Notes under the pieces: generated by a model | Databases searched by the model: none | Told to the model about the DNA's origin: nothing | Seen by the model: the letters and a program-made list of their open reading frames with translations, nothing else | Shown: piece after piece, positions 1 to 34,412 of the stretch | How positions within the stretch are numbered: the first letter of the stretch is position 1 | Layout of the letters: each line of letters starts with the position of its first letter | Translations under genes and position numbers: made by a program | Origin: Sphaerochaeta sp. | Lineage (GTDB): Bacteria > Spirochaetota > Spirochaetia > Sphaerochaetales > Sphaerochaetaceae | Direction: 5' to 3' | DNA: 34,412 bases | NCBI GenBank assembly: GCA_022482495.1 | Contig: JAKVPA010000012.1 | Location: forward strand, 1-34,412

Positions 1-53
1 GCGGCCATTTCCTTGATGTCGAGATTCTGGATCATGCATTGTCGGTAATTCAT
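1..53 (-). CDS. possible 5' end of a divergent gene (partial)
   Basis: An open frame runs off the left edge of the window. It begins with ATG at 53-51 and reads MNYRQCMIQNLDIKEMA; an internal ATG at 35 is an alternative start. There is no strong ribosome binding site. The fragment is too short to identify. Its position, divergent from a MerR-type regulator, is that of a typical MerR target gene, but this is inference only. Confidence 0.3.
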   Translation of the reverse strand, partial: MNYRQCMIQNLDIKEMA

Positions 54-64
54 ACCCGCTCATA

Positions 65-77
65 CCGGAAAATCCGG
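65..77. promoter_or_regulatory. 13-bp perfect inverted repeat in divergent intergenic region
   Basis: CCGGA-AAA-TCCGG is a perfect 5-bp inverted repeat with a 3-nt centre. It lies between the possible minus-strand gene (start at 53) and the MerR-family gene (start at 122), which is where a MerR-type operator would be expected. The arms are short, so chance is possible. Confidence 0.3.
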
Positions 78-121
78 CCATTTGCTTGAGAGCACCCCGA
101 ATTTATGGTACAAGAAAAGGT

Positions 122-562
122 ATGGACACGTATCGTATCGGAGATCTGGCGCGTGGCGCCGGCGTCACGGTGAGGACCGTCAGGTATTATGAGGATCTGG
201 GGCTTCTGAAGACCCATCCGCGCACCGACGGGGGACAACGCACCTATACGGACGCCGATCTGGTCTATCTGAAGCGGATCCTTGAGCTGAAGGATCTGGA
301 TTTCTCCCTGGAGGAGATCAAGACGATCATCCAGATGGGGCCGACGGACCAGACCGGTTCCAGGCGGCGTGACGCGTTGCTCCGCCAGTACCGGTACAAA
401 CTTTCCGAAGCGATGGAAAAGCAGGCGGTGCTGGAGAAGCGCATCGATGATCTTTCCTGGCATATCCGGCAGTTGCAGAGCGGCATGGACTTTCAGGAAT
501 GCCCGGGAGCGGGATGCAAGGAATGCACGTTCCGCGCCAAATGCCGGTTCTGCCAGGGCTGA
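122..562 (+). CDS. MerR-family transcriptional regulator with cysteine-rich C-terminus
   Basis: A 146-residue DNA-binding regulator. Residues 3-70 form the winged helix-turn-helix typical of MerR proteins (YRIGDLARGAGVTVRTVRYYE, then the GGQRTY wing), followed by a coiled-coil dimerisation helix around 80-120. The start at 122 is preferred over an in-frame ATG at 86 because the HTH begins at once and GAAAAGG precedes it. The C-terminus holds five cysteines at about 127, 132, 135, 141 and 144 (C-x4-C-x2-C-x5-C-x2-C). MerR-family sensors bind metals or [2Fe-2S] clusters (SoxR) through C-terminal cysteines, so a metal- or redox-responsive role is plausible, although the spacing is not exactly that of SoxR. 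The gene ends 1 nt from the convergent binding-protein gene. Confidence 0.9.
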   Translation: MDTYRIGDLARGAGVTVRTVRYYEDLGLLKTHPRTDGGQRTYTDADLVYLKRILELKDLDFSLEEIKTIIQMGPTDQTGSRRRDALLRQYRYKLSEAMEKQAVLEKRIDDLSWHIRQLQSGMDFQECPGAGCKECTFRAKCRFCQG

Positions 563-563
563 A

Positions 564-1898
564 TCACTCCTGGGTCGTCCGGTAGGCGGAGAAGTATCCG
601 TTGATCTCCCTGGCCATATCCGCCGTCGCCTCGTCGATGTCCTTTCCTTCGGTGAGCATCTTCATGATGGAACTCTGGAACGCGTAGTAGATCTGATAGC
701 TTGACGGCACCCAGATGCCCTGCAGCTGAGGATTGCTGTCCCGCATCTGGTCGATGGCGATGCCGAACAACGGATTTTCCGTCACGTGGGTTTTGAACTC
801 GTCCATGTCGTACGTTCCGTTGTTCACCGGGAAGTAGCCGGTGGCAACGTGCCAGGCAAGCTGCTGTTCCTTGCTGACGGCGTACTGGATGAACTTCCAT
901 GCCGCGTCACGATGCCCGCTGCCGTTCTCCAGCGCATACAGCGCGCCACCCCCAATATTCACGCCACCTGTTGCCTGGTCGTTGACCCGGGGCAGGTAGG
1001 CGACGCCCACCTCGAAGCGGTCCCCCACCATCTCCAGTACGGTGGTCAGCTGGCTGGTGGAGGCGGCCATCATGGCTGTCCTGCCACTGGCAAAGCTTGC
1101 CGTCACACCGCTGGTGGCGTTCTCCAGTCCTCCGCTCTGGTACAGAGCCTTCCACATTTTCAGGAATGTCTGCATCGTGCCGTTCTCGTCAAACAACACC
1201 TTGGTGGGGATCCCGTCGTGACCATTGTTCTGGTCGACGATCAACGAGAGTCCGTGCTGCTGCCCCAGCCAGGCGCAGAGCTCATAGGTGGTGGGGACTC
1301 CGGAGAACGCCCAGCGGGTCACATTGCCCGATGCATCCTTCCTGACCAGTTTCGGCGCGATGGCAGCCATGGCTTCCAGGTCCTTCGGAGGCTCGGTGAT
1401 ACCCGCTTCCTGGAACGCCGTCTTGTTGTAGTACAGGAGGATCGTGGAGCTGTTGAACGGCATGCCGATTATTTGCCCTTTGTACGTCTGGGAGAGACGG
1501 GTCGATTCGACGATCTGGGACAGGTCGTATCCATTCTGCTGCGCCAGGTCCTGGATGGGGATCATCCGTGGATTGTCCCGGATGTCCAGGATCGCCTGGG
1601 CGTCCAGCTGGATCAGGTCGGGGAGCGCGCTTGCGTCTTCTCCCTGCCATATGGCTTTCGCCTTGGTCAGCACGTCGCTCGCCTTGCCCTGGTAGATGGC
1701 CTTTACCGTGATGCCTTCCTGTCTGCCTACCGTTTCGTTGAACGAGGAGACCAGCTTGTCAGTCGCTTCCCCGAGCAGGCCGGAGTTGGAATGCCACCAG
1801 GTGATGGTCACCTGGTTCCGGGGCTCTTCCTTCGAGCCGGTGGCGAACAGGAGCGATGGGATCAACAGGATCCACAGCAATCCAAGATGTTTGTGCAT
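564..1898 (-). CDS. UgpB-like ABC transporter substrate-binding protein
   Basis: A 444-residue periplasmic solute-binding protein of ABC sugar or glycerol-phosphate importers. The signal peptide (residues 1 to about 20, ending LLFATGS-KEE) has no lipobox cysteine. The mature part opens with VTITWWHSNSG and includes GMPFNSSTILLYYNK, close to the UgpB pattern of family-1 binding proteins. The start at 1898 is fixed by GGGAGG seven nt upstream; the larger open frame further upstream belongs to the permease region. It is the last gene of a minus-strand operon, and the upstream permease's stop codon lies inside this gene's Shine-Dalgarno, suggesting coupled translation. No ATPase gene is adjacent, so a shared ATPase is probably encoded elsewhere. 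The substrate cannot be told from sequence: glycerol-3-phosphate, glycerophosphodiesters or a sugar are all possible. Confidence 0.9.
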   Translation of the reverse strand: MHKHLGLLWILLIPSLLFATGSKEEPRNQVTITWWHSNSGLLGEATDKLVSSFNETVGRQEGITVKAIYQGKASDVLTKAKAIWQGEDASALPDLIQLDAQAILDIRDNPRMIPIQDLAQQNGYDLSQIVESTRLSQTYKGQIIGMPFNSSTILLYYNKTAFQEAGITEPPKDLEAMAAIAPKLVRKDASGNVTRWAFSGVPTTYELCAWLGQQHGLSLIVDQNNGHDGIPTKVLFDENGTMQTFLKMWKALYQSGGLENATSGVTASFASGRTAMMAASTSQLTTVLEMVGDRFEVGVAYLPRVNDQATGGVNIGGGALYALENGSGHRDAAWKFIQYAVSKEQQLAWHVATGYFPVNNGTYDMDEFKTHVTENPLFGIAIDQMRDSNPQLQGIWVPSSYQIYYAFQSSIMKMLTEGKDIDEATADMAREINGYFSAYRTTQE

Positions 1899-1900
1899 GA

Positions 1901-2710
1901 TTACCTCCCGGAGAAACGTGTGCTCACGCTCTCGTTGATATGGTTGCGAAGAAGCAGGAATGCGACGATCATCGGGGCCGTCAGGACGACGATGGCGGCG
2001 AACTGCGGACCGTAGTCGTAGGTGTCGGCGAACCCCAGCATGGTGATGCCCACCTGGACGGTGCGCATCACCTCGGTGTTGGTGACAAGGAGCGGCCAGA
2101 GATAGTCGTTGAAGAACTGGGTGAACGATTGGACGCACAGGGCGATGATGATGCTCTGGCTCATCGGAAGCAACAGGGTCGCCATGTACCGAAAGTCGGA
2201 GCAACCTTCCAGATAGGCCGCCTCCCGGTACTCCTTGCTGACGGTGAGGAAGTACTGCCGGAGGAGAAAGACCGCCGTGGGGGAGAGAATGCCGGTGATG
2301 ATGAGTCCGAGGTAGGTGTCCGTCAATCCCATCTTCCGGATGGTCTGGTAGTTTTGGATCAACAGGGCGTCGCCAGGAAGCAGCATGGTGGCGACGAGCG
2401 CAATGAAGATGATGTTTTTCCCCTTGAACGGGAAGGTCGTCAGGCTGTACGAGGCCAAGATGCAGACGACCAGCCGGAGCGTCGTGCCCAAGAGTGCGGA
2501 GATGATGGAGTTGTACAGATACCGGCCCAGGTGGGAGGAGCGGAACGCCCGCTGGTAGTTGGAGAAGGTGACGGAACTGGGGAGAAAGCGTGCCGGAAGA
2601 TCGGTGAAGTCACCACGGGCGAACAGCGACGCGGAAAGCGCGTAGAGCAAGGGAAAGAGAACGAGGAAGGCCAGGATGACCACCACGATGTCGCGTACCG
2701 GGTGTTTCAT
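1901..2710 (-). CDS. ABC sugar transporter permease (UgpE/MalG type)
   Basis: A 269-residue inner-membrane permease with about six hydrophobic segments. The EAA loop that contacts the ATPase is clear (EYREAAYLEGCSDFRYMATLLLP). MalG/UgpE traits include the N-terminal LFPLLYALSASL segment and TFSNYQRAF. The start at 2710 overlaps the stop of the upstream permease as ATGA, and its own TAA lies within the GGGAGG ribosome binding site of the binding-protein gene, so the three genes form a tight operon. It should pair with the UgpA-type permease encoded at 2707-3583, which is frameshifted in this sequence. Confidence 0.92.
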   Translation of the reverse strand: MKHPVRDIVVVILAFLVLFPLLYALSASLFARGDFTDLPARFLPSSVTFSNYQRAFRSSHLGRYLYNSIISALLGTTLRLVVCILASYSLTTFPFKGKNIIFIALVATMLLPGDALLIQNYQTIRKMGLTDTYLGLIITGILSPTAVFLLRQYFLTVSKEYREAAYLEGCSDFRYMATLLLPMSQSIIIALCVQSFTQFFNDYLWPLLVTNTEVMRTVQVGITMLGFADTYDYGPQFAAIVVLTAPMIVAFLLLRNHINESVSTRFSGR

Positions 2711-3583
2711 TGGTAGAACACCTTTCTCCGTTGAATGGCCAAAATGACCAACAGGAGCAGGAACGTGATGAGGAACACCACGGTGGCGATGGCCGAGCCC
2801 AGAGCGATGTTTCCTCCTTTGAATCCTTCCAGGTACATCTGGTAGACCAACGTCTGGGTGGAGCGGTACGGTCCACCTTCGGTGAGGATCATCACCGGAG
2901 CGCTGATCAACATGGCGTCCTTGATGTTGTTGGCCACCACGAAGACCAACGTCGGGGCGATCATCGGGAACTCCAGACATCCCAGACGCTGGAAGAACGA
3001 CGCGCCCTTCCAGATCGGCGACTTCCTCAAGGTCTTTGGGAATGTTGGAAAGGCTGGAGGAGAACAGCAGGAAATCAAAGCCGATGTCCAGCCAGATCCC
3101 GCTTATGACGAGCATCCCCATCGCCGCCGTCCCGTTGGTGAACCACGGGATTCGTTCCCCGATGATCCGGTTGAACAGGCCAAGGTTCTCGTCGAACAAC
3201 GTCTTGAACACCATGACGGCGCTGGACATCGCCACTGCCATGGGAAGCATCAGCGCGATTTTGGAGACCTTGGCCGTCCTGCTTTCGTAGTGGGTGGCGA
3301 AGGCCAGCGCAAGCGTCACCACAAGGTTGATCGGCACGAACAGCCCGGTGAAGGTCAGCGTGTTGCGCCAGCTATCCTGAAAACTTTCCGAAGCAACCAG
3401 GGCGCGGTAGTTGGAAAGCCCGACGAAACGGAGGATGCGCCCATCCAGCGATACATGGGAAAGACTGTCCAGAAGCGTCAGGAAGAACGGACGATAGGAA
3501 AACAGAAACGCCAACACCAATGCGGGCGCCACGTACAGGTACGGGCTGAGTTTCCGGAGTCTGCTTCCTTTCATATGGTGCAT
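2707..3583 (-). pseudogene. ABC transporter permease (UgpA/MalF type), frameshifted
   Basis: The first gene of the UgpABE-like operon. From ATG 3583 (or ATG 3574) one frame encodes the N-terminal two thirds of a UgpA-type permease (LSPYLYVAPALVLAFLF, then SNIPKDLEEVADLEG). The family-typical continuation (ASFFQRLGCLEFPMIAPTLVFV to RRKVFYQ) lies in another frame ending at 2707. The switch falls inside the EAA loop at a GGG run (3005-3007, minus strand); reading GG restores a continuous permease of about 291 residues. No slippery heptamer suggests programmed frameshifting. Because every other operon gene looks intact, a one-base sequence error is a serious alternative to a true mutation. If real, the transporter would be inactive. 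Neither candidate start has a Shine-Dalgarno. Confidence 0.85.
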
Positions 3584-3613
3584 ATGCTAGCGGCAGGGCG
3601 GAAACCTGAACAA
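3584..3613 (-). promoter_or_regulatory. candidate promoter of the UgpABE-like operon
   Basis: On the minus strand TTGTTC (3613-3608) and TAGCAT (3589-3584) are separated by 18 bp. Transcription would begin only a few bases before the second possible ATG (3574) of the permease gene, which fits the absence of a ribosome binding site. Both hexamers are imperfect. Confidence 0.35.
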
Positions 3614-3670
3614 GGGGATTTGGTGAGGAAACGATGAAAACCGCCTTCAGTTTCTTCCCTAACGAGAGAT

Positions 3671-3690
3671 ACGTCAGCTATAGCTAACGT
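3671..3690. promoter_or_regulatory. 20-bp near-perfect palindrome upstream of the ABC operon
   Basis: ACGTCAGCTA followed by TAGCTAACGT forms a palindrome with nine of ten base pairs matching. It lies in the 128-bp gap between exonuclease I and the ABC operon, about 60 bp upstream of the operon's candidate -35. It could be an operator for a dimeric regulator. No run of T follows it, so it does not look like a terminator for the exonuclease gene. Confidence 0.4.
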
Positions 3691-3711
3691 GAAAAGCGTC
3701 ACGGAAGGTGT

Positions 3712-5148
3712 TCAGACAAGCACGTTGTCGTACAGCTGTTTTCCGTAGTCCTTCAATTTTTTCAGCACCACTTTCTGGCGCGCTTCCGTCTCGGTGCTTT
3801 CCAGCCGTTCGTCGATCTTCCGGTTGAAGAAGTTCCAGTCGATGGCCACGCCTCCCGGGGGATTGAGCAGACGGTTGGCGCAGAAGCTCTTCCAACGGAG
3901 TTTCTGCGTGTCGGTCAACGCTTCCGGCCAGTTTCGGCAGACGTGGCGGAACACCATCTCCGGTGCCCGTGGATCTGCGAACTTGATGTTCAGGCTGAGC
4001 ATCTCTTCCGGCTTGGTGTGGTGGAGCACCTCGAACTGCTGTTTGTCCGCGTCCGGGAAGAAGCCGCCGCTGTAGATTTGGAAATCGGTGTCGTTGACCG
4101 GTTCGTATTCATCATTGGCGGCGAGTTCCCTGAGCTTGAGGATCAACGAAGGATCGGACTGCAGGATGCGGTATCGTTGCTGGGCGAGCTCGGTGTCGAT
4201 GCCCAGCCGGGACAGCGTCTTCTTGTCCGGGAAGGCCGAGGTGAACTTGGTCAGGAACGGACAGCGGTTGAACGCCAGTTTGCACAGTCCCGGCACCTTG
4301 GCAAGCTGTTCGCCGGTGGCCGAGAGCAGCGGGGCGGGATCCTTGGAAAGGTCGAAGCAGTAGATCGACTTGTTCTGGTCCAGCACCGGCGTGATGGGGA
4401 CGACCAGCGCGGTGCATCCGTTGGGATTGGTGAACTGGCCGGCCGTGTACAGCACCGGGGAGCCGAACGGAGTGGTGACCAGATTCTTCACCACCTCCTT
4501 TCTTCGGTTCCGGAACGCGTATTCAAACAGTTTGGGTTGTTTTTCCTTGATCAACCGGGCGATGGCGATGGTGGCGTAGACGTCCACCATGGCGTCGTGG
4601 GCGCCTGTCTGGTCGATGTGGTTGGCCTTGGTCAGTTCGGTAAGCTTGAATACCGGGTGGAGCTGACCGTTGGCTCCCATCTCGGCGGGGGGCCATTGGA
4701 TGTTCTCCGGCCGGAAATCATGGGCGGCGCGCACCAGATCGATGATGTCCCATCGTGAGCAGTGGTTCTTCCATTCCCGTTCATAGGGATCCATCAAATT
4801 GCGGTACAGCAGGCTGCGGACCATCTCATCGTCGAACTTCAGGTTGTTGAAGCCGACGACCACCGTGTACGGTTGGGAGAACTCCTGGTTGATCCGTACG
4901 GCCAGGTCGTATTCGCACAGCGCTTCGGGATGGTCACCCGGAGCGATGCCGGTGACCATGCAGGAAAGCGGGTCGGGCAGGTAGTCGTCGCTGATCTTCC
5001 CATACAGGACAATGGGATCCCCGATGGGGTTGAGGTCCATGTCGGTGCGGCATGCGGCGAACTGTGCGATACGGTCATAGCGGGGGTTCAGCCCATAGGT
5101 TTCCAGATCGTACCAGAGAAACGTGTCTTTCACAAACGGTGGTTGCAT
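3712..5148 (-). CDS. sbcB: exodeoxyribonuclease I (ExoI)
   Basis: A 478-residue, full-length single-strand-specific 3'-5' exonuclease that works in mismatch repair and recombination. The DEDDh active site is visible: D14 and E16 (FLWYDLETYG), D106/D107 (GFNNLKFDDEMV), and H184 with D189 (TGAHDAMVDVYATIAIARL). Long stretches outside the motifs resemble E. coli ExoI, including AQFAACRTDMDLNPIGDPI and RWDIIDLVRAAHDFRPENI, and the C-terminal SH3-like and helical regions are present. The gene stands alone, with a non-homologous neighbour on each side. No Shine-Dalgarno is seen before ATG 5148; TACGAT ends 6 nt before it, so the mRNA may be nearly leaderless. ExoI is best known from Gammaproteobacteria, so its ancestry here is of interest. 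Confidence 0.96.
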   Translation of the reverse strand: MQPPFVKDTFLWYDLETYGLNPRYDRIAQFAACRTDMDLNPIGDPIVLYGKISDDYLPDPLSCMVTGIAPGDHPEALCEYDLAVRINQEFSQPYTVVVGFNNLKFDDEMVRSLLYRNLMDPYEREWKNHCSRWDIIDLVRAAHDFRPENIQWPPAEMGANGQLHPVFKLTELTKANHIDQTGAHDAMVDVYATIAIARLIKEKQPKLFEYAFRNRRKEVVKNLVTTPFGSPVLYTAGQFTNPNGCTALVVPITPVLDQNKSIYCFDLSKDPAPLLSATGEQLAKVPGLCKLAFNRCPFLTKFTSAFPDKKTLSRLGIDTELAQQRYRILQSDPSLILKLRELAANDEYEPVNDTDFQIYSGGFFPDADKQQFEVLHHTKPEEMLSLNIKFADPRAPEMVFRHVCRNWPEALTDTQKLRWKSFCANRLLNPPGGVAIDWNFFNRKIDERLESTETEARQKVVLKKLKDYGKQLYDNVLV

Positions 5149-5195
5149 ACCCGTATCGTATCATATTCCTGGATATCTGTGGTAGGATGGAGGAC

Positions 5196-5795
5196 ATGAA
5201 ACGGCTCCTCTTCTGTTGGTTGCTCCTCTTGTTCATCCTCAGTCCCGCATCCGGAAGCCCGACGAAGAACGATGTCATCGTCGCCATGGCGGCGGTGACG
5301 GACAGCGCCATCGCCAACAGCGCGGCGTTTCTGGCCACCCCTCGCTACCAGTTCCCCGGCGCCACGCTGGAGATCAAGGAGGGGGAGACTCTCCCGTCAC
5401 GACTGGTGCTCCAACAAAGTGACATCGGGATGTATCTTCCCGTCATCCCTCCCGAACCGGTTTCCGGCTCTTGGCTTGAGCGTCTGCTTGCCCAAGCTGC
5501 CGGACCGCTTGACCAGGTGGCCCGGATGTACCTGACGGTGCATGACTGGAAGGAAGGGGAAGCGATACTGGACGGCACGCTTGTCCCCCGGTTTCCCCAA
5601 GGGATGGGGTTGTCCGCTTTGATGCGGATGTCCCTCTCCAAGGAGGATACACCACCGATCATTGTGGAAGCTGATGTGTGGGTGCAGGGCAGGAGGGTTT
5701 CCGTACCGGTGCATGTCAACGGCTCGTTTGTGGTGCGGAACGTCAAAGGCGAAGGACTTTACATTGAACCGGAGGGGTTGTCCGTTGGGATTTGA
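5196..5795 (+). CDS. putative exported protein of unknown function
   Basis: A 199-residue protein with an N-terminal signal peptide (MKRLLFCWLLLLFILSPASGSP, cleavage likely after SGS or ASG) and no further membrane segment, so probably periplasmic or surface-exposed. No family is recognised. The mature part is mixed alpha/beta in look, with a proline-rich stretch (YLPVIPPEPVSGSW) and a beta-rich C-terminal third (IIVEADVWVQGRRVSVPVHVNGSFVVRNVKGEG). The start at 5196 is chosen because AGGA lies 8 nt upstream and the signal peptide begins there; an in-frame ATG at 5187 is possible. It is divergent from exonuclease I and lies 57 bp before hexokinase. Confidence 0.7.
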   Translation: MKRLLFCWLLLLFILSPASGSPTKNDVIVAMAAVTDSAIANSAAFLATPRYQFPGATLEIKEGETLPSRLVLQQSDIGMYLPVIPPEPVSGSWLERLLAQAAGPLDQVARMYLTVHDWKEGEAILDGTLVPRFPQGMGLSALMRMSLSKEDTPPIIVEADVWVQGRRVSVPVHVNGSFVVRNVKGEGLYIEPEGLSVGI

Positions 5796-5825
5796 TGGAC
5801 ATTGTCTTCGGCCTTGCTTTACAAT
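5796..5825 (+). promoter_or_regulatory. candidate promoter of the hexokinase-vsr operon
   Basis: TGGACA (5796-5801) and TACAAT (5820-5825) are separated by 18 bp. Transcription would start near 5832, giving a leader of about 20 nt that includes the GGGAGG ribosome binding site at 5841-5846. Confidence 0.45.
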
Positions 5826-5852
5826 AGGATGCGTATGTGTGGGAGGAACATG

Positions 5853-7160
5853 ATGCGTGATGTGGTTTCCCGTACCCGGGAGTTTTTGAAAGCGTGGGGT
5901 GTCAGTCCGGATTGTGTGGACATGCACGAACTGTTGGATGTGTTTCACTCGGAGATGGAACGTGGGCTTGCCGGAAAAGGCGGCTCTCTGGAGATGATCC
6001 CAACCTACACCGAGGTGCAGGAGTCCGTCCCGGTCGGCCAGAGCGTGATCGTCCTGGATGCCGGTGGAACCAATTTCCGCACCTGCCTGGTGACGTTCGG
6101 GGAAGACGGGAAACCGGTGATCTCCGATTTCAAGAAGACCGCCATGCCGGGCATTTCCCGCGAAGTGTCCGCCAAGGAATTCTTCAGCGTGTTCGCCGAC
6201 GAGGTGGAACGCTTGATCGACAAGAGTGATCGCATCGGATTCTGTTTTTCTTATGCGGCGCGCATCACGCCGGAACACGACGGCATCCCGTTGATGTTCA
6301 GCAAGGAGATCAAGGCTCCGGAGGTGATCGGCAAACCGGTGGGGAAGACCCTGCTGGAAGAGCTGGCCCGGCGTGGCCATGACGTCTCCCACAAGAAAGT
6401 GGCCGTGCTGAACGACACCGTAGCCACGCTTCTTGCCGGACAGTCCGTTGAGGCGGGCAAGCAGTTCGGTGGCTACATCGGTTTCATTCTGGGGACCGGC
6501 ACCAACGTCGCCTACGTGGAGGACAACCGGAACATCACCAAGTTGCCCGGTCTGAAACCGGGGCGGCAGATCATCAACGTGGAGAGCGGCAATTTCGTCG
6601 GACGTCCGGGGAAACTGGACGAGCTGTTCTTCTCCACCACCAAGCAACCGGCGATCTACCACTTCGAGAAGATGATCAGCGGAGCGTACCAGGGGCCGCT
6701 CTGCCAGTTGCTCATTGAGAAAGCGGTGGAGGAAGGCATCCTTTCCAAGACGTTCGGAGAGCGGTTCGAAGCGTTCAAGCCGCTTTCCACCACGGTGATG
6801 AGCAACTATCTGGAAATGCCGTTCAACCAGGACTACGCGTTGGTCAAATGCGTCCAGGGCAACGAAGAGGACGCCATCGCCCTTTGGCATCTTATCGACA
6901 ATTTGATCAGCAAGGCGGCGAAACTCACCGCGGCCAATCTGACGGCGGCCGTATTGGCGAGCGGGCAGGGAAAAGATCCCCGCAGGCCGGTATGCATCAA
7001 TGCCGATGGCACGACGTTCTACAAGACGGAGTTTCTCAAACGGGATACGGAGTTTTACCTGCAGCAGTACCTGCAGCAGGAGCTTGACCGGTATGCCGTT
7101 CTGGTGAAGATCGAGAACTCCCCGACGATCGGGGCTGCCATCGCGGGACTTTCCGTGTGA
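5853..7160 (+). CDS. hexokinase (eukaryotic-type family)
   Basis: A 435-residue cytoplasmic sugar kinase that phosphorylates hexoses with ATP. It belongs to the eukaryotic hexokinase family, not the bacterial ROK or Glk families. Diagnostic motifs are LDAGGTNFR (phosphate 1, about 68-76), GFCFSYAARITPEHDGIPL, VAVLNDTVATLLAG (with the likely catalytic Asp), GFILGTGTNVAY and FEKMISGAYQG. Length fits a single-domain hexokinase. GGGAGG at 5841-5846 lies 6 nt before ATG 5853; the adjacent ATG at 5850 is an alternative. Its stop overlaps the GTG start of vsr, so the two are co-transcribed. With the phosphohexomutase at 7578-9413 it would feed free sugars into hexose-phosphate metabolism. Substrate range (glucose, mannose or fructose) cannot be read from sequence. 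Confidence 0.95.
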   Translation: MRDVVSRTREFLKAWGVSPDCVDMHELLDVFHSEMERGLAGKGGSLEMIPTYTEVQESVPVGQSVIVLDAGGTNFRTCLVTFGEDGKPVISDFKKTAMPGISREVSAKEFFSVFADEVERLIDKSDRIGFCFSYAARITPEHDGIPLMFSKEIKAPEVIGKPVGKTLLEELARRGHDVSHKKVAVLNDTVATLLAGQSVEAGKQFGGYIGFILGTGTNVAYVEDNRNITKLPGLKPGRQIINVESGNFVGRPGKLDELFFSTTKQPAIYHFEKMISGAYQGPLCQLLIEKAVEEGILSKTFGERFEAFKPLSTTVMSNYLEMPFNQDYALVKCVQGNEEDAIALWHLIDNLISKAAKLTAANLTAAVLASGQGKDPRRPVCINADGTTFYKTEFLKRDTEFYLQQYLQQELDRYAVLVKIENSPTIGAAIAGLSV

Positions 7161-7576
7161 GCGATGTGTTTTCCCCAGAGACGCGAAGCCGCGTGATGGC
7201 TTCCATCCGGGGAAAGAACACCAAGGAAGAACTGTGCGTCCGACGCTTCCTGTTCCGACAGGGGCTTCGCTTTCGCGTCAATGATTCACGGCTTCCGGGC
7301 AAACCGGACATCGTGCTTCCCAAGTACCGGACGGTGGTGTTCCTCAACGGATGCTTCTGGCACGGGCATGGGTGCGCTGCGTTCCGTATGCCATCCACCA
7401 ACCGGGAGTTCTGGGAAACCAAGATCCGGCGGAACAAGGAGCGGGACGAACGAAACGTCGCCCGGCTCCTGTCCATGGGCTACCGGGTGATCGTCGTCTG
7501 GGAATGTGAGCTGCGAGGGAAACAGAAGCGGGAAGCGACGCTGAACGGACTGCTCAACGAAATCTGGGACGCGTAG
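7157..7576 (+). CDS. vsr: very short patch repair endonuclease Vsr
   Basis: A 139-residue endonuclease that nicks DNA 5' of T:G mismatches arising from deamination of 5-methylcytosine. All key residues match the E. coli enzyme, even in numbering: catalytic D51 (LPGKPDIVLP), H69, and the zinc ligands C66, H71, C73 (NGCFWHGHGC) and C117 (VVWEC). The start is GTG at 7157, overlapping the hexokinase stop as GTGA, which implies translational coupling. Vsr genes usually sit beside a cytosine-5 DNA methyltransferase; none is present in this window, so the partner is elsewhere or absent. The gene ends 1 nt from the convergent phosphohexomutase gene. Confidence 0.96.
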   Translation: MSDVFSPETRSRVMASIRGKNTKEELCVRRFLFRQGLRFRVNDSRLPGKPDIVLPKYRTVVFLNGCFWHGHGCAAFRMPSTNREFWETKIRRNKERDERNVARLLSMGYRVIVVWECELRGKQKREATLNGLLNEIWDA

Positions 7577-7577
7577 G

Positions 7578-9413
7578 TCACGACGATTCCTTGTCCGCGG
7601 CCTCAACCATCCCCCGGTGCCAGGCGAGGAGCCAATCATGTCGGCTCTTGTCATCCCCTTCGCTGTCGGCAAGCACCCGGAACACCGGTTCCGTACCGCT
7701 GGGCCGCATCCAGATGAACGCGCATTCCACCCCGTACTTGTCGGTGAACACCGCTTTCCATCCCCCTTTGTACGGAGCATGACGGTATTCCTCCCCGAGG
7801 CCTTGGACGCACCGTGTCCCTTCCATCTGGTATACCGTCCAGCCGTACAGCCCCCATCGGTCTCTGAGTTCCTGTTTCTTTTCCTCCACTTCCTTGAGAA
7901 AGCGTTTCTCATAGGCGTTCTTCAACGCGCGGGGATCGGCATGGACGTGCATCAGCCCATCCGGGGCGAACGCGCCGGTGGTGGTGAACACCGGAAGGGC
8001 GCGGAGCGCCGCACCAATGGAAACCACTCGTGGCTCGTCCAGTTTGTTCAACCGGCACCACAGGCGGAGGATACGAGGATCACCCAACAGCTTCAGCAGC
8101 GTGATGATGGTGTTCATTGGATCGCGCACCCGTGCGGGGAACGTGATGTTCCCGCCATTGGATCCTTCTCCCAGGATCTTGACCAGGTAGCCTTGTTCGC
8201 GGAGCTGGTCGGCAAGCTGCACGACATTCGCTTCCCCCACTTCGCTGCGATGCACCTCGCAGTCGAAACCGTCGGCGATCCGGTCGATGCGTAGCGATGT
8301 CGGACCGTTGACGGCGATGGCCAGCTTTGCGTCGGGATGGTCCTGCCGCATTTCGCTGAGGGTGATCATCGTCACCAGGGCGAACACTTCCTGGGCGTCA
8401 GGGACGACCACTTTGCGGCGGACGCTGTCCTGGCAGACGATGTTTCCCCGGTCGCCATCATTATCCGGAACATATCCCAGCACAAACGTTGGGTCTTGCT
8501 TGTGTTTGGATTCAAGCCCTTTCCGGCATGTTTCCAGGTTCTTGCCTTCCGGAACGATTCCATGGGCGATTTTGCCGGGATGGTCGTTCATCGTCGAAAG
8601 GGAGAGTCCGATTTCCCTGAGGAACGTGACATCAATGCTGTCGGCACGGGCGCTGCCGTTGAAGTCGGCAAGAATCCCCAGCGGGCGTGCCTTGATGGCC
8701 GAGGAAAGCTTTTCCACCGTGGTGTTTCCCGTCTCCAGCAGGAATGCCTTGTAGACGGACAACGCTTCATGCTTGATATGATCGACGTTGCGGAGGATCG
8801 CCAGCATGGTGGTGGGCTTGATGGTTGCGGAAAGCCTCTGGACCCGCGCGATGTTTTTTCCGTCAGACGCCATGGTGCGCATCCGGTCGGCGAACACTCC
8901 GGTGATGGATCCGGGGTATACCCCGCCGTCCGCACCGAATTTGATGCCGTTGTGACCGATGGGATTGTGGCTGGCGCTGATGTAGAAGAACGCGTCCCCT
9001 CCATTGGCTCCTCGGAGATTGTACGCCATGATCTCAGGAGCGGCGGCGATGAACAGGTACCGTACGGCAACGCCTTTGGCAAGGAACATGCGGATGGCGA
9101 TGTCGGCGATGGCCGGTCCGGTGGGTCGGGCGTCCACACCGACCAGCACGGTCGGCTGTGGTTTGGTCGCCAGGAGATGGTCGGCGAGGATCAAAGCGGC
9201 GTAGGCGGCAAGCACGGCGTCGGCATGGGAAATCAACGGGGTGTCATCTTCGCCATCTCCGCTCTGGGCGAACACCTTCCGCCAACCGGAGGCGGAAAGA
9301 ATCATCTGGGAAAGCGCCGTAGATACGGCTTCTTCGGTCGGCAACTTACCGGAAAACGGATCGATTTCATTGTCCGCGATGGGATGTCCGGTACGGTCAT
9401 CATATACCAGCAT
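7578..9413 (-). CDS. phosphoglucomutase/phosphomannomutase family phosphohexomutase
   Basis: A 611-residue alpha-D-phosphohexomutase that interconverts hexose 1- and 6-phosphates. The four family signatures are present: the phosphoserine loop SASHNP (146-151, Ser148), the metal-binding loop PDNDGDRGN (about 330), a sugar-binding region (EVGEANVVQLADQL), and the C-terminal phosphate-binding loop RPSGTEPVFRV (about 573). It is longer than the usual 450-570 residues, with extra sequence at the N-terminus. The start at 9413 is supported by AGGAG 6 nt upstream. Specificity for glucose or mannose phosphate cannot be decided. The hexokinase on the other strand, and the GH130 operon further on, would both supply substrates. 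It appears monocistronic. Confidence 0.93.
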   Translation of the reverse strand: MLVYDDRTGHPIADNEIDPFSGKLPTEEAVSTALSQMILSASGWRKVFAQSGDGEDDTPLISHADAVLAAYAALILADHLLATKPQPTVLVGVDARPTGPAIADIAIRMFLAKGVAVRYLFIAAAPEIMAYNLRGANGGDAFFYISASHNPIGHNGIKFGADGGVYPGSITGVFADRMRTMASDGKNIARVQRLSATIKPTTMLAILRNVDHIKHEALSVYKAFLLETGNTTVEKLSSAIKARPLGILADFNGSARADSIDVTFLREIGLSLSTMNDHPGKIAHGIVPEGKNLETCRKGLESKHKQDPTFVLGYVPDNDGDRGNIVCQDSVRRKVVVPDAQEVFALVTMITLSEMRQDHPDAKLAIAVNGPTSLRIDRIADGFDCEVHRSEVGEANVVQLADQLREQGYLVKILGEGSNGGNITFPARVRDPMNTIITLLKLLGDPRILRLWCRLNKLDEPRVVSIGAALRALPVFTTTGAFAPDGLMHVHADPRALKNAYEKRFLKEVEEKKQELRDRWGLYGWTVYQMEGTRCVQGLGEEYRHAPYKGGWKAVFTDKYGVECAFIWMRPSGTEPVFRVLADSEGDDKSRHDWLLAWHRGMVEAADKESS

Positions 9414-9447
9414 GGCATGCTCCTGTCATGATCCCACGTTACCACAC

Positions 9448-9476
9448 TTGCCCCGATTGGAAAACGGGTGTACTGT
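9448..9476 (+). promoter_or_regulatory. candidate promoter giving a leaderless transcript
   Basis: TTGCCC (9448-9453) and TACTGT (9471-9476) are separated by exactly 17 bp. Transcription would start at about 9483, which is the A of the ATG of the following kinase gene, and that gene has no Shine-Dalgarno. Confidence 0.5.
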
Positions 9477-9482
9477 TTTGCC

Positions 9483-10238
9483 ATGCCGAAACGGTGCGCC
9501 ATTCTGACCGATCTCACCTCCCTCGGGTCATGCTCCATGACGGTGATGACCAGTGCCCTGGAGTTGCTGGGAATCGAGGCGTGCCCGCTTCCCTCCGTCA
9601 TCGCATCCGTCCCTGCCCGTGGGTTTTCCGACCGGTTCTCCCACGACCAGACCGATGCGTTCACCGGGGTGCTGGAGCATTGGATCCGGATGGGCTTCCC
9701 TCTGGACGGGGTGATCTCTGGACGGTTGGCGTCCCTTCCCCAGGTGGAGGCGACGGCATCACTGCTGGACGCAAACCCCCAAGCCCTCTGCTTCTGCGAT
9801 CCTTCCGTAGGGGAAGGAGCGTGGAAGGACGAGGTGTGGAGTGCCGTGCTCCGGATGATCGCCCCACGCGCGTTCCTGTTTTCCCCCAGCGAGGAGGAGG
9901 CGCGGAAGATCCTCTCCCTGGATGGTTCGTCAGAATCTGCTTGGTGTGACCGGTTGCCCGGAATCCACCGGTTGGTCACCGGCATGCATGGGCCGGATGG
10001 ATGGGGTGTGGCGTTGGATGGGCAGATGCTTCCCACCCCTCGGTTTCCAGGGGCCGTTCCCGGAGCCGGGGATTTGTACGACGCGATCATCGCTGCTCTG
10101 GTGTTGCGGGGGGAAGATCTTTCTTCCGCCGTCAAAATGACGGGAACCCTGGTGTTCCTTGCCGTGGAGCGGACGGTGCAGGATCGGAAATGGGGCGTTG
10201 ACGTCACTTCGATCCGCAAGGAGCTGGCGGCGATATGA
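9483..10238 (+). CDS. pyridoxal kinase-like protein (ribokinase/PfkB superfamily)
   Basis: A 251-residue cytoplasmic kinase resembling PdxK/PdxY, which phosphorylate vitamin B6 vitamers at the 5' position. The N-terminus fits the family (ILTDLTSLGSCSMTVMTSALELLGIEACPLPSVI) and the anion-hole/catalytic motif of ribokinase-fold enzymes is GAGDLYDA near residue 196. The segment after it, where PdxK-type enzymes have a long C-terminal helix, is also present. The protein is slightly shorter than typical (about 280), so another small-molecule specificity is possible. ATG 9483 has no ribosome binding site but lies 7 nt after a good -10. The stop overlaps the next gene's ATG (ATGA), so the two form an operon. 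Confidence 0.85.
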   Translation: MPKRCAILTDLTSLGSCSMTVMTSALELLGIEACPLPSVIASVPARGFSDRFSHDQTDAFTGVLEHWIRMGFPLDGVISGRLASLPQVEATASLLDANPQALCFCDPSVGEGAWKDEVWSAVLRMIAPRAFLFSPSEEEARKILSLDGSSESAWCDRLPGIHRLVTGMHGPDGWGVALDGQMLPTPRFPGAVPGAGDLYDAIIAALVLRGEDLSSAVKMTGTLVFLAVERTVQDRKWGVDVTSIRKELAAI

Positions 10239-10834
10239 AACGGATTCTGGTGGTCGCAGCAAGCGCGATGGAACGGAACGGAGTGACCGATTTGCCGTCC
10301 TCGGTGGTGGGTGTCGGTAAGGTGCAGAGCGCCGTACGGACTTTGGAAGCGATCCAAACAAACAGTCCTGACCTGGTGGTCTGCGTCGGTTTCGCCGGTG
10401 CGCTCTCAGCGGATCTGAATATCGGGGATGTCGTGGTCGGCACTACCGTCTGTCAGTACGATATCGATCTAACTGCTTTCAAACTAAAGCGTTGTACGGT
10501 TCCGACCGGGGAAGGCATGCATTCGTTAGGAATCCTTTCTTTATGGGATGACCCACGTGTGGAAGGCAAACGGGGCCCCTTGGGTACCGCAGATCGTTTC
10601 GTCACCCCCGCGTACCGGAAGGACCATCCGTTTGTGACGGAGGAGCTGGGGGTCATCGCCTGTGATATGGAAAGTTATGCCGTCGCCTATGCGGCAAGCC
10701 GTCGGAACATCCCCTGCATGGTCGCCCGGGTGATCAGCGACGACTGGGAGGGGCGGCGGCCGAAGAACCTTCCCGCCTTTCTTCGCTCCTACCGGGAGAC
10801 CACCGGCCGCTTGCTGTCAGTTCTCGCCCAGTGA
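10235..10834 (+). CDS. MTA/SAH nucleosidase-like purine nucleosidase (PNP/UDP family)
   Basis: A 199-residue protein of the nucleoside phosphorylase/nucleosidase family. Visible features are the GVGKVQSA loop (26-33), VCVGFAGALSADLNIGDVVV (49-68), the ribose-binding CDMESYAVAYAA segment with E146, and the catalytic-acid region VISDD (D169). The pattern is closest to MTA/SAH nucleosidases, which cleave adenine from methylthioadenosine and S-adenosylhomocysteine. Related enzymes (futalosine hydrolase, hopanoid nucleosidase) share it, and this protein is shorter than most, so the substrate is uncertain. It starts inside the stop of the PdxK-like kinase. Its 3' end overlaps that of the convergent 131-residue protein by 18 bp. 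Confidence 0.8.
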   Translation: MKRILVVAASAMERNGVTDLPSSVVGVGKVQSAVRTLEAIQTNSPDLVVCVGFAGALSADLNIGDVVVGTTVCQYDIDLTAFKLKRCTVPTGEGMHSLGILSLWDDPRVEGKRGPLGTADRFVTPAYRKDHPFVTEELGVIACDMESYAVAYAASRRNIPCMVARVISDDWEGRRPKNLPAFLRSYRETTGRLLSVLAQ

Positions 10835-11212
10835 GAAATCCCCGATGATCTTCCAGACCCTGCCGTCCTTGACCAAGGTGAGCTTGCGGTCGGGGAAGTA
10901 CAGGGGAAGCAAGGTTTCCAGATACCTGCTTGCCTCCGTCTCGATCTCCGCCCGGTCTTCCGGCTTCACCCGATCCAGCGTGCAGATGTCCACGACGACA
11001 AGGTAGCCTCGTCCCGTCTGGCTGCCGTACCCCATGGTGAACTGGGTGCCGGTGGAGAACAGACCGTCGTAGGCGACGGATGCGGCCTCTCCCCGTTCCA
11101 ACCGGTTGGGATGGAGCGGATACCGGGTGCCGTACTTGTCTTCCAAATGGTTGTCCAACGCATCGCACATGCGGCGGAGTTGGTCTTCAAGCGCTTGTTG
11201 TTTGGGGTGCAT
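10817..11212 (-). CDS. conserved-looking small protein encoded with patatin, unknown function
   Basis: A 131-residue soluble protein with no signal peptide or membrane segment. No family is recognised. It has an N-terminal helical segment (QQALEDQLRRMCDALDNHLEDKYG), then a beta-rich core (AASVAYDGLFSTGTQFTMGYG and GRGYLVVVDICTLDRV), a helix, and a C-terminal strand pair (LTLVKDGRVWKIIGDFSL). Its ATG at 11212 lies 26 bp inside the end of the patatin gene in a different frame, so its translation is probably coupled to that of the phospholipase and the two may work together. The 3' end overlaps the convergent nucleosidase gene by 18 bp. Confidence 0.7.
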   Translation of the reverse strand: MHPKQQALEDQLRRMCDALDNHLEDKYGTRYPLHPNRLERGEAASVAYDGLFSTGTQFTMGYGSQTGRGYLVVVDICTLDRVKPEDRAEIETEASRYLETLLPLYFPDRKLTLVKDGRVWKIIGDFSLGEN

Positions 11213-12368
11213 CGTTCTTTGCCTCGAGCGCCAACGGCTGGGACGAAAGCGGAAGGAGTTCCAGTTGGTCGAACTCCGTTCTCGCCGAGAGGCGTTTGGC
11301 GTACTTGACCAGTTCATCCTGCTTTTCCTGGAACATCTCGCTTGCCTCCTCCTCCATGCTGGCGATCGCCTCGTCGGTGGTGACATCCATCTTGTAGGTG
11401 TTCTTCAACGAACGGCCCACACGAAGATAGTCGATGTCCGGGTTGTGTTCCGCAAAGGTCGCCGCCGTCTGGTCCTGGGCGGCGTTGAGAATCTTCTGGA
11501 TCGGCGCGCCCTGGGAAGGATCCAGCCATCCGATGACGCCGGTGTTCCGTGATATCTGCAGATTCATGTCCGCCCGTCCGGTTGACAGGGAGAGGATGTG
11601 GAACTTCGGACAGTCCGGGTACAGCTTGCGTGCCTGGGCGTAGGCGTAGATCACCGGGTTGTTGGCAACCACGCCGCCATCGACCAGCACCAGGTTCTCT
11701 CCTGTCTGACGATCGATGAAGAACGCGGGACGGAAATAGGTGGGCGCGGCCGAGGATGCCCGTGCCGCTTCCCAGAAGCGGAACTGGTGGTCGTCATCCG
11801 AGGTGAACAAAAATGGTCTGCCCGCTCCGGAGATGTCGTAGCTGACGGCCAGGACCGGAACAACCGCTTCGGAAAGCGGGACGTCACGGAACATTTCCTG
11901 CAGGAAGTCCTCAAACGGGGCGGAATCGTACTTGTCGATGAACAGGGAACCGAACAGCATGGACTGCCGTTTGGGGAATATCTCCCGCCCGTATTCCTTG
12001 TACAGGGTTCCGATGCGCTTCAGGTCGGCCGATGGGGGAAGGATTCCAATCTCATGAAACTGCACGGGACGACGCAGCAAACGCCCCAGCAACGATTGCT
12101 TGACGGGCTTGTACGCATAGGAAGGAGGGGCTCCGTCCGTCCCCAACGCGCTCTTTTCCCCCGGACAGGTCAGCGCCAGGGCGATGATCGAGCCGGTGGA
12201 GGTGCCTGCGATCAGGTCAAAATGGTCGGCAAGCGGTCGGGTATCCCCTTCTGCGATCAGCAGATCAGAGAAACGCGAGAGAAAATAGGAAGGAATGACG
12301 CCGCGCATGCCGCCGCCATCGATCGCAAGAATGAATCGTTCCCGTCCTGTTTGTTCACGATGCCCCAT
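11187..12368 (-). CDS. patatin-like phospholipase
   Basis: A 393-residue predicted lipid acyl hydrolase with the Ser-Asp dyad of the patatin family. Motifs are the oxyanion-hole loop DGGGMRG (17-23), the nucleophile elbow GTSTG (55-59, Ser57) and the catalytic DGG (D230, LVDGGVVANNP). No signal peptide is visible, so it probably acts in the cytoplasm on membrane lipids. The N-terminal form (FILAIDGGGMRGVIPSYFL) is that of the bacterial subgroup that also includes the CBASS effector CapV, but no cyclic-nucleotide synthase is nearby. It overlaps a 131-residue downstream gene. ATG 12368 has no ribosome binding site; TTGACC (12406-12401) with CATGGT (12383-12378) is a possible promoter 9 nt before it. 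Confidence 0.92.
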   Translation of the reverse strand: MGHREQTGRERFILAIDGGGMRGVIPSYFLSRFSDLLIAEGDTRPLADHFDLIAGTSTGSIIALALTCPGEKSALGTDGAPPSYAYKPVKQSLLGRLLRRPVQFHEIGILPPSADLKRIGTLYKEYGREIFPKRQSMLFGSLFIDKYDSAPFEDFLQEMFRDVPLSEAVVPVLAVSYDISGAGRPFLFTSDDDHQFRFWEAARASSAAPTYFRPAFFIDRQTGENLVLVDGGVVANNPVIYAYAQARKLYPDCPKFHILSLSTGRADMNLQISRNTGVIGWLDPSQGAPIQKILNAAQDQTAATFAEHNPDIDYLRVGRSLKNTYKMDVTTDEAIASMEEEASEMFQEKQDELVKYAKRLSARTEFDQLELLPLSSQPLALEAKNDAPQTTSA

Positions 12369-12440
12369 ATATGCACAACCATGATTCTTTTCGTGATTCT
12401 GGTCAATACGAGGATAACGGTATCAAATAAAACAGACCGA

Positions 12441-12462
12441 AAACAGTATGATAATACTGTTT
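12441..12462. promoter_or_regulatory. 22-bp operator-like palindrome (9-bp arms) in an AT-rich divergent region
   Basis: AAACAGTAT, a GATA centre and ATACTGTTT form a perfect 9-bp inverted repeat. It lies mid-way in the 157-bp gap between the patatin gene (minus) and the radical SAM gene (plus), roughly 75-80 bp from the estimated start site of each. The gap is much richer in A+T than the genes around it. No T-run follows either arm, so an operator is more likely than a terminator. The regulator is not identifiable. Confidence 0.55.
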
Positions 12463-12525
12463 ATCTATGATATATATGCCGATAACTGGTAGCATCTTTT
12501 TCCTCGCTGAGGTACAATCGGGTTC

Positions 12526-13494
12526 ATGATTGACGCGTCGGTGTTGCTTGCGTACCAGCATTGCATGCTTTGCCCCAACAAGTGCGGAGTTGACCGCACC
12601 AAAGGTCAGCGGGGAAGGTGTGGAGAAACGGATCAGGTTCGGATCGCCTGGTCTGGGTTGCATCGGGGTGAAGAACCCCCGGTGACGGGCAAGAAGGGTT
12701 CCGGGATGATCTTCTTCTGCGGATGCCCGCTTCACTGCGCCTATTGCCAGAACCATCAGATCTCTTCGTACTGCACCAATGTGGGCTTTTCCGTCAGCAT
12801 TGACGAGTTGGCTTCCCTGATGTGCGCGCTGCAGGATTTTGGCGCGACGAACATCAACCTGGTAACGCCCACTCATTTTTATCCATCGATCATCCTTGCC
12901 ATCCAGAAGGCAAGAGAGAAGGGGATGACGTTGCCGATCGTCAACAACAGTTCGGGATTCGAGTCGATTTCCGGTTTACAGATGATCGACCCGTTCATCG
13001 ACCTGTATTTGATCGACGTCAAGACGTTGGACAAAGATGTGGCGGCGAAGTTCTGCGGGCTTCCTTCCTATGCCGACATGATCAAACCGGTGATGGCCTG
13101 GTTGGTGAAGAAGCATCCCAAGGTGCATCAGGACAAACGAGGGCTGAGAGGGCTTCTCGTACGCCATCTGTTGTTCCCTGGTACGGTGGACGCGACGTTG
13201 TCGTTTTTGGATTGGTACAAGGAAAATCTGGATGGCCATGCATGGTTGTCGTTGATGGTCCAGTTCGTCCCTCCGGAAAAGAACCCGGGCTTCGAGGATA
13301 TCAGCCAGGAAGTGTATGACCGTTTGATCGACAAACTGGACGAGCTGGGGATTGACGATGGGTTCGTACAGGATCTTGCCGACAACATTCCGTGGATCCC
13401 CGATTTCACCAGGGACGTGCCGTTTCCCGCTTCGTTCGCCGATCCCCTGCCGTATTTTCTGGAGTTGAAGGCTAGCCGATCGTCGTCCCGATGA
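12526..13494 (+). CDS. PflX-like radical SAM protein
   Basis: A 322-residue iron-sulfur protein of the pyruvate formate-lyase-activase-like group (PflX, COG1313 type). The radical SAM [4Fe-4S] motif CxxxCxxC is C67-C71-C74 (GCPLHCAYCQN). A second cluster of cysteines lies at the N-terminus (C13, C16, C20, C32; CMLCPNKC then GRC), as is usual in this group, and could bind a further cluster or metal. Later radical SAM barrel motifs are seen (NINLVTPTHF, PIVNNSSGFES, IDLYLIDVKT). The substrate is unknown and no glycyl-radical enzyme is adjacent. TACAAT at 12513-12518 ends 7 nt before the ATG and no close Shine-Dalgarno is seen. The 3' end overlaps the convergent pyrH by 23 bp. Confidence 0.9.
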   Translation: MIDASVLLAYQHCMLCPNKCGVDRTKGQRGRCGETDQVRIAWSGLHRGEEPPVTGKKGSGMIFFCGCPLHCAYCQNHQISSYCTNVGFSVSIDELASLMCALQDFGATNINLVTPTHFYPSIILAIQKAREKGMTLPIVNNSSGFESISGLQMIDPFIDLYLIDVKTLDKDVAAKFCGLPSYADMIKPVMAWLVKKHPKVHQDKRGLRGLLVRHLLFPGTVDATLSFLDWYKENLDGHAWLSLMVQFVPPEKNPGFEDISQEVYDRLIDKLDELGIDDGFVQDLADNIPWIPDFTRDVPFPASFADPLPYFLELKASRSSSR

Positions 13495-14164
13495 ATGGCT
13501 TTTTGCGGAGGATCGCCATTGTGTTGGCGATGTCCGAGCCTTTGGCGCAGATCACCTTCATTCCTAGTGCTGCCGCTTTCTTGCTTGCCACCGGGTCGAA
13601 CGGCGTATTCTTGCCCGGTACCCAGTCATCACCGACAATGGCGCGGAAATCAGCCCAGCTGATGGTATCCAGCGGTTTTGCCTCCGGATTCTTCCTCGGG
13701 TCGTCCGTATAGACTTTCTCGATGTTGGACAGGTTGACGATGCGTTTTCCGCCGAAGCGCTCGGCGAGGAGTACCGCGTCGTTGTCGCTGGAAAAGCCTG
13801 GTTTCCAGCCTGCGGCGACCAGGACTTGGCCGGAGAAGGCGATGTCCTTGATTGTGGGGTCAGTGACCAAAGGGTCGGTGCACAGATCGGCGAAGATGGT
13901 GCGGACCAGTTGCCCGTTGAGGTGGGTGGCGCGGATTCCGATCCAATCCAGGTCGGCGTTGGATTCCCCCCCACGGATTTCTTTGGCGGCGTTCTGCCAG
14001 ATCCGTGCCGGTGCGCCTCCGCCACAGACCAATATTACCTTCCGCCCGTTGTCTTCACCAAGGTACTCCCTCAGTTGGCGGTTGAATTCCGAAAGAAATT
14101 GGGTGTCCACTCCCTGGGGCGCGATGATCGATCCCCCCACGGACAGGACGGTCAGTTCAGTCAT
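13472..14164 (-). CDS. pyrH: UMP kinase (uridylate kinase)
   Basis: A 230-residue amino-acid-kinase-fold enzyme converting UMP to UDP in pyrimidine nucleotide synthesis. Motifs are the N-terminal GGS loop (VLSVGGSIIAPQG), the GGG loop (VILVCGGGAPARIW), the acceptor-site region GIRATHLNGQLVR, and NLSNIEKVYTDDPRKNPEAK with DPVASKKAAALGMKV. The pattern looks closer to archaeal-type PyrH than to the classical bacterial UMP kinase. The ribosome binding site GGGAGGG lies 8 nt before ATG 14164. It is monocistronic here, not in the usual rpsB-tsf-pyrH-frr order. Confidence 0.9.
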   Translation of the reverse strand: MTELTVLSVGGSIIAPQGVDTQFLSEFNRQLREYLGEDNGRKVILVCGGGAPARIWQNAAKEIRGGESNADLDWIGIRATHLNGQLVRTIFADLCTDPLVTDPTIKDIAFSGQVLVAAGWKPGFSSDNDAVLLAERFGGKRIVNLSNIEKVYTDDPRKNPEAKPLDTISWADFRAIVGDDWVPGKNTPFDPVASKKAAALGMKVICAKGSDIANTMAILRKKPFIGTTIG

Positions 14165-14325
14165 GCCTGTTCCCTCCCTATCAGTACCATCCTACCACAG
14201 TGAACAGTTTGGTTGAAGCGATTTGGACAAATCCGCGGTATTTGATCCGTACGGTTTCCCGGAACACCATAGAAAGCCATTGCCTGGGCAAGGCGTTGGT
14301 GACGGAACCGTACAAGGAGCGGGAG

Positions 14326-14754
14326 ATGGACAATCTGAATTCGGTATTGCTGGAAGGAAACTTGGTAAGGGATCCTGATTTGAGGCGGGTGGGGGATCCG
14401 GAGCGGCCTGTCTGTCGGTTTACCATTGGGGTGAACCGGTATCGCAGGGATGACAAGGGGGAAGTCCAGCAGTACACCACCTTCGTGGATATCCAGACGT
14501 GGGGCACGTTGGCTGAAAACTGCGGCAAGTATCTGAAAAAGGGGCGTGGTGTCCGCGTGGTAGGGGCGCTGAAGCAGGAAACCTGGACGGGCAAGGAGGA
14601 TGGCAAACCTCATTATCGTCTGGTCGTTTCGGCAAGTCATGTGGAGTTCCGTCCGGACCAAAAGAAGGCGGACAGTCCGGATGAGATCATCCTGGATGCC
14701 GCGGAGAATGAGCCGGAGCCCGAGGAGCAGGAACCGGAAGAACAGGCCCTGTAA
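14326..14754 (+). CDS. ssb: single-stranded DNA-binding protein
   Basis: A 142-residue OB-fold protein that coats single-stranded DNA in replication and repair. The fold is clear: LNSVLLEGNLVRDPDLRRV, CRFTIGVNRYR, YTTFVDIQTWGTLAENCGKYLKKGRGVRVVGAL and an HYRLVVSASHVEF end strand. The start at 14326 is set by AAGGAG 6 nt upstream; the open frame extends back to 14200 but that part does not look like SSB. The C-terminal tail is short and acidic (EPEPEEQEPEEQAL) yet lacks the DDDIPF-type tip that recruits partner proteins in most bacteria. The gene is not flanked by rpsF or rpsR. Confidence 0.93.
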   Translation: MDNLNSVLLEGNLVRDPDLRRVGDPERPVCRFTIGVNRYRRDDKGEVQQYTTFVDIQTWGTLAENCGKYLKKGRGVRVVGALKQETWTGKEDGKPHYRLVVSASHVEFRPDQKKADSPDEIILDAAENEPEPEEQEPEEQAL

Positions 14755-14862
14755 CAACCGGTCCCATATGTTTGTCATGGCGGAAGCCTGAGAAGAGGAT
14801 TCCGGGTGTCCGCCTTATAAGATCTTTCTCCGTAGAATGTTTCCTCAGACTTGTTGGATTTC

Positions 14863-14922
14863 TTGCACGTGCTTTCTCCCAAATCATGCTATCTTATGGG
14901 AGAATATGGAAAACAATGGGAG
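14863..14922 (+). promoter_or_regulatory. fic promoter region with upstream triple CTCCCA/TGGGAG module
   Basis: Three half-sites lie just upstream of the Fic start: TTCTCCCA (14874-14881), TGGGAGAA (14897-14904) and TGGGAG (14917-14922). The first two are inverted with a 15-nt spacer and the third repeats the second directly. Half-sites are 20-21 bp apart, two helical turns, so a protein would meet them on the same face. A possible promoter, TTGCAC (14863-14868) and TGCTAT (14887-14892) with 18 bp between, overlaps the first two, and the third serves as the ribosome binding site. As RNA, the first two could also pair as a hairpin. The same module recurs after the gene (15983-16030). Confidence 0.65.
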
Positions 14923-14926
14923 TACC

Positions 14927-15982
14927 ATGAGGAACTTTGACGATAGCCAGCTCAGGAAACGTACATGGGACAACGGGATCATTTCCTTTTTGGTCGCCAT
15001 CCATGAACAGAAAGGAAGGCAGGAGCTGTACATCAGGCAGAAACCTGTTGAACTGGAGCGTCTGGTTGAGATAGCAAAAATCCAAAGTACGGAAAGCTCG
15101 AACAAGATCGAAGGGATCGGAACTTCCAACGCCCGGATGCGGCAACTTGTCGCGGAAAAGACTACACCCCGAACCCGTGACGAGGAGGAAATAGCCGGCT
15201 ATCGGGATGCGTTGAAGATGATCCATGACAGCTATGCCCACATGCCGGTATCTTCGAATATCATTCTGCAATTGCACCAGATCCTTTTGTCGTATACCAG
15301 CAAATCGTATGGTGGCAAGTTCAAGAACATACAGAATTATATCAGCGAGACACTTCCTGATGGTTCGGAAGCAACGAGGTTTACGCCGCTTGCGCCGTTT
15401 GAGACACCGGATGCGATAGCCGCAATCTGTACAAGTTACCAACAGGCGATCGAGCAGCAATTTGTGGATCCGCTCATTTTGATTCCCATTTTCATTTGCG
15501 ATTTTCTCTGTATCCATCCCTTCATTGATGGCAATGGGCGCATGAGCCGTCTGCTCACGACGTTACTGCTCTATCAAAATGGATTCATGGTAGGGAAATA
15601 TATCAGCCTGGAAAAAAAGATCGAGCTTACCAAGGAAAGCTATTACGAAGTACTGGGACAAATATCCGCGGGTTGGCGTGAGGGGAAGAATGATGATACA
15701 CCTTTCATCACGTATTTCCTTGGAATTGTCCTGAACAGCTATCGTGACTTCGAAGACAGACTTGGATCGGTAGACCGGAAAAGTACTGCGTATGCTATTG
15801 TCCGAAAAGCGGTCAGCGAGAAGGTAGGATTGTTCAGGAAAGCCGAGATCCTGGAATCATGCCCCCGTATCATGAGTTCTTCGGTGGAAGCTGCACTGAA
15901 GAAGCTCAAAGACGAAGGATATGTCCTCGTACAGGGGAAAGGGAAGAACACGCGGTACATGCGGAATCCTGACCATCAATAA
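14927..15982 (+). CDS. Fic-domain protein (class II, probable AMPylase) with C-terminal winged helix
   Basis: A 351-residue Fic enzyme. The active-site motif HPFIDGNGRMSR (197-208) is complete, so it should transfer AMP or another nucleotide moiety to a protein hydroxyl. An N-terminal inhibitory helix with S58-xxx-E62-G63 (SSNKIEG) marks it as class II, in which the Glu blocks the ATP site. Residues about 285-345 (STAYAIVRKAVSEK, ILESCPRIMSSSVEAALKKLKDEGYV, GKNTRYMR) look like a winged helix, so it may bind DNA and regulate itself. GGGAG precedes ATG 14927; ATG 14906 is an in-frame alternative. The gene is visibly richer in A+T than its neighbours and is enclosed by copies of the same repeat module, which suggests acquisition as a cassette. 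Targets are unknown. Confidence 0.93.
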   Translation: MRNFDDSQLRKRTWDNGIISFLVAIHEQKGRQELYIRQKPVELERLVEIAKIQSTESSNKIEGIGTSNARMRQLVAEKTTPRTRDEEEIAGYRDALKMIHDSYAHMPVSSNIILQLHQILLSYTSKSYGGKFKNIQNYISETLPDGSEATRFTPLAPFETPDAIAAICTSYQQAIEQQFVDPLILIPIFICDFLCIHPFIDGNGRMSRLLTTLLLYQNGFMVGKYISLEKKIELTKESYYEVLGQISAGWREGKNDDTPFITYFLGIVLNSYRDFEDRLGSVDRKSTAYAIVRKAVSEKVGLFRKAEILESCPRIMSSSVEAALKKLKDEGYVLVQGKGKNTRYMRNPDHQ

Positions 15983-16030
15983 TCTCCCAATTCATAGGTA
16001 TTTTGGGAGAATCCGTCTTGTCTTGGGAGA
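15983..16030. repeat. downstream copy of the fic-flanking triple half-site module
   Basis: Starting directly after the fic stop codon: TCTCCCAA (15983-15990), TTGGGAGA (16003-16010) and TTGGGAGA (16023-16030), each step exactly 20 bp. Order and orientation are the same as in the upstream module (one CTCCCA, then two TGGGAG). The likeness extends beyond the core: TCTCCCAA(A/T)TCAT and TGGGAGAAT occur in both copies. The pair therefore forms imperfect direct repeats of about 50 bp around the gene. This copy also lies upstream of the GH3 gene and might act on its promoter. Confidence 0.7.
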
Positions 16031-16169
16031 AACCAATTCGGAAAGGTATGGGTTTCCTTTGTTCATGGCAGGCTCCACGAGGATGAGGAATGGGCTTCGG
16101 TTTTCGGGGGCATGCGAGAAAATCCATGGCCAGAATCCCTTCCGGTGGTGTACACTGCTGGGAGGGAGG

Positions 16170-18370
16170 ATGCGTATGCGGCTGGACGTGGAGAAAATGC
16201 TTGGGGAGCTGACGGTTGAGGAAAAGGCGGGGTTGTGTTCCGGAGCGGATACCTGGTTCACCAAGGCGGTGGAGCGGTTGGGTATTCCAGCGGTGATGGT
16301 TAGTGACGGTCCCCATGGACTGAGGACGCAGAAAGAGAAGCGGGATGGGCAGTACGTGGGGAGCGTGGAGGCGATCTGCTTCCCCTCCGGTGCCGCGTTG
16401 GCCTCCAGTTTCGATCGTTCCGTCACGGAACGTGTCGGTGATGATCTTGGCCAAGAGGCTTCCTCCGAAGGCGTGCATACCGTACTGGGACCTGCCATCA
16501 ACATCAAGCGCAGTCCCCTCTGCGGCAGGAACTTCGAGTATCTTTCCGAAGACCCGTATCTTGCCGGTGAGTTGGCGTCTTCCTACGTGCAGGGTGTACA
16601 GAAACACCAGGTCGGTGTCAGCGTGAAACACTTTGCCGGCAACAACCAGGAAACACGGCGGATGAGCATCAGCGACGTTGTGGATGAACGGACGCTCCGT
16701 GAGATCTATCTTTCCGCATTCGAGAAGGTGGTCCGCACGGCGAAGCCCTGGACGCTGATGTGTTCGTACAACCGGATCAACGGAACGTACAGTTCGGAGA
16801 ATTCCTGGTTGCTTACCGACGTACTGCGGAAAGAATGGGGCTTTGACGGAATCGTCATGTCCGATTGGGGAGCGGTGGATGATCGTGTCGAATCTTTGAA
16901 GGCCGGCCTTGAGCTGGAGATGCCATCCAGTCGTGGCGTGACGGACAAGGAAATCGTCCAGGCGGTTTCGGAAGGAAAGCTTCCCATGTCGGTGCTGGAT
17001 GAAGCGGTACGGCGTCTTTTGGTGTGGATCGACAAGGGCTTGCAGCGCAGGACGGAATCGTATGACAAGGACGAACATCACCAGGACGCCCGGGAGATCG
17101 CCGCATCCTGCGCTGTGTTGCTCCAGAACGAGCACCATGCCCTGCCGTTGACGGGTGACCGTGGGGTGCTGTTCGTCGGGCCGTTTGCCCGCACCCCCCG
17201 TTATCAGGGTGGAGGATCCAGCCATATCAACAGCCACCTGGTGACCGGGGCGATGGATGTCTGTCCCGACGGAGTGCGGTATCTGCCCGGTATCCAGGAT
17301 AACGGACAGAAGCGCAGTCCCAAACGGCTGAAGGAAGCGGTGGAGGCAGCGGCCAAGGCACGGGCTGTGGTGATCTTCGCCGGTCTTCCCGAATCGATGG
17401 AGTCGGAAGGGTACGACCGCAGCTCACTGGATCTTCCTGACTGTCAGAACGAGTTGATCGACCGTATCGCCACCGTGCAGAAGCGCACCATCGTGGTTCT
17501 GTACAACGGAAGTCCCGTAACAATGCCCTGGAAAGGCAAGGTGGCTGCGATTCTTGAGATGTATCTGGGCGGAGAGGCTGTCGGTGAAGCGACTGTCGAT
17601 CTTCTCTTTGGCTTGGAGAATCCGTCGGGAAGTTGGCGGAGACGTTCCCCCTCCGGCTTGAGGACACCCCTTCGTTCCTGTCGTTCCCCGGCGGTCATCT
17701 GGAGGTGGCCTACCAGGAAGGGGTGTTCGTCGGATACCGCTGGTATGACGCCCGCAAGATGGAGGTCCTGTTCCCGTTTGGTCATGGTTTATCCTACACC
17801 TCGTTCGCCTATCATGACCTTGAGGTGGAAAAGGAGGGGGATGGCGCGGTGGTTCGCCTCCGGGTGAAGAATACCGGCAGGCGCCAAGGTTCCGAAGTGG
17901 TGCAGGTGTACGTTGCTCCTCCCGCCTCCCTGGTGCCTCGTCCGGTGAAGGAGCTGAAAGGGTTCTCCAAGGTGGAGCTCAAACCAGGCGAGGAGAAAGA
18001 GGTGAGCATTTCGTTGGATTTTCGCGCGTTCGCCTATTGGGATGGAAAATGGCGCGTCACCAAGGGCGCCTACCGGATTCTGGTTGGATCGTCCAGCAGG
18101 GACATCCGCCTTTGTTCCGATCTTTCCCTTGACGGTGATGGACCCGTTTCGTTGGTGGTCGGTCGGACCACGACGGTGCGTGATGTGTTGGAAAGCGATG
18201 AGGCGGTACCTGCGTTCCGTGGCATGATGGAGCAGGTGCTCAAGATGGTCGGGAACGAACCAATGTTCCGCGAGACGTTGCTGGGTTCTCCGTTGCACAG
18301 CCTGCAGAGTTTCCTCCCGGTCAGTTACCAACAGATTCTTGCCATGTTGGGAAGGAGCGGCGATGCGTGA
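16170..18370 (+). pseudogene. glycoside hydrolase family 3 beta-glycosidase, frameshifted
   Basis: A GH3 beta-glucosidase-type enzyme. The N-terminal barrel has the acid/substrate loop VMVSDGPHGLR, the conserved SVKHFAGNNQE (about 151-161) and the catalytic nucleophile Asp232 in GIVMSDWGAV. The C-terminal half has the second domain and the fibronectin-III-like end with FPFGHGLSYTSF. The frame breaks at 17630-17631: NPSG continues as KLAETFPLRLEDTPSF only if one A is added (GGGAA read as GGGAAA). Repaired, the protein has about 733 residues, normal for the family, and has no signal peptide. A one-base sequence error is as likely as a true mutation. ATG 16170 and ATG 16176 both follow a GGGAGGGAGG stretch. 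TACACT at 16151-16156 may be the -10. The gene overlaps the next by 8 bp. Confidence 0.88.
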
Positions 18371-19046
18371 AGCGATGACCATCCGGCTGCCCGATAAGCA
18401 GATCGCCCGGCTTGATGCGCTTGCCGCGCAGACCGGACGGACCAAGACGTTCTTCATCCAGCGTGCCGTGGAGCTGTATCTGGATTCCGTGACAACAGGG
18501 TATCAAGGGGATGTCTGGTACCAGGCGGTGATGGATGGGGAAAGACCCTATCGGCAGGTTGGCACAGGGAAGTGGACGGTACTTGCCTGTGATGCGGTCG
18601 GGGATGATGCCTTGTTCGGTCAGTTGGCGTCGATGGAGGATGTCCGTGTTGCCGGTCGTATGGTGGATGGGCAGCGGGCTTCGTACTGGTGTTACCAACG
18701 GGAAGATCAGCAGGTGCTTGCCGTCGTCGATGCGCATCGACGGTCGGCGCTGATATTGGGCTTGATACCGTTTCCTGCCGTTGATGGTTCGGATTTGGAG
18801 AATGATACTCGTAATACAGTGTATCCTGATGGTTTGGACTATCGTCCTGCGTTGGCGTGCGGCGCACGAGTCGCGGTGATCCGCAAGGAGAAGGGGTTGA
18901 CCCAGCAGGAGTTTGCCCGAATGCTGGGTACCAGTGGAAGCGCCCTGTCGTTCATGGAACGGGGGCGACGGCCGGTCTCTCCGGCGATGGCTTCCCGGAT
19001 GGCCAAAGCGTTGGGCGTGCCGCTCAAACGAATTCTTCACGGATAG
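18363..19046 (+). CDS. putative regulator with both RHH and XRE-type HTH domains
   Basis: A 227-residue protein with two different DNA-binding motifs. Residues 4-42 (AMTIRLPDKQIARLDALAAQTGRTKTFFIQRAVELYL, cited in part) match a ribbon-helix-helix of the CopG/Arc type. Residues about 163-227 form an XRE/Cro helix-turn-helix (IRKEKGLTQQEFARMLGTSGSALSFMERGRR). The roughly 110-residue middle is not recognised and has strand-rich segments (GKWTVLACDAVGDD and QQVLAVVDAHRRSALILGLI). Such domains are common in antitoxins, but no toxin gene is adjacent. ATG 18363 follows GAAGGAG by 5 nt and lies inside the end of the GH3 gene, so translation is coupled. It may regulate the glycosidase operon, which is inference. 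Confidence 0.8.
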   Translation: MREAMTIRLPDKQIARLDALAAQTGRTKTFFIQRAVELYLDSVTTGYQGDVWYQAVMDGERPYRQVGTGKWTVLACDAVGDDALFGQLASMEDVRVAGRMVDGQRASYWCYQREDQQVLAVVDAHRRSALILGLIPFPAVDGSDLENDTRNTVYPDGLDYRPALACGARVAVIRKEKGLTQQEFARMLGTSGSALSFMERGRRPVSPAMASRMAKALGVPLKRILHG

Positions 19047-19107
19047 GGTGTTCCCTCTTCCTTTTTTGATCGGTTCGTTTTAGGATGGCAGCCAAGGAGA
19101 GCGCGTG

Positions 19108-19434
19108 ATGAGTGAGATTGTCGGAACAATGGACAATTTTGAGAAAGAAGTGTTGCAGTCTCCCGTACCGGTATTGGTCGATTTTTGGGCGACATGGTGC
19201 GGGCCGTGCCGGATGATCGCCCCTGCGGTAGCGCAGATGAGCGAGAAATATCAGGGCAAACTTGCCGTGGTGAAGGTGGATGTGGATCAAAACACCGACC
19301 TGGCAAGCCAGTACGGGGTGGCGAGCATCCCGACGTTGATGATCTTCAAGGGCGGGGAAATCGTGGACCAGAAGGTTGGTGCCGTTTCCGTCGCCGTTCT
19401 GGATTCGTTCGTAAGCCAGCATCTTCAGGGTTGA
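19108..19434 (+). CDS. trxA: thioredoxin
   Basis: A 108-residue cytoplasmic dithiol oxidoreductase of normal length. The active site WCGPC is at residues 30-34, within VLVDFWATWCGPCRMIAPA. The conserved cis-proline is present in VASIPTLMIFKGGE, and VVKVDVDQN is the usual central strand. AAGGAGA lies 7 nt before ATG 19108. It is 61 bp downstream of the RHH-XRE gene and may be part of the same transcript or have its own promoter. The last 10 bp overlap the convergent lipoprotein gene. Confidence 0.97.
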   Translation: MSEIVGTMDNFEKEVLQSPVPVLVDFWATWCGPCRMIAPAVAQMSEKYQGKLAVVKVDVDQNTDLASQYGVASIPTLMIFKGGEIVDQKVGAVSVAVLDSFVSQHLQG

Positions 19435-20345
19435 TAGACTTCCTCCCAGTTGGACGCGCCGAATGTGGCGTGTCCTTGGGTGGTGACGTACCAGTCTTCA
19501 CGTGAATTGGTGTCCTTCGTTCCTTTTCGGTTGCAGGAACGGGTCGCCGTCAGATGGGTGCTGGGGATGGCATCCGTACTTTCTGCTGAGATCCATCCTC
19601 CCTTCAGCGCAATTTCCTGGGCATATTCCTTCACCGTCGCGTTCCCCCATCCGTCATGGGTGGTGGTGATGCTGCTGTAGGTGACGGCGTCCATCAGGGC
19701 GGCGTCCGAACCGGGGGTCGTCCAGACGGCGATGACGCCGTTGTTTGACGCAAGTCCTGCAAGCTGGGTGCTGTGGTGCGTTTCGGTGGTCGTCCCCTGT
19801 TGGAACTGGACGACCAGGTATTCCCCTGCCCAGACTGCAAGGGAAGGAAACACGTACCGGTCCGTTTCATCGGTGATGACGATGCCGCCCATGTTGCCTG
19901 ACTTGGTCACGTACAGTTCCACACGGTCGGGGTTCTTCTCCGTTCCCTTGGTGGTGAATTCGGAGAGCAACACCGTTGCGGGGTTCTGGTTCTTCCCCCA
20001 GAGGCTGGTGGAGAAGCGGGTGCTGTTGCCAGATCTGTCCTTCACTTTTCCCGAGACGGTGACGAATGAGCCTGGGGGAACCATTTCACGGAAGACCAGC
20101 GTTACGGCTGTTCCCTGGATGGCGACCTGTTCCAACGGGATGGGGTAGGAAGAGAAGTCACTCCACGAAGCAAGGTCTTCATCGAACAACAGCGTGCCGG
20201 AGCGGGTGGAATGCATCATCACCGCGGAGAGTGTCGGGATCTGTCCGTCCATGCCGGAGAGGAGGTCGACCGGTTTGATGTCTTGGTTGCATCCCGAACA
20301 GGATGCCAGTATGAGCAGAAGCAATGGGAACAAGGCGTGGCGCAT
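19425..20345 (-). CDS. putative lipoprotein with lamin-tail-like domain
   Basis: A 306-residue predicted lipoprotein. The signal peptide MRHALFPLLLLILASC ends at lipobox Cys16, with another Cys at 19. After an N-terminal beta-rich domain (to about 120) there is a segment like the lamin-tail domain of bacterial surface proteins: TVLLSEFTTKGTEKNPDRVELYVTKSGNMGGI (cited in part), then AVWAGEYLVVQF. The C-terminus has HLTATRSCNRKGTKDTNSREDW, typical of such proteins. The function is unknown; surface attachment or nucleic-acid-related roles have been proposed for the family. It is divergent from argH and its 3' end overlaps trxA. Confidence 0.75.
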   Translation of the reverse strand: MRHALFPLLLLILASCSGCNQDIKPVDLLSGMDGQIPTLSAVMMHSTRSGTLLFDEDLASWSDFSSYPIPLEQVAIQGTAVTLVFREMVPPGSFVTVSGKVKDRSGNSTRFSTSLWGKNQNPATVLLSEFTTKGTEKNPDRVELYVTKSGNMGGIVITDETDRYVFPSLAVWAGEYLVVQFQQGTTTETHHSTQLAGLASNNGVIAVWTTPGSDAALMDAVTYSSITTTHDGWGNATVKEYAQEIALKGGWISAESTDAIPSTHLTATRSCNRKGTKDTNSREDWYVTTQGHATFGASNWEEVYQP

Positions 20346-20381
20346 GCCTCAGATACCACCCTTTTGGGTGTTTTGCTTCAA

Positions 20382-20410
20382 TTGACCATGCCCGGAAAAC
20401 CTTTTACACT
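20382..20410 (+). promoter_or_regulatory. candidate argH promoter
   Basis: TTGACC (20382-20387) and TACACT (20405-20410) are separated by exactly 17 bp. The start site would be near 20417, giving a very short leader that still contains the CGGAGG ribosome binding site at 20417-20422. Confidence 0.55.
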
Positions 20411-20429
20411 TTGCCGCGGAGGCTTCCCC

Positions 20430-21806
20430 ATGCCGAAACTGTGGCAGAAAGATTATGATTTGGATACGTTGATGGAGCGGTTCACCGTAGGGCAGGATTA
20501 TGTGATCGACCAGCACTTGGTCATCGCCGACGCACTGGCGTCCATGGCCCATGCAAAGACCATCCAGAAGGTTGGATTGCTTACCCAAAAGGAATGTGAT
20601 GACTTGTTCTCCGGATTGAAGGAAGTGATCGCCCTGCGCAACAAGGACGCGTTTCCCATCCAGCGTTCCGATGAGGACTGCCACACGGCAATCGAGAATT
20701 ATCTGGTCGCACATTACGGGGAGTGTGGCAAGAAGATCCACAGCGGCCGGAGCCGGAACGACCAGGTGCAGGTAGCCCTGCGGCTTTGGATGCGGGATTT
20801 CAGCCTGAAGCTTGCCGAGTCGTCCCTTGCCTTTGCCTCCGAGCTTTTCCGGTTCGCCAAACAGTATGAGTTCGTGCCGATGCCCGGCAGGACCCACATG
20901 CAGGTGGCCATGCCCTCGTCCGTAGGTCTTTGGGCGGCATCCTATGCCGAAGCGGTGACGGATGACGCGTCGTTGCTGTTGGATCTGGAAGCGTTGCTGG
21001 ACCAGTGTCCGCTGGGGGCCGCGGCGAGCTATGGCGTGCCGCTTCCGCTGGACCGCGCCTATACGGCCTCGCTGTTGGGCTTCTCACGGGTACAGAACAA
21101 CGTGTTGTACGCCGTCTCCAGCAGAGGATCGTTTGAAGGAATGTTGCTGGACCACTGCGAATACCTTGCCTCGACGATCAGCAAGCTGGCTCAGGATCTG
21201 ATGCTGTTCACCCTTCCGGAGTTGGGATATTTCTCCCTTCCCAAGGAGCTCTGCACCGGTTCCTCCATCATGCCGCAGAAAAAGAATCCCGATGGCCTTG
21301 AGTTGGCCCGGAGCAGGGCGGCTGTCGTTGCCGGGGATGCCCAGACGGTGAAGATGATCATCCGTTCGCTTCCTTCCGGATATAACCGGGATTACCAGGA
21401 CACCAAGCCGCCATTGTTCGATGGCACATCGGTGACTTGGATGCTGGTCTCCATCATGGAGAAGATGATCGGAGGATTGGAGGTTCATCAGGACCGGCTG
21501 GAGGCCGGTTGTGTGGCGCCGTTGTACGCCACCGACGCCGTGTTCGCCAAGGTTGCCCAGGGAGAGCCGTTCCGGGACGCCTACCGTGAGGTGGGTTTGG
21601 ATCTCGGTTCGGTGAAGGAGCCTGCGGACAAGAGCGCCGCGCTTCGGCTTCGCACCAGCTTGGGGACCAGCGGGAATCTTCGGTTGGATGAAGGTCTTTC
21701 ACGGGTGGCGGAATTGAAAGGAACGATTGATGATCGAGGAAAAACCATCCACCACGCGTATCAGGTGCTGAGCGGCCTGGAGGATATCCAGACGGTACTG
21801 CTTTAA
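20430..21806 (+). CDS. argH: argininosuccinate lyase
   Basis: A 458-residue cytoplasmic enzyme that cleaves argininosuccinate to arginine and fumarate, the last step of arginine synthesis. The fumarase/aspartase superfamily signature GSSIMPQKKNP begins near residue 277. Other ArgH motifs are DEDCHTAIENYL, HSGRSRNDQVQVALRLWMRD and MPGRTHMQVAMPSSVG. The start at 20430 follows CGGAGG by 7 nt; the open frame continues upstream but overlaps the promoter. No argG or other arginine gene is in the window, so the pathway is scattered or incomplete. The last 4 bp overlap the convergent phosphate transporter gene. Confidence 0.96.
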   Translation: MPKLWQKDYDLDTLMERFTVGQDYVIDQHLVIADALASMAHAKTIQKVGLLTQKECDDLFSGLKEVIALRNKDAFPIQRSDEDCHTAIENYLVAHYGECGKKIHSGRSRNDQVQVALRLWMRDFSLKLAESSLAFASELFRFAKQYEFVPMPGRTHMQVAMPSSVGLWAASYAEAVTDDASLLLDLEALLDQCPLGAAASYGVPLPLDRAYTASLLGFSRVQNNVLYAVSSRGSFEGMLLDHCEYLASTISKLAQDLMLFTLPELGYFSLPKELCTGSSIMPQKKNPDGLELARSRAAVVAGDAQTVKMIIRSLPSGYNRDYQDTKPPLFDGTSVTWMLVSIMEKMIGGLEVHQDRLEAGCVAPLYATDAVFAKVAQGEPFRDAYREVGLDLGSVKEPADKSAALRLRTSLGTSGNLRLDEGLSRVAELKGTIDDRGKTIHHAYQVLSGLEDIQTVLL

Positions 21807-23569
21807 CCGGTGCTTCTGCGCTGGAGCATCGGGGTGTGCTTCACCGCCTGGTGGTATGCCTCGGCGATGTTGGTGCAATAGTCTCCGATATGCTCCAGGT
21901 GACGGATTTTTTCCAGGACAAGCAGTTCCTGCTTGACGTCCGCTTTCCCTTCGGTGAGTTTTTCCTGCGCCGTTTGCCGCAGGCGGTTGCGCCAGTCGTT
22001 GATCTGGAATTCGAATTCGTTGGCCTTCTGCATTTCCGCCTTGGTCAGCGTGCGGTCCATACGGTCACGCACGTAGTTGAGGAACGCCTGGACCAGTTCT
22101 TCGTAGCCCTTCATTTCTTTGGCGGTCTCTTCGTCGAACGTCCACCCTTGGTGGAACTGCCGTTGGCTGAGGATGATCAAGTTGTAACAACTGTCCGTAA
22201 CGCTTTCCAACTCGTCCATGACACGGATCAGGCAGTTCAATGAGGATGCGTTGGTCGGTGTCTGGCTGTCCTGGATGCAGTGGACGCAGAAGTCGGAGAG
22301 TTGTTCCTGCATCTGGTCGGCGTACTCTTCCTGTTTCTTCATCATGGCCACTTCATTGTCCATGTCGACGTCTTTTGCGTTGAAGACGTTACGGTACCTG
22401 CTGAACATGTTGCAGGCCAGGTCGGCCATCTTCTTGATCTCATCACGGATCACCAGCATGTATACTTCCGGGCTGTCGATGAACGTCGTGCCGATGTAGC
22501 GGAAGTGGTAGGTCCCTTCGTCGTATTCGGCGGTGTCCGGCACCATCTTCTCGATCATCCGGGCGTACGGTTTGACGAACGGGAAGAAGATGATCGTGTT
22601 GAACAGGTTGAACAGCGTATGGAACATCGCGAGGAACGTCGGCAGGGATTCGTTCAGTTCTTTCCCTGTCATCGTGTAGATGTCCCCTGGGGTGAGCGCG
22701 TTGCAGATGTGCAGCATCGGACGGAAGAAGATCAGGGTGATGACCGTTCCCAAGACGTTGAACATGATGTGGGCCATTGCGGCCCGTTTTGCGGCGGTAC
22801 TGGTTCCGATGGATGCCAAAAACGCCGTAATGGTTGTTCCAATGTTGCTGCCCAGGATCAACGCCGCTGCGGTATTGACGCCAAGATACCCGTTGTACGC
22901 CATGGTGAGGACCATCACCGTGGTGGCGGAGGAGGATTGGACGATGACGGTGATCAACGTGCCGATCAATACGAAGAGCAGGATGTTCAGGATGTTGCTG
23001 CTGTTGAAGCGGGCAAGCCAGCTGAGCACTTCGACATTCCCGGAGAGATCCGGGATGGACGCCTGCATGAAGTGCAGGCCGAGGAACAGGATGCCGAAAC
23101 CGAGGAAAACGTCCGCTTTTTCCCGTGTCTTTCCCTTTTTGGAGAACAGCATCGGGGCGGAGATGCCGATGGATGCAAGGGCGAGGATGGAGATGTCCAT
23201 CTTGAACCCCAGAATGGCGACGATCCAGCCGGTGAACGTCGTGCCGATGTTGGCGCCGAAGATCACGCCGATGGACTGGACCAAGGTCATCAGGCCGGCA
23301 TTGACGAACGAGACCACCATGACGGTGGTCGCGGAAGAACTTTGGATCAATACGGTGATGAAGATACCGGTGAGGACGGCGACGAAACGGTTCTTCGTCA
23401 TCATCTTCAGAATGTTTTTGAGCTTGTCCCCTGCGGTCTTCTGAAGTCCTTCGGAGAGGAGCTTCATGCCATACAGGAACAGGCCGAGGCTACCCGCCAC
23501 CGACAGGATCGTCACCAACACCAGCATACCCGATACGTTAGCAAGAAAAAGAACCTGCTGTAAAGCCAT
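21803..23569 (-). CDS. Na+/phosphate cotransporter family protein with PhoU-like domain
   Basis: A 588-residue inner-membrane protein of the NptA/PF02690 family. The inverted-repeat transporter core shows both signature pairs: QSSSATT (76-82) with GANIGTT (105-111), and QSSSATT (211-217) with GSNIGTT (240-246), within about eight membrane segments up to residue 330. Residues about 365-575 form a cytoplasmic helical PhoU-like domain (IRDEIKKMADLACNMF and LEKIRHLEHIGDYCTNIAEA), as is common in bacterial members. It probably takes up or exports phosphate using a sodium gradient. The start at 23569 has no clear Shine-Dalgarno; ATG 23527 is an alternative. The gene is monocistronic. Confidence 0.94.
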   Translation of the reverse strand: MALQQVLFLANVSGMLVLVTILSVAGSLGLFLYGMKLLSEGLQKTAGDKLKNILKMMTKNRFVAVLTGIFITVLIQSSSATTVMVVSFVNAGLMTLVQSIGVIFGANIGTTFTGWIVAILGFKMDISILALASIGISAPMLFSKKGKTREKADVFLGFGILFLGLHFMQASIPDLSGNVEVLSWLARFNSSNILNILLFVLIGTLITVIVQSSSATTVMVLTMAYNGYLGVNTAAALILGSNIGTTITAFLASIGTSTAAKRAAMAHIMFNVLGTVITLIFFRPMLHICNALTPGDIYTMTGKELNESLPTFLAMFHTLFNLFNTIIFFPFVKPYARMIEKMVPDTAEYDEGTYHFRYIGTTFIDSPEVYMLVIRDEIKKMADLACNMFSRYRNVFNAKDVDMDNEVAMMKKQEEYADQMQEQLSDFCVHCIQDSQTPTNASSLNCLIRVMDELESVTDSCYNLIILSQRQFHQGWTFDEETAKEMKGYEELVQAFLNYVRDRMDRTLTKAEMQKANEFEFQINDWRNRLRQTAQEKLTEGKADVKQELLVLEKIRHLEHIGDYCTNIAEAYHQAVKHTPMLQRRSTG

Positions 23570-23639
23570 TCATGAGAAAAGTGTGAAAAACAACACAAGA
23601 ATGTCGTTGGTTTGGGGCTCGTCCACGGATTGCCCAAAC

Positions 23640-23650
23640 GGGGGGGGGGG
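23640..23650. repeat. poly-G tract, 11 G
   Basis: A run of eleven G residues in the 164-bp gap between the divergent Na/Pi transporter (minus) and the damaged methyltransferase gene (plus). Such tracts slip during replication and are also prone to sequencing error. It lies about 85 bp before the methyltransferase start and 70 bp before the transporter start, so it could alter promoter spacing, but no promoter pair straddling it is evident. Confidence 0.8.
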
Positions 23651-23733
23651 ACGCGGGTAGAACGACAGACGAAACGGAAAGAACGATGGTGCAAGAAGCT
23701 AGGTATTCCTAACTGGCAAAAGGGAGGTGGATG

Positions 23734-24323
23734 ATGCGAAAGTTGTTGCAACATACCCGTCGCCCCAGGGATGGCGGGGACGTCTGATGCTTGGCATGAT
23801 GAATCGCGGGCACGCGCCGCTTTCCCGCTGGGGTCTTTCTCTGCTGTCCCCGGACAAGGACGCCCATGTTCTTGATGTGGGCTGTGGGGGTGGGGCGAAC
23901 ATCGCCCGTCTTCTCAGACGCTGTCCGGACGGGGGTGGTGGATGGCTTGGATGCGTCAGCGGAGAGCGTGGCGTACAGCAAAAAGAAGAACCGGCGGGCG
24001 TTGGACCGTTGCAGCATCATCCAGGGTGACATCCGTGCATTACCGTATGGGAATGCCACGTATGATCTGGTGACGGCGTTCGAAACCGTGTACTTCTGGC
24101 CTGATCTTGAAAAGGGATTCAGGGAAATCTTCCGGGTTCTCAAACCGGGTGGGCAGGCTCTGGTGGTCTGCGAAATGGATGATGCCTCAAACACCTACTG
24201 GCCCGGTTTGATCGTTGGGTTGGTGATTCATCGGGGAGAGGAACTCCAGCGGTTGCTGGAGCAGGCGGGATTCGGCACCGCTTGGGATGGATTGCCGTCA
24301 TCGGAACGAAAGGGACGGTGTGA
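23734..24323 (+). pseudogene. class I SAM-dependent methyltransferase, multiply disrupted
   Basis: Remains of a UbiE-like methyltransferase spread over three frames. GGGAGG precedes ATG 23734 (MRKLLQHTRRP). A missing C in the run 23763-23766 separates this from PQGWRGRLMLGMMNRGHAPLSRWGL and the SAM-binding motif VLDVGCGGGANIARLL. An extra G in the run 23931-23935 then separates RRCPDG from VVDGLDASAESVAY, DIRALPYGNATYDLVTAFETVYFWPD and RVLKPGGQALVV. Near 24275-24290 the frame changes again and the expected C-terminus (GWIAVIGTKGTV, stop 24321-24323) follows AGF much too soon, which suggests a deletion of a few tens of bases. Three lesions, one not a homopolymer change, argue for real decay. 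Confidence 0.8.
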
Positions 24324-24375
24324 TGCGGGTCTTGGGGTATGGCACCGGCGTCATCGGGGTGCTACAGGGGTGAAA

Positions 24376-25383
24376 TCAGATGCCGGGAGCGGAAGCGCGG
24401 GGGATGATCTCCGTTTCCAGATACACTTTGCGTGCCACGTGCCGTTCTTTCAATCGTTCTTCGAGCAGATGAAACGCCTGGGTGGCGAACGCCTGTTTGT
24501 CGATGTTGATGCTGGACAATGGCGGGGTGCAGGCTTGGGCGAGGTCAGTATTGTCGATGCTGATGATCGCAACCTGTTCCGGTATCTGGATGTTCATGCT
24601 TTTCAGTTTTTCAATGAAGTAGTAGGCGGCGCGGTCACAGTGGCAGATGAAGGCCTGGGGCATTTCCTCGGGCAGGGAAATGTCCAGGATGTAGTTGTCC
24701 ATCTTGGGATCGTAGTTGTTGATGATCCAATCGTCCTGGAACGGTAATCCTTCCCGACGGACGATCTTCAGATAGCCGTTGATCCGGTCGGCGATGTTGG
24801 AGGATTGTTGGTATGAGCCGACGAATCCGATTTTCCGGTATCCTTTCCGTACCAGATATTCGGCCGCTACCGCTCCCACCATGTAGTTGTCGATGACGAC
24901 ACAGTCAACCGCCTCGTCGGTGACGTAGTAGTCGATGACGACGACGGGAATTCCCGTCCGTGCCACGGCGTCCATCGCCGGTTTTGCGATTTCTCCTCCG
25001 ATGAAGATGCCATCCGCGCCGACCAGTTCGGTGGGAAGGGTACCGGAACTTTCCTGGTCTTTCTCCAGGATCAATACCTGCAGGTCCGTGTCATGGGCGT
25101 GGCATAATGTGGCAAGATCGTAGTAGATAACGTGATAGAAAGAATCAGTGGCGAGGAAGAATCGTTTGGGTGTGATGAATACGAATCTTCTGCGCCGTGC
25201 CGGGGTTCTGAGGCGTTGTTGTTCGTATCCGAGCTCTTCGGCCACATCACACACGTGTTTGCGCAGTGTGTCCCCTACACCGGGCTGTCCCTTCAGCGCC
25301 CGGGATACGGTGATCTTGCTGATGCCAAGTTGTTGGGCGATTTCGGCCAGCGTCGTCTTTTTGTCTGCCATAGGTTCATTCAT
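24376..25383 (-). CDS. LacI-family transcriptional regulator
   Basis: A 335-residue repressor-type regulator. The N-terminal LacI helix-turn-helix and hinge helix are clear (TTLAEIAQQLGISKITVSRAL, then VAEELGYE), followed by a periplasmic-binding-protein-like sensor domain (VGADGIFIGGEI, GIPVVVIDYYV, GYRKIGFVGSY, VAIISIDNTDLAQACTPPLSSI). It is divergent from the sugar operon at 25642-30744, and the gap between them carries several AACGTT-type sites, so it probably represses that operon and itself until a sugar binds. ATG 25383 has no evident Shine-Dalgarno; ATG 25371 is an in-frame alternative. The inducer is unknown; a mannose-containing oligosaccharide is suggested by the GH130 gene. Confidence 0.94.
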   Translation of the reverse strand: MNEPMADKKTTLAEIAQQLGISKITVSRALKGQPGVGDTLRKHVCDVAEELGYEQQRLRTPARRRRFVFITPKRFFLATDSFYHVIYYDLATLCHAHDTDLQVLILEKDQESSGTLPTELVGADGIFIGGEIAKPAMDAVARTGIPVVVIDYYVTDEAVDCVVIDNYMVGAVAAEYLVRKGYRKIGFVGSYQQSSNIADRINGYLKIVRREGLPFQDDWIINNYDPKMDNYILDISLPEEMPQAFICHCDRAAYYFIEKLKSMNIQIPEQVAIISIDNTDLAQACTPPLSSINIDKQAFATQAFHLLEERLKERHVARKVYLETEIIPRASAPGI

Positions 25384-25410
25384 ACCATGTTTTTCAGGGA
25401 AAATCCATCA

Positions 25411-25445
25411 GGAACGTTGTTTTGTGAAGAAAGAACGTTACAGGG
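25411..25445. promoter_or_regulatory. two AACGTT operator-like sites next to the lacI-type gene
   Basis: GGAACGTTGTT (AACGTT at 25413-25418) and AGAACGTTACAGG (AACGTT at 25434-25439) lie 21 bp apart, two helical turns, just upstream of the LacI-family gene. AACGTT is a self-complementary core typical of LacI-family operators. The position fits autoregulation. Confidence 0.45.
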
Positions 25446-25543
25446 ATAGATTTGATAATTGTGAATAAACATTTTAATTTATGAATTATTATCTAATAGC
25501 TTTGTATGTGAATAGAAATAGAGTGGAAGCAGGTGTAAATATT

Positions 25544-25601
25544 ACGTTACATAAATAATATTGACATATAAGTAAAGTGCATTACAATCTAAATGTAACG
25601 T
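25544..25601 (+). promoter_or_regulatory. sugar-operon promoter flanked by inverted operator-like repeats
   Basis: A strong promoter, TTGACA (25561-25566) and TACAAT (25583-25588) with 16 bp between, lies in an AT-rich gap. ACGTTACAT (25544-25552) just before the -35 and its exact complement ATGTAACGT (25593-25601) just after the -10 bracket it. Transcription would start at about 25595, inside the second site. Together with the AACGTT sites at 25413 and 25434 this looks like control by the divergent LacI-family protein. Confidence 0.6.
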
Positions 25602-25605
25602 ATAT

Positions 25606-25627
25606 CCAACTGTCTGGAAACAGTTGG
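25606..25627 (+). promoter_or_regulatory. 5' UTR hairpin upstream of the binding-protein gene
   Basis: CCAACTGT (25606-25613), a CTGGAA loop and ACAGTTGG (25620-25627) form a perfect 8-bp stem. It lies 3 nt before the AGGAGG ribosome binding site (25631-25636). It may protect the 5' end of the transcript, which would suit a highly expressed binding protein. No T-run follows, so it is not a terminator. Confidence 0.5.
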
Positions 25628-25641
25628 CCAAGGAGGTATAT

Positions 25642-27021
25642 ATGAGGAAAGGTATGATTGCGCTGTGCGCCCTGTTGGCTGCGTCGGCGCTGGTGTTTGC
25701 ATCAGGAGCAAACGAGCAATCCAAGCCGTCGACGATAGATGTGACGTTCTGGACGGCTCCCAACCAAGGACAGTTCAACTTCTGGGACGCGAAGATCCAG
25801 GAGTTCAATGCCGCGGGTGTGCAGCTGGATGGCAAGACCATCAAGGTGACGGCGCAGATGATGCCGGAGACCCCTTCATCCGAAGCAGGAATCCAGAACG
25901 CGCTGGCGACCAACACCGCTCCGGTGGTTTCCGAGAACATCAACCGCGGGTTTGCCGCGACGCTTGCCCAATCCGGACGTGTCTACGACCTGCAGGATGA
26001 GCAGTTCTTCAAGGACATCATCGCCGCACGCCATATGGAAAACATCATTTCCGGTTGGCAGATTGATGGCAAGCAGTATGTGATCCCCATTTTCGCCAAT
26101 CCGATGGGATATCATTGGAACTCCAAGGCGCTTCGCGCGTTGGGCTTCTCCGACCGGGTACCCCAGACGCTGGATGACATCAAGTTGTTGGTGAAGAACT
26201 TCCGTGCGCTGAAGGATACCAAGATGAAGGAGATCGGGGTGACGCATACGTTCCAGCGCTCCCAGTTGCTCCGCCCGGATCTGTGGTGGGAACGCTGGTT
26301 TGACTTCGAGATGCAGTACGACGCGTTCTCCCAAGGCAAACCGATGGTGGTATCTGGCAAACTGGTGATGGATCCCTCCATCACAAAGGACGTCTTGGAA
26401 TTCATCGGACTGTTCGGGGATACGATGCAGACGGCTGAGGACAATACGGCGTTTGAGAAGGAAGTGGTTCCCGCCGTCTTCCAGATTTCCGCTCCGTGGG
26501 ATGTGCCCAAGTATGAGGCGGCCGGTAAGGTGTATGGGATTGATGGGGATTATGTGTTCGGACCCGCGATCGTCAAACAGCAGGGAGATGTCCCCTACAC
26601 GTTCGCTGATTCCAAAGGGTTGGTGTTCTACAAAGGCGGCAACGTGACGGAAGAGCAGCATCGCGCCGCGGTCACGTTCATCTCTTGGGTGTGGGGCAAG
26701 GAGAACAACGCCCAGACGGACCTTGACTGGTACAAGACGACCGGAATGCTCCCGGTACGCGGAGACACGATGGACAATCCCGTCCTTGCCCAGTACATCG
26801 GCCAGAAGCAGGTGTTGCAGGATGAGGCGGAGATGGTGAAGAACTCCATTCCGGCGATGGCGGATGCCCATATTTCCGAAATCCTCACCGCAATGGGAGA
26901 AGGCGGCCTTTCCCAATACGTTTCCGATTCCACCAAGAACACGTCGCTTGTTCCCCTGGATGCCACAACGTACGTACAGGGTATGATGGAAGCGATGAAA
27001 ACGGCGGGATCGCTGCAATGA
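25642..27021 (+). CDS. ABC sugar transporter substrate-binding protein
   Basis: A 459-residue family-1 periplasmic binding protein. The signal peptide (MRKGMIALCALLAASALVFASG) has no lipobox and ends in the spirochaete-like FASGA junction. The mature protein begins IDVTFWTAPNQGQFNFWDAKIQEFN, as in sugar-binding proteins, and has the typical GWQIDGKQYVIPIFANPMGYHWNSKAL stretch (cited in part). ATG 25642 follows AGGAGG by 5 nt. It is the first gene of an operon with two permeases, GH130 and DUF1861, so the ligand is probably an oligosaccharide later cleaved by the GH130 enzyme, perhaps a beta-mannoside. It is not closely similar in sequence to the binding protein at 564-1898. Confidence 0.93.
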   Translation: MRKGMIALCALLAASALVFASGANEQSKPSTIDVTFWTAPNQGQFNFWDAKIQEFNAAGVQLDGKTIKVTAQMMPETPSSEAGIQNALATNTAPVVSENINRGFAATLAQSGRVYDLQDEQFFKDIIAARHMENIISGWQIDGKQYVIPIFANPMGYHWNSKALRALGFSDRVPQTLDDIKLLVKNFRALKDTKMKEIGVTHTFQRSQLLRPDLWWERWFDFEMQYDAFSQGKPMVVSGKLVMDPSITKDVLEFIGLFGDTMQTAEDNTAFEKEVVPAVFQISAPWDVPKYEAAGKVYGIDGDYVFGPAIVKQQGDVPYTFADSKGLVFYKGGNVTEEQHRAAVTFISWVWGKENNAQTDLDWYKTTGMLPVRGDTMDNPVLAQYIGQKQVLQDEAEMVKNSIPAMADAHISEILTAMGEGGLSQYVSDSTKNTSLVPLDATTYVQGMMEAMKTAGSLQ

Positions 27022-27046
27022 TCGATTGGTCCCGGGAGGTTCCCGC

Positions 27047-27928
27047 ATGAAAACAGACAGACAGTCCAGCAGGACGGGATGGCTCTTTTCCGTTCCGTTT
27101 CTTCTCAATCTCTTCGTGCTGTTTGCCATACCGCTCGTCTGGGCGGTATGGTTGGCGGGAACTGACTGGAACCTGATGTCCCTTTCCTGGAATTGGGTGG
27201 GGCTTGCCAATCTCAAGACGGCGCTGCGTGACGCGAATGTGCACAAGGTGTTTGTCAACGGATTGAAGTACCTGGTGGCCATCGTGCCGTTGGTTTGTGT
27301 CATCGGCATGCTGGTCGCCGAGGTGCTGCATCATCTCCCATCCCAGGTAAAAGGGATCTTCTCCGTGATTTTCTTCATCCCGTATCTGACCAGTGGCGTC
27401 GCCACCAGTGTGTTTGTCCGCTATTTCCTGAGTTACAGTTCTTCGTTGAACGTCTGGCTCCGTACGCGGTTCGGACTGACGGTCCAATGGTTCACTAATC
27501 CTCATACCGCCTTCTGGGTGATCGTTTTCATCATCGTCTGGAAGGTGTCCGGCTATTACGCGTTGTTCCTGTTCTCCTCGTTGGAGTCGATCCCGCCTGA
27601 GATTGGAGAGGCTGCGGAGATTGATGGAGCCACAGGATTGAAACGGTTTTTCAAGGTGACACTTCCCATGATTGCTTCATCGATGCAGAGCGTCATCATG
27701 CTGGCGACCGGTCTGGTGTACAGCATCTTCAGCGAACCATATTTGCTCACCGGGGGAGGACCGCAGAAGGCGACGCTCTCCTGGCAGTTGCTCCTGTATA
27801 ACACGTCATTCGTCGGTTTCCGCTCCGGCTATGGTGCGATGATCGCCATTCTTCTGGGACTGTGTATTTTTGTGACGCTTCGGATTGTGGTTGGCGTGAC
27901 CAACCGGTTCGTTGATGTGGAGAGGTAA
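27047..27928 (+). CDS. ABC sugar transporter permease (MalF/UgpA type)
   Basis: A 293-residue inner-membrane permease with about six membrane segments. The first is WLFSVPFLLNLFVLFAIPLVWAVW (cited in part), and the ATPase-contacting EAA loop is IPPEIGEAAEIDGATGLKRFFKVTLP. GGGAGG lies 7 nt before ATG 27047, and the gene begins 25 bp after the binding-protein stop. It pairs with the next gene's product. No ATPase gene is in the operon, so a shared MsmK-like ATPase is expected elsewhere. Confidence 0.94.
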   Translation: MKTDRQSSRTGWLFSVPFLLNLFVLFAIPLVWAVWLAGTDWNLMSLSWNWVGLANLKTALRDANVHKVFVNGLKYLVAIVPLVCVIGMLVAEVLHHLPSQVKGIFSVIFFIPYLTSGVATSVFVRYFLSYSSSLNVWLRTRFGLTVQWFTNPHTAFWVIVFIIVWKVSGYYALFLFSSLESIPPEIGEAAEIDGATGLKRFFKVTLPMIASSMQSVIMLATGLVYSIFSEPYLLTGGGPQKATLSWQLLLYNTSFVGFRSGYGAMIAILLGLCIFVTLRIVVGVTNRFVDVER

Positions 27929-27930
27929 AG

Positions 27931-28755
27931 ATGGCACGAAAGAAAACAAAAACGAAATGGGTGGCGTTGGTCATTGCGCTTCTCTTGGCGTTTGTGGCGC
28001 TATTTCCCTACTACTACATGGTGATGCAGTCGCTGACTCCTTGGAAGCAGGTCGACGCATCCGTATTGCCTTCCGGGTTCACCATGGACAGTTATCGCTA
28101 TCTGATGACCAACGGTGGCAGTGGGAACCGGATGATGTGGTTGCGGGCCATGGCCAACTCCTTGCTTGTCAGCATCGTCTCCACCTGTTTTTCCGTGGCG
28201 ACCGGTCTTTTGACCGCCTACGCCATGACGAAGATCCGTTTTGCCGCTGCCCATGCGTTGTATGAGATCCTGTTGTTCCAGATGTTCTTCCCGACCATCA
28301 TCCTGTTGGTTCCGCAGTACATGTTGCTGAAACCATTGGTCAATACATATGCCGGAATGATCATCCCGTACATCGTTTCCCTGTGGGCCGTCCTGATGTA
28401 CTACAATTACTTCCGTACGCTTGCTTCCGACATGTTCGAGTCGGCCAGGATTGATGGAGCGAGCGAACTGCGCATCGCCTTTTCCATTGCGTTTCCTGTC
28501 TGTCGTTCCTTGTCCGTGATCGTCTTCCTTTCCGTATTCCTAGGGCGTTGGTCGGAACTGATGTGGGATATGCTGATGGCCCCGGATGTGAAGATGCAGA
28601 CGCTGAACGTGTTGATGACCACCCAGTTCAAGCCCATGGGCAACCTGCCCGGGCCGATGTATGCCGCTTCGGTGATTCTGACCACTCCTGTGGTTGTCTT
28701 GTTCCTGATCTTCTCCCGCAATTTCAAGGAGGGGATCGCCATGCAGTTTAAATAA
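27931..28755 (+). CDS. ABC sugar transporter permease (MalG/UgpE type)
   Basis: A 274-residue inner-membrane permease and the second half of the import channel. Membrane segments include LVIALLLAFVALFPYYYMVMQS and LYEILLFQMFFPTIILLVPQY. The EAA loop reads DMFESARIDGASELRIAFSIAFP, with Ser in place of the second Ala. The ATG lies 2 nt after the stop of the preceding permease, preceded by GGAGAGG. The next gene, GH130, begins 13 bp downstream. Confidence 0.94.
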   Translation: MARKKTKTKWVALVIALLLAFVALFPYYYMVMQSLTPWKQVDASVLPSGFTMDSYRYLMTNGGSGNRMMWLRAMANSLLVSIVSTCFSVATGLLTAYAMTKIRFAAAHALYEILLFQMFFPTIILLVPQYMLLKPLVNTYAGMIIPYIVSLWAVLMYYNYFRTLASDMFESARIDGASELRIAFSIAFPVCRSLSVIVFLSVFLGRWSELMWDMLMAPDVKMQTLNVLMTTQFKPMGNLPGPMYAASVILTTPVVVLFLIFSRNFKEGIAMQFK

Positions 28756-28768
28756 AAGAGGTCTGTCC

Positions 28769-29842
28769 ATGTGTGTGATGCGAATGAAGGAAAATCCCTT
28801 GCTTGTCTGTGCCGACGTGAAGCCGTCCCGCCCCGATTTTACCGTGGTCGGGGTGTTCAACTGCGGTGGGGTACGTACGGAAGAAGGGGTGACGTTGGTC
28901 TGCAGAGTCGCCGAGATGTGCTCTGACCGTGGGGATGGTGTCATCCGGATCCCCCATGTCGAAACGGGTGGTACAATTGGCGCAATGGAGTTCAACCGGA
29001 GCGACCCGCGCTATGATTTTACCGATCCACGGGCAATCGTGGAACGGGATGGAAGACGGGTGGCGGCCCTTTCCAGCATGTCCAGTTTGCGCAGGGCGTT
29101 TGCGCCGGATGGTGTCCATTTCGTCTGCGATGATACGCCGTTGTTCCCGTTGGATCCCCGAAGCGAGGAATGGGGTGCCGAGGATCCCAGGATCACACGG
29201 CTTGAGGATGGGCAGTACGCCATGACCTATTCGTCGGTGAGCCGTAACGGAGTGGGGGTGTCGCTTGCATTGAGTGACGATTTGGTCACCTGGAACCGCC
29301 AAGGGATGATCCTCCCGCCGGCAAACAAGGATACGGTGATTTTCCCCAAGAAGATTGATGGAACGTGGTGGATGCTTCACCGCCCGATCCTGGATGGTTT
29401 GGGCGCTTCGGACATCTGGATCGCCTCATCTTCCGACCTGGTCCACTGGGGTGGCCACCAACATCTTGCCGGATGCCGTACCGGACAGCCGTGGGAGATG
29501 CGGAAGATCGGGGCGGGGGCGCACCCGATGGAGGTGGATGCCGGTTGGCTGGTGCTGTACCACGGGGTGGATGAGAAGGAGCACTACCGGGTTGGGGCGT
29601 TGCTGTTGGATAAACAGGATCCGAGGAGCGTGTTGGCCCGTACTCCACAACCCATCTTCCAGCCGGAAGAACCCTATGAGCGCAATGGATTCTTCTCCAA
29701 CACCGTTTTTCCCTGCGCGGCATGGATTGAAGGTGACGAGGTGGTGACGTACTACGGCGGAGCAGACAGCTGTGTCTGTGGTGCCCGCCTGTCGCTTTCC
29801 GATATCATGGATTCGTTGGTGTATGGGAGGCGCGCGCTGTGA
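28769..29842 (+). CDS. glycoside hydrolase family 130 protein (probable beta-mannoside phosphorylase or mannosidase)
   Basis: A 357-residue five-bladed beta-propeller enzyme of family GH130. Family motifs are VFNCGGVR (29-36), the EDPRIT motif with the likely catalytic Asp (138-143), NKDTVIFPKKIDGTWWMLHRP (186-206, phosphate- and sugar-contacting in the family) and HPMEVDAGWLVLYHGVDEK. It has no signal peptide, so it acts in the cytoplasm on imported sugar. Most GH130 members phosphorolyse beta-mannosides to mannose-1-phosphate; some hydrolyse them, and which applies here cannot be decided by eye. It lies in an operon with sugar uptake genes and overlaps the following DUF1861 gene by 4 bp (GTGA), suggesting the two act together. 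Confidence 0.9.
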   Translation: MCVMRMKENPLLVCADVKPSRPDFTVVGVFNCGGVRTEEGVTLVCRVAEMCSDRGDGVIRIPHVETGGTIGAMEFNRSDPRYDFTDPRAIVERDGRRVAALSSMSSLRRAFAPDGVHFVCDDTPLFPLDPRSEEWGAEDPRITRLEDGQYAMTYSSVSRNGVGVSLALSDDLVTWNRQGMILPPANKDTVIFPKKIDGTWWMLHRPILDGLGASDIWIASSSDLVHWGGHQHLAGCRTGQPWEMRKIGAGAHPMEVDAGWLVLYHGVDEKEHYRVGALLLDKQDPRSVLARTPQPIFQPEEPYERNGFFSNTVFPCAAWIEGDEVVTYYGGADSCVCGARLSLSDIMDSLVYGRRAL

Positions 29843-30744
29843 CGTACCGCGTCGCTTCGTTGCTTTCCGCCCACCGTGCATCCTCGGAGATCTCCTCCAT
29901 CCAGAGGATGCACGTGCAGGGGCTGGATGGTGCGGATGCGTACAATCCCGCCCGTCCGTTGCTAATCGGGGGAAAATGTCTGTTGCCGGTCCGCGTGGAG
30001 CCTCGTTCGAGCGAAGATTCCCACGTTCGGTTTCTTGCCAGGCAAACGGATGGCAGTTGGAAGGTGGCGGATGATCTTCCTGCCTTCCGGTTGCAGGACC
30101 CGTTCTGGTGCCGGATCGGAGAAAAACTGGTGTTCGGTGGCGTCCATGTGGACTTCTCTCCGTCCGGAACGGTACTGGGATGGCGGACAGACTTTTTGAT
30201 TGGTCGGACGATCACCACGTTGAAGCTCTGGTTCTCCGGTCCGAAAGGAATGAAGGATATCCGGCTTTGCCCGTTGCCTGAGGGACGTGTGGCGGTGTTC
30301 TCCCGTCCGCAAGGCGCGGTGGGGGGCCGGGGGCAGATCGGGTTCACCGTCGCTCCCTCGTTGGATGCGGTTCCTGAGACGATTTCCCAGGCTCCGCTTC
30401 TTGGGCTGTTTGATCCGGATGAGTGGGGTGGCGTCAACCAGGCGGTGTTGCTGAAAGATGGGACGATCGGGGTGCTGGGGCATATCGCGTGCTTCTCTCC
30501 GGATGGAGCCCGGCACTACTATCCCATGGCTTTTACGTTGGCCCCCCGCAGTGCTTCCTTGGTCGTCGAACCTCGGATCCTCATCGAGCGGAGAGAGTTG
30601 CTTCCTGGACCTGCCAAGCGTCCGGATCTTGCGGATGTGTTGTTCCCCGGAGGGATGGAGAACGCAGGTTCCCGGATCCGGCTGTACCTTGGGGTAAGTG
30701 ATGTGGATATCCAGACGGCACTGGTGCCGGATCCTTTCGCCTGA
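29839..30744 (+). CDS. DUF1861 family protein (predicted beta-propeller, uncharacterised)
   Basis: A 301-residue protein recognised as DUF1861 by LKLWFSGPKGMKDIRL, GRVAVFSRPQG, GRGQIGFT, EWGGVNQAVLLKDGTIGVLGHIAC and GPAKRPDLADVLFPGG. The repeated strand pattern suggests a propeller fold like those of GH43 and GH130 enzymes. There is no signal peptide. The GTG start at 29839 overlaps the GH130 stop, so the two are translationally coupled, and it is the last gene of the LacI-controlled operon. A role in breaking down, or recognising, the same oligosaccharide is inferred from context; no activity can be assigned from sequence. Confidence 0.85.
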   Translation: MTYRVASLLSAHRASSEISSIQRMHVQGLDGADAYNPARPLLIGGKCLLPVRVEPRSSEDSHVRFLARQTDGSWKVADDLPAFRLQDPFWCRIGEKLVFGGVHVDFSPSGTVLGWRTDFLIGRTITTLKLWFSGPKGMKDIRLCPLPEGRVAVFSRPQGAVGGRGQIGFTVAPSLDAVPETISQAPLLGLFDPDEWGGVNQAVLLKDGTIGVLGHIACFSPDGARHYYPMAFTLAPRSASLVVEPRILIERRELLPGPAKRPDLADVLFPGGMENAGSRIRLYLGVSDVDIQTALVPDPFA

Positions 30745-30789
30745 CCTCTTCTTCACTCCTCTAGACATTCTTTGGGAGGTGGGGTATGC

Positions 30790-30817
30790 TTGGTGATAGC
30801 GCCTTTGTTCTTATAGT
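30790..30817 (+). promoter_or_regulatory. candidate prs promoter
   Basis: TTGGTG (30790-30795) and TATAGT (30812-30817) are separated by 16 bp in the 104-bp gap before the PRPP synthetase gene. The start site would be near 30824, upstream of GGAGA at 30834-30838. It implies that prs is transcribed apart from the sugar operon. No convincing terminator was seen between DUF1861 and this site. Confidence 0.4.
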
Positions 30818-30848
30818 GAACGTAAACCTCTACGGAGAAATAAGATAA

Positions 30849-32147
30849 ATGAGTATCATTAAGCCCCATAAACTTGGTGTCATCGCCGGCCCCGGCAGTG
30901 AGTATTTCACCGGAAAGGTGGTAAAGCACCTGCGCCGCTTGTATCTGGAGCGGTATGAGAAGCTTTCCGCCGCGCTGGCGCGCCGCCATGGCATGACGGA
31001 GGAGGAGATCCTCAAGACGGTCACCCTGATGGATGACCTGAACAGCAAGAGCATCCCCAAATCCAAGTGCCCGACGACATTCCAGGTTCCCGATTTTACC
31101 GTCAAGGTGAAGTACACCAAGTTCGCCAATGGGGAGGAGAAGGCGGAGATTCTGGATCCGGTCAGAGGACTGAGGGTCTACATCATCTACGATATGGCCA
31201 ACGAGGAACCGATCCAGGTGGCGGGGTGTGACCAACCGGTCAAGCTCTCCGTCAACGATCATCTGATGTTCCTGTTCACTACGGTCAATGCCGTGCAGTT
31301 GGCCGGCGCTGATTCCATCACGTTGGTGCTTCCCACCTATCCGTACGCCCGCCAGCACAAGAAGGCGTCACGCGAGGCGTTGACGGCCAGCATGTTCGGC
31401 CATATGTGCGAGATGCTCGGTGTGGAGCGGATCATCACGCTGGACATCCACAGCAGGGAGATCGAGAACAGTTTCACCCATCTGAAGCTGGAGAACCTCC
31501 ACGGTTCGTACCAGACGTTGATCGCCCTGCACAAGATCATCGATTTCAACGACCCCGACCTGGTGGTCGTCTCTCCGGATACCGGAGCCGTTTCCCGCAA
31601 CAAGTTCTACGCCCAGGCGTTGCATCGCCCATTGGCCATGCTGTACAAGGAGCGGGATTATTCCGTCGTCTCCACCAGCGCAAAGACGAGCAACATCAAG
31701 AGCATCAACCTGCTAGGGGATGTGCGTGGCAAGACGGTGCTGATGGCCGACGACATGATCGCCACCGGTGGCACGATGCTGCTGGCCATGCGCGAGCTGA
31801 AGAACCTTGGGGCGAAGAAGATCATCTGTATGATCAGCCTGCCGTTCTTCAACGCCGGCGCGGTGGATACGTTCGACCAGGCGTACAAGGAAGGGGTGTT
31901 CTACCGGATCATCGGGACCAACGCCGTCTACCATGGACACGACCTCCTGGACAAGGAGTGGTACGTGCAGGCGGACATCACCGAATTGTTCGCCCGGATC
32001 ATCAGCCGTCTGCACCATGGCCGGTCGATCAGTCCGTTGCTGGACAACCGTAAATTCATTCAGATTCTCATTGATAACAGCCAACAGGGAACCGCCCCGG
32101 CCGCTGATGAGGCAGCGAGCGCTACGAACCCGGATCACGCTGAGTGA
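30849..32147 (+). CDS. prs: ribose-phosphate pyrophosphokinase (PRPP synthetase) with N-terminal insertion
   Basis: A 432-residue cytoplasmic enzyme making PRPP from ribose-5-phosphate and ATP, for nucleotide, histidine and tryptophan synthesis. Motifs are FANGEEKAEILDPVRG (92-107), LVLPTYPYARQHKK, LDIHSREIENSF, VVVSPDTGAVSRNKFYA and the PRPP-binding loop VLMADDMIATGGTM. It is over 100 residues longer than the classical enzyme (about 315). Much of the excess is an insertion of about 55 residues between the N-terminal GPGSEYF and the FANGE motif, and there is a short acidic tail. GGAGA lies about 10 nt before ATG 30849. Confidence 0.93.
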   Translation: MSIIKPHKLGVIAGPGSEYFTGKVVKHLRRLYLERYEKLSAALARRHGMTEEEILKTVTLMDDLNSKSIPKSKCPTTFQVPDFTVKVKYTKFANGEEKAEILDPVRGLRVYIIYDMANEEPIQVAGCDQPVKLSVNDHLMFLFTTVNAVQLAGADSITLVLPTYPYARQHKKASREALTASMFGHMCEMLGVERIITLDIHSREIENSFTHLKLENLHGSYQTLIALHKIIDFNDPDLVVVSPDTGAVSRNKFYAQALHRPLAMLYKERDYSVVSTSAKTSNIKSINLLGDVRGKTVLMADDMIATGGTMLLAMRELKNLGAKKIICMISLPFFNAGAVDTFDQAYKEGVFYRIIGTNAVYHGHDLLDKEWYVQADITELFARIISRLHHGRSISPLLDNRKFIQILIDNSQQGTAPAADEAASATNPDHAE

Positions 32148-32163
32148 TCGGCATGATCCGGGT
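32128..32163. repeat. 10-bp inverted repeat spanning the prs stop codon
   Basis: ACCCGGATCA (32128-32137) and TGATCCGGGT (32154-32163) are perfectly complementary, with a 16-nt loop that contains the prs TGA (32145-32147). There is no following T-run, so it is not a standard intrinsic terminator. It could be a 3' stabilising hairpin. Confidence 0.45.
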
Positions 32164-32241
32164 CATTCCACTTCATGGACCACGTCGTTGACGTACGGCC
32201 CATGATGCTTTTTCCTATGCGGATTTCAGGAGTGTAGCGTT

Positions 32242-33411
32242 ATGCAAATGTCTCGTCGTATTACTGGTTTCCAATGTTCCCCCATCAGAAGGTTGTCCCC
32301 ATATGCCAGGCTGGCCGAGCTGGAGGGAAAGCACGTCTATCATTTGAATATCGGACAGCCCGATATCAAGACCCCGCCCCAGGTGCTGGACGCCATCCAC
32401 GGCTACAGCGAACAGACCATCGCCTATGGCGCCAGTGAAGGGTTGGAGGCGTTGCGGGAGGGACTTCCCAAGTATTACGCCAAATACGGCCTTTCCGTGG
32501 AGCCGGATGATATTTTGATCACCACCGGTGGTTCGGAAGCCATCCAGTTCGCCTTCATGACGCTGTGTGATCCGTACGACGAGGTGATCATCCCCGAGCC
32601 GTACTACACCAACGTCGATTCGTTCGCCAAGGTCGCCATGGTCAACCTGGTGCCGGTGACCAGCAAGTTTGAGGACGGGTTCGCCCTGCCTCCGATCAGC
32701 GAGTTCGCCAAGAAGATCACCCGCAAGACAGGGGCGATTCTGCTTTGCTCCCCCAACAACCCCACCGGGCACGTGTATACCAGGAATGAGTTGCTGGCGT
32801 TGCTCAAGCTGGTCAAGGAGCACGACATCTTCCTGATCGTCGATGAGGTGTACCGGGAGTTCTGTTACGATGGCAAACAGTTCACCTCGATCCTCAGCTT
32901 CCCGGAGTATGCCGACCGGGTGATCTGCATCGACAGTTTCTCCAAGCGCTACAGCATGTGCGGTTCCCGGATCGGAGCATTGGTTTCCAAGAACCGTGAG
33001 GTGCTGGAGTCTGCGTTGAAGCTTTCCCAGGCGCGGCTTTGCCCGCCGGATATCGAGCAGGTCGCAGCCTTGGCCGCGTTGGATACGGATGATTCCTACA
33101 TCGCCGAGGTACGTGCCGAATATCAGCTTCGCCGGGATATTCTGGTAGAGGGGTTGAACAAGATCGAGAACGTCAAGTGCCAGTGTCCCAAAGGCGCGTT
33201 CTACCTGGTCGCCGAACTTCCGGTGGACGACGCGGAGAAGTTCTCCATCTTCATGCTGAAGGATTTCTCGTTGGATGGGGAGACGGTGATGCTTGCTCCG
33301 TGCGAGGATTTCTACGTGACCAAGGGGATCGGTCGCAGGCAGGTGCGCCTTGCCTATGTGATCAACCCGGAGGCGCTCGTCATTCCCTCAGATGTCTGGA
33401 TGCTGGGTTGA
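32242..33411 (+). CDS. PLP-dependent aminotransferase, class I/II (aspartate aminotransferase-like)
   Basis: A 389-residue fold-type I aminotransferase. Motifs are LNIGQPDIKTP near the N-terminus, TTGGSEAI for the PLP phosphate, SPNNPTGHVYT, VDEVYREFCYDG and the PLP-binding Lys235 in DSFSKRYSMCGSRIG. The arginine that binds the substrate carboxylate is probably in RQVRLAYV near the end. Length is normal. The amino acid substrate cannot be fixed; aspartate, aromatic amino acids and alanine are all possible in this group. AGGAG lies 10 nt before ATG 32242. The EamA transporter gene follows after 34 bp. Confidence 0.92.
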   Translation: MQMSRRITGFQCSPIRRLSPYARLAELEGKHVYHLNIGQPDIKTPPQVLDAIHGYSEQTIAYGASEGLEALREGLPKYYAKYGLSVEPDDILITTGGSEAIQFAFMTLCDPYDEVIIPEPYYTNVDSFAKVAMVNLVPVTSKFEDGFALPPISEFAKKITRKTGAILLCSPNNPTGHVYTRNELLALLKLVKEHDIFLIVDEVYREFCYDGKQFTSILSFPEYADRVICIDSFSKRYSMCGSRIGALVSKNREVLESALKLSQARLCPPDIEQVAALAALDTDDSYIAEVRAEYQLRRDILVEGLNKIENVKCQCPKGAFYLVAELPVDDAEKFSIFMLKDFSLDGETVMLAPCEDFYVTKGIGRRQVRLAYVINPEALVIPSDVWMLG

Positions 33412-33445
33412 AAGCATACCGCAAGAACGTGATGAAGGTTGACGC

Positions 33446-34367
33446 ATGATCGAAGGTCCCCGGGACATGAAGGCGGCAGGGCACCTTTCCGCCCTGTTCA
33501 CCGTCTTCGTGTGGGGGGTGACGTTCGTTTCTTCGAAGGTGCTTCTTGATATCCTCACTCCGGAACAGCTGTTGTTCGGCCGGATGTTCGTCGGATACCT
33601 GGCCCTTGTGGGTCGTCCAGCCGCATCGGATGCGGCTGAAGGATTCCAAGGACATCTGGCTGTTCATCGGAGCGGGATCGCTCGGGGTGTTCCTGTACTA
33701 TTTTCTGGAAAACACCGCGTTGACGTTCAGCTACGCAAGCAACGTCGGGGTGATCGTCAGCATCGCGCCGGTATTCACCGTGCTCTGTTGTTCCGTGGCG
33801 TTCCACCAACCGTTGAAGAAGCAGTACTTCATCGGATTCGTCGTGGCAATCGCCGGCATCGCGTTGATCTCATTCAACGAATCCACCAATCTGAAGCTCA
33901 ACCCCCTGGGGGATATCCTTGCCCTTGGCGCCGCCGCGACGTGGGGCGGCTATTCCGTCTTCGCCCGGAAGATCACGGAGAAGGGATACGCCGTCATCCC
34001 TGCCACCCGCCTGATGTTCCTTCCCGGCCTGGTGTTGATTCTTCTGGCCAATTTGATCCATCCCGCGCCCCTGCAGACGGCCCAGCTGTTCAGCTGGCCG
34101 TACCTGAAGCACCTGCTGTTTCTGGGTGTGGTGGCCTCCGGCATGTGCTTCGTCACCTGGAACTATTCCCTTCTGGCGTTGGGGGCGATTACGGGATCGT
34201 TCTATATTTACCTCTGTCCGGTGATCACCATGGTATGCTCGGCCATCTGGCTTGGTGAGGTGATCACCCCGCTGGCCATCTGGGGTACCGTCCTGACGTT
34301 GTTGGGGCTGGCGGTCAGCGAGGTGAGGTTGCCATTCCGTAAGCGGACAGTACACACCGCATCTTGA
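33446..34367 (+). pseudogene. EamA/DMT-family transporter, frameshifted
   Basis: A drug/metabolite transporter of the EamA family, with ten membrane segments expected. The first frame gives HLSALFTVFVWGVTFVSSKVLL and LLFGRMFVGYLAL; a second frame continues WVVQPHRMRLKDSKDIWLFIGAGSLGVFLYYFLENTAL (cited in part) to the end at 34367. The break is at TT 33606-33607 (GCCCTTGTGGG); one T fewer restores a protein of about 306 residues, normal for the family. As everything else is conserved, a sequence error is at least as likely as mutation. AAGG precedes ATG 33446; ATG 33467 is an alternative. Members often export amino acids or metabolites, and the preceding aminotransferase may be functionally linked. 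Confidence 0.87.
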
Positions 34368-34412
34368 TCACCTTCATTAAAAATTGCGCCATGCCTATTT
34401 CGGTGGTAAACT

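What the first reader, a model, noticed from the sequence alone, without database searches (positions are those of the whole stretch)
24376..30744. LacI-controlled operon combining ABC uptake, GH130 and DUF1861
The order is binding protein, two permeases, GH130, DUF1861, with a divergent LacI-family gene. GH130 and DUF1861 overlap by 4 bp, so both are made together. DUF1861 has no assigned activity that I know of, and its likely propeller fold and coupling to GH130 make it a candidate new glycosidase, phosphorylase or carbohydrate-binding partner for the same imported sugar. With the phosphohexomutase at 7578-9413 a route from beta-mannoside to mannose-1-phosphate to mannose-6-phosphate is conceivable.
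Basis: partly seen in the sequence, partly recalled or inferred. Interest (0 to 1): 0.65.

Follow-up and report, generated by a model that had tools for sequence, protein, structure and literature searches.

The report
Beta-1,2-mannan uptake and phosphorolysis operon
This spirochaete operon most likely imports short chains of beta-1,2-linked mannose and splits them with phosphate using two related enzymes; the one listed as 'unknown function' (DUF1861) is a bacterial relative of the enzymes with which Leishmania parasites build and use up their mannose store.

Summary
In detail: divergent LacI gene, binding protein, two permeases, GH130 and DUF1861, with a 4-bp GTGA overlap. The statement that DUF1861 has no assigned activity is out of date. 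The window protein is a full-length homologue of the Leishmania MPT/MTP proteins (CAZy GT108, mannosyltransferase/phosphorylases of beta-1,2-mannan): phmmer E 3e-36; AlphaFold model pLDDT 96, Z 40.5 to the phosphate-bound phosphorylase MPT-4. It keeps the catalytic Asp (D87 = MPT-2 D94) and two Arg found in MPT-4 but not in the GDP-mannose transferases MPT-1/2. GH130 is nearest to Listeria Lin0857, a beta-1,2-mannobiose phosphorylase (Z 51.5, 39% identity), whose Listeria orthologue lies in the same cassette with DUF1861 and a phosphosugar mutase. The cassette recurs in other phyla, often with a conserved operator TGTAACGTTACA. In 398 Bacilli genomes, 31 of 40 with DUF1861 also carry a Lin0857-type GH130. 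Best reading: import of beta-1,2-oligomannan, then phosphorolysis to mannose-1-phosphate, GT108 trimming chains and GH130 splitting mannobiose. The window's phosphohexomutase is probably not the partner; a better candidate lies elsewhere in the genome. The apparent second copy is a contig overlap. New member of a known kind; bacterial GT108 seems untested at the bench.

The parts
24376..25383 (-). LacI-family repressor of the operon, divergently transcribed
   Evidence: Pfam LacI + Peripla_BP_3; divergent LacI at the same place in most relatives
25545..25600 (.). Two operator half-sites, CGTTACA at 25545-25551 and TGTAACG at 25594-25600, flanking the promoter; a third CGTTACA at 25436-25442 on the LacI side
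   Evidence: TGTAACGTTACA exact in 29 of 59 LacI/operon intergenic regions of relatives, none in shuffles; these three are the only such 7-mers in the window
25561..25588 (+). Promoter-like site TTGACA-16-TACAAT
   Evidence: 11 of 12; a consensus match only
25642..27021 (+). Extracellular solute-binding protein (signal-like N-terminus)
   Evidence: orthologues annotated as ABC substrate-binding protein
27047..27928 (+). Sugar ABC transporter permease 1 (UgpA/MalF type; open frame starts 27026)
   Evidence: Pfam BPD_transp_1, NCBIfam
27931..28755 (+). Sugar ABC transporter permease 2 (UgpE/MalG type)
   Evidence: Pfam BPD_transp_1, NCBIfam
28769..29842 (+). GH130, predicted beta-1,2-mannobiose phosphorylase
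   Evidence: phmmer E 1.2e-78 to Lin0857; model Z 51.5, 39% identity to 5b0p; NCBIfam BtaManbiosPhlase 369 bits, below its 550-bit cutoff
29839..30744 (+). DUF1861 = GT108-type five-bladed propeller, predicted beta-1,2-oligomannan phosphorylase
   Evidence: Pfam; phmmer to MPT-4/-1/-2; model and structure comparison; residue comparison

Best explanation
A LacI-repressed operon for scavenging beta-1,2-linked mannose oligomers. The binding protein and two permeases (with a shared ATPase encoded elsewhere) bring the oligomer into the cytoplasm. The DUF1861 protein, a bacterial GT108 enzyme, uses inorganic phosphate to take terminal mannose off the chain as alpha-mannose-1-phosphate (inverting). 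The GH130 enzyme does the same to the last disaccharide, beta-1,2-mannobiose. Mannose-1-phosphate goes by a phosphomannomutase and ManA to fructose-6-phosphate; the last free mannose is phosphorylated by a hexokinase. Shown here: gene content, homology, fold, conserved catalytic and phosphorylase-type residues, cross-phylum conservation of the pairing and of an operator. Inferred: substrate, direction, the split of labour by chain length, and the repressor's inducer.
For: DUF1861 is full-length homologous to Leishmania MPT-4/-1/-2; model pLDDT 96.3, Z 40.5 at 1.7 A over 292 residues to phosphate-bound MPT-4, then GH130s at about Z 26 with Lin0857 first. GT108 Leishmania enzymes act on beta-1,2-mannan (PMC8950772). 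D87 aligns with MPT-2 D94 (D94N entry titled inactive) and is Asp in 139 of 140 bacterial sequences; R156 is Arg in all 140 and in MPT-4 but His in MPT-1/2; R164 is Arg in window and MPT-4, Thr/Ser in MPT-1/2. GH130 is nearest to Lin0857; the near-identical Listeria orthologue sits beside DUF1861, the same transporter and a phosphosugar mutase. GH130 lies on the same strand in 58 of 65 loci close to the window type and in 25 of 52 loci drawn more widely. Where GH130 is not alongside, some DUF1861 genes sit by mannose-1-phosphate guanylyltransferase and GT4, or GH38 alpha-mannosidase: the shared theme is mannose. Precedent for two phosphorylases split by chain length: Teth514_1788/1789 (PMC4264767). 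ManA, a 573-aa mutase and CUT1-type ATPases exist in the genome.
Against: No bacterial GT108 enzyme was found characterised in the papers searched; the Leishmania members are only about 30% identical and lie in another clade. The window GH130 falls under NCBI's equivalog cutoff, and its second-closest structure is called a 'mannoside synthase' (Uhgb_MS). Many sister operons, though not this one, carry a GH13 gene (21 of 65), hinting at an alpha-glucoside in the substrate or a second sugar. No mutase or ManA lies in this operon. The R164 position is variable outside the window's clade.
Confidence: 0.72

Rival explanations
1. The DUF1861 protein is mainly synthetic: it uses GDP-mannose or mannose-1-phosphate to build beta-1,2-mannan as a store, like the Leishmania GDP-Man-dependent MPT-1/2, and GH130 takes the store apart.
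For: GT108 is a dual-activity family (PMC8950772); MPT-1 and MPT-2 are GDP-Man-dependent mannosyltransferases (titles); other bacterial DUF1861 genes lie beside mannose-1-phosphate guanylyltransferase and GT4 genes.
Against: The window gene is arranged in one operon with an importer under a LacI repressor, and carries the Arg residues of the phosphorylase MPT-4, not the His/Thr-Ser of MPT-1/2. No guanylyltransferase in the operon.
Confidence: 0.12
2. The real substrate is a mixed or differently linked beta-mannoside (for example one carrying an alpha-glucose or another aglycone); the two enzymes cut two different linkages or acceptors of it.
For: A GH13 gene stands in the operon in 21 of 65 related loci and a GH2 gene in 13 of 65, GH13 also in the other spirochaete operon; the binding protein's ligand is unknown.
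Against: The nearest assayed relatives of both enzymes act on beta-1,2-mannosides; the window operon has no GH13.
Confidence: 0.13
3. DUF1861 is a non-catalytic partner (sugar-binding or regulatory subunit) of GH130.
For: Tight genetic coupling with GH130, many 4-bp overlaps in either gene order.
Against: Catalytic Asp and the active-site motifs are almost invariant; DUF1861 stands without an adjacent GH130 in about half of widely sampled loci, so it can work alone.
Confidence: 0.03

Closest known systems
Leishmania MTP/MPT mannosyltransferase-phosphorylases, CAZy GT108 (PDB 6q50, 6q4w, 6q4x, 2b4w)
   Same: Full-length homology, same five-bladed propeller (Z about 40), catalytic Asp, and the MPT-4 (phosphorylase) Arg residues.
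   Different: About 30% identity, separate clade; bacterial one sits in an importer operon with GH130 and is not part of a known endogenous store.
Listeria innocua Lin0857 beta-1,2-mannobiose phosphorylase, GH130 (PDB 5b0p)
   Same: 39% identical over 352 residues, Z 51.5; its near-identical L. monocytogenes orthologue lies in the same cassette with DUF1861.
   Different: Listeria cassette has GH13 and a phosphosugar mutase and the order DUF1861-GH130; the window has neither gene and the opposite order.
Thermoanaerobacter Teth514_1788/1789 beta-1,2-mannoside phosphorylase pair (PMC4264767)
   Same: ABC importer with two phosphorylases of different chain-length preference giving mannose-1-phosphate.
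   Different: Both Teth514 enzymes are GH130; here the second enzyme is of family GT108. No guanylyltransferase or GT4 in this operon.

Membership tests
DUF1861 / CAZy GT108 | Whole-protein match to the family profile and to GT108 members of known structure | tested here: met
   PF08950 290 bits vs cutoff 28; phmmer E 2.6e-36 to 6q50
DUF1861 / CAZy GT108 | Five-bladed beta-propeller fold of GT108 | tested here: met
   model pLDDT 96.3, Z 40.5, 1.7 A over 292 residues to 6q50
DUF1861 / CAZy GT108 | Catalytic Asp (MPT-2 D94) | tested here: met
   D87, aligned
GT108, phosphorylase subtype (MPT-4-like) | Arg pair present in MPT-4 and absent from MPT-1/2 (a residue marker proposed here, not from the literature) | tested here: met
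   R156 and R164
DUF1861 / CAZy GT108 | Mannosyl transfer or phosphorolysis of beta-1,2-mannan | not testable with these tools
   needs an assay
GH130 | Glyco_hydro_130 domain and propeller | tested here: met
   PF04041 187 bits; model Z 51.5 to 5b0p
GH130 beta-1,2-mannobiose phosphorylase (NCBIfam NF050092 equivalog) | Score above the curated equivalog cutoff | tested here: not met
   369 bits against 550; so filed as GH130 of the Lin0857 type, not as that equivalog
GH130 beta-1,2-mannobiose phosphorylase | Activity on beta-1,2-mannobiose with phosphate | not testable with these tools
   needs an assay
LacI-controlled CUT1 sugar importer operon | Divergent LacI, binding protein, two permeases, operator at the promoter | tested here: met
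   ATPase elsewhere in the genome; repression itself not tested

The most novel reading that the evidence does not exclude
Bacterial GT108 is a broad, unassayed family with two jobs: degrading imported beta-1,2-oligomannan next to GH130 and importers, and, next to mannose-1-phosphate guanylyltransferase and GT4 genes, making or turning over a bacterial beta-1,2-mannan, i.e. a bacterial counterpart of Leishmania mannogen.
Probability: 0.15. Interest if true: 0.65.

Novelty: new member of a known kind. Interest (0 to 1): 0.4.

Why it matters
It gives a testable function to a family that Pfam still lists as unknown and that has hundreds of bacterial members (340 relatives in one scan), ties it to a named substrate class, mannose-1-phosphate chemistry and a predicted repressor site, and places the Leishmania mannogen enzymes inside a larger bacterial family.

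Tried and rejected
Two DUF1861 copies in the genome: rejected, they are the overlapping ends of two contigs (99.77% over 7.8 kb; one residue differs). Window mutase 7578-9413 as the operon's phosphomannomutase: rejected as the best candidate. Chance clustering of GH130 and DUF1861: rejected. The first neighbourhood tally (58 of 65) was biased towards close relatives, so a wider draw was made (25 of 52). Profile-profile comparison of DUF1861 with GH130 gave only a short weak alignment (E 0.0012, probability 20%): the kinship of the two families rests on fold, not on sequence. No terminator-like site was found after DUF1861. The primary Leishmania paper (10.1016/j.chom.2019.08.009) is not held; its content is taken from the review PMC8950772 and from PDB titles. 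Searches for literature on bacterial DUF1861 or Lin0857's neighbourhood found nothing further.

Full report
Observation. Pfam confirms LacI, two BPD_transp_1 permeases, Glyco_hydro_130 and DUF1861; the binding protein is below Pfam thresholds but its relatives are annotated as substrate-binding proteins. The overlap is GTGA at 29839-29842.

DUF1861 is not without assigned activity. A sequence search of the PDB with the window protein finds Leishmania MPT-4, MPT-1, MPT-2 and 2b4w at E 3e-36 to 1e-25, E 1e-74 with a five-sequence profile. These are CAZy GT108, described in a review as dual glycosyltransferase-phosphorylases of mannogen, a beta-1,2-mannan, with the same five-bladed propeller and mechanism as GH130 (PMC8950772). 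The AlphaFold model (pLDDT 96.3) superposes on 6q50, titled a mannose phosphorylase with phosphate, at Z 40.5 over 292 residues; next come MPT-2 and MPT-1 at about 39, then GH130 phosphorylases at about 26 with Listeria Lin0857 first.

Which GT108 activity? I aligned 140 bacterial sequences with MPT-4, MPT-1 and MPT-2. D87 matches D94 of MPT-2, whose D94N form is titled inactive, and is Asp in 139 of 140. R156 is Arg in all bacteria and in MPT-4 but His in both GDP-mannose transferases. R164 is Arg in the window and in MPT-4, Thr/Ser in the transferases, and conserved in the window's own group (84 of 86) but variable more widely. This favours phosphorylase over GDP-mannose transferase; it is an inference from residues, not a test.

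GH130. The nearest solved enzyme is Lin0857, a beta-1,2-mannobiose phosphorylase (39% identity, Z 51.5), followed by Uhgb_MS and the Teth514 beta-1,2 phosphorylases. It scores 369 bits on NCBI's mannobiose-phosphorylase equivalog model, below the 550-bit cutoff, so it is filed as Lin0857-type, not as that equivalog.

Neighbourhood. The same cassette is present in another spirochaete genome (with a GH13 gene and again a 4-bp overlap), in Listeria, Sphingomonas, Metabacillus, and in Bacteroidota and enterobacterial loci. The Listeria GH130 is nearly identical to Lin0857 itself, so the assayed member of this GH130 type comes from a cassette with DUF1861 and a phosphosugar mutase. Among 65 close relatives with at least 5 kb on both sides, GH130 is on the same strand in 58 and within 150 bp in 49; both gene orders occur, which argues for kept function rather than frozen order. 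In a wider draw from Bacilli and Clostridia it is near in 25 of 52. In the same 398 Bacilli genomes 31 of 40 with DUF1861 carry a Lin0857-type GH130, against 16 of 358 without (p 2e-26). In the remaining loci some DUF1861 genes lie beside a mannose-1-phosphate guanylyltransferase with GT4 genes, or a GH38 alpha-mannosidase: again mannose.

Regulation. The 12-mer TGTAACGTTACA is present exactly in 29 of 59 LacI/operon intergenic regions, never in shuffles, and only 3 times in 1.07 Mb of the rest of the loci. The window has three half-sites, at 25436, 25545 and 25594, the only three in its 34 kb, and the last two flank a TTGACA-16-TACAAT promoter. This fits a repressor on its own operon; the window's sites are imperfect copies of the consensus.

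Downstream metabolism. The mutase at 7578-9413 shows no similarity to the Listeria operon mutase; a different gene at contig C3:172891 does (38% over 555 columns). ManA and CUT1-type ATPases are present elsewhere; a hexokinase lies at 5802-7160.

Distribution and origin. Only 2 of 393 Spirochaetota genomes sampled have a full-length DUF1861, so the operon is patchy; the window sequence groups with Sphaerochaeta and Treponema MAG sequences (100/98), while the Leishmania proteins fall in a separate clade with Clostridia- and Bacilli-derived sequences (100/99). Transfer between lineages is likely but was not tested further.

Verdict. A beta-1,2-mannooligosaccharide uptake and phosphorolysis operon pairing a GT108 with a GH130 enzyme. 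The working model follows the Thermoanaerobacter pair of phosphorylases split by chain length (PMC4264767), with a GT108 in one role. The family and the chemistry are known; the bacterial GT108 member and its pairing seem not to have been assayed.

Noticed in passing
window 1-10752 and 26596-34412: The window is a whole contig whose two ends overlap the ends of contigs C5 (99.47%) and C8 (99.77%) of the same genome: redundant strain or assembly ends, so genes there appear twice in genome searches.
   Followed up: yes
window 33446-34367: An EamA-type transporter gene is split by a frameshift in the window but intact (306 aa) in the overlapping contig (L011 12228-13148); one search lists three indels between the two contigs in this stretch, suggesting residual assembly indels.
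   Followed up: partly
window 15921-18370, 1901-3583, 23727-24747: A GH3 glycosidase, an ABC permease and a SAM methyltransferase also appear split between reading frames, as expected from indel errors or decay.
   Followed up: no
L190, L191, L192, L198, L182, L183, L194: DUF1861 genes near GT4 and sugar-nucleotide transferase genes (mannose-1-phosphate guanylyltransferase type confirmed by Pfam in L190 and L198), plus an unnamed protein of about 370 aa without a Pfam match, instead of GH130: a second, possibly biosynthetic context.
   Followed up: partly
L012, L013, L016 and other relatives: A GH13 enzyme of the trehalose-6-phosphate hydrolase/oligo-1,6-glucosidase type stands in many sister operons but not in the window; its substrate is unclear.
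   Followed up: partly
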